Shown here piece by piece: positions 1-64,000 of a stretch of DNA of 64,000 nucleotides. Made by a program: the position numbers and the translations under genes. This DNA is from Acidihalobacter yilgarnensis (GTDB lineage Bacteria > Pseudomonadota > Gammaproteobacteria > DSM-5130 > Acidihalobacteraceae), in assembly GCF_001753245.1 (NCBI RefSeq), contig NZ_CP017415.1:1702501-1766500 (forward strand), read 5' to 3'. Under the pieces are notes generated by a model, which saw only the letters and a program-made list of their open reading frames with translations, was not told where the DNA came from and ran no database searches. The first letter of the stretch is position 1, and each line of letters opens with the position of its first letter.

Positions 1-1191
1 GATCTGCCCGGACAAATCAAGGGCGCCGTGGCTCGATTACAGATACCAGTGCTTAAGGCTGCATTGATCGATGCCGAGTTCTTTACTCGCAAACAACATC
101 CCGTGCGACGTCTTCTAAACCAATTGGCTCATGCAGGAATCGGCTGGTCACCGGACGCCGATGATCCAGATGATGGTTTGCTGGTCTGTATCGAGCGCCT
201 CGTCGACCGTGTGCTGAATGAATTCGAGGACAATGTCGCAATATTTTCCGATGTGCTGGATGAATTTGAAGAATGGCTACGAAAAACGGAACATCGCTCC
301 TCGGTACGCGAAGAGGAACTCGTTGGAGAAGCGCAACAAGCTGAGACACAAGCCGTCGCCAAGGCCGCCGCTGCTGCAGCCATTCATGAAACCATCGGCG
401 AAGCGGAATTGCCGGAACCTGTGCGGACTTTTCTGAACGGTCCCTGGATGAATTTGCTTGCGCGCATATACCGCTTGGAAGGGGGCGGGACACCAGCCTG
501 GGAACGCGTCCTCAATGTGGCTTCGACCTTGGTTTGGAGTTTGATGCCCAAGGGCAGTGAAGCCTCGCGCCGACAACTACTCGAAACGCTGCCGACCTTG
601 CTGCGGGCGCTGCGCGACGGCATGGAGCGGTTGCATCTACCGGCAACAAGTCGTGAGCAGTTACTCAGCTGTTTGGCGGTGGAGCACACACGCCTCGCAC
701 GGGCAATGAATGCATCGATGCCACCTGTTAGCGGCGGTATACAGAAAACCCAAAGTGTAGTCGCCGGGAATGAGAGCGTACCGACTATGGCGGAAATCTC
801 GTCGGACCCGCAATCATTCATGGCTCGAAAAGCCGCTGAAATCAACCGCATGATCGATGAGGGCCGATTCCTGGGTGGGATGAGTACGCCTCGCCTGAGC
901 GAGGATGGGCCCTTGGATCATTTCTATGAGCGCGCGGAAGATATGGGTGAGGGTGCTTGGCTTGATTGGACCGATACGACGGGTCGCGAGCAGCGGATCA
1001 AGCTCTCTTGGCGGAGCGTGATCAGTGGCAAATATTTCTTCGTGAATAGACAGGGTGTCAAGGTTGCGGAAATGAATGCCCATGCCCTTGCGCACGAATT
1101 GCGGGAAGGGCGGGCCCGCGTGATAGAGGATGCGCCGATGATGGATCGCGCCTTGTTGTCGGTGTTGGATAATCTGCAGCAAGGCGTGTGA
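1..1191 (+). CDS. DUF1631 family protein, 3' part
   Basis: The reading frame is open from the first base, so the gene begins outside the window; the GTG at 28 is probably internal because the residues before it fit the family. The visible 396 residues match the C-terminal half of DUF1631 proteins, which are usually about 700 residues. They include the LQIPVLKAAL / HPVRRLLNQLA segment near the start and a C-terminal beta-rich part (GAWLDW...RIKLSWRS...YFFVNRQG) that resembles a PilZ-like fold. An Ala/Glu-rich helical stretch lies around residues 90-130. The function is unknown; a c-di-GMP link is only an inference from the PilZ-like end. The next gene starts directly after the stop. Confidence 0.8.
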   Translation, partial: DLPGQIKGAVARLQIPVLKAALIDAEFFTRKQHPVRRLLNQLAHAGIGWSPDADDPDDGLLVCIERLVDRVLNEFEDNVAIFSDVLDEFEEWLRKTEHRSSVREEELVGEAQQAETQAVAKAAAAAAIHETIGEAELPEPVRTFLNGPWMNLLARIYRLEGGGTPAWERVLNVASTLVWSLMPKGSEASRRQLLETLPTLLRALRDGMERLHLPATSREQLLSCLAVEHTRLARAMNASMPPVSGGIQKTQSVVAGNESVPTMAEISSDPQSFMARKAAEINRMIDEGRFLGGMSTPRLSEDGPLDHFYERAEDMGEGAWLDWTDTTGREQRIKLSWRSVISGKYFFVNRQGVKVAEMNAHALAHELREGRARVIEDAPMMDRALLSVLDNLQQGV

Positions 1192-2499
1192 GTGTCAATC
1201 GCCAGCGACTTACCTGGAAAGCGCGGTAGCATCCTGGCCTGGGCACTTTACGACTGGGCCAATTCTGCGTTTGCTACCGTCGTGATGGCGGGGTTTTTCC
1301 CTATTTTTTTTCGTGAATATTGGAGCCGAGGCCAAGCCTCCGAAACCATCACATTCCACTTAGGTGCTGTGAATTCCGGAGCCAGTCTGGTCATCGCTCT
1401 CGTGGCTCCAGTATTGGGGGCGATGGCTGATCGTGGGCACGCCAAGAAACGCTTTTTAGCGGCTTTTACGGTGTTGGGGATTCTGGGAACGGCCGGGATG
1501 TTCAGCCTGGGTGGCGGGCATTGGATGCGTGCCGCCGCGTTATACACACTAGGCATCGTTGGCTATATGGGCGCCAACATTTTTTACGATGCGCTGATCG
1601 TCGCCGTGGCGCGGCCACAGGAATACGATCGGGTCTCTGCGTTGGGCTACGGTTTGGGGTATCTCGGAGGAGGCGGGCTGTTCGCAATCTGCGTCGCTTT
1701 GACGCTCTGGCCTACGCACTTTGGCTTGGCAGATGCCGCCGATGGCGTCCGTTGGTCCTTTTTGCTGACCGCCATTTGGTGGGGTGTTTTTACATGGCCC
1801 TTACTGTTGCGCGTCGCCGAACCCGGTAGCGCCCTGCCAGCCATCGGGTGGGCCAGGACAACTCGTGCCGGTTGGCATCAATTGCTTAATACCGCGCACG
1901 AGATTCGCCGATTGCGGGTAATCGGTAGTTTCTTGCTGGCTTATTGGCTGTATATCGACGGAGTCAATACGGTCATCCGTATGGCAGTCAATTACGCGTT
2001 GTCGCTCGGTTTCGGAAGTCAACAGTTAATCGCGGCACTTTTGTTGACGCAGTTCGTTGGCGTGCCTGCGGCCATCGGTTTTGGCTATTTGGGGGAGAGA
2101 ATTGGTACCCGGACTGCCATCTTGCTGGGTATTGGCGTCTACGTGCTGGCGACCATTTGGGCCGCCAATATGCATAGTACTTGGGAGTTCTATGCCATAG
2201 CAGCCGTGATTGGATTGGTGCAGGGGGGGGTGCAAAGCCTTAGTCGGGCGCTTTATGCGCGCCTGATCCCCGCGGGGAAGTCTGGAGAGTTTTTTGGTTT
2301 TTACAACATGCTCGGTAAGTTTGCGGCGGTGATTGGTCCTCTGTTGATCGGATTGACCGCGCTCGTGAGCGATGACGCCCGTCTGTCGATACTCTCCATA
2401 CTGCTGCTCTTTATCAGTGGTGCGATATTGCTATGGCGCTTGCCGCTGCACAATATTGGTGCGAACTGGTCCGATAGCGAGACCTCGAAGCCTCATTGA
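1192..2499 (+). CDS. MFS transporter, Atg22/UMF1-like
   Basis: A 435-residue inner-membrane protein with about twelve hydrophobic segments. The N-terminal ALYDWANSAFATVVMAGFFP is typical of the Atg22-like (UMF1) branch of the major facilitator superfamily, and the loop ADRGHAKKR is the usual cytoplasmic motif between TM2 and TM3. The substrate is unknown; eukaryotic Atg22 exports vacuolar amino acids, which cannot be assumed here. The GTG start follows the upstream stop directly, so the two genes are probably translated from one message. Confidence 0.85.
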   Translation: MSIASDLPGKRGSILAWALYDWANSAFATVVMAGFFPIFFREYWSRGQASETITFHLGAVNSGASLVIALVAPVLGAMADRGHAKKRFLAAFTVLGILGTAGMFSLGGGHWMRAAALYTLGIVGYMGANIFYDALIVAVARPQEYDRVSALGYGLGYLGGGGLFAICVALTLWPTHFGLADAADGVRWSFLLTAIWWGVFTWPLLLRVAEPGSALPAIGWARTTRAGWHQLLNTAHEIRRLRVIGSFLLAYWLYIDGVNTVIRMAVNYALSLGFGSQQLIAALLLTQFVGVPAAIGFGYLGERIGTRTAILLGIGVYVLATIWAANMHSTWEFYAIAAVIGLVQGGVQSLSRALYARLIPAGKSGEFFGFYNMLGKFAAVIGPLLIGLTALVSDDARLSILSILLLFISGAILLWRLPLHNIGANWSDSETSKPH

Positions 2500-2622
2500 G
2501 GTGCCTGCATCTTGCGCTGCCGGCGATACGGATACCCGTTGACGCAAGTCTGCACCCATTCACCACCTATGCTGGCACATGGCTTGCTTGGCGCATCTAG
2601 ATCAAAGGGAGTGCATGATGTC

Positions 2623-5067
2623 ATGACGCACCAAAGCGAGGCCCATCTGCTGGTTCGTGTAGGGGAACTGCCCGCACCTGCCGTGTGGAATTGCTTGGGT
2701 AATCAACTGGATGATGAATCCGGTATTTGGCTTTTTGATTGCGCGCCGCATGGACAGAAAGTACTGCTGGACCGCTTGCTACAGACACTCTTGCCGAGTG
2801 CCAGACCCGGTGTGCTAGCCCTCGCGCTTGAAGAGCCCTCTATTGGCATTACCTCTGTCGAGATGCTGCGCCGACTCACGCCATTGGAGTCACTGCATGC
2901 GCGTGTGCATCACCCATGGATTGCACGGGATCTGGAACATTACGTTTCCAGCGATATACAACCAATCGTTGATTTGAACCAGAGTGGGCGCATCTTTGCG
3001 TATGAGGCGCTATGTCGCGTCAGCCTTGAGTCGGGTCTGCGTCTGGGAGGAGGAGAAGCGATTGCCATTGCACGGCGTGCCGGACGATTGATTGAATTCG
3101 ATCTGGCTTGCCAAGCCAGTGCCTTGACGGTGAAACATCGCTTATTACCCGAGGGCATGCCTGTATTCATCAATGCCATGCCCAACAGCCTCATGCGCAG
3201 CGATTTCGCCACGCATCCGTCTTTCAAACTGATGCAAGACCTGGAGGTACTGCCCCATGAGGTCGTGATTGAAGTTGTCGAAAGCGAGCAGGTCGACGAT
3301 CCAGAAGCACTGGCCGCTGCCTGTGATCAACTCAAGGGGATGGGGTTTCGCATCGCCCTGGACGATATCGGCTCCGGTTATAGCGGGCTGAGCTTACTGG
3401 CGGCGCTAAGGCCTGACTTCGTCAAGATCGACAGGGCTCTGGTGCATGGTGCGCATAACAGTCGTATGCGCATCGGTGTGCTTGAGGCCTTGATTTCCAT
3501 GGCACAACGGCTTGGATGCGTAACCATCGCCGAGGGATTGGAGGATATCGAGGACGTTGAATTATGCCGAGATCTCGGGGTCGGCTTCGCACAGGGGTAT
3601 TTTTTCGCACATCCTACGCCCGGTCTGGCCGATGCGAGCAAATTCCCGGTATTTTCGCAGACACGCAATCGCCAGATGCGTTCGTTGATTCGGCTGGGCG
3701 ATTTCCTGAGCCCAGGTGAGACACTGTCAATGGGCGCTAGCATGGCCGATGCCCATCAGTTGTTTCTTCGTGATACGGCGCTGGAATACCTGATCGTGCT
3801 CGATCAGGGGCGCCCTTTGGGCTATCTTACGCGGAAGGTGCTAAATGCCCCCGGATGGGGGCCGCTCGGTCGTTATATTCAAGGTCTCGAACAAGTACTC
3901 AGCGCACGCGTGAACGTGCACAGCCTGTTGCGGCGTCTCTATGACGTCGGTGGCCGTGCCCAGCCTTGGGTTGTCGTGGATGATGCTGGCCGATACATGG
4001 GCACTCTGGTCTTGCTGGGTGTGCTCGATCACTTGCTGAACGTGGGTTTGCCGCCCAGCGTACACCCCCTGAGCGGGTTGCCAACCGGACCGGTACTTCG
4101 CAGCCTGATCGAGCAGCGTATTGCGGGTGGAGAGACGCTGCAGATGGTTTACTTGGATCTGGACCACTTCAAGGCCTTCAATGATCGTTATGGCTTCGTG
4201 CGCGGCGATGCCATGATCAAGGTGCTGGCCGAGATTCTGCGCAAGGGTTTTGATGGATTGCCGGAGGCTGAATTAGGGCATATCGGTGGTGACGATTTCC
4301 TGCTGGTGGCACCGGCCCATACGCCTGGTCTCCAGGCGCGTATCGGGTGGTTGATCGATCGTTTCCATGAGCTTGCACCCCATCTTTACGATGAGAGCGA
4401 TCTGGATCTGGGGTATTTCAGTACCCAGAACGGCCAGTATTATCCCGTGGCGACGTTGTCCGTCGTCGTCGTCAACGGTCAAACGCGTCCGATGACCGAT
4501 AGCGTGATGGCGAGCACCCGCGCCGCGCAGTTGAAACGCGCTGCCAAGGATCGTATGGGGAGTGTGGTCGTGACCGAAGGTGACCCGTTGAGTCTGGTCG
4601 AGCGACCGCGTGTGCTCGGGCAGGCCGCATGGCGCAATGCCCTGGAGTGCGCATTGGCAACTTTCCCAGAGGACGGCGCGGCGGATTCGATTGATGCGTG
4701 GTTTGGTCGGCATACTGCTTTCGAACTGGTTTTCCGTCTAGACAGCGAGGGAGTCCAACAAGGTGCGAACTGGTTGAACCCGGCAATGCGCGGTTTGATC
4801 AAGCGTGGTGGGGATGGCATGAATCGGGCCGATCGCGCCTATTTCCGTGAGTTGCGTCGGGGGCAGCGCAGTTATCTGTCGAGCATTTACGTATCGAGGG
4901 CAACCGAGGATTTCTGTATTTCGCTGGCCATGCCAAGCTGGCACGCGGACGGAGCGCTCGCGGAAGTGATGGTCGGCGATATCAATTTGGTGTCTCTGGT
5001 CGCGCTGGCAGCCATGCCTGCGGGGGTGGCGAAGCGACCATACGCTAGGCGGGGCCGGAAGTCGTAG
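2623..5067 (+). CDS. EAL-CBS-GGDEF c-di-GMP signalling protein
   Basis: A soluble protein of about 814 residues. The EAL domain comes first: YEALCRVS, ALDDIGSGYSGL, VKIDRALV and IAEGLED supply the expected metal and catalytic residues of a c-di-GMP phosphodiesterase. A CBS-like pair follows, then a GGDEF domain with the active-site variant GGDDF and no RxxD inhibitory site at the usual place, and a C-terminal extension of about 140 residues. I chose the ATG at 2623 because AAAGGGAG lies about 10 bases upstream; the frame is open further back to 2512. It could be bifunctional, but the EAL half looks more canonical than the GGDEF half. Confidence 0.85.
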   Translation: MTHQSEAHLLVRVGELPAPAVWNCLGNQLDDESGIWLFDCAPHGQKVLLDRLLQTLLPSARPGVLALALEEPSIGITSVEMLRRLTPLESLHARVHHPWIARDLEHYVSSDIQPIVDLNQSGRIFAYEALCRVSLESGLRLGGGEAIAIARRAGRLIEFDLACQASALTVKHRLLPEGMPVFINAMPNSLMRSDFATHPSFKLMQDLEVLPHEVVIEVVESEQVDDPEALAAACDQLKGMGFRIALDDIGSGYSGLSLLAALRPDFVKIDRALVHGAHNSRMRIGVLEALISMAQRLGCVTIAEGLEDIEDVELCRDLGVGFAQGYFFAHPTPGLADASKFPVFSQTRNRQMRSLIRLGDFLSPGETLSMGASMADAHQLFLRDTALEYLIVLDQGRPLGYLTRKVLNAPGWGPLGRYIQGLEQVLSARVNVHSLLRRLYDVGGRAQPWVVVDDAGRYMGTLVLLGVLDHLLNVGLPPSVHPLSGLPTGPVLRSLIEQRIAGGETLQMVYLDLDHFKAFNDRYGFVRGDAMIKVLAEILRKGFDGLPEAELGHIGGDDFLLVAPAHTPGLQARIGWLIDRFHELAPHLYDESDLDLGYFSTQNGQYYPVATLSVVVVNGQTRPMTDSVMASTRAAQLKRAAKDRMGSVVVTEGDPLSLVERPRVLGQAAWRNALECALATFPEDGAADSIDAWFGRHTAFELVFRLDSEGVQQGANWLNPAMRGLIKRGGDGMNRADRAYFRELRRGQRSYLSSIYVSRATEDFCISLAMPSWHADGALAEVMVGDINLVSLVALAAMPAGVAKRPYARRGRKS

Positions 5068-5090
5068 TTTGAAATGTTGCCGATCGGGGA

Positions 5091-6014
5091 TCAGGCACTA
5101 AGATCCGAAAGTCTGCTCGTACGCACACCTTGTAGCGCCGTTGGCGACCAATGCGCGCGTGCCCAATCCCATAATGCGTGGGAGGGCGCGCGACACAGTG
5201 ACGTTGGCGGATTTTGGCGTAAGAGCCGAAGAGCTAGCCAGAGGTTCTCACCCGGACACCTCGGATCGAGCGCCGCCGATCCGGTGGACTTACTCAGTTT
5301 GTTGCCGTTTTGATCGACCACCAGTGGGAGATGGGCATAGTGCGGCGTAGGAAGTTGCAGGCAATGCTGTAGATAAAGCTGACGTGGTGTCGAATCCAAT
5401 AAATCCATCCCTCTGACAATTTCTGTAATGCCTTGCCAGGCATCGTCGACCACGACGGCCAACTGGTACGCATACCAGCCGTCGGCTCGACGGATTACGA
5501 AATCACCCGTGGTCGATTCGAGCGATTGCTCCTGGTTACCCTGCAAGCTATCCGAGAAGCTTATCGGGCGATCATGCGTGCGGGCACGAATGGCACGCGT
5601 GCGTCGACCCGCTGGCAGCCCTTGACGGCAGGTGCCGGGATAAATGGCGGAACCTAGGCTGCCGATAACACGATTTCGCCGTGTGCAGCCACATGGATAG
5701 GCCAGCTTGCTGGCAAGCAATTGATCGACTGCTTCCTCGTAAGCGGTTTCCCGATTTTTCTGGTACACCACCGGCCCATCCCACGTAAAGCCATGCAGAT
5801 CGAGGGCATGCAGAATCCCTGAGGCGGCCCCAGGCACTTCGCGGCCACGGTCGATGTCCTCAATACGTAACAGCCACGTCCCATTGTGCCTATGTGCTTC
5901 GAGCCGGCTCGCCAGTGCGGCGGTCAAGGAACCCAGATGCAGCGGGCCGGTAGGGGAAGGGGCAAAACGCCCACGGTAGGGCGGTGTGCGGGCATGGCTG
6001 CCAGATGTGTGCAT
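5091..6014 (-). CDS. gluQ: Glutamyl-Q tRNA(Asp) synthetase
   Basis: GluQRS charges glutamate onto the queuosine of tRNA(Asp). The protein has the class I signatures GRFAPSPTGPLHLGS (HIGH box) and NKLSKSTG (KMSKS box), plus the CGC...YPGTC zinc site of the family, and it lacks the anticodon-binding domain of true GluRS. It lies directly downstream of dksA, the classic arrangement. The start is uncertain: the ATG at 6014 gives 13 residues before GRFAPS, as in the family, while an ATG at 6068 overlaps the dksA stop as TGATG and would allow translational coupling with an 18-residue extension. Confidence 0.92.
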   Translation of the reverse strand: MHTSGSHARTPPYRGRFAPSPTGPLHLGSLTAALASRLEAHRHNGTWLLRIEDIDRGREVPGAASGILHALDLHGFTWDGPVVYQKNRETAYEEAVDQLLASKLAYPCGCTRRNRVIGSLGSAIYPGTCRQGLPAGRRTRAIRARTHDRPISFSDSLQGNQEQSLESTTGDFVIRRADGWYAYQLAVVVDDAWQGITEIVRGMDLLDSTPRQLYLQHCLQLPTPHYAHLPLVVDQNGNKLSKSTGSAALDPRCPGENLWLALRLLRQNPPTSLCRAPSHALWDWARAHWSPTALQGVRTSRLSDLSA

Positions 6015-6067
6015 TGGGTCATTGGGGCGAGTAAGGCGCACATTGTCGCCTGCGTCGCCCCAGGCCA

Positions 6068-6517
6068 TCACGCCATCTGTTTTTCCTTGATCTCTTGTAG
6101 GGTTTTGCATTCGATGCACAACGTCGCGGTGGGTCTTGCCTCGAGACGGCGAATACCGATCTCTGATCCGCAGGATTTGCAGTATCCGTACTCGCCTTGG
6201 TCAAGATCATCGAGCGCTTCGGAAATCTTCTTGAGCAACTTGCGCTCACGATCACGGGTACGCAGCTCCAGGCTGAATTCCTCTTCCTGCGTCGCGCGGT
6301 CGGCTGGATCGGCGAAGTTGGCGGCGTCGCTCTTCATGTGTTCGACGGTGCGATCGACTTCTTCCATCAACTCCTGCCGCCAGGCACGCAGGATGAGACG
6401 AAAGTGCTCACGCTGCGCATCATTCATGTATTCCTCGCCATCCTTGAGCGTGTAAGGCGAGATACCCGCAACAGGTGTACGGACGGGGGTGTTGGTATTC
6501 TGGTCGCTAGCGGCCAT
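6068..6517 (-). CDS. dksA: RNA polymerase-binding transcription factor DksA
   Basis: DksA binds the RNA polymerase secondary channel and, with ppGpp, controls rRNA and amino-acid promoters. The 149-residue protein has the coiled-coil region (residues about 30-110, with AxxDxAD-type DPADRATQEEE at its tip) and a four-cysteine zinc finger, CKSCG...CIEC. Length and motifs are standard. It leads the dksA-gluQ pair on the minus strand. Confidence 0.95.
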   Translation of the reverse strand: MAASDQNTNTPVRTPVAGISPYTLKDGEEYMNDAQREHFRLILRAWRQELMEEVDRTVEHMKSDAANFADPADRATQEEEFSLELRTRDRERKLLKKISEALDDLDQGEYGYCKSCGSEIGIRRLEARPTATLCIECKTLQEIKEKQMA

Positions 6518-6740
6518 GGTCTACTCCAGCTGGGATATAACAGCCCGTATTCTACACCGGGCGCGAAAAGGCGATTTTAGTAGCAGATGTTGGCGGCACA
6601 TGCAAGCGCAAACCATGGGCCGCCGGCCATCGATTACGTTTGCCGTGTTAGAATTTGCTAGCCTTTGGCACGGATAACATGTGCAATCAGGCGACCGCGA
6701 ATTCGATACGAACTATAGAACACTAAGGAGAATTCAATAC

Positions 6741-7517
6741 ATGACGATTCGACACCCCCTTGCCGTTATCGGCGTGTGCGCATTGGGATTGGGCTCGATG
6801 GGCGCGGCGCATGCAGCGCTAGGATTCAACGTCAGTCTCGGTGCGGGCATCTGGTCGCAGCAACCGAGCGGTTTTGTTCATTACACGACCAATGGGCAAC
6901 AGTCCAGCGACGTCAATCTCAAGAATGACCTCGGTCTGGGCAGCAAGAGTCAGGGTTATGCCTGGATCGATATTCAGCACCCGATCCCCGTTCTTCCTGA
7001 CGTCGAGATCCGCTATTCGCGTATAGACACCAGCGGTAGCAACGTCCTGTCAAGAACGATCAGCTATGGCGGCCAAACCTATACTGCGAATCAGCAGGTC
7101 AGTAGTCAGCTTAAGCTGACGCAGACGGACTTCATCTTCTACTACCAGCCACTCAACAACATCGTGCAACTCAGACTGGGGCTCGACGTCAAGGCATTGA
7201 GCTTGAGTGCGGATATCAAGAGCGGTAATCAGTCCAGTTCGGCAAGCGGCACGGCTGCCGTGCCGATGTTATATGCCGGGCTGCGTGCGAATCTGCCGCT
7301 CACCGGGCTGAGCGCCGCGATCGACGGCAGTTATATCGGCGATGGCGCGAATTATTTTGCCGATTACCAGGCACGCATCGCCTATGAAACGGCCATCGGC
7401 TTGGGGCTGCAGGCCGGCTACCGTCAAATGGAGCTCAAGGTCGGCAATTCGAAGATCGACCCTAACGGCGATATCAAGTTCAAGGGCGTTTTTGCCGGGA
7501 TTTTCTACCACTTCTGA
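6741..7517 (+). CDS. Outer-membrane beta-barrel protein, TIGR04219 type
   Basis: A 258-residue exported protein. The signal peptide ends in AAHA before residue 26. The rest alternates short amphipathic beta strands and ends in a phenylalanine (GIFYHF), as outer-membrane barrels do. It matches the TIGR04219 family of small barrels; the function is unknown. The start was chosen for the TAAGGAG ribosome site 10 bases upstream. A GC-rich hairpin follows the stop. Confidence 0.8.
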   Translation: MTIRHPLAVIGVCALGLGSMGAAHAALGFNVSLGAGIWSQQPSGFVHYTTNGQQSSDVNLKNDLGLGSKSQGYAWIDIQHPIPVLPDVEIRYSRIDTSGSNVLSRTISYGGQTYTANQQVSSQLKLTQTDFIFYYQPLNNIVQLRLGLDVKALSLSADIKSGNQSSSASGTAAVPMLYAGLRANLPLTGLSAAIDGSYIGDGANYFADYQARIAYETAIGLGLQAGYRQMELKVGNSKIDPNGDIKFKGVFAGIFYHF

Positions 7518-7525
7518 GTGGCAGC

Positions 7526-7556
7526 GGCCCGCCCGTGGAGCGCGTGCGGGCGGGCC
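7526..7556 (+). terminator. GC-rich hairpin after the barrel gene
   Basis: Perfect 10-bp inverted repeat (GGCCCGCCCG / CGGGCGGGCC) with an 11-base loop, eight bases after the stop codon. There is no real T-tract after it, so it is a transcript-end or stability hairpin rather than a textbook intrinsic terminator. Confidence 0.6.
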
Positions 7557-7589
7557 TAAATCGTACACCATACAAGTTAAAGCGAGCAT

Positions 7590-8351
7590 ATGAGCATCAA
7601 GGCACTAATTTTCGATGTGGACGGGACGCTGGCCGATACCGAGCGTGATGGGCACCGTCCGGCCTTCAATCTGAGTTTTGCGGACGCAGGATTGGATTGG
7701 CATTGGAGTCCGTCGCTATACGGCGAGCTGTTGGAAGTCACCGGCGGCAAGGAGCGTATTGCCCATTATCTGGCGAGACATCGCCCCGAATTTTCGCCAC
7801 TTGAAGGTCCTCTTGAGACCTTCATCGCCAAATTGCATCGGGAGAAAACCCGGCATTACCTTGAGCTGCTTGGGCGTGGTGAAATCCCGCTGCGACCCGG
7901 TGTGGCCAGGCTCCTCCGCGAAGCGCGCGATGCGGGTGTGATTCTCGCCATCGCAACGACCACGACGCCAGAAAACGTCGTAGGTCTTTTGCGAGCCACC
8001 TTGGGCGAGGAATCCGTAAGCTGGTTCCAGGTGATCGCAGCCGGCGATGTGGTTCCCGCGAAAAAGCCCGCGCCAGACATTTTCACCTACGCGCTGTCGC
8101 AGCTCGGCCTACGCGCAGATGAATGCCTCGCGATCGAAGACTCCGGTAATGGTCTGGCCGCCGCTAGCGCGGCCGAGCTGCGTACATTGGTGACGATCAA
8201 CGACTACACGCGCGACCATGATTTCACCGGGGCTTGTGCCGTGATCGATCACTTGGGTGATGCGGAGAATCCCTGCCATATCCTGCGTGGCGATAGCGTG
8301 CTCTCTCCGCAGGTGACTATCGAGGGATTGAGGGCTTGCCTCCAGCGCTAA
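7590..8351 (+). CDS. HAD phosphatase, CbbY-like
   Basis: A 253-residue HAD-superfamily hydrolase. Motif I is FDVDGTLADTE with the aspartate nucleophile and acid/base pair, motif II is the IATTTT region, and motif III/IV is KKPAPDIF...AIEDSGNG. Cap and sequence (GHRPAFNLSFADAGL, EVTGGKERI) fit CbbY, a phosphatase of xylulose-1,5-bisphosphate that clears a Rubisco inhibitor. That suggests an autotrophic host, but no Calvin-cycle genes are in the window. It overlaps the convergent xseA by 4 bases. Confidence 0.82.
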   Translation: MSIKALIFDVDGTLADTERDGHRPAFNLSFADAGLDWHWSPSLYGELLEVTGGKERIAHYLARHRPEFSPLEGPLETFIAKLHREKTRHYLELLGRGEIPLRPGVARLLREARDAGVILAIATTTTPENVVGLLRATLGEESVSWFQVIAAGDVVPAKKPAPDIFTYALSQLGLRADECLAIEDSGNGLAAASAAELRTLVTINDYTRDHDFTGACAVIDHLGDAENPCHILRGDSVLSPQVTIEGLRACLQR

Positions 8352-9706
8352 TCGGTTGGTGCTTCCTCGTGGTCTGACAGAATCCGGCAACGAAGACGTC
8401 CTCGAGCTAGTCGCGCCTCGATTTCGCTGCCTGGGGGCGCTTGGGCGGGTTCGCGAATCGCTTGCCCATGCCTATCCAGTAAAATGGCATAGCCGCGCCC
8501 GAGCGTAGCCAGTGGACTTGTTGCCTCCAGCGTGCGAGCCAGACCGGCGAGGCGTTCGCGTGTTCCCGCGAGGCGAGCGGCCGTCGCGCCTTGCAGGCTC
8601 TGTCGTACCCGATCCAGCCTCATGGTATACAGCGCCAAGCGTTTCATCGGCGATTGCGGTTGCAGGCGAAAATGATTGGCCGCCAACCTGGCGTTCAATT
8701 CCTGTAGATGTCGGCGCTGCGCCTGGTGCAACCGACCTTCGAGTTCATCCAGACGCTGCCCGCGCTGCTGTAGCCGACTAAGCGGGTGCTGTTGGGAGAG
8801 TCGTCCCGACAACCAGTGGATCTGATTTTCGGTGTCGTTGAGCCGCCGTCGCATCGCGGTTCGCAGGCGAACGATGTCCTGTTGTAGGCGGGCAGAGAGA
8901 GCAACACGATCCGGGCTCACCAGTTCGGCGGCCGCAGAAGGCGTCGGTGCACGTACGTCGGCCGCGAAATCGGCGATCGTTATATCGGTTTCGTGCCCGA
9001 CTGCACTAATCACTGGAATCTGCGAGGCAACGATTGCCCTGGCGACGATTTCCTCGTTGAAAGCCCAGAGGTCTTCCAGCGAACCGCCGCCGCGCGTGAC
9101 GATCAGTACTTCGCAACGCGGGTCGCGATTGGCCTGGGCGAGGGCCGCCACAATGCTGGGCGCAGCTTCTTGGCCTTGTACCGTCACTGGGTAAACCACG
9201 ACAGGGAGTGCAGGGAAGCGTCGCTGCAATACGCTCAGGATATCGCGCAACGCGGCACCCGTTGGCGATGTGATGATGCCGACGCTGACGGGGTAATCGG
9301 GTAGTGGGCGTTTCCGTGAGAGATCGAACAGACCTTCGACCGAAAGTTTAAGGCGCAACGCGTCGAAAGCTTTGCGTAGCGCGCCTTCACCCGCTTCCTC
9401 CATATGCTCAACGATAAGTTGATAGTCGCCTCTGGGTTCATACAGGCTGACACGCCCTCGTACGAGAACCTGAGATCCTGCGATTGGCTTGAAACGGAGT
9501 AGCTGGTTGCGGTTGCGGAACATCGCACCGCGTATCTGTCCGGCGCCGTCCTTGAGCGTGAAATACAGATGCCCGGAGCCGGGCTGGGATACATTGGACA
9601 GCTCACCTTCAACCCAAATCAATGCGAAGGCACCCTCCAGCAACTGGCGTGCTGCGGCGTTGAGTTCGGAGACGCTGAGTATTTCGCGGGTACGCGTGTT
9701 GGTCAT
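8348..9706 (-). CDS. xseA: Exodeoxyribonuclease VII large subunit
   Basis: XseA degrades single-stranded DNA together with XseB. The 452-residue protein has the N-terminal OB fold (WVEGELSN...GHLYFTLKD), the catalytic domain with GIITSPTGAALRDIL, TRGGGSLEDLWAFN and SAVGHETDITIADFAADVRAPTPSAAAE, and a long coiled-coil C-terminal part. Length and motifs are normal. It is divergent from guaB. Confidence 0.95.
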   Translation of the reverse strand: MTNTRTREILSVSELNAAARQLLEGAFALIWVEGELSNVSQPGSGHLYFTLKDGAGQIRGAMFRNRNQLLRFKPIAGSQVLVRGRVSLYEPRGDYQLIVEHMEEAGEGALRKAFDALRLKLSVEGLFDLSRKRPLPDYPVSVGIITSPTGAALRDILSVLQRRFPALPVVVYPVTVQGQEAAPSIVAALAQANRDPRCEVLIVTRGGGSLEDLWAFNEEIVARAIVASQIPVISAVGHETDITIADFAADVRAPTPSAAAELVSPDRVALSARLQQDIVRLRTAMRRRLNDTENQIHWLSGRLSQQHPLSRLQQRGQRLDELEGRLHQAQRRHLQELNARLAANHFRLQPQSPMKRLALYTMRLDRVRQSLQGATAARLAGTRERLAGLARTLEATSPLATLGRGYAILLDRHGQAIREPAQAPPGSEIEARLARGRLRCRILSDHEEAPTD

Positions 9707-9734
9707 AGGAGAAATCTGGGATTCAATACAGAAG

Positions 9735-9763
9735 TTTACCTAAGTCTCTCCGAAATCTATAAT
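9735..9763 (+). promoter_or_regulatory. Sigma-70 promoter for guaB
   Basis: TTTACC (9735-9740), a 17-base spacer, then a perfect TATAAT (9758-9763). It lies 35 bases before the guaB start in the gap between divergent xseA and guaB. Confidence 0.7.
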
Positions 9764-9797
9764 GGCCGGTTTAATTAAGCCAGCCCGGGGTCACGCC

Positions 9798-11258
9798 ATG
9801 CGAATCGTTCAGGAAGCCCTCACCTTCGACGACGTCCTGCTGCTGCCGGCGCACAGCCAGGTTATGCCGCGCGATGTCAGCCTGCAGACCCGTCTGACGC
9901 GTGAAATCAGTCTTAATATCCCGGTGGTGTCCGCTGCGATGGACACGGTTACCGAGGCGCGTCTCGCGATCGCGCTGGCCCAGGAAGGCGGCATCGGCAT
10001 CATTCATAAGAATATGTCGGCGGAGCAACAGGCTCTTCAGGTCCGTCAGGTCAAGAAATACGAAAGCGGCATCATCACCCAGCCGATCACGGTCACACCC
10101 GACATCAGCATCCGTGAGCTACAGGCGCTGACGCGTGCGCACAACATCTCCGGCGTCCCGGTGGTGAATGGACAGGATCTCGTCGGCATCGTGACCAGCC
10201 GAGACATGCGCTTCCAGGAAAACCTGGATGCCCCGGTGCAAAGCATTATGACGCCGCGTGAACGATTGGTGACCGTGCGCGAAGGATCGGATCTCGAGGA
10301 GATCCGTGGTCTGCTGCACAAACACCGCATCGAGAAGGTGCTGATGGTCAACGACAGCTTCCAGCTGCGCGGCATGATCACGGTCAAGGATATCCAGAAA
10401 TCCAGCGATTTCCCCAATGCCTGCAAAGATGGAGAGGGTCGCTTGCGCGCTGGCGCCGCAGTCGGTACGGGGGCAGGTACCGAGGCGCGTGTCGAAGCAT
10501 TGGTGGAGGCGGGTGTCGACGTACTGATCGTCGATACCGCTCATGGCCACTCGCAAGGCGTCATCGATCGCGTGGCCTGGGTCAAGCGCACCTTCCCGGC
10601 CTTGCAGGTGATCGGCGGCAACATCGCCACCGGCGCGGCGGCATTGGCACTGGTTGATGCCGGCGCCGACGCGGTCAAGGTGGGTATTGGCCCAGGCTCG
10701 ATTTGCACCACGCGTATCGTTGCTGGCGTCGGCGTGCCGCAGATCAGTGCCATCGATAATGTCTATCAAGCGCTCAAGGACATCGATATCCCGCTGATCG
10801 CGGATGGTGGCATTCGATTCTCCGGCGACATCGCCAAGGCGATCGCTGCTGGCGCGCACTGCGTCATGATTGGCAGTATGTTTGCCGGCACCGAGGAAGC
10901 GCCGGGAGAAGTTGAGTTGTATCAGGGGCGGTCCTACAAATCCTACCGTGGCATGGGCTCGCTCGGAGCTATGCAGAAGGGTTCTTCCGATCGTTATTTT
11001 CAGGAAGAAGGCTCTGCGGTGGAGAAAATGGTGCCCGAGGGCATCGAAGGGCGCGTACCTTACAAGGGCTCCATCGCGGGCATCATCCACCAGCTGTTGG
11101 GCGGCTTGCGTTCCAGTATGGGATATGTGGGTGCCCCCGACATCACCACCATGCGTACGAAGCCAGAATTCGTTCGTGTGACCCATGCGGGCATGCGCGA
11201 GAGTCACGTGCATGATGTGGCCATCACCAAGGAAGCACCGAACTACCGCATCGATTGA
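9798..11258 (+). CDS. guaB: IMP dehydrogenase
   Basis: Oxidises IMP to XMP with NAD, the committed step of GMP synthesis. The protein (486 residues from [12 protein letters not shown]) has the TIM barrel, two inserted CBS domains (about residues 95-205), the catalytic cysteine in [11 protein letters not shown], and the flap motif around GMGSLGAM. An in-frame ATG at 9762 would overlap the -10 box and is unlikely. guaA follows, as in most proteobacteria. Confidence 0.95.
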
Positions 11259-11297
11259 ATGTGGCCATGGAAATTATCCAGACTAGGCACGGAGCCG

Positions 11298-13335
<2,038 letters not shown>

Positions 13336-13380
13336 CACACGCGTGGCGCCAAATGCTGTGACCCGGAGGGAACCGGCGAA

Positions 13381-14841
13381 TCACAGACTGGGGGGCGTGT
13401 TCAACAGGGAACTTGGCAACGGCGCATTAAGGTTCTGACCACTTTGATTGTGATCACGTAACCAGATCAGAATATCGAAATAGCTGCGTATGTTTTGTAC
13501 GTACTGCACTGGCTCGCGTCCACGAGCATAACCAAATGTCGTTTGTCGGTACCAACGACGCTGACTGAGCAAAGGTAATACCTGCTTGATATCCGGCCAG
13601 CTGTTAGGGTTTTTCCCGAGCTTGACGGCGAGGCGACGCGCATCCATGACGTGGCCGAGCCCGATGTTGTATGCCGCGAGGGCAAACCAGGTGCGATCTG
13701 GGTCCTTGATCTCAACTGGGAGTTCACGCCGCAGTTTGAGAAAATAACGTGTCCCCCCCATGATGCTTTGCTCTGGGTTCAATCGATTATCGACATTCAA
13801 GTGCTCAGCGGTTGGCCGCGTCAGCATCATGAGGCCTCGGACGCCCGTGGGCGAGGTTGCATTAGGATTCCAGTGGGATTCCTGATAGCTGATAGCGGCT
13901 AATAGGCGCCAGCTGACGCCATATTTTTTCGCTGCGGTCTTAAACAGTGGTATCAATGGCGGCAGACGTTGCGCCACATGTCTCATGAATGTGAATGTAC
14001 CGACGTAATCAAAGCTTCTTGCATGGCCGTAATAGCGCTCGGTGATCCGATGTAACTCGCCATTTTTTTCGATGCGGTCGAAATAGGCCTTGGCGGCCCG
14101 ATAGAGACTCGCATCACCCTCTTTGCGAAATGCCCACGCAAGCACCTGAGGCTTCCCAATGCTGAAGGCCACGGCGATCTGTGGATAAAATCGACGATTG
14201 AGTGTGACATCGTTTGAATCGTCGAGTGTGTAATCGAGTTTGCCAGTCGCCACCTGATACAGTAACTCTTCAATATCGGTATCGGATTCTGCCTGCCAAG
14301 TGAGTCCAGGATACTGTTTTTGGAGTTGTTTCAATCGCGTGGAAAAACTGCTGTCAGCGATCACGGCTACGCGTTTGCCAATGAGATCGGCGACATTTTT
14401 AGGGCGAGATTCACCCGCACGATAAATAACTTCCTGCTGTATGGTTTGATAAGGTGGTCCAAAGCGTACTCGCTCGCTTCGTCCTGGGGTCACGGCAATG
14501 CCGGCGGCCACCAGATCCACACGACCCGATTCGACCATTGGAAATAAATCTGAGAAATTGTCCGGGAATACCCACTTGACCTTGACGCCAAGGTGCTGCG
14601 CAAAGGCTTCAACAAGGTCGTATTCGAAGCCGGTAGGGCCGTCTGGGCCCTGATAATAGGTGGTCGGGCCGTTACGCGTGGCAACCACCAGTACACCACT
14701 GGCCTTGATCCTATCCAGCAGGGTGTCCGGTGTGCGAGAAAGGACATAAATCAGGGTCGCGCTCATCAAGGCGATGAACAGAAAGATTTCCCCAGCCCGG
14801 ATCAGTTGGCGGCGTCCGCGACGCGTCTTCAGATTGATCAA
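13381..14841 (-). CDS. mltF: Membrane-bound lytic murein transglycosylase F
   Basis: MltF cleaves peptidoglycan glycan strands. The 486-residue protein has an N-terminal membrane anchor (residues about 14-34), a periplasmic solute-binding-like domain (residues about 45-275) and a C-terminal SLT lysozyme-like domain with the catalytic glutamate in AISYQESHWNP followed by GLMMLTRPTAEHL and AAYNIGLGH. Domain order and length are those of MltF/YfhD. Confidence 0.92.
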   Translation of the reverse strand: MINLKTRRGRRQLIRAGEIFLFIALMSATLIYVLSRTPDTLLDRIKASGVLVVATRNGPTTYYQGPDGPTGFEYDLVEAFAQHLGVKVKWVFPDNFSDLFPMVESGRVDLVAAGIAVTPGRSERVRFGPPYQTIQQEVIYRAGESRPKNVADLIGKRVAVIADSSFSTRLKQLQKQYPGLTWQAESDTDIEELLYQVATGKLDYTLDDSNDVTLNRRFYPQIAVAFSIGKPQVLAWAFRKEGDASLYRAAKAYFDRIEKNGELHRITERYYGHARSFDYVGTFTFMRHVAQRLPPLIPLFKTAAKKYGVSWRLLAAISYQESHWNPNATSPTGVRGLMMLTRPTAEHLNVDNRLNPEQSIMGGTRYFLKLRRELPVEIKDPDRTWFALAAYNIGLGHVMDARRLAVKLGKNPNSWPDIKQVLPLLSQRRWYRQTTFGYARGREPVQYVQNIRSYFDILIWLRDHNQSGQNLNAPLPSSLLNTPPSL

Positions 14842-14917
14842 GCCGTCATCCGTCCCACAGGTTCATTGAAGCAATACGCGCCGCTGCATGATTGTGCTTC
14901 CTCTTCTGGCCATGGAT

Positions 14918-14926
14918 TGTTACAAT
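14918..14926 (+). promoter_or_regulatory. Extended -10 element for tRNA-Ser
   Basis: TGTTACAAT, a TGn-extended -10 hexamer (TACAAT), ends 10 bases before the tRNA. No good -35 was seen at the expected distance. Confidence 0.45.
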
Positions 14927-14936
14927 CCGCGCCCTC

Positions 14937-15029
14937 GGAGAGGTACCGAAGCGGTCACACCGGCACCGACTCGAAATCGGTTGGGGGCTTTACCGCCCCA
15001 CGAGGGTTCGAATCCCTCCCTCTCCGCCA
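14937..15029 (+). tRNA. tRNA-Ser (anticodon CGA)
   Basis: A 93-base gene with acceptor arms GGAGAGG / CCTCTCC, encoded CCA, T-arm GGGTTCGAATCCC, a long class II variable arm, and an anticodon loop CTCGAAA that places CGA at 14972-14974. It reads the codon UCG. Its 3' end is the integration site of the island that follows, and the gene remains intact after integration. Confidence 0.96.
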
Positions 15030-15030
15030 T
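15013..15030 (+). repeat. attL core: tRNA-Ser 3' end
   Basis: TCCCTCCCTCTCCGCCAT, the last 17 bases of the tRNA plus one, recurs exactly at 63737-63754 in the same orientation. The bases just outside the 18-mer differ on both sides. With the integrase immediately after it, this is the left attachment site. Confidence 0.88.
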
Positions 15031-15057
15031 ATAATACATAAGGCATTGAATTCCAGA

Positions 15058-15116
15058 TAACTTATTAGGAATCAATACTTAGCGCTATTCGACTGGTACA
15101 CCAAGCGGGTACACTA
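15058..15116. other. Candidate integrase arm sites, left end
   Basis: TAACTTATT (15058-15066) and GGTACACTA (15108-15116) lie between attL and the integrase start. The same two 9-mers occur before attR at 63695-63703 and 63667-63675. In a circular form they would flank the core as GGTACACTA - TAACTTATT - core - TAACTTATT - GGTACACTA, the layout expected of integrase arm-binding sites. Confidence 0.5.
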
Positions 15117-15122
15117 CTTGGG

Positions 15123-16724
15123 ATGCCAGACATGTCTCTACAGACCCATCTACTCAGGCGGGGCGGGATTTATTACTTCCGCGCCAAGATTCCTGTCGAC
15201 CTGCAATTGTACCTGGGTAAACGCGAGGAGAAGTTCTCGCTCAAGACCCGAGATCCCCAGGAAGCGCGTAGTCTGGCCCGTCGTGCCTCGGCCGACTTCG
15301 ACCGACGCTGCGCGATGTTACGTGATGAGATCGCTGCCCGCCAGCGGTCGGGTACTGGCCGGGTCGTGGATGAAGCGCTGATTCAAGAGATCTGCATGCA
15401 CTGGCGGCATCAGGCGCTGGCCGGCGACGAACAGATCCGTATTCTCGGACAGGCGGCGGAAGAGCGCCGGACAGGTCACGCCGAACGTGAAGTCACACGC
15501 GCCGCGCTCAAGGAAACGCTCAGCCAGAGTGCGCTGGAGGCGGTTGAGCCGGCGCTGAAAGGTTTTTTGTATCTCAATGGGCTGCATATCGATCAAAAAG
15601 ACACGGAAGGCTACCGCAGGCTGCTCTACCGCTTCCTGCAGACGGTGACGGAGGTCCACGACCAGCAGCTTGCGCGCGATGCCGGAGAAGTCGTCTGGAC
15701 GCCTGAGGCGCCGCTGACGCCCCGTTCGCCGACCACCCCAGGCCTGAGCCTCGAGACCGCCTTCGAGGACTGGAAACGCTTCGACCCCAGCCGTCCAGCC
15801 CGTACCGTGGCCGACGTGCGCCGAGTGGTCGATGCATTTCAACAACTCACCGCCCATAAGCCCCTGGAGACGATCGAGCGCCAGGAAGTGATCGCCTACC
15901 GTGACCAGTGTATCGCCCAGGGCCTCAGCGCCATGACCGTCAGCAAGAAAATCGCCTTGCTATGCGCCCTGTTCAACGTCGCCATCGATAGCGGCAAGCT
16001 ACGCTATAACCCCGCCCAGCGAGTCTCGATCCCCAGGGGCGATCGCCGTCAGCGCAAGCCCTTCGACCTCGACGATCTCAAGCGCATCTTCGGGCCCACG
16101 CTCTACACCCGGGGCTTGGGACGCAAGACGGGTGCCGCCGGCATCTGGTTGCCGCTGCTGGCGCTCTACCAAGGCTGCCGGGTCGAGGAATTGGCGCAAC
16201 TGCGCGTGGCCGACGTGCAGCACGCCGAAGGCGTCGACTACCTCAATATCGACGACGACACCGATGCGACCCATACGCAAGGCGCCGAGGCGGTGGGGAA
16301 GCGACTCAAAAATACCGCCTCGCGCCGACGCCTGCCGCTGCATCCGGCCGTCATCGCCGCCGGTTTTCTGGATTATGTCGAGCAGGTGAGGGCGCAGCAC
16401 CATCACCGACTGTTTCCGAGCCTGACCCCGGACAAGGACGGCAAATACTCGTCCACCTTCTCCAAAGCCTTCATGAGATACCTGCGCAGTGATCTTGAGA
16501 TCACCGACAGGTCTAAGGTATTTCACAGCTTCCGACATCGCTTTCGGAGTGCCTGCCGCGACGCCGGGCTGGACGAAGAGATCGCTGACGCCCTGATGGG
16601 GCATAGCGATGGGCAGAAAACCGGACGCCATTATGGCGAGCGTTTCAGCCTGATCCGGCTGCACGAAGCGATCAGCCGGATTCAATATCCGGGTTTGGAG
16701 ATCCCGCGTCACCCCAGCCACTGA
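15123..16724 (+). CDS. Tyrosine recombinase / integrase (DUF6538 type)
   Basis: Catalyses excision and integration of the island. The 533-residue protein starts with a DUF6538-like arm-binding region (GGIYYFRAKIPVDLQLYLG), then a core-binding SAM-like domain (about residues 205-300), then the catalytic domain with GCRVEELAQL (Arg I), HSFRHRFRSA (His-x-x-Arg) and LMGHSDGQKTGRHYG (His and nucleophilic Tyr). It lies 93 bases after attL and points into the element. No excisionase gene was recognised. Confidence 0.93.
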   Translation: MPDMSLQTHLLRRGGIYYFRAKIPVDLQLYLGKREEKFSLKTRDPQEARSLARRASADFDRRCAMLRDEIAARQRSGTGRVVDEALIQEICMHWRHQALAGDEQIRILGQAAEERRTGHAEREVTRAALKETLSQSALEAVEPALKGFLYLNGLHIDQKDTEGYRRLLYRFLQTVTEVHDQQLARDAGEVVWTPEAPLTPRSPTTPGLSLETAFEDWKRFDPSRPARTVADVRRVVDAFQQLTAHKPLETIERQEVIAYRDQCIAQGLSAMTVSKKIALLCALFNVAIDSGKLRYNPAQRVSIPRGDRRQRKPFDLDDLKRIFGPTLYTRGLGRKTGAAGIWLPLLALYQGCRVEELAQLRVADVQHAEGVDYLNIDDDTDATHTQGAEAVGKRLKNTASRRRLPLHPAVIAAGFLDYVEQVRAQHHHRLFPSLTPDKDGKYSSTFSKAFMRYLRSDLEITDRSKVFHSFRHRFRSACRDAGLDEEIADALMGHSDGQKTGRHYGERFSLIRLHEAISRIQYPGLEIPRHPSH

Positions 16725-17006
16725 GGCAGGGCTCCAAGTAAATACCCTCTATTTACATCACTGATCAGGACATTACCCTGACTACCGCCTCAATCATCGA
16801 CCGCGTCAATGCCTCGGCTATAAAACACCTCATGAATATTCATGCGCCAGTTAAACTCACTCCTTAGTCCTGATGTGCTTCGGGCTTGAATTCGCCGCTC
16901 CAGTTTATAGCTGCCGCGATATCAAATTCGAATGCAATCCGCAGGCTTACCGAACAGATAGCTCTGGAAACGTTGGCGACCTCTGCCTAGATCCTCTGGC
17001 GGATAC
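16725..17006. other. Intergenic region after the integrase
   Basis: About 280 bases between convergent genes. I see no gene here. A 6-bp inverted repeat (TAAATA / TATTTA) just after the integrase stop could form a weak hairpin. Confidence 0.4.
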
Positions 17007-18923
17007 TTATTCACTCGGTGCCACGACTTCGTCGGCAGGAGGCGTGTCGCCTTCAATCGGATCGAAGAAGTGATACTTTAAGTCCTCCGATTTCTTGGCC
17101 TGGTACATCGCAGCATCACTGTGCCTGATCAGGGTTTCGAAATCTTCACCATCGCCGGGATAGACCGCGATGCCGATACTGGCGCCAATACGCAAGTCGT
17201 GGCCCATGATCGCAAACGGCATGGACAAACCCTCCAGGATCTTCTCCGCCACACGCACAGCATCCGCGGGCGTCCTCAATTTGGCCAACAACACGATGAA
17301 TTCATCCCCGCCCTGACGCCCCACCGTATCCTCGGCACGCAGGCAGGCGGCCAAGCGTCGGCCGACCGCCTGTAGCAACTGATCACCCACATCATGCCCG
17401 TGGCTGTCGTTGACGCACTTGAATTTATCGAGATCGATGAACATCACTGCAAAGCGGGCTTGTGCGCGCTGCGCATGCACGATCGCCTGTTGGACTCTAT
17501 CCTGGACCAGCCGCCGGTTGGCCAGATTCGTCAACGCATCGTAATTCGCAAAGTGTGTCATCTGCGCCTCGATGGTTTTGCGTTCCGTGATGTCATGGAG
17601 CATTCCGATGAATCCCCTACGACCCTCTCGATCAAGCTGGGAAATCCGTAGCTCAACAGGGAATATCTCGCCATTGCTTCGCCTGGCGGTGACCTCGCGC
17701 GGATGCCCGATCACATGTGCCTCGCCTGTTCGCCAATAACGGGTCAGATACCCGTCATGTTCACTAGAGAAGGGCTCTGGCATGAGCAATGAAACGTTTC
17801 GGCCCAGGACTTCTTCACCGCGATATTGGAACATACGCTCCGCCCCCGGATTGAACAGCTCGATGATTCCATTTTCAGAGATGGCAACGATACCTTCGTT
17901 GACACTCTCCACCAGGGTCCGGACCTGGCTCTCACTGTCGCGCAAGCGTTCGTTCGCCTCGTGGGCGTCCCGCTCGGAACGCACCAATTCCGCCACCAGC
18001 GGCGTGAACAGCCAGCGCAGCGACAACAGGGCGATCAACAACAAACCGGCCAGCAACGGCAACAGATACCTCAGCTGTTTCCAGATGGGTGCATACAACT
18101 CCGCGCTATCGATTTTCAGAACCACGCCAAGTCCTGTCCGACCGACCGGACGATAGGCCGCTACCACCTCCTTGTGACGATAATCCTTCGCAATAATCGA
18201 ACCGACCTTTCCCTGCAAGGCATAACTCATCGGCAGCGGTATCCCAGTGCGAGATGTCCTCGACAAGTGCAGCGGCTTGCGTGTCAGTGTGGAGGGGAAA
18301 CAACTCATGTTGACTTCGCCTGAGGGCACGCACATGACCAATTCCGCCGTGGTTCCCCGGCGCCCGGTGCTTTTAAACAGCTGATCCAGGGTGGGTAGGG
18401 GCGTTTCCACGACCGCCTTCCCGATCGCCTGCCCACCAAGCTCGACCTTCATCATCGAGCGTAGGAAATACCCGTTTCTATACAGCAGCTGCGCGTGCCC
18501 AGGCACTCGGATGGGGACCATCACTTCAGGACTTCGGACAAAGCGTCCGGCATGTGCGACCTCGTGTCCCATCTTGTCGTACAGCGTAATCGCTGAGGGC
18601 CCTGTCAGGAGAAACGAATTGACGCCTTTTTGTAACGCGATCTGCGCGGTCGCATTGCCAGGCTGCGCATTCAACACTTCGATTTGCTTGATCAAAAACG
18701 GGCGCGTGGCAATCGTCATGGTTTTCTCGAAACCATGCTTTATGGTGGCCTCCTCCAGCACCACGATATTTTCCAGGGATGAGCGCAAACCTGTCACTAA
18801 CTGATTTTCAGCATTGTTCTTCATCACATAAAATACCGTCATACCAACCGATACGGCTGCAATGACCAAAATAATCCTCGCCATTAGGATTATTTTTGCC
18901 TGATTTATTTTTGTTTTTTCCAT
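17007..18923 (-). CDS. Membrane PAS-GGDEF diguanylate cyclase
   Basis: A 638-residue c-di-GMP synthase. The N-terminus has TM1 (residues about 11-33), a periplasmic sensor region of about 250 residues, and TM2 (about 290-312, LLPLLAGLLLIALLSLRWLF). A PAS domain follows (ESVNEGIVAISENGIIELFNPGA), then a GGDEF domain with an intact active site, GGDEF near residue 537, preceded by RAED, which fits the RxxD inhibitory site five residues upstream. The ligand is unknown. It is a single gene on the minus strand. Confidence 0.88.
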   Translation of the reverse strand: MEKTKINQAKIILMARIILVIAAVSVGMTVFYVMKNNAENQLVTGLRSSLENIVVLEEATIKHGFEKTMTIATRPFLIKQIEVLNAQPGNATAQIALQKGVNSFLLTGPSAITLYDKMGHEVAHAGRFVRSPEVMVPIRVPGHAQLLYRNGYFLRSMMKVELGGQAIGKAVVETPLPTLDQLFKSTGRRGTTAELVMCVPSGEVNMSCFPSTLTRKPLHLSRTSRTGIPLPMSYALQGKVGSIIAKDYRHKEVVAAYRPVGRTGLGVVLKIDSAELYAPIWKQLRYLLPLLAGLLLIALLSLRWLFTPLVAELVRSERDAHEANERLRDSESQVRTLVESVNEGIVAISENGIIELFNPGAERMFQYRGEEVLGRNVSLLMPEPFSSEHDGYLTRYWRTGEAHVIGHPREVTARRSNGEIFPVELRISQLDREGRRGFIGMLHDITERKTIEAQMTHFANYDALTNLANRRLVQDRVQQAIVHAQRAQARFAVMFIDLDKFKCVNDSHGHDVGDQLLQAVGRRLAACLRAEDTVGRQGGDEFIVLLAKLRTPADAVRVAEKILEGLSMPFAIMGHDLRIGASIGIAVYPGDGEDFETLIRHSDAAMYQAKKSEDLKYHFFDPIEGDTPPADEVVAPSE

Positions 18924-19310
18924 CGTGTTACAGACTCGATTAAGAATTGATGCTCATATTCCCGGCGAATTTCAGCCAGACATATAAAGTGTCTCCGGGC
19001 GCGCTGCCGTTGTCCCAGACAGGCCAAGAACCGGAAGCCGCCTCAGGCGCCGCGTACCATAACCGAGTCCTTTATCGCCCTCTATATACCACTTCATTAT
19101 GGTAATAGGCCTTCGTACCGTTCAGCCTCAACAGATACATGGTCCTGCGCGTGCAATTGCTCAATCGTTAACAAGCTTTCCCCGCTGCGCGCTAAACGAT
19201 GAAATGGAAAGTCAGATAAAAACATGAGTCGACGCAGGCACCGCGTCTATCTGCTACTCCCGATTAACAAATCGTGACATCGGTCGCCATCCAGGGCGGA
19301 GCGCAGCTCC
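18924..19310. other. Intergenic region between two GGDEF genes
   Basis: About 390 bases with no convincing gene, holding the 5' region of the PAS-GGDEF gene and the 3' region of the next. No clear promoter or terminator was seen. Confidence 0.4.
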
Positions 19311-22300
19311 TCAGTCTGGCGGCACGTCCTGATGTTCCAGCTGACTCTGCGCGACTAGCAGACGTACCACCTTGTTGCGGCTCTCCTCTACGAGCTCTCC
19401 AGGTCCCTGGCGAGCCAGCGCCATCAGACGATCGCAGGCCCTCGCCAGCGGCTCGCCGCGGATGCCGAGTGTGCCGATATAGTGCGCAAGCGGATGAGCG
19501 GCCTGCAGCAGGTGTTCCAGTGCCCAGGGAGTGTTTGCGAATCGTATAGCGCAGCCGTCGTGATGCATGAACACGGCCAGAGCGCCCAGAGCAGTGGCGG
19601 GGCGGTTTTGTACAATTCGTAGTCGGAAGGTCTCGATCCAGGCCGGTATGTCCGCCGCCGGCATGGGCCTGGCGATGGCGTAGCCCTGGCCATGGTTTGC
19701 GCCCAGCAGGGCGGCCGCCTCAACCAGGCCGGAGCTCTCCAGCCCCTCCACGACCACCCGCTTGCCCATGTCCTGGGCCAGGCGTGTCAGGTAACGGATG
19801 AAGGTGAGGGTACGCAGAACATCGCTCGCTTCGTGCCGCACCAGGCCCTGATCGATCTTGACGACGTCGAACGGCAGCCGGTCCAGGCGCAGCAAGCTGC
19901 TGTGACCTGAGCCCAGATCGTCCTCGGCCAGCTGCACGCCCAGGGCCTTGAAGGCGACGATGCCACGGTCGCGCGCCGCCTCGTCTGCGACTTCCGCCGA
20001 TTCAAGCAGTTCCAGCATCAGCCGGCCGGGCGGGCTGTTGCCCCGCGCCAGTGCTGCCTCCAACACGTCAAGATAGCGGGTATCGGCAAGGCCCTGCGTA
20101 GGTAAATTAACGGATAGTGTCAGTTCGCACCCGACTTCGTCCCAGGCGGCCAGATCCCCGAGCGCCAGGCGGAGTCCTCGCTCGAACAGTTGGAGAAGGT
20201 CATCACTGGTGAACGCGGGCAGGAATCGGTCTGGCAGAATGATCTTGCCAGATCCGTCACGCAAGCGTGCCAGGGCCTCGACACCGGTAGTCCGGCCGCT
20301 GTAGAGGTCGATGATCGGCTGGTAGTGCATGACCAGTCCCCCCTGCTCCAGGAGGTCGAGCCAGCGGCGCCGCGTCTGGAATGCCTGCGTCGCGGGGGCA
20401 ACGGTCTCCAGTCGCGGCAGGCTCAGCCCCAATACCTGGTGCAAGTGCTCCAGCAGGCGACGCGGCTCGCGTGCGCAATAACCACCCGGATAGGGCGAAT
20501 ACAGAGTCAGCACTGCTTGCGGCAAGTTGTCCGGCGCCGCGAGCGGGACGGCGGCATTGGAATATACCCCCATCGTCTGTGCGACCTCGCGCCAGGGTGC
20601 CAAACGCGGATCGGTGGCGTAATTGAGGCAGCGCTCGATCTGGCCGCTGCGCCAGGCGCGCCCGGTCGGGCCCTGGCCCTCGGGCGAAGCATCGGTCTTG
20701 ATCGGCTGTGAGCGGCCCTCGGCCAGCATCTCGAGATAGGCCTTGAAGGCATTGCCTGCGACGAACTCGAACGTAAAGACGTCGTCCGCGTTCGGTCGAC
20801 CGATGGTGACTGCGGCCACCTCGTCCAGCCCAGTCAGGGCTTCGACCACGCCCTGAGCCAAATCGGCAAAGCGCGTCGCTCGCCAGGATAGTGCGTCGAT
20901 GCGGCGCAGAGCCTCGTTGCGGGCCTCGCTGATCGCGGCGTAGCTTTCGAGCTGAGTTTGCACATCCACACAGATGCGGCGACTCAGCACGGCGTGGACC
21001 GCCCCGGCCTGTGGTAGGGCCGACTGGATCTGCTGGGCCCACAAGTCATAGGCCTCGACCCCCCAGCCGGCTTCCACGCCGATCATGGCGTGTATCCACC
21101 CGAGGTGCGCCGCCTCTCGTCGATGATCAGCCTGGGTCAGCGCGGGGTCGAGCAGCAGACGTAAGTACCCTGCAATGGCTTCAAAATGGTGGCGCCGCTG
21201 ATCCTCTGACAAGGCATGTAACACCGGCGCGGCCCCGGGACTGACTACAAAATGTGCGTAAAAGACTTCGAGAAAAGGCACAACCTGTGCCAGTAGGGTC
21301 TCATGCACCCGGGTTAGAGTGGCATGCGCCGCCGGGCCGTAGCCAGTGAGATTTTCAGCGTGCGGCGGATCGCTCGACTGTTCGCTCGTCGGCGCGTCTG
21401 AAAGAGATCGGCACGGATCGAACAGTGTCCACCAGCGCTGACGCACGGACTTCTCAGCCTTGGTGATGTAGAGGGCCTGGTCGGCCGCGCGCAGCAGCAT
21501 GCCGGCTCCTTCCGCCTCACCATTGAGGCACAGGGGGTAGACGACGATCCCCAGACTGGCGCGCACGCGCACCTTGGCGCCCCCCTCCAACGTGATCTGC
21601 CGGGTGAGCGCCTCATGCAGGCGATCGAGCAGGCTTTCCACGTCGTCCATAGCATCGATCTCTTCCAGCAGGAAGACGAACTCGTCGCCGCCCAGGCGTG
21701 CGGCGAAGTCAGTCGTACGCAGCGTCGATTGGAGCCGCTGCGCGAGCTCGCGCAGCACCGCGTCGCCCGCCGCATGCCCGAGGGTATCGTTGATCGGTTT
21801 GAAGTCATCTAGGTCCAGCAGACACACGGCCAGTAGCCGCTCGCGACGTTTGGCGCGCGCCAGAGCCTCGTCAAGGCGTATATCCAGGGCGGCGCGGTTG
21901 GGCAGATCGGTGAGCGGATCGCGCAGCGCCATTTGCGCGAGCTTGCGACGCTCGGCGGTCAGAGCGGTTTCGCGTGCCAGAAAGACGCCGAGCAGGTTGG
22001 CTAATTCCTCGAGCGATAACTGGGTATGACGGTGGCCGAAGGTGCCCGGGGTGCGGCTGTAGAGCGCAAGAATTTGGCGGCTCGCGTCGATGCGCAGCGG
22101 CAGGGCTGCGCTGGAGCGCCAGCCAAATCGTACGAGCGTCGCTTGCCAGGGCGTGGCGTCGTCGGTCTCCTGCCAGTCCGGGATGTACATCGGCCTGTCC
22201 GTGCGTACCGCTAGGCCGGAGGGGCCCTGGGCCCAGGGCCCCTCGTCCCAGCGCAGGGAAAGCTCGGCGACATAGTCGGTCATATCATCGCTGTTGGCGT

Positions 22301-22475
22301 ATTCGCACACGATGCGCCCGTCCGGGTTGACGCTGCCCAGCCAATAGTCTTCCACGCCCCAGTCCGCGAGCAGCGGCGCGAGGCCAGCGAGCAGACCATC
22401 GGCCGAGCGCGCCCGCGCCAGCAGGACGCTGAGGCGGTGGAAGAAGTTGGCATCGTTTGCCGGTGTTTGAGTCAT
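19311..22475 (-). CDS. GAF-GGDEF-globin-GAF-EAL signalling protein
   Basis: A cytoplasmic protein of about 1054 residues. The order is: GAF (about 15-170); GGDEF with intact GGDEF near residue 260 and an RTTD inhibitory site five residues before it; a sensor-globin-like helical domain (about 365-520) with a candidate proximal haem histidine in HLGWIHAMIGVEAGWG; a second GAF (about 530-690); and EAL near residue 731 with EDDLGSGHSS, VKIDQ and VEGLES retained. It probably makes and breaks c-di-GMP in response to oxygen or a GAF ligand. The ATG at 22475 was chosen; a GTG at 22559 is possible. No Shine-Dalgarno is obvious for either. Confidence 0.85.
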   Translation of the reverse strand: MTQTPANDANFFHRLSVLLARARSADGLLAGLAPLLADWGVEDYWLGSVNPDGRIVCEYANSDDMTDYVAELSLRWDEGPWAQGPSGLAVRTDRPMYIPDWQETDDATPWQATLVRFGWRSSAALPLRIDASRQILALYSRTPGTFGHRHTQLSLEELANLLGVFLARETALTAERRKLAQMALRDPLTDLPNRAALDIRLDEALARAKRRERLLAVCLLDLDDFKPINDTLGHAAGDAVLRELAQRLQSTLRTTDFAARLGGDEFVFLLEEIDAMDDVESLLDRLHEALTRQITLEGGAKVRVRASLGIVVYPLCLNGEAEGAGMLLRAADQALYITKAEKSVRQRWWTLFDPCRSLSDAPTSEQSSDPPHAENLTGYGPAAHATLTRVHETLLAQVVPFLEVFYAHFVVSPGAAPVLHALSEDQRRHHFEAIAGYLRLLLDPALTQADHRREAAHLGWIHAMIGVEAGWGVEAYDLWAQQIQSALPQAGAVHAVLSRRICVDVQTQLESYAAISEARNEALRRIDALSWRATRFADLAQGVVEALTGLDEVAAVTIGRPNADDVFTFEFVAGNAFKAYLEMLAEGRSQPIKTDASPEGQGPTGRAWRSGQIERCLNYATDPRLAPWREVAQTMGVYSNAAVPLAAPDNLPQAVLTLYSPYPGGYCAREPRRLLEHLHQVLGLSLPRLETVAPATQAFQTRRRWLDLLEQGGLVMHYQPIIDLYSGRTTGVEALARLRDGSGKIILPDRFLPAFTSDDLLQLFERGLRLALGDLAAWDEVGCELTLSVNLPTQGLADTRYLDVLEAALARGNSPPGRLMLELLESAEVADEAARDRGIVAFKALGVQLAEDDLGSGHSSLLRLDRLPFDVVKIDQGLVRHEASDVLRTLTFIRYLTRLAQDMGKRVVVEGLESSGLVEAAALLGANHGQGYAIARPMPAADIPAWIETFRLRIVQNRPATALGALAVFMHHDGCAIRFANTPWALEHLLQAAHPLAHYIGTLGIRGEPLARACDRLMALARQGPGELVEESRNKVVRLLVAQSQLEHQDVPPD

Positions 22476-22572
22476 GATGGAAGCGGGATCGGGTGAACGG
22501 CGCAGGGTCGGAATCGGTGGAGATTCATGGTTGTGACTTGCCTCCGGTATACGTATCACTCCGAGTCCTGAG

Positions 22573-22777
22573 CTACTGCTCCGCTCGTAACGTCACCACC
22601 CGCCGGGCGGTGATCGTTATCTCTCCGTCCGTCTTGAGATTGCCGCCGAGTCGTTCGCGCTTGTTTCTGATGGTGGTAAAATCGCCGAAGCTAGGCAGCT
22701 TGGTCTCAATTTTTCCTGCTCCAGACATTCGGGCAATGTCCAGGGAACATTCTGACAAGCGCTTTGGTCAATACCAT
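22573..22777 (-). pseudogene. ihfA: Remnant of integration host factor alpha
   Basis: The C-terminal part reads KLPSFGDFTTIRNKRERLGG, NLKTDGEITITARRVVTL, clearly the DNA-binding arm of IHF alpha (family: LSGFGNF...RPGRNPKTGE...ITARRVVTFRPGQ). An N-terminal MVLTKA followed by a one-base frame change into LSECSLD matches the IHF start, and roughly 35 residues of the middle are missing. It is too damaged to fold as IHF. A host chromosomal ihfA must exist elsewhere. Confidence 0.7.
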
Positions 22778-23340
22778 ACCCTCTACTCGCGCCGAAGCGC
22801 CGGCCGCGCTCATCTCATCCATGGTCTGAGGCAGTATAGCCGGCTCTCGACCTCGACCAGGGACCGCAGCCGTCGGCGGCGTGTTGTCGGTCTACTCGGA
22901 CCACTGTATATCGTAGCTGTCATTCATCACTGAATCTCCCCACGTTCCAACCCAATCACCATATAAAGACATTCCTCGAATGGGCGCTTGACCAGTTCGG
23001 CTCGGCTCGGCTCGGCCACGTTATTGGTGAATTTAATGCTTAGTCAGACAGACTGCGAGGTCGGGTATAGTCCCAAGAACGATACCAGGTCTCCTACTCA
23101 TCATCGGGCGCATACGGTCTTTCAGGAGGCTGTGTCCCGGCTGTCATCTGCAACGGTTGCTATCGAGAAAACAAGCGGGGTGAGAGACGGCAACGGAGCG
23201 TTAGCTCCGAACGGTGGTTCTTGGTCGAGTTCAGCCATAATACTGAAAACCAGCCGATCACATCATACGATTGCACATTGCAGCTTTCAGCCACAGATGA
23301 ACCTCTCCATGTGCCAGCCAAATACCATATGAAAAGCTCA
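22778..23340. other. Intergenic region with a short tandem repeat
   Basis: No gene recognised. About four copies of GGCTC lie near 22999-23018. The region otherwise looks like mixed remnant DNA between the ihfA fragment and the ArsR gene. Confidence 0.35.
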
Positions 23341-23341
23341 C

Positions 23342-23386
23342 AGGGGAGGGAGACTCCCCTCAGACCAACCCGATAGAGAGTTGGTC
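23342..23386 (-). terminator. Two hairpins downstream of the ArsR gene
   Basis: AGGGGAG-GGAGA-CTCCCCT (23342-23360) and GACCAAC-10 bases-GTTGGTC (23363-23386) are two perfect 7-bp stems located just beyond the ArsR gene's 3' end. No T-run, so termination is only likely, not certain. Confidence 0.45.
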
Positions 23387-23405
23387 CTCCGAAAATAAAG
23401 GATGG

Positions 23406-23771
23406 TTACCGGCGGCGAAGCTTCTGACAGAACGCTAGGTGCACGCAATGGATAACTTCCATGGTCTGCCCATGGTTTAACCGATAGAGACTGTGATAGC
23501 CAAGGCGGCGTACGCAAACCAGATTGCTGCGTCTGAGTAGGCCGAGATGTTGTGAGAGGTTGGATTGAGTCGTACCGACACGCACCATCAACTCTTTGAC
23601 GTTGAATTCCTGATCACCAAGTGTGCAGATGATCTTTAAACGTAACGGGTGGGCCATTGCCTTCAAGATTTTGGCGACCAATGTTAGATTGGCTGGGCGC
23701 TTATTAAGTGCCTGCACAGCCAAATGCGGGATATCATCAGTCTGCTGCAACGCAGAAGTAGATTGCCCCAT
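23406..23771 (-). CDS. ArsR-family regulator, SqrR/BigR-like
   Basis: A 121-residue winged-helix repressor with the ArsR fold (AMAHPLRLKIICTL, then VGTTQSNLSQHLGLLRRSNLV as the recognition helix). The classic ELCVCDL metal site is replaced by EFNVKEL, so it is not an arsenic sensor of ArsR type. Cys49 and Cys115 sit in the same segments and 66 residues apart, as do the two persulfide-sensing cysteines of SqrR and BigR. I infer a sulfane-sulfur or redox sensor. It lies downstream of rusticyanin on the same strand, 177 bases away. Confidence 0.8.
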   Translation of the reverse strand: MGQSTSALQQTDDIPHLAVQALNKRPANLTLVAKILKAMAHPLRLKIICTLGDQEFNVKELMVRVGTTQSNLSQHLGLLRRSNLVCVRRLGYHSLYRLNHGQTMEVIHCVHLAFCQKLRRR

Positions 23772-23948
23772 CGTATCTCCTTTGAACCATGTCTACTGGA
23801 TTGAATTGGGATTCATAATCTGGCTGCGTCAGTCAGTCTTTCCCATCGTGCGATATCCCTATGGGCTAAACAGGGGGGAACTAATAAACCGCCAACAATT
23901 TCGGTTCACAATTCGCAGATTAGTGAGTGTCACATAACCGTGGCATTT

Positions 23949-24536
23949 CTACGTGATGGGCGGTACGACAATTCTTCCCCACATGCCGAAGGCGGCATGT
24001 GTTGGGAATAGACATAAGTAGTAAAATTTGCCAACAGGCGCAGTCCATTCAAGGCGGGTGTAACTGAACATATCCGGGTTTGATAAAATAGGCATCTTCC
24101 CGGTATCAATCAGAGGATGCTCAACTCGGTGGTCGGTTGGCACGATGGCATAAGGGGGCGGGGCTTGCGTTACGGCAAAGGTGTGCGGGGCGACCTGGCT
24201 GGTATTGATGACATAGAACGTAATTCGGGCGCCTTTCGTGAATGTCAGGGTCGGATTTTTCAGGCCATCGACCTCGAAGCTGGGATAGGAGAAGCCCGGC
24301 AATACCTGCTCGACAACGACGATGGGCTGATCACCGCTATATTGGATTTGGTTATGCGAGCCAACCTCGCCAGTATCGTCCTTCATCATGCGCTGGACTT
24401 GCGACCAACTTTCAGATTGGAAGGTGCTATCCGTATTGGCCTGCGCTAGCGGCCCACCCAACCCGATCCAGATAACCCCGACTCCCAACGCACCGAAGAG
24501 TATTGAGTACACATCGACCTGGCCTCGGTCCGACAT
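23949..24536 (-). CDS. rus: Rusticyanin-type blue copper protein
   Basis: Rusticyanin carries electrons from outer-membrane iron-oxidising cytochromes in acidophiles. The 195-residue protein has an N-terminal hydrophobic export segment (residues about 10-32). Family signatures are LPGFSYPSFEVDGLKNPTL and APPPYAIVP. All four copper ligands are present: His in VAPHTF, and Cys-x4-His-x4-Met in YYLCLFPTHAAFGM. The N-terminal segment may remain as an anchor rather than be cleaved. No other iron-oxidation genes are next to it. The gene lies inside the mobile island. Confidence 0.88.
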   Translation of the reverse strand: MSDRGQVDVYSILFGALGVGVIWIGLGGPLAQANTDSTFQSESWSQVQRMMKDDTGEVGSHNQIQYSGDQPIVVVEQVLPGFSYPSFEVDGLKNPTLTFTKGARITFYVINTSQVAPHTFAVTQAPPPYAIVPTDHRVEHPLIDTGKMPILSNPDMFSYTRLEWTAPVGKFYYLCLFPTHAAFGMWGRIVVPPIT

Positions 24537-24604
24537 AGCTTTTACCTCGTTGTACTTATGATTTCATTTTTGGTGAAAGTCGGGTGAAGTATTGATCATC
24601 ACTC

Positions 24605-24647
24605 CAATCAATTCAAGCATCAATCATATTGATGCTTGAATTGATTG
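24605..24647. repeat. Long perfect palindrome, 20-bp arms
   Basis: A 20-base arm, a 3-base loop (CAT) and the exact reverse complement, 69 bases upstream of the rus start. The arms are AT-rich and begin and end CAATCAA / TTGATTG. The same terminal heptamers bound the palindrome at 35729-35763. It could be an operator, a cruciform or a MITE end; it does not look like a terminator. Confidence 0.8.
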
Positions 24648-24756
24648 TTGAAAATCAGCGTAGTGATGTACTGGTTATTTCGAAGGTCGTAACGCGATCT
24701 TTGCTTGACTAGGCCTTCGGAGCGGACCGCTCGTTGCTCCTCTCAGCAGTACAGGG

Positions 24757-25361
24757 TTATGCTGAAGCAGGTGGTATATCCTCAGCTTTCGATGAACCGG
24801 AGGTCAGCTTCAGCACGCGCTCGTGATCTGCATAGTCCCCGCGACAACCGAGCGATGCACCTTCCGCAGCAGCGGTTTCGTTCGACCATCCGAGAAGGGG
24901 TTCTGTAGAAATGCCCAGGGTAGCTTCTAGGTGGGCGACCGACGCGTTCGGTTGCGCAAGGAGTAGGAAGCGTAGTCGCGGCGATGCCCCAATGAGGGGC
25001 GCTTGATCGGCAGCGGAAACCCGGTAGCGTTGTCGAGCATGACGGTAGCCGTCCTCGGCGAGATGGCGGCCGATCGCGGCGAGGATCTCCGTTCCGCTGG
25101 CTCCGGGTAGCAGGATTTCTCCCAGCTTTCCGCCACGAGATCCGAACATCCGGGCCGCAAGTTCGCGAGCGACCGCGCTTGCCAATGCCGGGCCAGAGAC
25201 GTCCGCAATGTCGTAATACGCAAGTCGGTCGGTCGTGTGGAAAGCTGTCTGGGAAACCCACGAGGTTTTGCCTGCCCCGGAGAAGCCGATGACGCAAGAG
25301 GGCTGATACTCTGGCGCTTACGCTCAAGGTGCAGGGGCGGATGCCGGTTTGCTGCAGCCAT
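24757..25361 (-). pseudogene. Decayed P-loop ATPase
   Basis: Reading across frames gives LHLERKRQ, then VIGFSGAGKTSW (Walker A), AYYDIADVSGPALASAVARELAARM as a helical segment, VMLDNA (Walker B-like) in another frame, and LRFLLLAQPNASV with a C-terminal helix. At least two frame changes are needed (near 25305 and near 25035) and the C-terminus stops early. It resembles a STAND/AAA ATPase of the kind found in defence genes or transposon helpers, but the family could not be fixed. Confidence 0.45.
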
Positions 25362-25459
25362 CGGCAGCGGCCGGGTATAGATGGCCGCCGCCCCCCAATG
25401 AGGGGGCGGGGCCGAATGCGCCGGATTCCTTTATCCGACGTTTTGTCCACAAAAGTCAC

Positions 25460-26445
25460 ACTCGCGAATCCTAATGATCCACGCGCCTCGTGCCGTCGCC
25501 ATGGCTGCCACGCCAAGGTTTGATGACGGTCGATGGAAAGCGGTCCAGGTACCACCCTGTCCCGTTAGCCACCTCGTGCCCTGCCAGGGGCTTTAGTCTC
25601 TTATCACTGCTTCGGGCTTTCGCCTGCAGAACCCTTCGTATCGGTTCAGCTCTGCAGGTCAGGCCGGCGCACATGCGCCGCACCGCTACTTGCCCGATCT
25701 CCCACACCTGTACAGCGCCTTGCGACGCCAAACCCAGCGGTTGCCTACCGCTCATTGGCCCAGGTGCTTCCCACGTTAGTTAGACGCTACTACGCAATAT
25801 ATCGCCGCCGCTGTCATGATCGAGTCATCGCATACGCTCACCCGGTTGCCCGGTGTCAGTCCCGCGAGATTCCATAGCCGGTGACCTACCAGACTCATCA
25901 ATCCCAGCTACCGATTAACCCGCTACGCTGCGGGCCAACGGCTGTCTATATGCTCTGCACAGCATCCCTCATCGAGGACGCCGTTAGACGCTTGAGCTAT
26001 GCATCGGCCCCGGGCTTCCCCAGGTGCCCCGTACCCTGAACGGTCCATGCCGTCGGCCTCGCGGCCATCGTACGATCTACAGATTACCCTGTAGCTAAGC
26101 CTACGTCTGCAGCACCCGTCACGCGCTTGCGCTCGTCCCGGGGATCTGGATTGAGTACCAGATTTTCGCGTCAAACCGGAACGTCGCGGCATTTCCTCCG
26201 CGGGCCCGTGTCCGTGTCGCCCAATCTACCTGATTGCTCCGGATAGTCGGATTGAGTCGAGTCGGGAGTTTCACCCGCCGCGCTCATCGCAGCCGCGCCA
26301 GCTCCATTACGAGCACGCGGCTACAGCAGTTCCGGTAGGGTGGCGCCCTACCTTCCAAGAGATTACGAGGGGGTTGGCAGCCCCCTCACTGAACTGGCAG
26401 GGAGCGGGCCAACAGGCCCACGTTGATGACGCTTTCGCGTCTGTG
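25460..26445 (-). ncRNA. Candidate large structured RNA
   Basis: About 1 kb without a convincing gene but full of perfect hairpins. Read on the minus strand, from 5': GACGC-GAAA-GCGTC (26428-26441); GGGCC-TGTT-GGCCC (26406-26419); a 7-bp stem at 26367-26387; a 7-bp stem at 26334-26352; GCCGCG/CGCGGC closing 26292-26321; CTACAG/CTGTAG at 26077-26094; GGCC-GCGA-GGCC (26055-26066); CCCGC/GCGGG at 25919-25934; CCGG-GCAA-CCGG (25842-25853); a 6-bp stem at 25736-25752; GGCGC/GCGCC at 25666-25679; and GGC-GAAA-GCC (25615-25624). Four stems carry GNRA loops only in this orientation. Size and style recall GOLLD/ROOL-type ornate RNAs; identity was not tested. Confidence 0.55.
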
Positions 26446-26680
26446 TCTCCTTCATCTTTTCTCACTTATCCTAGGTGGATCAATACATTAGGGCGATGGT
26501 CATCTCGCCCAGTTTAGGAATCTCTCTTTATGGAGCGGCCACTTTCGTGTCCGGATCATTGCGCGGCTGCGGCTTCGCCGCACACGCGAAAAATCAGCGG
26601 TCTCGACCAAGCGCATCCCCCTAGCGCGCAGACGCGGCCGCATGGATCCAGAGAGACCGTCGGCTATTGCCATAGAGGTG

Positions 26681-26754
26681 CCCTCGCGCGCGCGAGGCAT
26701 CGCCTGCGCAGCCTATGGAATCAGGCGCGAATCCGTGCCCTCGCGCGCGCGAGG
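26681..26754 (+). promoter_or_regulatory. Twin CG-rich palindromes before the basic-protein gene
   Basis: GTGCCCTCGCGCGCGCGAGG occurs at 26678-26697 and again at 26735-26754, 57 bases apart. The core CCTCGCGCGCGCGAGG is a perfect 16-bp palindrome. They lie 98 and 41 bases before the downstream start, in the gap with the divergent RNA candidate, so a shared operator is plausible. The alternating CG could also form Z-DNA. Confidence 0.55.
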
Positions 26755-26794
26755 GGAGAAGCGCTCTAATTTTGTCGTCCCCCTACTACTAGGT

Positions 26795-27499
26795 ATGGAC
26801 GCACACTCATACCTCATCAGGGATACGCTGCACGCTTCCCGTGCCATCATCAACGCAGTCTCACGCGGACATGATCGGCATACCTCAGGCCTCGTGCCAC
26901 TCGAACGCGCGGAAGCACTGGTCACCAAGTTCGCCGAGCGTTACGGGGTGCTCGAGTCGGCATCCGAGGCGCGGCAGCGACGCCGACACAAGCTTGCCCG
27001 TGCCCGATTGCATATGGGTTTTGTGGGGCGCGTCGAGGATGGCCGTCTCTGGTGGCTGTTGTTGGTCAGTCGGGAGGGTGAAGGTCCGGTGACGACGCTG
27101 GAGAAGCTGTACGCCGCGCAGGACAAACACCATCGCATTCACATCATGGGGCTGGAGTTGGTCCGCTACCCACGACCTGGTAGCGTAGAGCGCTGGAGTT
27201 GGCGACTGCCGACCGACGCGTATCGCTTGCTACTCAAGCACGCCGTGGCCTTGGCGCGGCATCAAGATCCGCGTCAGGCGCAGGCGCTGATCAATCACGA
27301 AATGCGCCGGCCGGGCTATAGAGGGATCCGCACGCAGCGTAAAGAATTGTTCCGGGCGATGGCGCGGGCTCGCGCGCCACTGGTCAAGCGCGGCGCGGCG
27401 CCGCTCGTGTTCCCCGAATCACAGTTCTGGCTGCGCATGTTGTCGGCCGACATGGAAAGTATACCGCTGGGTGTGCTGGTGAGACGCTTGCTCAGATGA
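26795..27499 (+). CDS. Unrecognised basic protein
   Basis: About 235 residues from MDAHSYLIRDTLHASR. I do not recognise the family. It is Arg/Lys/His-rich, with a helical N-terminal half containing ARQRRRHKLARARLHMGF, a WWLLLVSREGEGPVTTLEKL segment, and WSWRLPTDAYRLLL. There is no signal peptide or membrane segment. Basic charge and its place opposite the RNA candidate suggest nucleic-acid binding, as an inference. The frame is open upstream through the CG palindromes to 26642, but those residues are low-complexity repeats and the ATG at 26795 is preferred. Confidence 0.6.
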   Translation: MDAHSYLIRDTLHASRAIINAVSRGHDRHTSGLVPLERAEALVTKFAERYGVLESASEARQRRRHKLARARLHMGFVGRVEDGRLWWLLLVSREGEGPVTTLEKLYAAQDKHHRIHIMGLELVRYPRPGSVERWSWRLPTDAYRLLLKHAVALARHQDPRQAQALINHEMRRPGYRGIRTQRKELFRAMARARAPLVKRGAAPLVFPESQFWLRMLSADMESIPLGVLVRRLLR

Positions 27500-27549
27500 G
27501 CCCGGGCCTTGCCGTGAACCAGTACAACTACTCTTGGGACATAACAAAC

Positions 27550-27850
27550 TTGGAGAGCTGTACGATACTTTGCATCGGCTCGCGCCTTGGTGAATGGGTT
27601 AGTGGGCAACAGACCCTTGTTCCGGAACTGGCGCTCGATCCAATCGAAGAACAGTTCCACCTGAGGCTTACTGTGGGTCAGCCGGTGCAGGTGCGTGTTC
27701 TCGCCGGTCAGCTTGCCTTCGCGGATATGCTCCTCGACCGCGTACAGCGCGCCGATCTGCGCCAGCGCCTCGCCGCTGCCCTCAGGCGCCGCCGCGTGGA
27801 TCTCGAAGAAGCTGCGTCGTGTATGCGCGCAACATTGGGCGTGAGTCAGG
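27550..27850 (-). pseudogene. IS66 transposase (TnpC) fragment
   Basis: An internal/C-terminal piece reads AHTRRSFFEIHAAAPEGSGE, ALAQIGALYAVE and LFFDWIERQF...LLPTNPFTKA, the conserved region after the DDE core of IS66 transposases. Both ends run into unrelated sequence. An unrelated-frame extension makes a longer open stretch, but only this part is real. Confidence 0.75.
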
Positions 27851-28159
27851 CTGGTGGCCCGCAGAGATCGACGCGATGAATAGCATAGAGTTTGCGGTAG
27901 CGGCAGGACACCTTTAGCACAGATGATTATGTTTCGCTTAACGATAGTATCGTGGACGTTATATTTGGGTGTAATTTGTATGTTTGATAGGTATTTTGCA
28001 AAAAACTGATTGGATCGAAAATCGAGGCGGCTATACAGAGAGGGAGCGTGCGTTGGAAACGATACAGCACAAACTACAGCAATTCGATCCTGGCTTGACA
28101 AGGATGCTTGTGTTCTAACCCTGAATGACGTTGCGGTTAAGACACTCCGCTCGCTGCCA

Positions 28160-28565
28160 GGCGATCACGTGCCTTCGAGTGCAGATGACTCCACCAAGCT
28201 GCTGTCCGAGCACGAAGATGCCAAAATCTTCGCCGGCAGACATAGTCTCCTGCCTATGATGAAACTGCACTTCCCTATCCCACTCACCTGATCAATATCA
28301 ACGGGCTGAGCGATCTCAAGGGCATCGGCTTGATGGCGAGAGCATCTATATTGGAGCTATGACCACTGAGGACGAGCTCATCGCTTCGGATATCCTGCGT
28401 CTGCACTGCCCGATGCTCATTGAGTTGGCCAAATTGATTGCCGATCCGCAGGTGCGTAATAAAGGCACCATCGGCGGCGATATCGCTCATGGTGACCCTG
28501 GAAACGACCATCTAGGATTGATGCTGGTGCTGAACGCGCAGTTCGTCATTAATTTTCCACCGTAA
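28160..28565 (+). pseudogene. CoxM/XdhB-like FAD-binding subunit fragment
   Basis: Pieces in different frames read KLLSEHEDAKIFAGRHSLLP, HLININGLSDLKGI, then MTTEDELIASDILRLHCPML and LIADPQVRNKGTIGGDIAHG. These are the FAD-binding motifs of the medium subunit of CO dehydrogenase / xanthine dehydrogenase family enzymes. Two frame changes lie between 28270 and 28350, and the gene is cut by the IS200 left end. Only about the first 45% is left. Confidence 0.75.
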
Positions 28566-28570
28566 GGTTT

Positions 28571-29140
28571 AAACCACCGGTTTTAACCGGTCAGCTTTAG
28601 CTATGACAATGGCTGCAACCGAGGAGGGGTAGCCATGGAATACAGATACGGTAGTCATACAGTGTACGAAATCGAGTATCACTTTGTGTGGGTGACGAAG
28701 TACCGCTACAAGGTGCTGGTGGGTGACATCGCGGAGCGTGTGCGGAGTTTAGTCCGAGAGACTTTGTGAGGCGTTTGAGATCAGGATTGTGAAAGGAGTA
28801 GTGAGCAAGGATCACATCCACATTTTGGTGAGTTGTCCGCCCAACATGGCGGCGAGCGAGATCATGTGACGGATCAAGGGACGGACGTCAAGCAAACTCT
28901 TCGAGGAATTTCCGCATGTGAAGAAGCGGTACTGGGGAAGACATTTTTGGGGCCCGAGGCTACTTTTGTGTGACGGTGGGACAGATGACGGAAGAGATGA
29001 TCAAGCAGTACCTGGAGCATCATTTTAAGCCGAGGCCGAACGATGATTTCAAGATGGAGCCCGAGTAAGGACGCGTCGTTCAGGCGACGCGTATCCGGAC
29101 TTTTAGTCCGCCATACCAACCCACCGGCTTTAGCCGGTGG
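28571..29140 (+). mobile_element. IS200/IS605-type element, decayed
   Basis: Terminal hairpins mark both ends, as in this family: ACCGG-6 bases-CCGGT at the left (28576-28591) and CCACCGGC-TTTA-GCCGGTGG at the right (29121-29140). Two more stems lie after the transposase: ACGCGTCG/CGACGCGT (29071-29092) and GGACT/AGTCC near 29097-29109. Confidence 0.75.
28635..29068 (+). pseudogene. tnpA: IS200-type Y1 transposase TnpA, broken
   Basis: It begins MEYRYGSHTVYEIEYHFVWV TKYR, the typical IS200 start. Later frames give the HUH motif in KDHIHILVSCPPNMAASEIM and a C-terminal helix with the nucleophile region TEEMIKQYLEHHFK. A premature stop near 28767 and frame change follow RSLVRETL, a TGA interrupts EIM-RIKG, and another frame change precedes the C-terminus. 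It cannot make an active enzyme. Confidence 0.8.
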
Positions 29141-29149
29141 TTGTTGAGT

Positions 29150-29659
29150 TTAATCATCAAAATATTCTTGAATCATTTGACGTCCGCGATGGATGCGGCT
29201 TTTAACAGCTTCCCGTGTGAGAAATAGCTTATCTGCAATCTCAGAAATCGAGTATTCTTCGAAGTCTCGCAAAATTATTACTACCCGATATTTTCCGGGG
29301 AGAGATTGAATGGCTGAGATCAAATCATACTGTAAGCCTGGGTTCTCAATGTAAATAAAAGCAATATTATCCGGGTCTGGCAAAACCGTAAGACCACGCA
29401 TAGATCGTAATAACCGGGAGCACTCCCTTCGCACAATCGCGAAAACCCATGCGGGAAACGAGGTTAGCGTCCGCAGTGCACCTAGCCTGCTGTAAATTTG
29501 CATCATGGACTCCTGTACCGCATCGTCCGGATCCACGCCGCTTGCGCATTGTGATTTCGCGATCCTTTGTAAATCAGGGCGACAGGAAATCAGCAATTTC
29601 TCAACAGCTTTCTGATCGCCCATTATTGCCGACTCAAGAAGGAAAGAATCATGTCGCAT
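29150..29659 (-). CDS. ECF-type RNA polymerase sigma factor
   Basis: A 169-residue group IV sigma factor with region 2 (DPDDAVQESMMQIYSRLGAL, FPAWVFAIVRRE) and region 4 (LPGKYRVVIILRDFEEYSIS, EIADKLFLTREAVKSRIHRG). The ATG was chosen for AGGAGA about 8 bases upstream. No anti-sigma gene is adjacent. It is AT-rich compared with its surroundings, as is the next gene, which suggests a separate origin. It lies upstream in the transcription sense of nothing else, ending close to the IS200 right end; target genes might include the nearby bufferin operon. Confidence 0.85.
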   Translation of the reverse strand: MRHDSFLLESAIMGDQKAVEKLLISCRPDLQRIAKSQCASGVDPDDAVQESMMQIYSRLGALRTLTSFPAWVFAIVRRECSRLLRSMRGLTVLPDPDNIAFIYIENPGLQYDLISAIQSLPGKYRVVIILRDFEEYSISEIADKLFLTREAVKSRIHRGRQMIQEYFDD

Positions 29660-29684
29660 GCTCAATTTCTCCTCATGTATTGGT

Positions 29685-30452
29685 TTATTGCTTATTATGG
29701 TAAACACTGGACGATTTGTCTTTCATAACGCCTTTTGCGTAATTTAATATTGTTTTCGCCGCATAGTCTCCTTGTTCGGCGGATTCTTGGAGCCAATAGA
29801 TAGCGCGAGGCATATTCTTGGGAACGCCCAGTCCTCGAAAATAAATGCTTCCCAGATTATATTGAGCACGCGCATTATTTTTCGATGCAGCCAATGAGAA
29901 CCAATGTATCGCCTTGCGATAATTTTTATGAGCACCTCGACCGACCTCGTATGCAATACCAAGATTGTTTTCAGCCATGCTATTACCTTGTAGCGCAGAT
30001 TTTCTAAACCAATAAATAACTCTACTTGTATCGGAATGCACATCAATGCCATTGGCATATGCAATTGCCATATTGACTTCTGCGATTGGGTTGCCCTGAT
30101 CTGCTGACCTACGATACCAGTAGATGGCTTTTGCCGCGTTGGCCTGGAACCCAAGGCCTTTCGCATAATCCCTGGCCAATCGGCACTGTGCTTTTGCGTT
30201 CCCATTTTCTGCTGACTTTAGATACCAATAATTCGCTTGTTTCCATAACTTTTGGTTTTTATAGCCGATGTTTGTTTGCGTTGGATCGAACCTGACGCCA
30301 CGCTTATATTGAGTATTGGCTATCACTCCTCTACTCACTTTTTTGTTGGGTCCCTCCCATGTGATAATGGATTTAAATCGTGTTGGAGCCTGTCTTTCTT
30401 CGTGGCCGTTGGTAATGGCGTATGCGGATGTCAATGCGATGGTTGGTAGCAT
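29685..30452 (-). CDS. Sel1-repeat protein
   Basis: A 255-residue protein with a short hydrophobic N-terminus (MLPTIALTSAYA, probably an export signal) and about five Sel1-like repeats of 36 residues, each with the pattern A-x-YWYRRSADQGNPIAE / NLGxAYxxGxG. Such repeats form alpha-solenoids that bind partner proteins. It is followed 25 bases later by the ECF sigma gene on the same strand, so a sensor-to-sigma link is possible. AT-rich. Confidence 0.8.
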   Translation of the reverse strand: MLPTIALTSAYAITNGHEERQAPTRFKSIITWEGPNKKVSRGVIANTQYKRGVRFDPTQTNIGYKNQKLWKQANYWYLKSAENGNAKAQCRLARDYAKGLGFQANAAKAIYWYRRSADQGNPIAEVNMAIAYANGIDVHSDTSRVIYWFRKSALQGNSMAENNLGIAYEVGRGAHKNYRKAIHWFSLAASKNNARAQYNLGSIYFRGLGVPKNMPRAIYWLQESAEQGDYAAKTILNYAKGVMKDKSSSVYHNKQ

Positions 30453-30485
30453 CTCTCGAGTCCCAGATAGAATAAAATATTGGGG

Positions 30486-30950
30486 TCATGTGTTCTTTAT
30501 GTGAGTTTTACGCCACCACAATCGGATAGCAGCATCGAAAGATAAGGTTCCCGGGCCATGTAATAGTGTTGTCAGCAACATCAGCCCCCACACCTTGTGA
30601 TCGGTGAAACCCGTCGGCCACAGCGCTGGGTAGGACACCACAGCGATGATGTTGTAGACAAACAGGAAGCCGGCAGCAAACCGCGTACCAAGGCCGAGGA
30701 CCAGCAGCACGGGAAACGCCAGCTCGATGCCGGTGGCGAGATAGGCTGCAAATATCGGCGGCAGCAGAGGCACGTGATACATGTACTCGAACAGATACAC
30801 GGTCGAATACATGCTTTGGATCTTGACCATGCCAGCCCGCCAGAACACCTCGGCGACCCACAGTCTGAGCAGTAGATCTGCTAGCGGGGATATCTTGTCC
30901 AAGATCTCGGAAATACGCGCATAAAAATTAGCGAAATTATTGAGGATCAT
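30486..30950 (-). CDS. bufD: DoxX-family membrane protein of the bufferin operon
   Basis: A 154-residue inner-membrane protein with four hydrophobic segments and the DoxX signature (LLLRLWVAEVFWRAGMVKI, PVLLVLGLGTRFAAG, WGLMLLTTLLHGPGTLSFD). In bufferin operons a DoxX protein is the fourth gene, after bufA, bufB and bufC. The ATG has GGAGAAAGGC immediately upstream. Its precise role in metal handling is unknown. Confidence 0.8.
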   Translation of the reverse strand: MILNNFANFYARISEILDKISPLADLLLRLWVAEVFWRAGMVKIQSMYSTVYLFEYMYHVPLLPPIFAAYLATGIELAFPVLLVLGLGTRFAAGFLFVYNIIAVVSYPALWPTGFTDHKVWGLMLLTTLLHGPGTLSFDAAIRLWWRKTHIKNT

Positions 30951-31154
30951 GCCTTTCTCCTGTTTGGGATACGCATAAAATGTCGAGCGCAAGTATCCAC
31001 GATAAGCTTTGTGCGAAATTGAAATTAAAGTGTTTGGGGTGGCGCTCTGGACCAGGCGCAGATGACGAGATATTGGCCACCACATATCGCGGGCGCAGCG
31101 GCCGAGCGGCTAGTATGAGTGCCAGCCGAGACTCGGCCGGGTCCGCCAGCTCAG

Positions 31155-31876
31155 TCATATCGTGCACGCCCATCGCCGTAATCTGCGCAGTACGGAGTTT
31201 CGGTAGATCGCGATGCGGCGAAGGGCAGAGAGACGGTCGTCGGATATCCCGAGAGGAGCGACGCATTCCGGGTCATCAAGCACCGCAAGCGGCGGCAAGT
31301 CAGCATCGCATTCGATCAGGATAGGGCGCGCGCCGACCAGCACCAGGATGTCTCTATAGAATGTCCGGATCTCGGCGCAGACGGGCTGATCGTGTGTCTC
31401 GATACGTAGCACTGTCATGTCCTCGAATTCACGTCGCGTATGTCCTGCCAGGTGGATTTCCTGCACCCGACCGATACGCTCCACGACATGCGCAACCGCT
31501 TCCTCGGTATAGGGCAGCGACAGCAAGCCGTTGAAATGGCTGCCGCCATGCGCATTCCAGCACAGGTGTTCGGATATCAGCGCCGGTTGTACCTGATCGG
31601 CCAGCCGACGCAACCGGCGCAGATGCCCATCGTCCACGGGATCCGTATTGCCGAGCCCCATGCTGACGCCATGCAGACTCAACGGATAGCGCTCGGCCAG
31701 CATGCGCAGATTGCGCAAAGGCCGCCCCCCGGACCGAAATAGTTTTCGCTATGGGCCTCGAGCCAGGCGGCTGCAGTGCTGCCGAGCAGGATTTCCCGTT
31801 CGGATTCGGCGTGCAACCCGATCCCGGCATGCACCGGGACCGGAGCGACGCCGCCTTGGCGGTCAGGCGCGTTCAT
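31155..31876 (-). CDS. bufB: BufB, DUF692 iron-dependent oxidase, frameshifted
   Basis: DUF692 enzymes modify cysteines of bufferin or methanobactin precursors using a multi-iron site. The first part (GIGLHAESEREIL, AAWLEAHSENYFG) and the second (PLRNLRMLAERYPLSLHGVS, ALISEHLCWNAHGGSHFNGL, EIHLAGHT, THDQPVC) together contain the metal-binding His/Glu/Asp residues. The frame breaks at a run of six C (plus strand 31725-31730); one extra base restores FGPGGRPLRNLRM. The C-terminus is abnormal: after LPPLAVL it runs into RRIAIYRNSVL, the start of the BufC family, so a bufB-bufC deletion-fusion is likely. Confidence 0.8.
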
Positions 31877-31882
31877 GGGCAA

Positions 31883-32275
31883 TCAAGAACCACTCTCACC
31901 ATGCAGCTTTTCGCGCTTCATTTCGAGCATTTTCTTGACCATCTCGCGTTTCTCCGGCGACATCTCCATCAGCTTGTGATGGAACATCTGCTCGCGCTTG
32001 AGGGCAACTTCGCTAGGATGCGTTGTACCTCCCGCGATCATCCCGCATACGCCTTGCGGCACCAGGATGAAGGCGTTCGGATCGCGCGCCTTAGGATCGC
32101 TGCCGGCGCAGGAACCGGTAGCGGTCTTACAGTCGTTGCGGTGAGCGGCGTTGACCCCGAAGCACTTGACCATCTGGGGTCCATCGGCCGCGTTGGCCGG
32201 AGTAACCGCAGCCAGCGTCGCTGATGCGACAACACTAGCAAGGGCCAGTTTCAATATTTTATGGTGCGATCTCAT
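31883..32275 (-). CDS. bufA1: Bufferin-type periplasmic copper-binding peptide precursor
   Basis: A 130-residue DUF2282 protein. It has a signal peptide ending ANA before ADGPQ and the four conserved cysteines in [18 protein letters not shown] and VPQGVC. In this family, cysteines are oxidised by BufB to copper-chelating groups and the product buffers copper in the periplasm. The long charged C-terminal tail ([20 protein letters not shown]) is unusual. First gene of the buf operon; the gap to bufB is 6 bases. Confidence 0.88.
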
Positions 32276-32356
32276 ATAAACCTCTCAATGAAAGATGGAT
32301 AACGGACAATTTCGACATACACTGACAATCTGTGAAGCCAAGGTCGTTTTCAAGCA

Positions 32357-32377
32357 AAGTCACAAATGCAGTGACTT
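32357..32377. promoter_or_regulatory. Inverted repeat upstream of bufA1
   Basis: AAGTCAC-7 bases-GTGACTT, perfect 7-bp arms with a centre spacing near 14, about 82 bases upstream of the bufA1 start. Suitable as a dimeric regulator site; no regulator can be assigned. Confidence 0.45.
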
Positions 32378-32699
32378 ACCTTCATAGAGGCACGAAGCCG
32401 GCAAAAGGATTCACAATTCCTCAAAAAAAATGGGTATCCGGATTTGAGTGTGTTTGACCACAGCGAGCAAGATACGCGTGCGCACCGACTTGGTGATGAG
32501 CTATGCTCACCGATAGTGGGCCATTACTAAGGCAACGCTGTCTCTCAGAGCGGGCACGTCATCATCCAGAAGAAGCCCGCACTGAGCGATACCAAGGAGT
32601 GACGTCATGTGCAGGGTAAACGTCAATATCTGGATATCGGCGAAGACCATATGGATGCTTTTTCGCCCAAACGCCCTGGCCATTGGAGGAATATCATCG

Positions 32700-32845
32700 C
32701 ACGCCGGAATACATCGCCGATAATGCTCCGGCCGGTTTACTCCATGATCACCGCATCAAAGCAGGGGTCTGGGGGCGTCTGGTTCTTCTAGAGGGACGGT
32801 TGTGTTACTGCCTGGAGACAGCGGCGGGGGAAGCTGGGTGCTGAG
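32700..32845 (+). pseudogene. DUF1971 (TehB/YeaR-like) fragment
   Basis: The frame reading TPEYIADNAPAGLLHDHRIK, AGVWGRLVLLEGRLCYCLE matches the core of the small cupin DUF1971 domain (family: TAPAGxxxxHxxKxGxWxRLxVxxGxL). It stops at a TGA soon after and lacks a proper start, so only a middle fragment remains. The rest of 32378-32885 shows no other gene. Confidence 0.55.
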
Positions 32846-32885
32846 TCCAGAGCACTCAGCCTGGATATTGAGGGCTCGCGCCGCT

Positions 32886-33233
32886 TTACGCGGGTGGATC
32901 GGCTTCTTCCTGTTGGTCTAGCGTCTTCAGGTACTGCTGAGTCAGCGCGAGAAAACGCGGCGTGGGTCCGATATCCTCGTACACCGGGTCGCCAAATTCG
33001 TCCTCGCGCAGGATGCGTGGGCCAGGCTCGTAGGGGAGCGTGGCTTCTAGTTCTGCGAGCGCCGCCCGCAACAGATCGTTTGCAATATGCCCAAGCGAGT
33101 GTCCTGGGTACATGTCTTCCAGCGCGCGTAACTGCGCTACTGTGACGGCGTCGAGACGCAATTGAATCGTACGTAGCCGATCACGCTGGCGGCTTTCCTG
33201 CGACCAGCGGTCGAGTAAATGGCGTACTTCCAT
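32886..33233 (-). CDS. Conserved protein, 'type 1 pili tip component' family
   Basis: A 115-residue soluble protein. A helical N-terminus with IQLRLDAVTVAQLRALEDMYPGHS is followed by EATLPYEPGPRILREDEFGD and a conserved DPVYEDIGPTPRFLALTQQYL. This family is often labelled a pili tip component in databases, but I know no evidence for that; the RLDAVTVAQLRALE part looks like a ribbon-helix-helix-type or small helical domain. Third gene of a three-gene operon. Confidence 0.65.
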   Translation of the reverse strand: MEVRHLLDRWSQESRQRDRLRTIQLRLDAVTVAQLRALEDMYPGHSLGHIANDLLRAALAELEATLPYEPGPRILREDEFGDPVYEDIGPTPRFLALTQQYLKTLDQQEEADPPA

Positions 33234-33263
33234 ATACTGGCGCTCCTTGCCGTTATGTCGTTT

Positions 33264-33470
33264 TTAGTGCTGTAGCGGTGGGGCGTGTTCGTAGCGGATA
33301 GGGGCGTCCGAAGGTTGTGGTTCCGCGCCGGCTGCCTGCAATTTGGCACTCAAGTCGGTTGCCAAATCCCCCAGCTCTGGGTGCGCCAATAAGCCGTCAA
33401 GCAGGTCCTGTGCCTTGGATGCATTGAGCGTAACGGTAACGGATTTCTTGTCCTGTTTTACAATGCGCAT
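33264..33470 (-). CDS. Small hypothetical protein
   Basis: 68 residues, MRIVKQDKKSVTVTLNASKA QDLLDGLLAHPELGDLAT..., with a beta-strand then two helices and a Pro-rich tail. No family recognised. It starts 5 bases after the upstream gene stops, supporting a real translated frame in an operon. Confidence 0.6.
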   Translation of the reverse strand: MRIVKQDKKSVTVTLNASKAQDLLDGLLAHPELGDLATDLSAKLQAAGAEPQPSDAPIRYEHAPPLQH

Positions 33471-33474
33471 AATC

Positions 33475-33702
33475 TTAGTCCTCCGAAACCGGGTGCCGCG
33501 GGTGATGCTCGTCGAAGGCATGCGGCGGCTGCCGGAAGGTATGGGAGGCATCGTAATAGGCCTCCTGTAGCAGGCTGGCGAATTCGAGCGCGCCATTGGT
33601 CAGGTCCACTGCGTGCTTGTTAATGGCCTGATAGAGTTTTTCAGCGGAAGGGATGTCGATTTCGATGGAAAAGTGGCCATCGTCCAGCCGGGTCACGTTC
33701 AT
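33475..33702 (-). CDS. Small hypothetical protein
   Basis: 75 residues, beginning MNVTRLDDGHFSIEIDIPSA EKLYQAINKHAVDLTNGALE. It shares with its neighbour the pattern of a short strand region followed by a helix and a His/Pro-rich tail; the two may be distant duplicates, which I cannot prove by eye. First gene of the three-gene minus-strand operon. No function known. Confidence 0.6.
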   Translation of the reverse strand: MNVTRLDDGHFSIEIDIPSAEKLYQAINKHAVDLTNGALEFASLLQEAYYDASHTFRQPPHAFDEHHPRHPVSED

Positions 33703-33900
33703 CTTGGACCTCCGTGCTTACGTGTGTGTGCCATCCTTCTATTGATTAGGACCATGCGCTGGCGGCGAGGGTTCCCCCGTACCGTCGATGCCTGTCGCGT
33801 ATACCATAGCGCAGCCGTCGCCGTGGCATAGATTCCTATTGAGTTAAGGTCACTTAAAAATGTATTTTATCCGTTCAACCCACATCGCGTCATTGACCCC

Positions 33901-34518
33901 ATGCATGAAAAAGACACGACCTTAACCCTATCACGTTCGTCAACTACCCTTTCACTACCGGATGCGGACATTCTCGCCGCCATGCGGGAGATATCCGGAT
34001 ATCTTGATATCACACCCGACGACTTTCGTGAAATCTACCAGTTAGCTCACGCGCACGTTTTCGATCGACTATTTACCAATCTATCCGCGCGCGCCCTGTT
34101 AAAGAAAGATCTATCTGCACTAAGCCCGGAACTGAGTCTGACCGCGGCCGCAGAACAGATGGCGAAGCAACACGCACACACTCTTCCAGTTGTGGATGAC
34201 ACTGCGCGTGTCATTGGGACCATCAGTGAATCTAATTTTCTTAGGCCCTACGGCGCCGACACTTTTTTTGCCATGGTCTTTGAACTCCGGACGCATGACG
34301 AGCAATTCCTGCACTATTGCGAGCGCACCCAAGTCGCTGCTGTCATGACAGTCCCTCCACCGATATTGCAGTTGGAAGATGATTTGCTGGCGGTTGCAAA
34401 GGGCTTTCACGAACGAGACGAACAGCGATTGGCCGTTGTCGACGCGAACCAGTGTCTCCTAGGAGTTGTCTTGCGTAGAGATTTCCTGCAGCGATTTCAC
34501 CTCCAGGAAGTTCTGTGA
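33901..34518 (+). CDS. CBS-domain protein
   Basis: 205 residues. After a leader of about 85 residues come two CBS motifs: LSLTAAAEQMAKQHAHTLPV VDD...VIGTISESNFL and LLAVAKGFHERDEQRLAVVD...LLGVVLRRDFL. CBS pairs bind adenine nucleotides and regulate partner proteins. The gene overlaps the following HPP-family gene (TGATG), and HPP and CBS are fused in many proteins, so this is probably its regulatory subunit. Confidence 0.8.
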   Translation: MHEKDTTLTLSRSSTTLSLPDADILAAMREISGYLDITPDDFREIYQLAHAHVFDRLFTNLSARALLKKDLSALSPELSLTAAAEQMAKQHAHTLPVVDDTARVIGTISESNFLRPYGADTFFAMVFELRTHDEQFLHYCERTQVAAVMTVPPPILQLEDDLLAVAKGFHERDEQRLAVVDANQCLLGVVLRRDFLQRFHLQEVL

Positions 34519-35081
34519 TGGCCAGCTCTGAACCACCACAGCGTCAGCGCTACTGGGCCAAGTGGCGGGGGCGCGGTCACCAGACACCTCCACGCGTCAA
34601 TGCCAGCGAACTCTTCTGGTCTTTTATTGGCTCCGTCTTGGGCATCGGGGCGGTGGTTTTGTGTAGTATGTGGTTTGACGGAACGGACCGAATTCTGGTG
34701 ATAGGCTCACTCGGCGCATCTTCGGTACTGGTTTTCGCGACGCCTCGCAGCCCGCTCGCGCAGCCGCGTAATCTGATCGGAGGTAATCTGTTATCCGCGC
34801 TGATGGGTGTTTCGTGCTGTCTCGCCTTTAGCCGCTGGCCCATCTTGGCTGCTGCCTTGGCAGTTGGGTTGGCTATTACCGTCATGCACCTTACCCGTAC
34901 GCTGCATCCACCCGGCGGAGCTACGGCATTAGTAGCTGTCATCGGTTCGCCCAAAATTCATGCCATGGGTTATCTTTTTGTACTCTTCCCGGCATTACTT
35001 GCGCCGCTGATTCTTTTGCTGATCGGGTTGGTAGTTAACAATATGGCTTCTAAAAGAATCTATCCAGAATATTACTGGTGA
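34518..35081 (+). CDS. HPP-family membrane protein
   Basis: 187 residues with four to five transmembrane segments and the HPP signature LTRTLHPPGGATALVAVIG. Also typical are GSLGASSVLVFATPRSPLAQPRNLIGGN. Members have been linked to nitrite or other anion transport in plants; the substrate here is unknown. It is translationally coupled to the CBS protein. The start could also be the GTG three bases earlier. Confidence 0.85.
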   Translation: MASSEPPQRQRYWAKWRGRGHQTPPRVNASELFWSFIGSVLGIGAVVLCSMWFDGTDRILVIGSLGASSVLVFATPRSPLAQPRNLIGGNLLSALMGVSCCLAFSRWPILAAALAVGLAITVMHLTRTLHPPGGATALVAVIGSPKIHAMGYLFVLFPALLAPLILLLIGLVVNNMASKRIYPEYYW

Positions 35082-35124
35082 GGGTGAGCTATCAGTTGAC
35101 GAGGCATCGAACTCACCATCAAGT

Positions 35125-35375
35125 GTGTCCAGATCATTCAGTTCCAGTGCCCGGTAGATGCGGTACACGCGCTTGTGATTCTAACTAAAGTCTTTGACGT
35201 TGCGTGAGTGTAGAAAATACAGCCCAAAACCCCAGTTGTGCTGATTGTGTGTCAAGCGAATAAGCCAATCGGTGATCCGGCCGTTCTTTTCCGACAGCTT
35301 CGCCTGATACCAATAGCACGTCTGACTAATCCCAAACGCCCGGCAGACTTGGTCGATGCTGATACCCGGTTACGT
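35125..35375 (-). pseudogene. IS3-family orfB fragment (IS407-like)
   Basis: The minus strand reads GISIDQVCRAFGISQTCYWY, QAKLSEKNGRITDWLIRLT, NWGFGLYFLHSRN and NHKRVYRIYRALEL, the N-terminal part of IS407-type OrfB. Two stops interrupt it (one where NHKRVYR should follow a Trp or similar). The DDE core is absent. Confidence 0.7.
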
Positions 35376-35437
35376 CATACCATCTGGACCCTCTCCCGGC
35401 GCGAAGAGGGCCTTACCATGTTCCCTCAAGGGCTTCC

Positions 35438-35638
35438 TTGTTGACGAGGTGCGAACGTTCGCGTGACCGTAACAAATCGCCGATCCGCGCCCGGGTCGAA
35501 AACGTCTTCGCGGTGGTGAAGCGACTGTGGGGGTTCAGCAATGTACGCTACCGGGGTTTGGACAAAAATGCCAACCGCAGCTTCGTGGTCCTCGGGTTAG
35601 CTAACCTGCACCGATCACGGCCCCGAGTATCCACCTGA
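35438..35638 (+). pseudogene. IS5-family transposase C-terminal fragment
   Basis: SPIRARVENVFAVVKRLWGF SNVRYRGLDKNANRSFVVLG LANL is the C-terminal DDE 'E' region of an IS5 transposase (RARVEHVFAVVKRxWGFxKVRYRGL). Everything upstream is missing. Confidence 0.75.
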
Positions 35639-35728
35639 TAACTCGTTGGGGGCCCACAACGCGCCTCAAGGTGCGAGAAGGGTGAAAACCGAGAGCAGAA
35701 AACCGGGATCTAGACGTCTGATCAGGGG

Positions 35729-35763
35729 CACAATCAATCAACCTTGAAGGTTGATTGATTGTG
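35729..35763. repeat. Long perfect palindrome, 17-bp arms
   Basis: A 17-base arm, one unpaired G, and its exact reverse complement. The arms contain CAATCAATCAA / TTGATTGATTG. It shares the terminal CAATCAA/TTGATTG with the palindrome at 24605-24647. It lies in a gene-free stretch (35639-35932) about 170 bases beyond the 3' end of the DsrE-like gene and after the IS5 fragment. Confidence 0.8.
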
Positions 35764-35932
35764 ACGACTTATTCAGCGCCGCCCTAAAACTGTTACTACC
35801 ATCCGCGAAAACATCCAGGGACCAGTCGGATTTAGTATAAATTCAATGCGCGGATAGGGGAGGGACGTTTTCTAGGCCAATCGATGATCTCTATTTCCAA
35901 GGAGTGAAATAGCTCCGTCCCCACCCATTGCG

Positions 35933-36307
35933 TTACCAGGTGAGCACCTTGCCCGCCGCGCTCAGAGTCGGTAGCGCATTGCTAGGATTGAGCAAAGGCA
36001 ATTCCATACCCAAGTCGTCTTTGCTCATGCCATTGAGATCTAGCGATTGCTGGCAGCCGATCATGCGCACGCCGTTTTCCAGAGCCAGTTCCATGAATTG
36101 TTGCACACTTTTGCCGCCTTCCAGAGGGAATATCTTCTCGGCTTCGCCGGCCTTGAGCAGCTCGGTGGCGGGGCCGGTGAAATACATCACCACATCCTGC
36201 TCCATCGCGGCTGCGGTGGAGGCGAGGAAAAATGCCGAGGGCAGGCGTTTGGGGTTTTCCTTGCCGGTGATGAGGATGATAACAAGATCAGGGGCTTGTT
36301 CAGACAT
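35933..36307 (-). CDS. DsrE-like sulfur-relay family protein
   Basis: 124 residues with the DsrE/DsrF fold: LVIILITGKENPKRLPSAFF at the start, AAAMEQDVVMYFTGPATELL in the middle, and the conserved cysteine in MIGCQQSLDLNGM. Members move sulfane sulfur or act in sulfur oxidation. The ATG has AGGAGAACGATA just before it. It ends the minus-strand set with the haloacid dehalogenase and peroxiredoxin genes, but a gap of 190 bases separates them. Confidence 0.75.
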   Translation of the reverse strand: MSEQAPDLVIILITGKENPKRLPSAFFLASTAAAMEQDVVMYFTGPATELLKAGEAEKIFPLEGGKSVQQFMELALENGVRMIGCQQSLDLNGMSKDDLGMELPLLNPSNALPTLSAAGKVLTW

Positions 36308-36500
36308 TATCGTTCTCCTTGAATGTGAAGCACCGCTTACTCTGTTGTGCCCGCAAGGCATGAATCGGTGGGCAGAAGAGGTGCAGTGGTGGGGCTACTG
36401 CCTTGCTTTGAAACTTCCATCGTTACGTGATTGACGGATCCATTTCGCCATTCTTACAAGGGCGCACAAAGACGAAGACGGAAAAACCGCGGCGGCTGCG

Positions 36501-37193
36501 TCAGTTTCTTGCTGGAGCCAGGATCTCTACCAGCTGATCCAATGACAGGATGATTTGCTCAGGTGAGCCTGGCAAGCGCTCAGGTTTCTGCTCATAGCGG
36601 TTGCACCACACCACTTGCATCCCGAAATCGGAGGCGGCATAGGCATCCCACGCATTCGACGATTGAAAAGAAACCTGCTCAGGACGCAAATCAAGCTGCT
36701 CGAGAGCGTATTCGTATACGCGGGGATGGGTCTTGTACACTTTGACGTCATCGGCAGACAGCACAAAATCCAATACAGGAGCCAACCCCGCATTCGTGAC
36801 GGCCGCATTTAGCATTCGAGGCGTGCCATTCGATAAAATGGCGGTCATAAAACCGGGATCGCGTAGCTGATGCAAAGTATCATAAACTTCAGGAAATGCC
36901 GATAAATTCAGGTAAAGACCCATCAGTTCGGAATGCAGTTCTGGACTGTACAAGTCCAGACTTTCGAGGGCAAAATTCAAGGCATCGTCGGTTACTTGCC
37001 AAAAATCGACATAGCGCCCCTGCAATGAGCGGAGCCATGTGTATTGAAGTTGCTTGTCTCGCCACAAGACGGTCAATACATCTCGTTTTTCGTTGGGTAC
37101 GCCGGTACAGCCTGCTGCGGCTGAACTAAAGTCAAAAAGCGTCCCATAGGCATCGAAGATGCAGGCCTTGATGTCTTGAATTCGCCGGTTCAT
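36501..37193 (-). CDS. Haloacid dehalogenase, type II
   Basis: 230 residues of the L-2-haloacid dehalogenase family: FDAYGTLFDFSSA (Asp nucleophile), LSNGTP, DDVKVYKTHPRVYE (Lys) and SSNAWDAYAASDFGM (Asn and Asp). These are the catalytic residues of true dehalogenases. It overlaps the upstream peroxiredoxin-like gene by 4 bases. Actual substrate unknown. Confidence 0.85.
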   Translation of the reverse strand: MNRRIQDIKACIFDAYGTLFDFSSAAAGCTGVPNEKRDVLTVLWRDKQLQYTWLRSLQGRYVDFWQVTDDALNFALESLDLYSPELHSELMGLYLNLSAFPEVYDTLHQLRDPGFMTAILSNGTPRMLNAAVTNAGLAPVLDFVLSADDVKVYKTHPRVYEYALEQLDLRPEQVSFQSSNAWDAYAASDFGMQVVWCNRYEQKPERLPGSPEQIILSLDQLVEILAPARN

Positions 37194-37711
37194 GCCACAG
37201 TACCCCGGATGGGGTAATCGTTCTTGAAGATAAATTTCAAACCGCCTACCAAACGCTTGATGTCAGGACGAATAAATGGAGCGTTGGCAATATCAACCAG
37301 ATGTAGTACACCTTCCGGATTGACAATGAAAAGCCCCGGCTCAGGAAACCTATGATCTGTTTCGGCGGACGAACGCGGTTCTGAGATATAGAGTCCCAGT
37401 GCTTGCATGGTGGGCTCATCCATGCCGTACAATAGTGGAAAGCTGGATTCGATAGCTTCTGCGGTAATGCGTGTCTGCTCTTCAGAGTCTGCGGACACAA
37501 CAGCGACCGAGATGCCGAGTTCACGTAGATCTGAGAAATGTTCTTCGATCTCTTTGAGATAGGATCTGCAAATGGGACAATGTTGGCCGCGGAAAACAAA
37601 CAACGCCTGCCATTGCCCGGGTTCACCAAAAGTAAAGGTATCACCACCGTATCGTTTGAAAGCCAAGAGACCGAATTTTTCTCCTGGATGGAGCTTGTTC
37701 GTCGTTTTCAT
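37190..37711 (-). CDS. Peroxiredoxin-like (AhpC/TSA) protein
   Basis: 173 residues with a thioredoxin fold and CPIC in FVFRGQHCPICRSYLKEIEE; the Cys and the spacing fit the AhpC/TSA 'peroxiredoxin-like' group. It probably reduces peroxides or acts as a thiol-disulfide oxidoreductase. A strong GGAGG lies upstream of the ATG. It is cotranscribed with the AhpD-like gene (42 bases upstream) and the dehalogenase. Confidence 0.8.
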   Translation of the reverse strand: MKTTNKLHPGEKFGLLAFKRYGGDTFTFGEPGQWQALFVFRGQHCPICRSYLKEIEEHFSDLRELGISVAVVSADSEEQTRITAEAIESSFPLLYGMDEPTMQALGLYISEPRSSAETDHRFPEPGLFIVNPEGVLHLVDIANAPFIRPDIKRLVGGLKFIFKNDYPIRGTVA

Positions 37712-37753
37712 CACATGTTCCTCCTTATATTGTTGCGGTCGTTTGACAGATTG

Positions 37754-38329
37754 TCAGGCGGCGGAATCGACCTTGTAGGCCAAAAACATCTCGTCGATTT
37801 CGGTATGAAGTAGATGGTTTGAATAATTGCTGAGAGTTTTGATGGCCAAAGCGTGGATGATCTCCAACGCATGGCGATCCGTGAAACCCGTCGCACGAAA
37901 TGCATTCAACTCGCTTTCTGTCGGTCGACCACGGGTGTCCACCATGATTTGAGTGAATTTCGTGAGCGCCGCCAAGCGGTCATCGGGTATGGGCTTGCGC
38001 GCTCGTAGTGCTTGCAGCACAGGTTCGGGTACCTGCGACATTTTCTCGGCGATGAAACTGTGTGCGGCCGTACAATAATCACACCCATTGGCCAAGCTGA
38101 TTGTTAAAAAAACAGTCTCCTGTTCAGCGGGCGTAAATCCGGACGCTTGGCGAAAACGGGCGTATGCATCGAGATAGCTCTCCAGCAAACCCGGAGAGTT
38201 AGCCATGTTGGCGTACATGTTCGGGATGAAGCCGTTGGCTTTTTTGGCTTTTTCCAGCGCCCGTCGCACAGATGGATCCGGATTTCCCAGTGTTTGCGGG
38301 TAGAGTTTGAGTTTTGCAGTCTGGTTCAT
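37754..38329 (-). CDS. AhpD-like / carboxymuconolactone decarboxylase family protein
   Basis: 191 residues of the peroxidase-related AhpD group. NGCDYCTAAHSFIAEKM gives the CxxCxxxH redox site. The pattern IPNMYANMANSPGLLESYLD at the N-terminus is typical. AhpD proteins reduce peroxiredoxins or lipoyl groups, consistent with the peroxiredoxin-like gene next door. Confidence 0.83.
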   Translation of the reverse strand: MNQTAKLKLYPQTLGNPDPSVRRALEKAKKANGFIPNMYANMANSPGLLESYLDAYARFRQASGFTPAEQETVFLTISLANGCDYCTAAHSFIAEKMSQVPEPVLQALRARKPIPDDRLAALTKFTQIMVDTRGRPTESELNAFRATGFTDRHALEIIHALAIKTLSNYSNHLLHTEIDEMFLAYKVDSAA

Positions 38330-38398
38330 CGGAGTCTCCTTGGTGATTCATAACTTGATCCGCCTTAGCTCAAAGAGAGGCGGGCACTCTTACGCACG

Positions 38399-39034
38399 TT
38401 ACCCCGAGGAGTGAGATGACTGACTTGACTGAGTCCTGCCCATCAGTGTCGGCGTTGGAAGTCCCACCATGACGTGTTCGACCAAGGCATGGAATCGCTC
38501 CAGTGGCGTGTCGAGTCGGCCCATGACCCGTATGGCAAACACGGTGCCGATCAGGGCGGCTGAGGCAGCGTCGATGTCTGCCTCCGGCCTGAGTTGACCC
38601 TTTTCAAGAGCGGCCTCGAGCCTTTTGGCAAAAAATTGCTCAACCTCGTTCAGTCGTTCTTGAACGATGGTGCGAGCTTCATTGGACATCTCCGCTCCAT
38701 CGAGCACGGTATTGACGAGCAGGCAGCCCCGCCGCTCCGCATCCGACAAGGTCATTACAACCATTTCTCCCAGAAATTCCCGGATTGCGCTGAGCGGGTC
38801 TTCCTTCGCGGACAGACGTGTTAGACGCTCATCCAGTCCCTGATGAGCATATTGGCGCAACACTTGGACGAACAATCCATCCTTATCCTTGAATCGGTGA
38901 TAAAGACTAGGTGCACTCAAACCAGTGGCATCAGTAAGGTCCCTGATCGATGTTTCGGCATAACCTTTACGCCAAAATACACTGATCGCTTTTTCGAGCA
39001 AATCGTCATCGGAAACACGGCGTTGACGGGGCAT
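38399..39034 (-). CDS. TetR-family repressor
   Basis: 211 residues with an N-terminal TetR HTH (EKAISVFWRKGYAETSIRDL TDATGLSAPSLYHRFKDKDG) and a ligand domain with RRGCLLVNTVL, a conserved cysteine segment of this subgroup. The C-terminal tail is Ser/Gln-rich. A near-perfect palindrome precedes it. It is first of the minus-strand set and is likely to control itself and the AhpD/peroxiredoxin/dehalogenase genes. Confidence 0.88.
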   Translation of the reverse strand: MPRQRRVSDDDLLEKAISVFWRKGYAETSIRDLTDATGLSAPSLYHRFKDKDGLFVQVLRQYAHQGLDERLTRLSAKEDPLSAIREFLGEMVVMTLSDAERRGCLLVNTVLDGAEMSNEARTIVQERLNEVEQFFAKRLEAALEKGQLRPEADIDAASAALIGTVFAIRVMGRLDTPLERFHALVEHVMVGLPTPTLMGRTQSSQSSHSSG

Positions 39035-39063
39035 GCAGGGCTCTCGAATAGGATTTGAAACAA

Positions 39064-39085
39064 ATATATCTAACGATAGTTATAT
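39064..39085. promoter_or_regulatory. Probable TetR operator
   Basis: ATATATCTA-ACGA-TAGTTATAT is a 22-base inverted repeat with 8 of 9 arm positions paired, 29 bases upstream of the tetR start. Size and position fit an autoregulatory TetR operator. Confidence 0.6.
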
Positions 39086-39238
39086 TGCAAGGGGTGCTGC
39101 TTGTTCACACAAAAACATCAAAATCGAGGGCTGTAGCGTTACATCCGCAGACGGAAGCCCTCCTGAACTACCGCGGCTTCGCGCAGTCATCATCCAAAAA
39201 GATGAGGCAGAGACGATATCGGCCTTGGTTCCCTCGGT

Positions 39239-40480
39239 TTAGTTTGCGTCTCTGGCCAAACGTATTCCGGAGAATTGCCAGCAGGCATCAGTCGGGAAGA
39301 AGTTGCGATAACTGGCCCGCACCTGATCGGGGGGCGTCACGCAAGATCCGCCGCGGAGCACATATTGGTTGACCATGAACTTGCCGTTGTATTCGCCCAC
39401 GGCACCTGCGCAAATGCGGTAGCCCGGATAGGGTGAGTAATTGGATTGCGTCCATTCCCAAGTATCGCCAAAGCACTGCATAAGGCCATCGCCTTGGGGT
39501 GTGGATGGATGAAAGATCTCCGAATCGGCAAAATGCCCTGTAACGGGAAGCAATTGCGCGGCATGCTCCCATTCCGCCTCACTTGGCAATCGTGCTTCGG
39601 CCCACCGGGCGTAGGCGTCGGTCTCGTAGTAGGACACATGCACCACTGGGAGATGCCTGCTCAAAGGGCGTAAGCCGCTGAGGGTAAATTCAAACCAGGC
39701 ATCGTCCATCCAGCGCCAATACAGAGGATGAGCGCGGCCTTGCCGTTGGCGCCAGTCCCACCCGTCGGCCAGCCAGAACAAGGGGTTGTCGTAGCCGCCA
39801 TCTTCGATGAAGTCGAGATATTCACCATTGGTGACCAGGCGTGAGGCCAATTGATAATCTGGTAAATAAACGAGATGGCGTGGCAGTTCATTGTCGAAAC
39901 AGAATCCTTTGCCATTATGTCCAATCTCGATCAGTCCCGCCGAATATGCCAGCCACTCCAGCGGGGGCGATTCGCGATCGACGACGGATTGCGCTTCGGT
40001 ATAGCTTGGAGCCAAAGGATTGAACGACAACAGGTGCTTGATGTCCGTCAGTAAGAGCTCTTGATGCTGTTGTTCGTGATGCAGGCCAAGCGTGATCAAA
40101 GCGCACTGGTCCGGGTTGAGCATGCCTCTGTCGAGTAGATCCAGAACACGCTGGTCGACCGTGGCGCGATAAGCGAGCACTTCTTCCAGACTCGGTCGGG
40201 TTAGCAATCCACGATGAGGCCGTGGGTATTGATTGCCGATGCCGTTGTAGTAGGAATTGAACAGTTCCCGAAAGACGGAATTGTAAGGCCTGAATCGCGC
40301 CTCGGCTCGTTCTAGAATGAAGGTTTCGAAGAACCAAGTGGTATGAGCCAAATGCCATTTGGCCGGACTGGCCTCCATCATGGATTGAGCGCAACAGTCT
40401 TCCGGAGATAAGGGCGTGATCAAAGCGATCGCGCGGCCGCGAATGACTTTATAGAAAGCGTGCAATTGAGAGATATTCAT
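39239..40480 (-). CDS. egtB: Ergothioneine biosynthesis sulfoxide synthase EgtB
   Basis: Non-haem iron enzyme that joins a thiol (gamma-Glu-Cys or Cys) to trimethylhistidine. The 413-residue protein has the DinB-like domain with the iron histidines (WHLAHTTWFFETF; LHHEQQHQELLLTD) and the FGE-sulfatase/C-lectin domain (FDNELPRHLVYL, GDTWEWTQSNY, YVLRGGSC). It follows egtD with a 23-base gap; a TTG start at 40507 overlapping the egtD stop is possible. Confidence 0.92.
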   Translation of the reverse strand: MNISQLHAFYKVIRGRAIALITPLSPEDCCAQSMMEASPAKWHLAHTTWFFETFILERAEARFRPYNSVFRELFNSYYNGIGNQYPRPHRGLLTRPSLEEVLAYRATVDQRVLDLLDRGMLNPDQCALITLGLHHEQQHQELLLTDIKHLLSFNPLAPSYTEAQSVVDRESPPLEWLAYSAGLIEIGHNGKGFCFDNELPRHLVYLPDYQLASRLVTNGEYLDFIEDGGYDNPLFWLADGWDWRQRQGRAHPLYWRWMDDAWFEFTLSGLRPLSRHLPVVHVSYYETDAYARWAEARLPSEAEWEHAAQLLPVTGHFADSEIFHPSTPQGDGLMQCFGDTWEWTQSNYSPYPGYRICAGAVGEYNGKFMVNQYVLRGGSCVTPPDQVRASYRNFFPTDACWQFSGIRLARDAN

Positions 40481-40503
40481 GTTTGCCGAACCTTGTGGAG
40501 TAT

Positions 40504-41433
40504 TCAACAGGTGCGCGCCAGGACAATGGCGAACCAGCGCCGCGCGTCCATCCAGACATCTATCTGCCCGAAGCCGGCCTGTCGCAAGCGGTCTTCTAAT
40601 ATTTTGGGTGTGTATTTGTAACTGTTCTCCGTATGAATCCGTTCGCCGCTGGCGAAGTGCCGTTCACCGCCCGGCCAATGAACGACCGTCGTGGTTTTGG
40701 CCTCGAGGTGCATTTCGATACGCGATAGCGAATTATTGAAAAAGGCGACATGCCGCCAATGTTTAGGTTTAAAATCACTCCCGATCAAGCAGTTCGCATG
40801 TCTGAGAATGTTCTGGTTGAATCGGGCTGTTACCCCGTCCGCGTCATTGTAGGCCGCTTCAAGAATTGCTGGATCTTTAACCAGATCGACGCCGATCAAC
40901 AAAGCGCCGTCCTTGCCCGCCAGGGCATGGCTGCGCTCCAACAAGGCGAGGCTGTCAGCCGGATCGAAATTGCCGATGGAAGAGCCGGGGTAAAATACTA
41001 CACGTTTGGAATACGGTACCCCGGTCGGAAGCGTAATCGGTACCGCCAAATCGGCGGCGACGGTATGGGTGATCAAGCCTGGGAAGGCTGATCGTAGACG
41101 GTTTGCGCCCTCGCGAACGAATTCCTCAGCCACGTCGATGGCCACAAAGTGGCTGGGCTGGATGAGCCGGCAGAGTGTTTGAGATTTTTCGCAATTGCCA
41201 GCGCCAAGTTCGATGAGCGTCAAGCCTTGTCCGATAGCGAGTGCGATATCCTCACCGAATTGATTCAGGATTTCGAGTTCCGTGCGAGTCGGATAGTATT
41301 CTGGCAAGCGGGTAATCAGCTCGAACAACTCGCTGCCGTGATTGTCATAGAAGTATTTTGAAGCAATGCGGGCAGGACTGCGTTTCAGCGCGTCGATGAT
41401 CGTCAAGGGTTCGATTGAGGCATCAAGAGGCAT
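40504..41433 (-). CDS. egtD: L-histidine N-alpha-methyltransferase EgtD
   Basis: Trimethylates histidine with SAM, the first step of ergothioneine synthesis. The 309-residue protein has IASKYFYDNHGSELFELITR LPEYYPTRTE (substrate loop), IELGAGNCEKSQ (SAM site), FYPGSSIGNF and RHFASGERIHTENSYKY, all typical of EgtD. Together with egtB it would need EgtC/EgtE-like steps supplied from elsewhere. Confidence 0.93.
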   Translation of the reverse strand: MPLDASIEPLTIIDALKRSPARIASKYFYDNHGSELFELITRLPEYYPTRTELEILNQFGEDIALAIGQGLTLIELGAGNCEKSQTLCRLIQPSHFVAIDVAEEFVREGANRLRSAFPGLITHTVAADLAVPITLPTGVPYSKRVVFYPGSSIGNFDPADSLALLERSHALAGKDGALLIGVDLVKDPAILEAAYNDADGVTARFNQNILRHANCLIGSDFKPKHWRHVAFFNNSLSRIEMHLEAKTTTVVHWPGGERHFASGERIHTENSYKYTPKILEDRLRQAGFGQIDVWMDARRWFAIVLARTC

Positions 41434-41530
41434 TTATTTTTCCCTTTTTTAGGATGCAGGATTCCTTGTTTGATCAATCCGGAAAGACAGGGTAATGTCA
41501 GGGTTGGCTCTTTGTCTTCCCCGAAGGGGA

Positions 41531-42262
41531 TCAATGTGCCTGACTCGATTGGGTCTTGGCAAAGTCGCCTGCCGCGATCTGTTGGGATCCTGTCAAATGA
41601 TAGTGCCAGAACGTTTCAGGCAGCACCGGGCTGCGCGAGACCACATTGCCAAACCCGCCGGCGAAGGCAATGTGCGCCAGGTAAACCGTGATCATGAAAC
41701 CGATCCCAGAATCCAGGCCAAAATATCCGATGCCGGTGGAGGTCGTCGCCGGACTGATCATGAAGATCGTGGCGATGACCAGCGCATAGGGAATGGCCAA
41801 CCACCAACGCGTGCGGCCGAATACCAGCACGTAAATGGTCACGAATCCCACGCCGTTGAGAAAGTGATCTGCCCAGCCGAGGATGTTCGAATACAGATCT
41901 GGGCCATGCATGAAGCGGTTGGTCATGAGCACGCCGATGAGTTCCGGCATGGAGCCTGGCATGGCGTGGAACATGCGAAAACCGATGAGACGCACGATTT
42001 CCAGTGCGATTGTTCCAGCAATTCCGCCCATGACCCCGGTCAACAAGGCACGTGAAAGCCGATGCCAACCCATGAAGGGAGCGGCGATGCCGATACCGAC
42101 CCAGACCGCAAGTGCTGGCAGCAGAGCATAGATTGTCAGAAATTGCATGGGCCAGTAACCGCCGGAGGCGGCCACGAATATCAGGGGTGAAATCGAGGCG
42201 ACGGCCAGTACGAACAAGGTTGCCACAAGTTCGCCGCGATGCGCTAATTGTAAGTTTGCCAT
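41531..42262 (-). CDS. Conserved inner-membrane protein
   Basis: 243 residues with about six transmembrane helices and a C-terminal soluble tail. It does not match a family I can name. It lies downstream of the DUF302 gene on the same strand with an 85-base gap. The ATG has AGAGGA about 9 bases upstream. Motifs such as GVMGGIAGTIALEIVRLIG and ADHFLNGVGF could help a search. Confidence 0.65.
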   Translation of the reverse strand: MANLQLAHRGELVATLFVLAVASISPLIFVAASGGYWPMQFLTIYALLPALAVWVGIGIAAPFMGWHRLSRALLTGVMGGIAGTIALEIVRLIGFRMFHAMPGSMPELIGVLMTNRFMHGPDLYSNILGWADHFLNGVGFVTIYVLVFGRTRWWLAIPYALVIATIFMISPATTSTGIGYFGLDSGIGFMITVYLAHIAFAGGFGNVVSRSPVLPETFWHYHLTGSQQIAAGDFAKTQSSQAH

Positions 42263-42347
42263 GGGAGTATCCTCTTGGCGGCGCGCGGCTCGGCGAGACC
42301 CGATAGCCTCATTAACAGTAGAGCCGCGCGTCGTTTGATGGTTGATG

Positions 42348-42827
42348 TTACTGGGTGGCGTTGCGCGCGATGGCGGCAAATTTCTTGTCCATCATCTTGC
42401 CCGGCATGGCCAACTTGGGATTGATGCTGCGCATCAATTGCGAGGGCTCGAAGTAGCCGACGTAGGTCGTCCCGCCCTTAACCCAGACATAGATGCGTGC
42501 AGGAATCACGGCACCCACAGCCGGATCCATGGCGAACAGCTTTTTACCCGCGGAGGGATTGCCGACCAGGAAACTCTCCGCCCCTTTGAGTTGCAGTCCG
42601 GTCATGCTCAGAATTTGTTTCTGGTTGATCTTGCCCATGACCATGAGTCCATTGCTGGCCACAGAGCGCTTGAGTGCCGAGACCGTCGCATTGAACCCGT
42701 GCTGTGAAGCCTGACTGACGAAGGCTGTTCCGGAGGCGAATGCCGTGCTGGTGGCCAGAGCAGTTAGCAAGCCGGCAGCGGCAAGCTGGAGACCCATTCG
42801 ATATATGCTTGTTTTAATTGTAGACAT
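42348..42827 (-). CDS. Exported DUF302 protein
   Basis: 159 residues with a signal peptide ending AFA before SGTAF and a DUF302 domain (SALKRSVASNGLMVMGKINQ, and a C-terminal GYFEPSQLMRSI region). DUF302 proteins are small periplasmic or membrane-linked proteins of unknown function often found near sulfur- or copper-related genes. The ATG has GAGAGG upstream. Confidence 0.75.
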   Translation of the reverse strand: MSTIKTSIYRMGLQLAAAGLLTALATSTAFASGTAFVSQASQHGFNATVSALKRSVASNGLMVMGKINQKQILSMTGLQLKGAESFLVGNPSAGKKLFAMDPAVGAVIPARIYVWVKGGTTYVGYFEPSQLMRSINPKLAMPGKMMDKKFAAIARNATQ

Positions 42828-43187
42828 GGCGATTCCTCTCTTCAATGAATAAATGATGACTACGGAGCAATGATGTTCACACGCTCACTGGTACTGACGA
42901 GAGAAGTCACGGGTTCTTACATGCACTTCCGAATCAGACAGCTTCTTTTTGTGAAACTTTCATAAAGATGCAAAAAGACGCAGGTCAATATTCATTTTTT
43001 TCAAAACACATCATTTAGACATTATCTGTCTTCTTATCATGAAATCTCATGAGAGTCTCTTGCATGGGCCTGTCTTTTCTGGTGGGTGAAAAAAATCAAT
43101 TAGATGATCAACAAGCGTAAGAATCAGCGAATTAGAGCGTCTGTATCAATAATCGTTCTATTGTGTTGAATTTCGAGGAGTAGTTTT
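42828..43187. other. Divergent intergenic region
   Basis: 360 bases between the DUF302 gene and a divergent peroxiredoxin-like gene. AT-rich. TGAAACTT at 42952-42959 is also found upstream of the ECF sigma gene at 45041, but spacing to a common -10 is not convincing. GGAG precedes the next gene's start. Confidence 0.35.
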
Positions 43188-43736
43188 ATGAATGTTCCTG
43201 GCCAGTCTCCACTTCAACAAATCAGAGATATCGAGGGACAATTGATTGAATTGAAAGGGCAGCCCCTTCTATTATTTTCACTATTCCGGGAGGCAACATG
43301 TCCTTTTTGCAATTACCGGGTTTACGAATTGACCCGAGAATGTCAGTTCTGGTCCGGCAGCGGAATCGAAATCGTTGCCGTTTTCCATTCTTCGGAATCA
43401 GATGTTCGTCGGTTCATCGCTCAGAGACCCAGGCCATTCAGGGTGGTTGCTGACCCTACAGGGTATGCCCATAGTCTATTCGAGACTGATGTTTCCCTTT
43501 CCGGCAAGGTTCTTGCTATGGCGAAGCGCATGCCCGCTTGGGTTCGAGGCATATGGATGGCTGGTCTGGCAGGGTTTCTGAAGGGTAGCGGGCGTCTGTT
43601 GCCAGCTGATTTTATGATCGATGAACACGGTCAAATTATAGAGGCCTATTATGGGAGAGATGCCGGCGATCATATTCCGCTCGCACGAGTCGAATCGCAC
43701 TTGCTTGGTAAAGTCCGCTTAGAATCCCGTAGATAA
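43188..43736 (+). CDS. Peroxiredoxin-like (AhpC/TSA) protein
   Basis: 182 residues, thioredoxin fold, with FREATCPFCNYRVYELTREC as the CxxC redox site and PFRVVADPTGYAHSLFETD as the peroxiredoxin second half. A hydrophobic helix insertion (MPAWVRGIWMAGLAGFLKG) is unusual. It belongs to the same broad group as the gene at 37190 but is not a close copy. Single gene, with GAGGAG upstream of the ATG. Confidence 0.78.
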   Translation: MNVPGQSPLQQIRDIEGQLIELKGQPLLLFSLFREATCPFCNYRVYELTRECQFWSGSGIEIVAVFHSSESDVRRFIAQRPRPFRVVADPTGYAHSLFETDVSLSGKVLAMAKRMPAWVRGIWMAGLAGFLKGSGRLLPADFMIDEHGQIIEAYYGRDAGDHIPLARVESHLLGKVRLESRR

Positions 43737-43904
43737 TGTTTGGGCTTTCCACGGGACCCCATGCTGTTTTAAGCACGGTCGAGGCGCTTACCGGACCTCG
43801 TGTTCACTATGTTAGATCAGGGGATTTTTCCGATCGTGGAAGACCACGGGCATCGTTAGATAGCGGCGGATACAGCCATTCAAGGACGTCCAGCATGGCC
43901 TAGG

Positions 43905-44290
43905 CTGCTTTCGCCTGCACCTCAGTGCTTGACTCTACAGTTAGCACATTATCGGTGCGGATGATCGCCGATTTGTCGCGCACGGCGCACACTTCGTCCA
44001 GCAGCCGAACCAGATGATTACCGCCGATGCTGCGGTGGCTGTGCTCGGGGATGATCGCAACCGCCTCGTGCGTCGCGTCATCTCGGCGATGGTCAGGCAC
44101 TTGAGCGCTCGCCCCGAGGCGATCTGGTCGAAAACGAAGTCCATTGACCAGACCTCGTTCGCCCCGCCGGGGCGGATCAGCGGTTGGCGCTCGGCGGCCG
44201 GGATATTCTTGCGCCGTCGGCGACGCACTTGGAGCTTGTCCTGCGCATAGAACCGCTCAACGCGCTTGTGATTGACCCGCCAGCCTTGAC
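43905..44290 (-). pseudogene. IS3-family orfB fragment
   Basis: The minus strand gives NHKRVERFYAQDKLQVRRRR, RKNIPAAERQPLIRP and NEVWSMDFVFDQIASGRALK (DDE first Asp), then a frame change near CLTI and DDATHEAVAIIPEHSHRSIG in another frame. The rest of the catalytic core is missing, and an in-frame stop follows. Confidence 0.75.
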
Positions 44291-44299
44291 GCCTCGCAT

Positions 44300-44425
44300 T
44301 TCCTGATCCGGATTTTGGAAAATGTCAGTACTGAAATAAGCCTGCACGTACTGGCGTACAAGCTGAAGCGCATGATGAATCTGATGGGAACATCAAATCT
44401 GATCGATGCGATACGAGTGGCCTGA
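44300..44425 (+). pseudogene. IS1182-like transposase C-terminal fragment
   Basis: FLIRILENVSTEISLHVLAY KLKRMMNLMGTSNLIDAIRV A-stop resembles the last 40 residues of IS1182-type DDE transposases (VxTEMSLHVLAYNLKRMxNIxG). Nothing else of the element is left. Confidence 0.65.
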
Positions 44426-44799
44426 AACCCGTATTTTCTATTACCACCGTTCCAACATAACATGATGGCTCACATGAACCAATATGCCGCAATGTGTACG
44501 CAGGTGTTTTGACGCGGTCTGAGCCGGCTCCAGACGCTTGGGGTAACTCATGAGTGGGCGACCTTGATCCCGGGACGAAATCGGCGCATGGTAGGGTCAT
44601 AACGAGGCAGGGCTGTATCCTCGCGGTCCAATACTTCGACGCCCTTGGCGTCCCCTGACTCACATGACCTCAACTTCTCGAACCGCCCGGTGCGAGCCCG
44701 CATGCCGGGTGGTATGACAGGGGCTACTTTGTGCCGCCTCCTGTGCCGATCAATGCCATTAAATCGTCTTTATTCAGGCTAAATATGCAGATTAGGAAC
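44426..44799. other. Gene-poor remnant DNA
   Basis: About 370 bases between transposase remnants and the anti-sigma gene. A minus-strand open stretch here has no recognisable family and odd composition; I do not call it a gene. Confidence 0.35.
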
Positions 44800-45048
44800 T
44801 CAGGTCTGGGTTTTGTTGGAGGGGGGTATTTTTTTAACGATAGCATCCACATTCTCTTCTTCTGTGGGTGTCAGAGGAAGTTGTTCGCATTTGCGAAAAA
44901 TGTCAGTCGTCAATTTAAGCTGCCTGACGAAACGCTGGCAGTGCTTGCACATCAGCAGGTGGAAACGTATTGACCAGCGAGTTGACAGCGGCAGCTTCCC
45001 ATTCAGATAGGTGGAAGCGTGGTGGGTGACTTCCTTGCATTTAATCAT
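44800..45048 (-). CDS. Zinc-finger anti-sigma factor
   Basis: 82 residues with the zf-HC2 pattern: HHASTYLNGKLPLSTRWSIR followed by FHLLMCKHCQRF, giving His-x3-Cys-x2-Cys. No transmembrane helix, so it is a soluble zinc-dependent (redox- or metal-sensitive) anti-sigma, ChrR/RsrA-like. It overlaps the end of the sigma gene by 8 bases and is surely its partner. Confidence 0.85.
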   Translation of the reverse strand: MIKCKEVTHHASTYLNGKLPLSTRWSIRFHLLMCKHCQRFVRQLKLTTDIFRKCEQLPLTPTEEENVDAIVKKIPPSNKTQT

Positions 45049-45649
45049 GATGGCCGAATCTCTGATAGGCTTCTATGGCATTCCAAAGACGGGTTTTGGC
45101 GCGATGAAGCAAGACGTAGTAATTAGACGCTGATATATCCAGAATCTTACAAATGTCATCAACCGATTGATCCTCGATTTCATGCAAGCGCAAAACTGCT
45201 CCCTGAAGGGGGGGGAGTGCCTGTATCGTACTTTCGATCACGCGCTGAAGTTCATCGCTGAGTAATAAGGCTTCGGGTGTATCTGCGGTCCACGGCATCG
45301 GCGGATTAAGCCAGTTCCCATCCTCATCGAAACGTCCTGGAAGGTCTTCATTCCAATCGCCCGCGTCTAGCTCTTTGTTGTTGGCACGCAAATAATCGAT
45401 GGCGCGATGGCTAGCAATACGCAAAATCCATGTTTTGAGGCTGGCGCGTCCTTCAAACCCGGACAAGGACCGGTAAACGCTGAGCCAGACGTCCTGGGCT
45501 ACATCTTGGGCCGAATCGACACCAACTATAGACTGCGCTAGGCGCAGAACATTCGCATGGTATTTCCTTACCAATTGCGTAAACGCACTTTTGTCTTGCC
45601 GGCGCAAGGATTCCAGCCAGTGAAAATTTTCTTCCAGTGAGCCGACCAT
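45041..45649 (-). CDS. ECF-type RNA polymerase sigma factor
   Basis: 202 residues with region 2 (DVAQDVWLSVYRSLSGFEGR ASLKTWILRIA) and region 4 (ALPPLQGAVLRLHEIEDQSV, DDICKILDISASNYYVLLHR). It is cotranscribed with the soluble zinc-finger anti-sigma, an arrangement typical of redox- or metal-responsive ECF sigmas. The nearby thiol genes are plausible targets. Confidence 0.9.
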   Translation of the reverse strand: MVGSLEENFHWLESLRRQDKSAFTQLVRKYHANVLRLAQSIVGVDSAQDVAQDVWLSVYRSLSGFEGRASLKTWILRIASHRAIDYLRANNKELDAGDWNEDLPGRFDEDGNWLNPPMPWTADTPEALLLSDELQRVIESTIQALPPLQGAVLRLHEIEDQSVDDICKILDISASNYYVLLHRAKTRLWNAIEAYQRFGHHD

Positions 45650-45945
45650 ATCCTCAATCCTTGTTTTTATCTCGGAGAATTCGCTATGCCCGCGTGGTCA
45701 AGCAGTAGCTTGAGGCGTCGCAGCTCAAGCTTTTGTCATAATTTACTTTATGAAAGCGCATCAACCATACCGGACAAGTTTCATTTCATCCATCTTCGAT
45801 TGTAAGAATCAAGCGTATCCGGCGTCATGTATAGATAGAGGGGAATGCTTCAGGCAGTCAATGTCATAAGATTTTCCGACGTGTCCTCGATATTGAGTGG
45901 CTGTGATATCTACAGTCTAATCTGATGAAGTCAAGGAGACTAGAC
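45650..45945. other. Intergenic region upstream of the sigma gene
   Basis: About 300 bases without a gene. It contains a 6-bp inverted repeat (CTTGAG/CTCAAG) and AT-rich segments that probably hold the sigma promoter. Confidence 0.35.
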
Positions 45946-46190
45946 GTGAAGAAGCGCTACAGCGAAGAACAGATCATTGGGTTTCTGAAGGAAGTGGACG
46001 CGGGCCTACCGATGAAGGAGTTGTGTTGGCGGCACGGGTTCTCGGAGGCCAGTTTCTACCCCTGACGGAACCGGTGACATGGAAGTCACGGATTCCAAGC
46101 GCCCGAGCCTCAAGGCGTTGAAATCGGAGGACACGCGGCTGAAAAAGCTGCTGGAGAACGAAGTCACGAAAGAAGCGTCTCAAAAAACGA
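45946..46190 (+). pseudogene. IS3-family orfA fragment
   Basis: KKRYSEEQIIGFLKEVDAGL PMKELCWRHGFSEASFYP is the HTH start of an IS3/IS407 OrfA. A TGA replaces the expected Trp codon and frames change after it; later pieces (LKALKSED, RLKKLLENE) are the coiled-coil end of OrfA in another frame. Confidence 0.75.
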
Positions 46191-46199
46191 GGTGAGCGC

Positions 46200-46508
46200 A
46201 CCGGCTGGGCACGGGGAGGCGCCAAAGGAAGCGCAACGTTACGGGAGATCAAGCCAAAGCAGCGCTGTCATGCGGGCTGGAAGTTGCCGAACGAAAAGAA
46301 ATCGTTCTGGGACCGGCTGCACCGGTGCCCTCATTGCGGCGCGCTCTGTGGCCGTGATGAAAATGAGGGTCTGGTGTTATTGCGGTGATTAGAGGCCAGG
46401 TCGGCCAGTGAGTTCGGCTCCGGATGGGAGTCGTTCGAGATGTGGAGCAGTGATGGTTTCACCGCGATGAAGCACGAAATTCACGCTATACCTAAAGATT
46501 GGCAGGGA
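46200..46508 (+). pseudogene. TnpB (IS605 OrfB) C-terminal fragment
   Basis: HRCPHCGALCGRDENEGLVL LR-stop-LEARSASEFG fits the zinc-ribbon end of TnpB (CxxCG...GRDENAA). The first zinc Cys pair lies in the upstream remnant or is lost. A TGA in place of TGG ends the frame early. The guide-RNA end of such an element was not recognised. Confidence 0.6.
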
Positions 46509-46567
46509 TAGTTCATAGATCGCCGTTCCGCATCTGAAATTCGAGAATATCGTGTCTGGAGGTCACT

Positions 46568-47695
46568 ATGAGAAACAAAAACATTGCATGGAAATTCGTG
46601 GTCGAATTCGTCACACTTGCCTTTCTCGTAGTGACCATTCCGAATGCGCAAGCACATGAAAATGCATCTTCGATAAAATGCCATCCAAATCACACGCTTT
46701 TCAAAAACACTGGCCTAGCGGGTCAGTGGGAGATGGGGGCATTTTCGTCTCCACCAAAAGGCCCGGGAGCGGGGAAGCTGGTTGCTTGGAAGGTAGGAAC
46801 TAACCAAACATGCACGATTGCTTTCGGTAAGCCACATACGCTTTCCGGCAACAGTTTTTATATCGCCTATGATGAGGCCACGCAGCAGTTGTTTGTGCCA
46901 AGTTTGGCCGGACAAATATTCATTTTCAATGCACGGACGTTCTTCAAGGTAGGCCGTCTGGTTTCCCCGCAAGGAAGTCGGGTTGCCCGAGTTTCGCCGA
47001 ATGACAAGGTCCTGTTCGTTCTGTCTTTAACCAAAACGGCGGCTTATGCGTTACCCAGCCACAGATTGCTCTATGAACGAGAGTTTGGCGGCAATGCCAT
47101 TGCATTCGACCCCAACGGCCGATTTGCCTATATTGGCGGCAACATGAATAGGTCGTTGATTGAGATCGAGACGGAAAACGGCAAAGTGGTGCATGTCTAT
47201 CCGATTTCTCATTCCGGAGATATTGCTTATGCGGACGGCAAAATTTTCTCCGCTAATATGCGTACGGGCATCATGAGTGTGCTGTACACCCACAGCGGGA
47301 AAATAGTGAACATTCCAACGCCCGAGGTCGATCCGCACTTTAGCTATCGCCACATCCCGCAAGCCACAGCGGGGTTCATGCAGTTGGCCGTCGATCCGGC
47401 TCGTCACCGACTCTACGCTGCTGGTTTTTCAGGACACATCCTGAAATTTTCCACATCCCAACCCGCCTATCTCGGAAGGATTAAGGTGGCAGCCACGTCA
47501 AACGGTGGATCCAATAAATTAAGTGGTATTTCCGTTCTTGACGGCGGGGGAGAAGCGTTGGTCACCGTGGAGAACATCAAAACTGCCGTGGTCGTGAATT
47601 TATCGAATGGTCACTTCATTCGGAGGTTGCCGGGTATAGCCAGCAATCGCTGGTTACCCATCGATATACCTCGCCGCAAAGCCCAACCGCACTGA
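46568..47695 (+). CDS. Exported beta-propeller (YVTN/WD-like) protein
   Basis: 375 residues with a signal peptide ending AQA before HENASS. Repeats such as YIAYDEATQQLFVPSLAGQI, FAYIGGNMNRSLIEIETENG and HRLYAAGFSGHILKFST have the beta-propeller pattern. A possible metal or haem motif was not identified. It lies just before a flavodoxin-like gene on the same strand. Function unknown. Confidence 0.7.
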   Translation: MRNKNIAWKFVVEFVTLAFLVVTIPNAQAHENASSIKCHPNHTLFKNTGLAGQWEMGAFSSPPKGPGAGKLVAWKVGTNQTCTIAFGKPHTLSGNSFYIAYDEATQQLFVPSLAGQIFIFNARTFFKVGRLVSPQGSRVARVSPNDKVLFVLSLTKTAAYALPSHRLLYEREFGGNAIAFDPNGRFAYIGGNMNRSLIEIETENGKVVHVYPISHSGDIAYADGKIFSANMRTGIMSVLYTHSGKIVNIPTPEVDPHFSYRHIPQATAGFMQLAVDPARHRLYAAGFSGHILKFSTSQPAYLGRIKVAATSNGGSNKLSGISVLDGGGEALVTVENIKTAVVVNLSNGHFIRRLPGIASNRWLPIDIPRRKAQPH

Positions 47696-47788
47696 ACGCA
47701 ACACTCATAGCTGACAAGTATGCAGTCGCAATGGCGCCGTCATCCTTCCCTCCAGCAGAAACCAGCAGCCAACACCATAGGAGTTCTC

Positions 47789-48499
47789 ATGAATGCCTTT
47801 ACAGGTCTGAATGCACTCTACGTCAACACTTCACTCCAGAAAAAGCCTGAGTATAGTCATACCCGGCTTCTGATGAATGCGTCCTCTTCTATCATGAAAA
47901 AAAACGGAGTCAATGTCGAATATTTGCACTTGGCTGATCACCAGGTGCCGCCCGGCGTTTATCCCGATATGACCAAACACGGCTGGGAGACCGATGAATG
48001 GCTGACTTTATGGGAAAAAGTTGAGACTGCCGACATTCTGATCATCGGCACACCGCTTTGGTTGGGCGAGGAAAGTTCAATCTGCAGAATTTTGATCGAG
48101 CGCTTGTACGCCATGTCGGGTGAACTCAATGAAAAGGGCCAGTCCATCTATTACGGCAAAGTCGGTGGATGCATCATCACGGGAAATGAAGATGGGATCA
48201 AACACACGGCGATGACCCTCGGATTCGCGCTGAATCACCTGGGGTACACCATTCCACCACAAGCTGATTGTGGCTGGATTGGCGAAGCGGGTCCGGGGCC
48301 TTCTTATGGCGATGTTCTTCAAGATGGCACACGGGCCGGTTTCGATAATGATTTTACGCAGCGTAATACAACCATCATGACCTGGAATTGCATGCATTTG
48401 GCGCGAATGCTCAAAGACCAGGGCGGGATTTCAAACCAGGGCAATGACCGGATCGCCTGGAAAGCGGGTGAACGGTTTGGCTATGAAAATTCGGAATAA
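47789..48499 (+). CDS. Flavodoxin-family NAD(P)H reductase
   Basis: 236 residues of the flavodoxin/NADPH-dependent FMN reductase fold: LYVNTSLQKKPEYSHTRLL (phosphate loop), ADILIIGTPLWLGEESSICR and GGCIITGNEDGIKH. The ATG has ATAGGAG immediately before it. Probably a quinone or flavin reductase. It lies 79 bases upstream of gor on the same strand. Confidence 0.82.
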   Translation: MNAFTGLNALYVNTSLQKKPEYSHTRLLMNASSSIMKKNGVNVEYLHLADHQVPPGVYPDMTKHGWETDEWLTLWEKVETADILIIGTPLWLGEESSICRILIERLYAMSGELNEKGQSIYYGKVGGCIITGNEDGIKHTAMTLGFALNHLGYTIPPQADCGWIGEAGPGPSYGDVLQDGTRAGFDNDFTQRNTTIMTWNCMHLARMLKDQGGISNQGNDRIAWKAGERFGYENSE

Positions 48500-48578
48500 G
48501 ATCTTTGGACGTGGGTTGTCTTGATGGCGTGACCGTAGAGTCTCTGCCAGTGGAACTATGGATCAGAAAGGAGTCGGC

Positions 48579-49931
48579 ATGTCAAAACACCACTATGATT
48601 TGATCGCCATTGGCGCCGGTGGCGGCGGCCTGTCAGTGGCCGAGCGCGCCGCCGCCCATGGCGCGCACTGCGCGGTCGTCGAAGCTGGCCGTCTAGGCGG
48701 TACCTGCGTCAACGTAGGCTGCGTGCCCAAGAAAGTGATGTGGTTCGGCGCCCAGATCGCTCATGCCGTCGCGGATGCGCACGACTACGGTTTCGACCTG
48801 AGCCTGCGCGGATTCGACTGGGCGACGCTCAAGCACAAACGCGACGCCTATGTAAAGGGTATCAACGACTGGTACCGCACCTATCTGGCCGATTCCGACG
48901 TTACGGTGCTGGCTGGTCGCGGCCGTTTCGTCGATGCGCACTCGATCGAAATCGAGGGTCGGATATACACCGCCGAGCACATCGTCATCGCCAGCGGCGG
49001 CGAACCGGTCTGGCCCGACGTGCCGGGCGCCGAGCTTGGCATCAGCTCGAACGGTTTCTTCGAGCTGGAAAGCCTACCCGGACGAGTTGCGGTGGTTGGG
49101 GCCGGGTACATCGCGGTGGAACTGGCCGGAATGCTGCGCGCGCTCGGCGCAGAAGTCGCACTATACCTGCGGGGCGAGCGTTTGCTGCGTCGTTTCGACC
49201 ACATGCTGCGCGAGCATCTGACTGAGGCTTTGCTGGACGAGGGTATAGATATCTTCACCCACACCCAGGTAGCAGAAGTGCGGCGTGCCGACGACGGGCG
49301 CCTGAATCTGTACTGCGGACAAGGCCGTGAAAGTGCCGGATTCAATGCAGTGCTGTGGGCCATCGGCCGGCGGCCGGCGGTGGCGGGGCTGAATCTGGAA
49401 TCGATCGGAGTGCTCCTGGAGGATTCAGGACATGTGCAAGTCGATGACTTTCAGAATACCAACGTGCCCGGCGTGTACGCCATTGGTGACGTGACTGGTC
49501 AGATGGAATTAACGCCGGTGGCGATCGCGGCCGGCCGGCGGCTGGCTGATCGTCTGTTCGGCGGCCAGCCAGATCGGCATTTGAATTATGAGAATATCCC
49601 GACGGTGGTGTTTAGCCATCCGCCGATCGGCACCGTAGGGCTGAGCGAAGACGAGGCGCGGGAAAAGCACGGGGACGCGGTGAAAATCTACCAAGCTTCA
49701 TTCACGCCGATGTATCACGCGGTGACCGGACGCAAGGTCAAGACGGCGGTCAAGCTGATCACCGTGGGGGCGAAGGAAAAGGTCGTCGGCGCTCATGTAA
49801 TTGGGCACGGCGCGGATGAGATGCTGCAAGGTTTTGCGGTGGCAATCCGCATGGGGGCTACCAAGCGCGACCTGGATGATACCGTGGCCATCCATCCGAC
49901 CAGCGCCGAGGAATTGGTGACCTTACGCTGA
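48579..49931 (+). CDS. gor: Glutathione-disulfide reductase
   Basis: 450 residues, class I pyridine-nucleotide disulfide oxidoreductase: FAD site [17 protein letters not shown], redox-active [18 protein letters not shown] site [15 protein letters not shown], and the C-terminal active-site [18 protein letters not shown] precedes the ATG. Supplies reduced glutathione to the surrounding thiol genes. Confidence 0.92.
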
Positions 49932-50083
49932 GACATGAGGGACATGAAGACTTGCCCGGTACCGATCGACCTTGACTGATTCGTGAGAAAAGCAAGGTGA
50001 CGCGCAGCATGTAAGATCCACGTATTCCGCCCGTCTATGTACAGTATCCCACTAAAACACTACGTTTTTCACGGAGCTGTACC

Positions 50084-51049
50084 ATGCTGGCCACTCTCCC
50101 GCTTTTGGTTGACTCAGATTTCCCACACATTCGACGCAAGCGACTGGAAACCCTTCAGGTCAATCTCGGCTACACCTGCAATCAATCGTGCGTGCATTGC
50201 CACGTGAACGCGGGGCCTCGACGCACAGAACAAATGCAGCGCATGACAATCGATACGGTCATTTCGGTCCTGCGTAAAGGGAATCTTCAGACGCTGGATC
50301 TGACCGGCGGGGCTCCGGAAATGAACCCGCACTTTCGATATCTGGTGAGCGAGGCGCGTGCTCTTGGCATAGAAGTCATCGACCGCTGCAACCTCACTAT
50401 TCTCGAGGAATCCGGGTGCGAGACACTGGCCGAATTCCTGGCGAGCCAGCAGGTCAGAATCGTCGCTTCGTTACCTTGTTATCTGGAAGACAATGTAGAC
50501 CACCAGCGGGGCAAAGGAACTTACGCGAGCAGCGTACGCGCGCTGAAACGGCTGAATGCGCTTGGCTACGGACGATCCGATGTTGACTCACTGAGGCTGG
50601 ATCTTGTTTACAACCCTCAAGGTGCGGAGTTACCGCCAGATCAAGATGAATTGCAGGTGAGTTACAAGCGTCACCTACATGAAAAGTTCGGCATTGTGTT
50701 CAACCAACTGCTGACACTGACCAATATGCCCATTCAGCGCTTTGGCAGCCTGTTGCGCTCCAAGAGGCTGTTCAACGATTACTTAAAACTCCTTCGTGAG
50801 GCATATCAGGAGGCCAACCTAGAAAATGTTATGTGCCGCACGTTGATCAGTGTTGACTGGCAGGGTTACCTCTACGACTGCGATTTCAACCAGATGCTTG
50901 AGTTACAACTCAGGCATGAGGGTAAGCCGCGTATGCATCTCAATGATCTGCTAGGAGCCGACTTGGACGGAAACTCGATCATCGTGGCGGAACACTGTTG
51001 GGGCTGCACAGCGGGACACGGAAGCAGTTGCGGCGGCACGTTAACTTGA
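50084..51049 (+). CDS. arsS: ArsS-type radical SAM enzyme (TIGR04167 family)
   Basis: 321 residues. The radical SAM iron-sulfur motif is CNQSCVHCHVNAGP (CxxxCxxC) at the N-terminus, followed by LDLTGGAPEMNPHFRYLV. The C-terminal Cys-rich DUF3641 part has VMCRTLISVDWQGYLYDCDF and CWGCTAGHGSSCGG. Family members form the C-As bond in arsenosugars or have a selenocysteine variant; here the positions are cysteine. arsM is not nearby. First gene of the rSAM/selenodomain cluster. Confidence 0.87.
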   Translation: MLATLPLLVDSDFPHIRRKRLETLQVNLGYTCNQSCVHCHVNAGPRRTEQMQRMTIDTVISVLRKGNLQTLDLTGGAPEMNPHFRYLVSEARALGIEVIDRCNLTILEESGCETLAEFLASQQVRIVASLPCYLEDNVDHQRGKGTYASSVRALKRLNALGYGRSDVDSLRLDLVYNPQGAELPPDQDELQVSYKRHLHEKFGIVFNQLLTLTNMPIQRFGSLLRSKRLFNDYLKLLREAYQEANLENVMCRTLISVDWQGYLYDCDFNQMLELQLRHEGKPRMHLNDLLGADLDGNSIIVAEHCWGCTAGHGSSCGGTLT

Positions 51050-51185
51050 GCGCAAAGAGACCAACATCAAGCAGTCGAAAACGGAACCGTACCGCATGCT
51101 GTTCGCAGATATCCCATCTGCCCGAACCGTCATGCAGTAAACGTCTCGCGCGGGGCGAAATCGTGAATGTTGAGGGAATAAGGAA

Positions 51186-52547
51186 GTGAACCTGACTGAA
51201 CGTTTGGACAGCGTTCCGTGGGGACGATTCCATACGGTCGTAACCGTCGCGCTAGGCATCGGTTGGCTGCTGGATGCTTTCGAAGTGACCATCGTGAACA
51301 ATGTGGTAAGCGTACTCAAGGTGCAGTGGCACTTGAGCAATGTGGAGGCATCCTGGATTCTGAGCATCTGGTTCATCGGCCTAATGATCGGTGCCTATGG
51401 CTTCGGCTATCTCGCTGATCGCTTTGGGCGCAAGCAGCTCTTTCTCATCACGCTGCTGGTCTATGGTGTGTTTACCTTTTTGACCGCGTTCTCTTGGAAT
51501 TTCCAGTCCATGATGGTGTTACGGCTATTGACCGCCATCGGCGTGGGCGCCGAGTACTCGGCGATCAACGCGTCGATCAGTGAGTTCATTCCCGCTCGTC
51601 ACCGCGGCAAGACGGGAGCAACCGTTATGAACTTCTGGCCAGTCGGGGCAATTTTGGCCGCTGTCGTTTCCCTGTATGTGGTGAACGTGTTGCCACCTGA
51701 TATCGGCTGGCGTGTTGCTTTCGGTTTCGGCGCGCTGGTGGCAGGCAGCACCGCGCTCATCCGCAGCCACATTCCGGAATCGCCACGCTGGCTGATTACT
51801 CAGGGCAATCTGGTCGACGCAGAACGCGTAGTTTCAGGCATCGAACAGCGACACCCTTGGTTGGGAAAAACACAGGTTAAGCGTCATCCTGGCGCCCCGG
51901 GCAATTTCTGGGGTCAATCACACGAATTACTCACCCGATATCCCGCGCGGGTAGCTTTGGGTGGGCTATTGGATTTTTCAGAAGCGGCGGGTTACTACGG
52001 ACTCTTCGCCTTTCTGGCGCTGTTCATTCTCCCCGGCATTCACGTCACCAACGGATTCGTACCGCTTTTCTATATCGTGGGGAACGTCGGTGCTCTTGTC
52101 GGAGGGGGGATGGCCGCCGCACTATTGGATCGGGCTGGTAGGAAGCTGACAGTACCTATCTTTTATCTGCTCGCAGCGGGGGCGGTTCTGCTCCTCGCGA
52201 TGTCGACCACGACACATGCGTGGACCTGGGTCTTGGCTGCATTCACGCTAGCGAACGTATTTGCGACAGGCAGTTGGATATCCGCTTATCCCACGTTCTC
52301 GGAAATCTTTCCTACCCATCTGCGGTCGACGGGTATCGGCCTGTCGGTGGCCATTGGCCGATTTGGTGCATTTTCAGCCCCACTGGTACTGACCTACGTT
52401 GCAAATGCGTTCGGCATGGTGCCGGCTCTGATGCTGCTGGCGAGTTTCTGGCTCATCGGCGCTGCGGCTATGGTGCCGTGGTATTTCCGCGGAGTGGAGG
52501 GCAAAGGGCAAGCATTGGAGCGATTGGTGACTGGAGAGGGGGCGTGA
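51186..52547 (+). CDS. MFS transporter of the sugar/aromatic-acid type
   Basis: 453 residues, twelve transmembrane segments, motifs GYLADRFGRKQLFLI and RLLTAIGVGAEYSAINASIS EF, and PESPRWLITQG at the end of TM6, typical of the sugar porter / AAHS branches. AAGGA precedes the GTG start. Its place in the arsS cluster suggests export or uptake of a product or precursor. Confidence 0.85.
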   Translation: MNLTERLDSVPWGRFHTVVTVALGIGWLLDAFEVTIVNNVVSVLKVQWHLSNVEASWILSIWFIGLMIGAYGFGYLADRFGRKQLFLITLLVYGVFTFLTAFSWNFQSMMVLRLLTAIGVGAEYSAINASISEFIPARHRGKTGATVMNFWPVGAILAAVVSLYVVNVLPPDIGWRVAFGFGALVAGSTALIRSHIPESPRWLITQGNLVDAERVVSGIEQRHPWLGKTQVKRHPGAPGNFWGQSHELLTRYPARVALGGLLDFSEAAGYYGLFAFLALFILPGIHVTNGFVPLFYIVGNVGALVGGGMAAALLDRAGRKLTVPIFYLLAAGAVLLLAMSTTTHAWTWVLAAFTLANVFATGSWISAYPTFSEIFPTHLRSTGIGLSVAIGRFGAFSAPLVLTYVANAFGMVPALMLLASFWLIGAAAMVPWYFRGVEGKGQALERLVTGEGA

Positions 52548-52549
52548 TA

Positions 52550-53620
52550 ATGTCGGAACAGCCTTTGCTGGAGCAAGGCATTCGTCCTGGCCGCAACTGC
52601 CCGATGCACTATCGTTACTCGGCGTCTGTCTTCCACCGATCGCCCGTGCTTGAGGCCGACATTCTATATGTGATTGGCGGCTTGTACGGCAATGTGGAAG
52701 CGCTGAATGCCGTGCTGGCAATGAAACGTTTGGAAGAGCGTCGCGGCGCAGGCGTGACACTTTTCTTCAACGGTGACTTCAATTGGTTCAACGTGAATTT
52801 AGACGACTTCAAGATCATCAATGACACGGTTCTGGAGCACGCGGCGATCCAAGGCAACGTTGAGGCCGAACTTGGCGAGTCCGGTCACGGGGTCGGCTGC
52901 GGTTGCGCCTATCCGACCTCGACGTCGGACGAAGTCGTCGAGCATTCTAACCGCATCATGGATCGACTTCGAGCTACCGCTGGGCATTTCCAGGGATTAA
53001 CCGATCGACTATCAGTGTTGCCGATGCACGCAACGGTAACCGTGGGTGACAAGCGGATCGGTATTGTTCATGGCGATCCCGTATCACTGGCCGGCTGGGC
53101 TTTCGCGGTGGAGAACTTGACACCGCCAGCGGAATGCAAAGCATCTGATGGCGATGCTTCGGTGCGTCTTGCTGGCTACCTTCGAGAAGCACAGGTCGAT
53201 GCTTTCTGCTCCACGCACACCTGTCTGCCGGTGATGCGAGTATTGCGCATCGATGATGACCGCGAGACCGTGATTGCCAACAATGGGGCAGCTGGGATGC
53301 CGAACTTCCAATCGACGCGATACGGGCTGCTAACACGAATATCCACCCGCCACGGCACCCCTCCACGCGACAGTCTCTATGGAGTCACAGTCGGCAATTT
53401 GCGAATCGATGCAGTTCCCATTTACTACGATCACGACGCGTGGTTACGCCGATTCACGCGCAATTGGGGACCACAATCTCCAGCCTATTTATCTTATTTC
53501 AGAAGGCTTACCACTGGGCCGGAACATGTCATCGAACAAGCAATTTTGGGTGGAGTCAAACGTACATTCTGCCTCTCAACCCTGTTGCAAGACGCTGCGA
53601 ACTCTGGAGCGAAGCGATGA
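52550..53620 (+). CDS. Metallophosphoesterase-like protein, degenerate metal site
   Basis: 356 residues. The order of calcineurin-like motifs is kept but ligands differ: YVIGGLYGNVEALNAVL instead of DxHGN, FFNGDFNWF instead of GDxxDR, AIQGNVE instead of GNHD, and IGIVHGDP retained. A Cys-rich GHGVGCGCAYPTSTS insertion is notable. The start is 2 bases after the MFS stop. Members of this family accompany rSAM/selenodomain genes; enzymatic activity is doubtful. Confidence 0.65.
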   Translation: MSEQPLLEQGIRPGRNCPMHYRYSASVFHRSPVLEADILYVIGGLYGNVEALNAVLAMKRLEERRGAGVTLFFNGDFNWFNVNLDDFKIINDTVLEHAAIQGNVEAELGESGHGVGCGCAYPTSTSDEVVEHSNRIMDRLRATAGHFQGLTDRLSVLPMHATVTVGDKRIGIVHGDPVSLAGWAFAVENLTPPAECKASDGDASVRLAGYLREAQVDAFCSTHTCLPVMRVLRIDDDRETVIANNGAAGMPNFQSTRYGLLTRISTRHGTPPRDSLYGVTVGNLRIDAVPIYYDHDAWLRRFTRNWGPQSPAYLSYFRRLTTGPEHVIEQAILGGVKRTFCLSTLLQDAANSGAKR

Positions 53621-55821
53621 CCGTCGGCCTCAAGAATGTTTTGCGAGTTGCACTTATTCTCCTATTGGGGACCCTGGCGACGCTCTACTTTACCGGAGGG
53701 TTGACTCAGGAGCTGACATTGTCCGCATTGAAGACCCAGTTGAGTGTTTTCGCCGATTACCGCAATGCACATCCGTTGCTCATCTCGGTCTTCTATTTCC
53801 TGGTTTATGTCGTCAGCCTTTCGCTGTCTTTGCCGGTCGCGGCGCTTCTGACGCTCGCAGCCGGAGCTTTGTTCGGCATCTTGTGGGGTACTCTGCTTGT
53901 CTCGTTTGCCTCGACGATTGGCGCGACGATTGCCTTTTTGATGGCACGCTACGCGCTGAGGGACGCGGTGCAAAAACGTTTCGGATATAAGTTGTCTGTA
54001 CTCAATGCAGGGATCGAACGCGAAGGGGGCTATTACCTGCTTTCGCTACGATTGGTGCCGCTTTTCCCTGTTTGGCTCGTGAACCTTCTCACCGGGCTTA
54101 CGCCGCTGCGTACTTCCACCTTCTATTGGACAAGCCAGGTGGGGATGTTGCCGGGCACGCTCGTCTACGTTTATACGGGTACGCAGCTGAGTCGTCTTGG
54201 AACGACGCACGATATTTTTTCTGCGCAATTGCTCCTCGCCTTCACTTTGCTGGGGCTGCTCCCGCTTATTGCAAAAAGGGCGCTAGTCGCCATCAAGACA
54301 ATGCAGGTTTCCCGGCACTGGTCACGTCCGTCGCGCTTTGACTATAACGTCGTGGTGATCGGCGCAGGCTCCGCTGGGTTGACGGCTTCGTATATCGCCG
54401 CTGCGGTTAAGGCCAAGGTGGCGCTGGTGGAAAAACACCGAATGGGTGGAGATTGTTTGAACACCGGTTGTGTCCCCTCCAAAGCCTTGTTGCGGACAGC
54501 CAAGCTCGCTGCACACATGCGCGATGGCGCGCGATACGGTCTGTCAACGGTGAGGCCAGATATCGATTTCGCAGCCGTGATGAAGCACGTTCAGGGCGTC
54601 GTTGAAACGGTAGCGCCTCATGATTCTGCCGATCGCTACACGAGTCTCGGTGTGCATTGTTTATACGGAAATGCTCAAATTGTGTCGCCCTTTACGGTCG
54701 AGGTGACCGATGAGACCGGGAAAACGCAGAGGCTGACTACTCGTAGCATCATTCTCGCCACAGGCGCACACCCGCGCGTTCCACTCATTCCGGGCCTAGC
54801 CGACGTGGGCTATCTCACCTCCGACAACGTATGGTCCTTACGCGAACTACCCACCCGTCTGGTGGTCCTCGGTGGTGGCCCGATCGGCTGTGAACTCGCT
54901 CAAGCTTTCGCTCGCCTTGGCGCGCAGGTGACGCTGATCGAAATAGGCTCCCAGTTACTGCCGCGGGAAGATATCGAGGTTTCTACTCTTGTGGAAGAAT
55001 GTTTTCGCCGCGACGGCATCGACGTGCGAACAGGCCACAAAGCGATTCGTTGCGAACGGAATGATGGGGTGAACCGTCTACTGATGGAATATCGAGGCGA
55101 AGAGATCCCTATTGTCTTCGACAAACTGCTGTGCGCACTTGGTCGCGTGGCCAATCTCGAAGGGTACGGTTTGGAAACCTTGGGTATCGACACTCGGAGT
55201 CGGCGCAACATTGAGGTCAACGAGTACCTAGAAACCGTTTATCCCAACATTTATGCCTGCGGCGACGTAGCTGGTCCTTACCAGTTCACGCACACAGCTG
55301 CTCATCAGGCATGGTACGCCACGGTCAACGCTCTGTTCGGGGTGATCAGACGCTTCAAGGTCGACTATTCGACCATCCCTTGGGTGATCTTTACCGATCC
55401 AGCGGTCGCGCGCGTGGGTCTCAACGAAAAGGATGCCCGCGAAAAAACAATTGCCTATGAAATCACCCGCTTCGATCTTGATGAGCTCGACCGCGCCATC
55501 GTCAATGGCGCCGCGTACGGATTCGTCAAGGTGCTTACCGTTCCGGGCAGTGACCGCATTTTGGGGGCGACGATTGTTGCCGAGTGCGCGGACGAGATAT
55601 TGACTGAATTGGTTTTGGCTATGCGACACGGTATTGGCTTAAACAAAATTCTCGGCACAATCCATGTATATCCGACGTTGGCGGAGGCGAACAAGTATAC
55701 GGCAGGCGCATGGAAACGTGCGCATGCCCCGCAGCGCCTGATGAATTTGTTCGCACGCTACCACGCCTGGCGCCGGAAGGAATCTGGGTTCGTGGCATCA
55801 GCTCGAAAGGAAGCGCAATGA
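53617..55821 (+). CDS. TVP38-like membrane domain fused to mercuric-reductase-like flavoprotein
   Basis: 734 residues. The N-terminal 230 residues form a TVP38/TMEM64 (DedA-like) membrane domain, and the rest is a class I disulfide oxidoreductase: VVVIGAGSAGLTASYIAA, MGGDCLNTGCVPSKALLR (redox Cys pair), VVLGGGPIGCELAQAFARLG and VYPTLAEANKYTAGAWKR. It has no extra C-terminal Cys pair or HMA domain, so it is not a Hg reductase proper. It overlaps its neighbours by ATGA on both sides. Confidence 0.88.
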   Translation: MTVGLKNVLRVALILLLGTLATLYFTGGLTQELTLSALKTQLSVFADYRNAHPLLISVFYFLVYVVSLSLSLPVAALLTLAAGALFGILWGTLLVSFASTIGATIAFLMARYALRDAVQKRFGYKLSVLNAGIEREGGYYLLSLRLVPLFPVWLVNLLTGLTPLRTSTFYWTSQVGMLPGTLVYVYTGTQLSRLGTTHDIFSAQLLLAFTLLGLLPLIAKRALVAIKTMQVSRHWSRPSRFDYNVVVIGAGSAGLTASYIAAAVKAKVALVEKHRMGGDCLNTGCVPSKALLRTAKLAAHMRDGARYGLSTVRPDIDFAAVMKHVQGVVETVAPHDSADRYTSLGVHCLYGNAQIVSPFTVEVTDETGKTQRLTTRSIILATGAHPRVPLIPGLADVGYLTSDNVWSLRELPTRLVVLGGGPIGCELAQAFARLGAQVTLIEIGSQLLPREDIEVSTLVEECFRRDGIDVRTGHKAIRCERNDGVNRLLMEYRGEEIPIVFDKLLCALGRVANLEGYGLETLGIDTRSRRNIEVNEYLETVYPNIYACGDVAGPYQFTHTAAHQAWYATVNALFGVIRRFKVDYSTIPWVIFTDPAVARVGLNEKDAREKTIAYEITRFDLDELDRAIVNGAAYGFVKVLTVPGSDRILGATIVAECADEILTELVLAMRHGIGLNKILGTIHVYPTLAEANKYTAGAWKRAHAPQRLMNLFARYHAWRRKESGFVASARKEAQ

Positions 55822-56534
55822 AGCCGCAATCGTCTTTAGACCTGTCGATCATCCTGCCAATATTGAATGAGGCACCCCTGATCCGGCCTGCGTTGCGCCG
55901 GCTCCTCCCACTTCGTCGGCAGGGCGTCGAAGTGATCGTGGTCGACGGCGGGAGTCAGGATGGCAGCAGCGAACGCGTTGGGCCCTTCGCGGAACAATGC
56001 ATGAGGTCTGAGCGCGGTCGGAGCATACAAATGAATGCCGGGGCGCAGGCAGCACGCGGCCGTGTGCTGCTGTTCCTACACGTCGATACACTTCTTCCAT
56101 TGGACGCCAAGTGCCAGATTCAGAGCGCGCTCGCCGACAACAGCCGTTGCTGGGGACGTTTCGATGTGCGTATCGAGGGAAAACATCCGAGTTTGCGCGT
56201 GATTGCTGTGATGATGAATTTGCGTTCGCGCCTGACCGGTATCGCCACTGGTGATCAAGCACTTTTCGTTACGTGCGAGGCTTTCGAGCGAGTGGGAGGG
56301 TTTCCGCCCCAAGCCTTGATGGAGGATATAGCACTATCGCGCAGCCTCAAACGTTTGTCGCCGCCCGCCTGCTTACGTGCGACCGTGGTGACATCAGGCC
56401 GACGCTGGGAACGCCATGGTGTGCTTCGGACCATCACACTGATGTTGTGGCTGCGTCTAACCTACTTCTTAGGCGTTTCACCTCAACGTCTGGCTCGTTG
56501 GTACGGTTATCGCGGTGAGATCAAGCCGCGTTGA
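55818..56534 (+). CDS. Family 2 glycosyltransferase, TIGR04283 (rSAM/selenodomain transferase 2)
   Basis: 238 residues, GT-A fold: LSIILPILNEAPLIRPALRR, VIVVDGGSQDGSSE and FLHVDTLLPLDAK with the DxD-like site. C-terminal LMEDIALSRSLKRLSPPACL fits the family. It overlaps the flavoprotein stop by ATGA. Confidence 0.88.
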   Translation: MKPQSSLDLSIILPILNEAPLIRPALRRLLPLRRQGVEVIVVDGGSQDGSSERVGPFAEQCMRSERGRSIQMNAGAQAARGRVLLFLHVDTLLPLDAKCQIQSALADNSRCWGRFDVRIEGKHPSLRVIAVMMNLRSRLTGIATGDQALFVTCEAFERVGGFPPQALMEDIALSRSLKRLSPPACLRATVVTSGRRWERHGVLRTITLMLWLRLTYFLGVSPQRLARWYGYRGEIKPR

Positions 56535-56540
56535 TCCACG

Positions 56541-57212
56541 ATGTCTGACGTCGATTTCCACATCGCAGTTTTCACTAAACTCCCGGTGCCGGGCCAGGTG
56601 AAAACCCGCCTGGTTCCCACTGTAGGTTACGAGGGCGCGGCTCGAATCCAGAGCCGTCTAATCGTGGGTACACTTGCGTGTGCTAACCAGGCGACCGGAG
56701 GAAACATTTCCCTGTGGGTGGCGGGTGAGGTCGATCATCCCTTCATGCTTGCATGTAGTCGTCGTTTTGATGCGCCGGTTTATGGTCAGTGCGGGGCTGA
56801 TCTAGGCGCACGTATGCGCGCTGCGATGCAGGAGTTGCTAAGAGAGCATCGCCGCGTACTGCTCATTGGTACCGACTGCCCGGCAATGACGCTAGGGGTA
56901 TTACGAAACGCCGCAATTGTGCTCGACGGTGAGCAGCCGATTGTATTCATCCCCGCACAGGATGGTGGTTATGTCTTGGTCGGCGTCCTGGCCCAATCGG
57001 TTCACGACCGCGCCGCACTGCTCGATGCGCTGTTCCTTGGAATAATTTGGAGTACGGAGACAGTGATGCATCGGACGCGCGAACGACTGGCAGAACGCAG
57101 GATCGGCTGGGCGGAACTCCCTGCTCTTTGGGATCTGGATCGGCCAGCAGACCTCGCGCGCGCGCAGGAATTGCGATTGATACCCCTGCGATTAGGGGCT
57201 GGTCCGGCATGA
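56541..57212 (+). CDS. CofC-like nucleotidyl/glycosyl transferase, TIGR04282
   Basis: 223 residues of the rSAM/selenodomain-associated transferase 1 family: AVFTKLPVPGQVKTRLVP at the N-terminus, LLIGTDCPAMT and PAQDGGYVLVGV. These sites resemble GT-A/CofC nucleotide-binding motifs. Six bases after the previous stop; the next start overlaps its end (ATGA). Confidence 0.87.
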   Translation: MSDVDFHIAVFTKLPVPGQVKTRLVPTVGYEGAARIQSRLIVGTLACANQATGGNISLWVAGEVDHPFMLACSRRFDAPVYGQCGADLGARMRAAMQELLREHRRVLLIGTDCPAMTLGVLRNAAIVLDGEQPIVFIPAQDGGYVLVGVLAQSVHDRAALLDALFLGIIWSTETVMHRTRERLAERRIGWAELPALWDLDRPADLARAQELRLIPLRLGAGPA

Positions 57213-58308
57213 AACACCTGGTTCTGCTTGGTGGTGGGCATGCGCATTTGTCAGTGTTGCGACACTTTGCCCGCAGGCCACAGACAGCTTGCCACTTGAC
57301 CTTGGTGTCACCCGATCCGCAACCTGTCTACTCAGGCATGGTGCCGGGTTGGATGGCGGGGCACTATATGCTCGACGATTGCCGTCTCCCCTTGGAATGT
57401 CTGGCCGCCGCCGCACAGGCGGTATACCGACAGACTTGGGCTGCGGCGCTTACCACCGAGGGACGTCAGATAAAGCTTGCCGATGGAGGTGAACTTACTT
57501 ATGACCTTCTCTCGATCGACATCGGTTCGGTGTCCAGCATTGCCGAAATCGAGGGTGCGTCAGGGTTTGGAGTGCCCGTGCGGCCGCTGGAACAATTCGT
57601 GCTGCGCTGGCGAACGTTCCTGAAAAATGCAGCGGATGTACGCGACATCGTCATCGTCGGTGGCGGGGGGCTGGGGTGGAGCTCGCGTGCGCTGCACGCA
57701 CAGCCTTGGACGCTGCGGGATGCTTCGGATGCGTAATACGGCTGTTGACCGGAAACGCCGAACCCTTTGTCGACGGGCCTAGCGGGTTTCGCAAGCGGGT
57801 CGGGCGTGCCTTGCGCGAGCACTGCATTCTCTCTCTCCCAGATCGAGCAGCGGTGATTTTCCGCGACCATGTGCTGTGTGTCAGCGGGATGGACTACCCG
57901 ACCGATTTTACTGTACTTGCGACGGGTTCCGCCGCGCCGGATCTGCTACGAGGCAGCGGATTGAGATTGGATGCTCGCGGCTATGCTCACATTCGCCAGA
58001 CCCTGCAGACGCAAGGGCATCCTGAGGTGTTTGCAGCAGGAGACTGCGCCACCTTGGTCGATCATCCATTGCCGCGCTCAGGCGTTTACGCGGCACACCA
58101 GGGTCCCGTGCTCGCGCACAACCTCGTGGCGGCGCTCGCCAGTCGGCCGTTTCGTCACTATACCCCACAGCGACGAGCGCTATATCTCCTCAGGACAAGT
58201 AAGCACAATGCCATTGCGAGCTGGGGAAGGTTCTCTTGGAGTGGTCGGTGGATGTGGCACTGGAAAGACGAGATTGATCGCCGGTTCATTAGGCGTATGC
58301 ACGGCTAG
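57209..58308 (+). CDS. SelD-associated pyridine nucleotide oxidoreductase (TIGR03169), frameshifted
   Basis: The TIGR03169 family is found fused to or next to SelD. The N-terminal FAD site LVLLGGGHAHLSVLRHFARR and PVYSGMVPGWMAGHY are intact, as is VYAAHQGPVLAHNLVAAL at the C-terminus. The frame breaks at a run of six G (57665-57670); one more G restores IVGGGGAGVELACAART and a protein of about 366 residues. No selD follows. A sequencing error is likely. Confidence 0.8.
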
Positions 58309-58437
58309 GTATCCGCAGCATGCTCACAGCGAACTGACTCACGATACGGTCTACAAGCCCAAGACCACTGCTATACCTTCGGTTAAACGCACTGTTGCCA
58401 AAAAGCATGGCACTATTGATTCGGCCCTTAAACAGTA

Positions 58438-59476
58438 TCAAGCAGCGTACTTGACGCGAAGATCGCGAAAGTAGGCCTTCACGCGCTCGGGTTCGCTGCC
58501 GATCACGGCCATATGTTCTTCGGTGGCGGCGCGAAGTTTGGACTTGGTGCGTGCGGGTACTTTGCGGCGAATGACGTGTTTGAGATCGGCATTGAGACGT
58601 TCCTCGGGATTGAGTTCGGGGCTATAACTGGGCAGATAAAACACCTCCATTTGGTCGGCGTGTTCGATCAACCACTGCTTCACCGGCTTGTGATGTACGC
58701 CCAGATTGTCCAGGATCAGAAACACCTTGCGCCCGGTATCCGCGAACAGTGCCTCGAAAAATTCGATCAGCTTCTTGTGATTGAAGTTGCCGTCGATAAT
58801 CATCCAGCGTGCCTTGCCCTGGTTGGTTACGCTGGCCAGCATGGAGAGTTTCTGGCGCGTGCCACCGACTGCCATCGCCACCGGTGTCTTGCCTTTGGGG
58901 GCGTAACTGCGACCCCGCACATCAGTGTTCACTAACGCGGTCTCATCGCCCCAGTGAATCTCCGCTCCCTCGGTTTTGGCGCGCTCGGCGATGGCCGGAT
59001 AGGTTTCATCCAGCCATGCGCGCACCGCCTCGAGGGACTGTTCGTAGGCGCGCTTGATCGGCTTCTGCGGGGTGAAGCCCCAGCGCGCCAGATACTTCCC
59101 GACCGAGCGCAGATGCAACGTTACTTGGCATTCGCGCTCGATCAGTTCACGCACCGCGGCGCGACTCCACAAAGCAAACTCCATCTTCAGTTGCTCCGGA
59201 CGTTTGTCGCAGATCGTCTGGCGAATCATGGCTTCTTGCTCGGCAGTCAGTGCGCGTTTGTCGCCAGCACGGCGACCCCGTTTGCCGGGTGCCAGCGCCG
59301 CCATGCCACCGGCGTTGTAGCGGTCGATGATCTTGCACGCCGCGGAATAACTCACTCCCACGTCGCGCGCAATCTGCCGCTTGTTGAGCTTGCGCTTGTA
59401 CGCCCGAACGGAATCACTTGGCGTCGGCGCTCGTGTTGTTCGGCCGGACTGAGTCGGCGTGCGTCTTCTGGGATCA
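58438..59476 (-). CDS. IS630-family transposase, N-terminal frameshift
   Basis: DDE transposase with IHWGDETALVN, FLILDNLGVHHKP and LPSYSPELNPEERLNADLK giving the three acidic residues, and an N-terminal HTH (NKRQIARDVGVSYSAACKII). The intact frame begins at 59361; the true start is the ATG at 59476 in another frame, with a one-base loss near 59406. Possibly inactive because of the frameshift. IS ends were not located with confidence. Confidence 0.8.
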
Positions 59477-59967
59477 TGAATATACTGAACACATCGCCGA
59501 GTAATAGTTCCGACTATTCATGGGCCTTATCTATAGGGGAAAGATTCGAAGCCTAGGCTAATGACGTTGCAATAGGTGAACTCAGTTGCCATAGGCTTCC
59601 AGCACTCTCAAAGCTGTGAATCGTTTGGTCAGTCGTCAGCTTCACAGCAAAGATCGGCTTTTAAGTATGAGAGGGATGGTGTCCGCTTGGGGCGTGATGA
59701 GCCATAGTCGTAACTACTCACCCCCCTGCGAATAAATAAATAGCAAAAAAGACTTGACAGGATATTCGAGGGTGTCGGATTCAATTCCTCGGTCAGGTAT
59801 CAAACATAGGCAGTACGCGCGTACTGCCGCCTTGTGCGCGCGCTGTGTACTCACCGAGTTTTTTTGCCTTGAGTTGCTCGGCGTTCTCGCCGCCAGCAGC
59901 CTTACAGAGAGGGCGAAAATCAGGGGTTATCATGACGGTATGAATCCCGCCCTAACCACTCCCCCTG
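59477..59967. other. Gene-poor region with inverted repeats
   Basis: About 490 bases with no gene I accept. Contains 8-bp inverted repeats GAAGCCTA/TAGGCTTC (near 59550 and 59593) and GCTGTGAA/TTCACAGC (near 59614-59648), and a 20-bp palindrome. Confidence 0.4.
59809..59828. repeat. 20-bp perfect palindrome
   Basis: GGCAGTACGCGCGTACTGCC. A perfect dyad with no loop, like an operator or the site of a dimeric DNA-binding protein. It is within gene-free DNA before an IS66 fragment. Confidence 0.6.
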
Positions 59968-60075
59968 ATGGCCGCACTCGATAAATCCTCGGTACGCGAG
60001 GAAGTCGGTCACCTAAAAGCGCAGTTCGAAGCACTCAGCGCCCAAGGTAAACTTTCTGGCGAATCCAAGGTATAG
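59968..60075 (+). pseudogene. IS66 TnpC N-terminal fragment
   Basis: SSVREEVGHLKAQFEALSAQ GKLSGESKV is the start of an IS66 transposase coiled coil. The frame ends in a stop made at the junction with the IS3 left end, so IS3 inserted into this IS66 copy. The other IS66 piece at 27550-27850 may or may not belong to the same element. Confidence 0.65.
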
Positions 60076-61208
60076 TGGACCCTGATTTTCAGACAATAAA
60101 TTAAGGTGGTAACCTGCTGCAATTGAGGAGCAGGTAATGAGTGAGTCGAAGCGCAAGACTTTTACGGATGAGTTCAAGGCCAAGGTCGCACTTGAAGCGA
60201 TCCGAGGCGTCAAGACGGTGAACCAAATTGCCCAGGAATTTGGCGTTCACCCGACGCAAGTCGGTGCTTGGAAGAAGTTGCTGCAAGAAGAGGCATCGAG
60301 TTTATTTGATGCCAAGCGTGGCCCAAAACCTGCCGACCCGTCAGCCAGTCCGGAGCGCCTGTATTCTGAGATCGGGCGATTGAAGATGGAGCTGGACTGG
60401 CTGAAAAAAAAGTCCGGGATCAGCCAGTAGAAACTCGCAAGCAATGGGTCGGTGCCATCGAACCACTGGCACTGACCCGCCAATGCGAACTGGCGGGCGT
60501 CAACCGCTCAACGGTCTATGCGCCACAAAAGGCTGTAAGACCGGACGAGCAGGAATTGAAGTTGCTGGGACTGATTGACGCTGAATACACGCGGCATCCG
60601 TTTTACGGCAGCCGCAAGATCAAGCGTTACCTGCGTGGCTTGGGGTACAAGATCAACCGCAAGCGGGTGCAGCGACTGATGGGCATACTGGGCCTTGCCG
60701 GCATGGCGCCGGGGCCGAATACCAGCCGTCCGCACCCGCAGCACAATGTTTATCCGTATTTGCTAAGGGGCGTGAATGTGATCCGTCCCAATCAGGTATG
60801 GAGTACGGATATTACGTACATCCGCCTGCCCCGTGGGTTTGTGTACCTGGTGGCGGTGATCGACTGGTACTCGCGTAAAGTGTTGTCATGGCGGTTATCG
60901 AATACGCTGGATAGCGGATTCTGTGTGGACTGCCTGGAGCAAGCATTGCAGGCCTATGGCACGCCGGAGATATTCAACACCGACCAGGGCTGTCAGTTCA
61001 CCAGCGAAGCGTTTACGGGTGTGCTGTTGAAAGAAGGGATCACGATCAGCATGGACGGACGCGGTCGGGCATTGGATAACATCTTTGTGGAACGGCTCTG
61101 GCGCAGCGTCAAACACGAAGACGTGTATTTGAAAGGCTACGCCACAATGCCCGACTTGCTGATCGGATTGACGGAATACTTCGTGCTTTACAACACGGAA
61201 AGACCGCA
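60076..61208 (+). mobile_element. IS3-family element (right end missing)
   Basis: It begins with TGGACCCTGATTTTCAG, a typical IS3 terminal repeat, and contains orfA and orfB. Coding match to the OrfB family stops at YNTERPH near 61208 and unrelated DNA follows, so the last residues and the right repeat are lost. Confidence 0.75.
60137..60430 (+). CDS. IS3 OrfA
   Basis: 97 residues: HTH (FTDEFKAKVALEAIRGVKTV, NQIAQEFGVHPTQVGAWKK) followed by a leucine-zipper coiled coil. A run of eight A (60404-60411) at CTG-AAA-AAA-AAG is a -1 slippery site placing ribosomes into orfB (QPVETRKQWVGAIEP), as in IS3 elements. Confidence 0.88.
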   Translation: MSESKRKTFTDEFKAKVALEAIRGVKTVNQIAQEFGVHPTQVGAWKKLLQEEASSLFDAKRGPKPADPSASPERLYSEIGRLKMELDWLKKKSGISQ

Positions 61209-61275
61209 CCCCTATATTTTACTGTTAGCGGCCATGGAACGGTTAACTTATGAAGTCTATAGTAGCGGTAATTGA
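60409..61275 (+). CDS. IS3 OrfB (DDE transposase), altered C-terminus
   Basis: DDE motifs are present: WSTDITYIRLPRGFVYLVAV, FNTDQGCQFTSEAF and RALDNIFVERLWRSVK. It is read by -1 frameshift from orfA; the first independent ATG is at 60556. After YNTERPH, the sequence becomes unrelated (PYILLLAAMERLTYEV) and ends at 61275, showing truncation at the IS boundary; the last 25 bases overlap the GIY-YIG gene. Confidence 0.8.
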   Translation, partial: KVRDQPVETRKQWVGAIEPLALTRQCELAGVNRSTVYAPQKAVRPDEQELKLLGLIDAEYTRHPFYGSRKIKRYLRGLGYKINRKRVQRLMGILGLAGMAPGPNTSRPHPQHNVYPYLLRGVNVIRPNQVWSTDITYIRLPRGFVYLVAVIDWYSRKVLSWRLSNTLDSGFCVDCLEQALQAYGTPEIFNTDQGCQFTSEAFTGVLLKEGITISMDGRGRALDNIFVERLWRSVKHEDVYLKGYATMPDLLIGLTEYFVLYNTERPHPYILLLAAMERLTYEVYSSGN

Positions 61276-61780
61276 TTGGTACGGACCATATACCATTGAA
61301 GCTGCTCGGTCCGCCTCGAAGTTCGACTATGACGACGGGCTCTACATGGTTATGGGAAAAACCAAGGGCCAAAAGTTGAAGAAGCTTCAATATATTGGCA
61401 TCGCATCTGATTTGCATGTGCGGCTGAATGGAAAGCACCATGCCATACCGAAAGTTTCACGAGAATCAGAATTTTGGCTCGGAGAGGTTGCCTCACCGCG
61501 GACCCCGGCTAAGAAGATGAAAGTAACTGATAGATTGCTAGACCTTGCGGAATGGGCTCACGTTTACTTACTGGAGCTTCCACTTAATACGAAAAAGCGA
61601 TCATCACCCCCGGACCGAGAAATTATTGTCTACAACCGTTGGTGGAAGAAGAACTACGAAACACCTTACAAAAAGCGTCCGCACAAGGATTGGCCAGACT
61701 TCCTTGAATATGCTGGGCCGGATTACGGGTCAAAGATGGTCTGGTTCGGTTCACGGCAAGTTGCGCATGAACCCGAGTGA
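61250..61780 (+). CDS. GIY-YIG domain protein
   Basis: 176 residues. GLYMVMGK, then LQYIGIASDLHVRLNGKHH 14 residues later, are the GIY and YIG strands with the following catalytic Arg (VRL); a candidate Glu lies in DLAEWAHVYLLELPLN and a late Asn in VYNRWW. Single-strand or structure-specific nuclease function is expected of the family. The Trp-rich C-terminus (WWKKNYETPYKKRPHKDWPD) is unusual. It is followed by an ATPase gene and preceded by a broken IS3. I did not recognise a named family for the whole protein. Confidence 0.7.
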   Translation: MKSIVAVIDWYGPYTIEAARSASKFDYDDGLYMVMGKTKGQKLKKLQYIGIASDLHVRLNGKHHAIPKVSRESEFWLGEVASPRTPAKKMKVTDRLLDLAEWAHVYLLELPLNTKKRSSPPDREIIVYNRWWKKNYETPYKKRPHKDWPDFLEYAGPDYGSKMVWFGSRQVAHEPE

Positions 61781-61806
61781 GGCTTACTAACAAGTCAATG
61801 AGTCCG

Positions 61807-61836
61807 ACCAAAAAAATGACTAGGCCCTTTTTTGGT
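61807..61836 (+). promoter_or_regulatory. Hairpin between the GIY-YIG and ATPase genes
   Basis: ACCAAAAAA and TTTTTTGGT can pair over a 12-base loop, giving a 9-bp AT-rich stem with a T-run in the right arm. It could attenuate or terminate part of the transcripts between the genes. Confidence 0.4.
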
Positions 61837-61889
61837 GGGTTATTTCCGGTGTTGGGTCGATGAATGGCAAGAACGAGAAAGGGAGAACA

Positions 61890-63170
61890 ATGCCAGAGAA
61901 AATATACAGAACGGCAGACGTCTTTGGGATCCATCGGGATCTGCCATTAAATTACACGACCAGACAGAGTGCCGACGATCTGTTGCTAGACAGCCTCACC
62001 AGAGACAAGCACCTCGTCATCTATGGCAGCTCGAAACAGGGTAAAACCTCGTTGAGGAAGCACTGTCTGCGTGACGACGATTACATAACCGTGCACTGCT
62101 CCAATAAGTGGGATATTGCAGCTCTACACGCTGCAGTGCTCAAGAAGGCGGGTTATGAGGTCACACAGGGGACGAGCAAAACGGTCACCGGCCGACAGAA
62201 GATATTTGCCAAGTTAACCGCCTCATTTCTAGCAGGTAAGGCAGAAGGCGGGGCGGAGGCCGAGCGTACCAAGCAAGACCGTGTGGACACGGCGCCGTTG
62301 GAACTCGACCCGGAGGATGTCAACGACATTATCCAGGCTTTATGCAGCATTGGCTTTACGAAATTCATCGTGCTCGAAGATTTTCACTATCTATCAACTG
62401 AGACACAGAAGGATTTCTCAGTCGCCTTGAAGGCATTCCACGAGAATTCCAAGCTATGCTTTATTGTAATCGGCGTCTGGCTGGAAGAAAACCGCCTGAC
62501 TGTATACAACGGTGATTTGACTGGCCGCGTCACGCCCATTAATGCAGACAAGTGGACTCCAGAAGAACTAGATGCAGTCGTTAAATCCGGTGAGGCACTG
62601 CTGCATGTTTCATTTGCTCCAGATTTCAGGGATCACGTGATCGCTAACTCGTTTGACAGTGTCTACATTCTTCAGGAGGCGTGCTATAGGTGTTGCGTGG
62701 CCGAAGACGTCAATCAGACGCAAAATCAACACAAAGAAATCGGTAGCACACAGCGCAGTGACGAGATTATCCGGACCGTTGTAAACCAGCAGACTGGCCG
62801 CTTCAATTCATTCCTGACACAGTTTTCTGACGGTTTTCAGGACACACAGTTGCAAATGTATCGGTGGCTTCTGTATCCCGTGCTGCTGGCGTCTCGCGAG
62901 GAACTAGAAGTGGGCCTCCGCCTAAACGCGATCAGGAGGTCCATGCAGACCAAACATCCGCAAGGCAGCTCGCTAAACCCGGGTAATATCACGCAGGCGC
63001 TGCAATCTGCAGCGGCATTACAAGTAAAGAAGGACATTAAGCCCATCATTTTGGACTACGATCAGACAAACCTGCGACTTAATGTTGTCGACAAGGCCTT
63101 CTTGATCTGGCTTGAGACGCAAGAACGCAAGGACCTCCTTGAGTTGGTTGATCTTCCGACAGACTGTTGA
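61890..63170 (+). CDS. P-loop ATPase (AAA/STAND-like)
   Basis: 426 residues from MPEKIYRTADVFGIHRDLPL. Walker A is VIYGSSKQGKTSLRKH and Walker B is FIVLEDFHYL (hhhhED). A sensor-like VIGVWLEENRL follows, then a helical C-terminal half with no known domain. The region around residue 100 contains an Ala/Gly-rich insertion (SFLAGKAEGGAEAERT). AAAGGGAG precedes the chosen ATG; an earlier ATG at 61860 is weaker. Its pairing with a nuclease domain gene suggests a defence role, which is inferred. Confidence 0.75.
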   Translation: MPEKIYRTADVFGIHRDLPLNYTTRQSADDLLLDSLTRDKHLVIYGSSKQGKTSLRKHCLRDDDYITVHCSNKWDIAALHAAVLKKAGYEVTQGTSKTVTGRQKIFAKLTASFLAGKAEGGAEAERTKQDRVDTAPLELDPEDVNDIIQALCSIGFTKFIVLEDFHYLSTETQKDFSVALKAFHENSKLCFIVIGVWLEENRLTVYNGDLTGRVTPINADKWTPEELDAVVKSGEALLHVSFAPDFRDHVIANSFDSVYILQEACYRCCVAEDVNQTQNQHKEIGSTQRSDEIIRTVVNQQTGRFNSFLTQFSDGFQDTQLQMYRWLLYPVLLASREELEVGLRLNAIRRSMQTKHPQGSSLNPGNITQALQSAAALQVKKDIKPIILDYDQTNLRLNVVDKAFLIWLETQERKDLLELVDLPTDC

Positions 63171-63666
63171 TCCGGCCTGATTTATCCGCGATTCATGCTG
63201 CCTATTTTGCGCTGCATATTGGAAGAGCTTTTTCACTCGTTCGGACGATTTTCCCACCGACTGCAGGTGCTCAGTTGCAACAGCTTTCAACTTGGCCGTG
63301 GTGCGCAAATCACGGATAAATAAGGCCGGATCAATAGTTGCTCTAGCAAGCGGCTGCACAACGAACGCGCTGCCGCGCACCGGTGAGCCGGGGCATTGAA
63401 CGACCGCTGTTGGGCTGCAGAGCCGACGGCTTGTTAGCAGTACGCTACTGGCTGGCCTGGGTCGAACTGAGACGAAATTGGGAGACTGTTAATTGCAGCC
63501 GCTCAGCCATTCTCAGGCAGCGGCCGTTATATTTTGTTACATGGCGGATCTTCTGATGGAAGCAGCCAGTGACCGCAAGGAAGATGTTTTGAAGCTATTC
63601 GTAAAGCGCGATTGACAGATCAATGTTCTTTGTGGATATTAGCCAATTAAACTGATACGCCAGAGT
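63171..63666. other. Gene-poor right end of the island
   Basis: About 500 bases before attR. No gene I can support; a minus-strand open stretch between 63175 and 63340 (LRTTAKLKAVATEHLQSVGK) looks protein-like but has no start and overlaps the ATPase end. Confidence 0.35.
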
Positions 63667-63703
63667 GGTACACTAGTCGAGTTAAGCGTTCTTGTAACTT
63701 ATT
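63667..63703. other. Candidate integrase arm sites, right end
   Basis: GGTACACTA (63667-63675) and TAACTTATT (63695-63703), the same 9-mers found after attL, in the same orientation but mirror order relative to the core. Confidence 0.5.
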
Positions 63704-63736
63704 GATTATATGGGTATTGTATCTGGATATCCGGAT

Positions 63737-63754
63737 TCCCTCCCTCTCCGCCAT
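63737..63754 (+). repeat. attR core: copy of the tRNA-Ser 3' end
   Basis: Exact 18-base copy of 15013-15030. No tRNA precedes it, showing it is the duplicated attachment core at the right end of the island. Confidence 0.88.
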
Positions 63755-63887
63755 TTCACCTTCGCATTACCAGGCTCCAAGGCGTCTGGAAACCGTGTGT
63801 ACTGGATCAGGCGGTTGGCGATCATAGCAGTTCAGGGCGCCTAGTCCAGCCCGGCAGGCAGCCGGCAATCGTCGCGTGCGGCAAATA

Positions 63888-64000
63888 TCAATAAACGAGC
63901 TCCAGAACCAGTAGCCCGAGTGGTGGTAGTTGTAAACTGATCGACTGATCGCGTCCCATCCATGGTGTCTGTTCGGTATGGACAACAGGTGGGTTGCCAA
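63888..64000 (-). CDS. glgB: Probable glycogen branching enzyme, 3' end
   Basis: The minus strand reads GNPPVVHTEQTPWMGRDQSI SLQLPPLGLLVLELVY-stop, which fits the C-terminal all-beta domain of GlgB (family: G-N-x...HGRxHSLxLTLPPLAxxxL). Only 37 residues are in the window. A different alpha-amylase-family enzyme with the same C-domain is possible. Confidence 0.6.
   Translation of the reverse strand, partial: GNPPVVHTEQTPWMGRDQSISLQLPPLGLLVLELVY

Follow-up and report, generated by a model that had tools for sequence, protein, structure and literature searches.

A Form II-type rusticyanin gene on an integrative element at a serine tRNA gene

Rusticyanin genes have been described both inside and outside iron-oxidation clusters. 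For Acidihalobacter the gene order cyc2-cyc1-cup-coxBACD-ctaA-ctaB-rus has been reported, and stand-alone rus genes, some of them with flanking transposases, are known as well (both from a portion of PMC10654088). The Form II rusticyanin of A. prosperus is a singleton, whose function is given as unknown in section 16 of PMC5216662. Rusticyanin on mobile DNA has precedents in the stand-alone genes and in a plasmid-like region, as described in portions of PMC10654088 and PMC6803676, respectively. In the literature searched on Acidihalobacter rusticyanins and islands, mainly open access, no title or abstract opening among the matches listed describes the gene that is the subject of this work. We analysed a 64,000-nucleotide stretch of DNA (hereafter the window) from a host genome (G000) that is a single contig of 3,566,941 bases; the host is probably a salt-tolerant iron-oxidising acidophile.

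The gene lies on the minus strand at 23949..24536. Its frame is intact, with an ATG at 24536, a Shine-Dalgarno-like GAGGT stretch directly 5′ of the start and a stop codon ending at 23949, and the 195-aa product was identified as a Form II-type rusticyanin by its open reading frame, phmmer, NCBIfam, a tree, an alignment and AlphaFold2/Foldseek. A phmmer search of the PDB returned nine distinct sequences with E values up to 0.001, all nine of which are rusticyanins, the top match being 2cak, the rusticyanin of Acidithiobacillus (Thiobacillus) ferrooxidans (E 6.4e-33, residues 36-191), whereas Pfam at E 0.001 assigned no family. The NCBIfam rusticyanin model TIGR03095 gave 109 bits, which is under the curated cut-off of 146.7, a threshold for annotation rather than a biochemical trait, and one that is also missed by the host copy in the iron-oxidation cluster (142.4) and by the orphan copies of the host (124.9) and of its congener G001 (113). 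In the AlphaFold2 model, 134 of the 195 residues have a pLDDT of at least 90; the mean is only 84.3 because residues 1-29, which by eye look like a signal peptide, pull the average down, and the protein is apparently an exported cupredoxin. Foldseek aligned the model with 2cak at a TM score of 0.92 (target length) and an rmsd of 1.8 Å, the rusticyanin fold extending over the whole mature length. Matches of the model to viral folds seemed to reflect a generic beta-sandwich likeness and were set aside. The preliminary description of this DNA had credited the protein with all four copper ligands and the family core, and phmmer, the alignment and the fold agree with it: the type-1 ligands H118, C175, H180 and M185 are all present. 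Judging from ligand conservation and fold, the exported protein would bind one type-1 copper through these four residues.

The rusticyanin gene is carried by an integrative element of 48.7 kb (15013..63754), which is delimited by 18-bp end repeats and whose site is empty in G001. The integration site is a tRNA-Ser(CGA) gene (14937..15029, plus strand; ARAGORN and Rfam RF00005), the 3′ end of which forms an attL-like repeat (15013..15030, plus strand) identical in 18 of 18 bases to the attR-like repeat at 63737..63754 (plus strand), and the same right end is found in G001. A tyrosine integrase with a DUF6538 domain (15123..16724, plus strand; Pfam PF00589, E 1.7e-11, and PF20172, E 1.5e-20) starts 93 bp past the tRNA gene and is 99% identical at the amino acid level to a copy in G001. 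The empty site was recognized in a single region of G001 that aligns with window positions 5205-15030 (77%) and with a stretch beginning about 145 bp past the right repeat (74%), so that the DNA flanking the element runs on across the same tRNA with fewer than 200 unaligned bases. Together, the tRNA target, the integrase, the flanking direct repeats and the empty site in a relative mark the element as an integrative genomic island. From this anatomy and the comparison with G001, serine tRNA genes would be the targets of the integrase, which would recombine their 3′ ends with the element. General scans of a subset of the element proteins revealed no relaxase or type IV secretion genes. Base composition, at 0.553 compared with 0.577 for the left flank, did not set the island apart and was discarded as an island marker.

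A related element of 11.6 kb resides in G001 at another serine tRNA gene, tRNA-Ser(GGA) (C1:91299-102888). It matches the host element at the integrase end (1735 bp, 98.7%), in the block 25322-27577 (98.5%) and at the right end (267 bp, 92.9%). Because the backbone blocks are 98.5-98.7% identical, compared with about 72-77% nucleotide identity in longer core alignments of the two genomes, the element backbone appears to have moved recently. These repeats, integrase, empty site and near-identical backbone bear out the mobile setting that the preliminary description had proposed. In the G001 element, 79 bp stand in place of host positions 16736-25321, the matches restart at 25322, and rusticyanin is absent. 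The host sequence missing there is a variable cargo module (16736..25321) that encodes two c-di-GMP proteins, an ArsR-family regulator and rusticyanin; the former two are a PAS-GGDEF protein (17007..18923, minus strand; Pfam) and a GGDEF-GAF-EAL protein of 1082 aa (19311..22559, minus strand; Pfam) that also has a weak protoglobin match (24.2 bits; gathering score 25). A comparison of the sequences at the two junctions of the module showed no direct or inverted repeats of at least 9 bases. Past the module lies a gene for a 285-aa protein (26642..27499, plus strand), which matched no Pfam or NCBIfam model and has a counterpart in the G001 element, matched in two pieces at 90-99% amino acid identity; it is a candidate core gene of the element family. 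Distant matches to this protein occur in three further genomes of the 369 searched. The cargo of the G001 element includes two adjacent radical-SAM genes (L051 16126-18737). Related integrases adjoin the same tRNA in G002, where the gene is in two pieces, and in G003, where it has an internal stop and a frame change.

Two further clear rusticyanin genes, a Form I and a Form II copy, are present in the host genome, and the island gene is the third; two weaker matches span only short stretches, and one of these falls in another cupredoxin-like protein, adjoining a multicopper-oxidase-like frame. The Form I copy, 43% identical to the island copy, sits in an operon-like rus/cox run in which Pfam recognizes COX1, COX2, CtaA, CtaB (UbiA), SCO, Rieske and cytochrome b. 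Cyc2, cup and coxC were read in this cluster by eye only: the candidates have no Pfam match at E 1e-4, and the Cyc2 candidate, a 445-aa protein with an N-terminal CAACH, has no NCBIfam match at 1e-10. In the gap between the cyc2 and cup candidates, searched for cyc1, no frame of at least 100 aa suited to it was seen. The Form II copy is a singleton between aldolase and alpha/beta-hydrolase genes, near pnp, and a Form II gene occupies the same place in G001. Assigned by gene context, the two host copies fit Form I and Form II of A. prosperus as described in a portion of PMC5216662. In another congener, G002, the Form II gene is split by an IS21-type insertion (L019 8442-10869); because this insertion interrupts the gene, Form II may be dispensable there. 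The preliminary description had proposed to look for a second chromosomal rus-cyc2 locus; the host has the Form I rus/cox cluster, with its Cyc2 candidate, and in addition the Form II singleton. The island gene, by comparison, stands alone, as had also been suggested: no cyc2, cyc1, cup or cox gene of an iron-oxidation (rus) operon was found among the element proteins scanned, and no cytochrome or oxidase among the island proteins scanned, which take in part of the short frames. CXXCH occurs in two element frames of at least 80 aa, the radical-SAM protein ArsS and a frame of 96 aa.

On this evidence we favour, with a probability of about 0.58, the reading that the island gene is a third host rusticyanin, which belongs to the Form II lineage and travels as optional cargo of a tRNA-Ser element, and that it serves as an accessory periplasmic copper protein and does not represent the transfer of a pathway. 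The island proteins scanned yielded neither a cytochrome nor an oxidase, and the host possesses both at other loci, which makes an auxiliary function in the periplasm likelier than a transfer of iron oxidation. With an iron-oxidation gene cluster present at another locus of the host, a spare copper protein would have moved, not the ability to oxidise iron. In the acidic periplasm the island rusticyanin may shuttle electrons or buffer copper in support of the chromosomal system, the item moved being an auxiliary periplasmic copper protein and not the iron-oxidation pathway.

The gene has a potential regulator next to it. An arsR gene (23406..23771, minus strand; Pfam HTH_5 and NCBIfam) lies 177 bp downstream of the rusticyanin gene on the same strand. 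Its product scores 73.9 bits against NF033788, over the cut-off of 55, and 74.1 bits against the nearest specific model, NF040642 (BigR), under the cut-off of 155, and we file it as a member of the ArsR/SmtB family. A perfect inverted repeat with 20-bp arms and a 3-nt spacer (24605..24647), located 69-111 bp upstream of the rusticyanin start, is a candidate operator. It is the longest perfect inverted repeat in the window (spacer up to 8), and in ten mononucleotide shuffles of the window, with arms of at least 10 counted, the arms reached 11 at most. The palindrome is absent elsewhere in the three genomes searched with up to three mismatches. From the sequence, a regulator-operator pair is plausible, and the adjoining repressor might switch rusticyanin through the palindrome. 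When the palindrome was considered as a general arsR operator, nothing similar was found within about 1.5 kb on each side of seven other arsR genes, and the link between palindrome and regulator is for this reason a guess. Promoter-like matches upstream of rusticyanin numbered 1, compared with 2.2 expected by chance. Next in length among the perfect inverted repeats of the window is one at 35729-35763 (17-bp arms), whose ends CAATCAAT...ATTGATTG are shared with the palindrome upstream of rusticyanin.

Other genes of note lie on the island as well. Ergothioneine genes egtB and egtD lie at 39239-41433, each over its NCBIfam cut-off, and arsenosugar genes (arsS, TIGR04283 and TIGR04282, all over cut-off) at 50084-57212; amid the latter, a VTT domain and a mercuric-reductase-like oxidoreductase share one frame (53440-55821). 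Bufferin-type copper RiPP genes (HvfX/DoxX-like, BufB-like and BufA2-like, all under cut-offs) are located at 30486-32275, and the BufB-like frame (31155-31718), which begins at model position 39, seems split.

The strongest competitor of the accessory reading, which we regard as possible but would not favour, is that the rusticyanin is copper-resistance cargo, a protein that mainly binds excess periplasmic copper alongside the island's other genes for metal and redox stress. The presence of the bufferin-type genes (under cut-offs), the arsenosugar genes and a glutathione reductase is consistent with it, as are two published observations, each from a portion of its source: the rusticyanin in the plasmid-like region of Sulfobacillus thermotolerans lies beside copper genes, its authors allowing a part in metal resistance (PMC6803676), and in A. 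ferrivorans ACH the expression of rusA and rusB rises in the presence of copper (PMC7463520). However, the nearest of these metal and stress genes is about 6 kb from rusticyanin, and the adjoining regulator is nearest to BigR, which is named as sulfite-sensing and not as a copper sensor.

The lineage of the island copy was examined in a maximum-likelihood tree of 52 rows, all obtained by rusticyanin queries plus one PDB rusticyanin. Of 70 loci scanned, two were without match and 16 duplicates and the fragment L014 were dropped before the PDB row was added; five of the 35 matches of one search had no locus and are therefore absent from the tree. The island copy joins three Form II rows with support 100/99 (one of these rows being a fragment, from the interrupted gene) and falls on the 39-row side that contains 2cak with support 99/98. 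The preliminary description had named a position among non-rusticyanin cupredoxins as one outcome that would overturn it; no such placement was seen in this tree, whose rows were found by rusticyanin queries. In the best tree, the three Form II rows group apart from the island copy at 98/74, and the branch of the island copy is long (0.67), its placement being flagged as unsure by the tree program. We then constrained the topology, with groups named after the tree had been seen: joining the island copy to three Form I rows gave a p-AU of 0.026, and making it the sister of the host Form II copy gave a p-AU of 0.234 and was not rejected.

Comparison of the genes themselves points to an old separation. 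The island and host Form II copies share 66% amino acid identity over 144 codons (65% over the matched part), and in the full alignment the island copy is 54-57% identical to the orphan (Form II) genes. Counted by codon position over 144 codons, the island copy differs from host Form II at 44/29/94 sites, as constraint on the protein would produce, although the pair mixes both branches and the constraint may not lie on the island one. At third positions the island copy differs from host Form II in 94 of 144 codons and from G001 Form II in 88 of 151, whereas the host and G001 Form II genes differ from each other in 70 of 151; GC3 is alike in the island (0.63) and host Form II (0.69) copies. Because the island differences exceed those that separate host and G001 Form II, an old split is suggested, which would make the island copy probably a xenologue from an unsampled relative, a conclusion for which the tree alone is no proof. 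We consider it unlikely that the gene is instead a recent duplicate of the host Form II gene that was captured by the element and evolved fast afterwards: the two share a lineage, the sister placement survives the topology test, and three departures at otherwise invariant columns (described below) fit fast evolution, but the third-position differences are large despite similar GC3 and the best tree puts the island copy outside all three Form II copies.

Searches for relatives gave few matches. No relative of the island rusticyanin was found in plasmid and phage records at E 1e-5, and none of 17 pattern matches in a scan of viral contigs was confirmed as a relative. A scan of genome contigs yielded 17 loci, all at most 43% identical, in a collection that may omit records near the host genome. 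Profile searches at E 1e-15 detected rusticyanin-like matches in five of 369 class genomes and in one of 398 phylum genomes, the host's own. When window positions 22600-24781 were searched as DNA in the 369 class genomes, with the best two candidates per genome kept, at least 14 genomes matched. Among the matches listed, just two genomes covered the rusticyanin part: G000, through the gene itself and Form II, and G001, through Form II and a 75-base match to Form I. The other 12 genomes matched in the arsR part only, and no donor was found among these matches.

The conservation of the copper site was assessed in an alignment (A2) of 34 of the 51 non-PDB tree rows, which also served for the fold. 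The His, Cys, His and Met ligands with their C-x4-H-x4-M spacing are kept in 34 of 34 rows and are among 22 columns invariant across all 34 family members, the island copy counted. In the other 33 rows, 25 columns are invariant; the island copy keeps 22 of them and departs at residues 83, 119 and 171, residue 119 adjoining ligand H118. The same test on four other rows gave 22 of 22 invariant columns kept in each, so that some relaxation of the island copy is likely. The motifs NTSQVAPH[ST]F and C[LM]FP[VT]HA[SA]FGMWG occur in four of four Form II/island rows and in none of the 30 other A2 rows, three of which differ at the leading asparagine in the alignment. Where the Form II orphan genes have HSF the island copy reads HTF, and a V of the ligand loop is replaced by T. 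That the gene is a decaying passenger without function seems to us distinctly unlikely. The long branch and the departures at 3 of 25 invariant columns would fit decay, as would gene fragments on the island, where the frame at 57676-58308 covers only positions 159-364 of TIGR03169 and the BufB-like frame lacks the start of its model; against this, the rusticyanin frame is intact, the four copper ligands are kept, the differences are biased by codon position and a Shine-Dalgarno-like stretch precedes the start.

The least probable explanation, horizontal transfer of iron-oxidation capacity by an island rusticyanin that came from another iron oxidiser and is active in ferrous-iron respiration, accommodates the rusticyanin family, the intact copper ligands, the integrative element and the mobile elements reported beside rus operons (in a portion of PMC10654088), but a rus/cox cluster is present in the host anyway, scans of island proteins turned up neither a cytochrome nor an oxidase, and the island copy groups away from the Form I lineage (tree; p-AU 0.026 with a group named post hoc). 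The preliminary description had left a choice between moved iron-oxidation capacity and an extra copy; the extra copy stands, and the capacity is not supported, given the host cluster, the island proteins scanned and the Form II grouping.

The accessory copper protein that we favour carries a caution, in that a rusticyanin on an island should not be read as a transfer of iron oxidation. Divergent, mobile and next to a regulator gene, and with both other forms retained by its host, it offers a natural test of the role of Form II apart from iron oxidation. More speculatively, and with considerable doubt, Form II rusticyanins could be a functionally distinct, partly mobile branch in which a changed copper-site surface docks with partners other than Cyc2/Cyc1, the island copy being a redox- or sulfur-responsive (ArsR/BigR-like) carrier of electrons or copper that has been spread between acidophiles by tRNA-Ser elements.

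Among known systems, the island copy resembles the Form II rusticyanin of A. prosperus, which is likewise a singleton outside the iron-oxidation cluster (from a portion of PMC5216662), and would share with it a clade and the copper-site motifs provided that the syntenic orphans in G000-G002 belong to Form II, as judged from their gene context. Unlike the Form II orphans, it sits on a mobile element beside an arsR gene. With the A. ferrooxidans rusticyanin (2CAK) it has in common the fold (TM 0.92), the four ligands and the C-x4-H-x4-M spacing, but the two are only about 42% identical, and the island copy has four extra residues in the stretch after residue 133, a different sequence ahead of the first histidine ligand and within the Cys-Met loop, and no iron cluster around it. 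The G001 element is like the host island in its closely similar integrase, 285-aa protein and right end and in its tRNA-Ser target, and differs in using the GGA in place of the CGA tRNA-Ser, in its length of 11.6 kb and in carrying two radical-SAM genes and no rusticyanin. By description, as given in a portion of PMC6803676, Sulfobacillus thermotolerans Kr1 likewise has a rusticyanin on mobile DNA with metal-related genes; there, however, the carrier is an integrated plasmid-like region of 83 kb.
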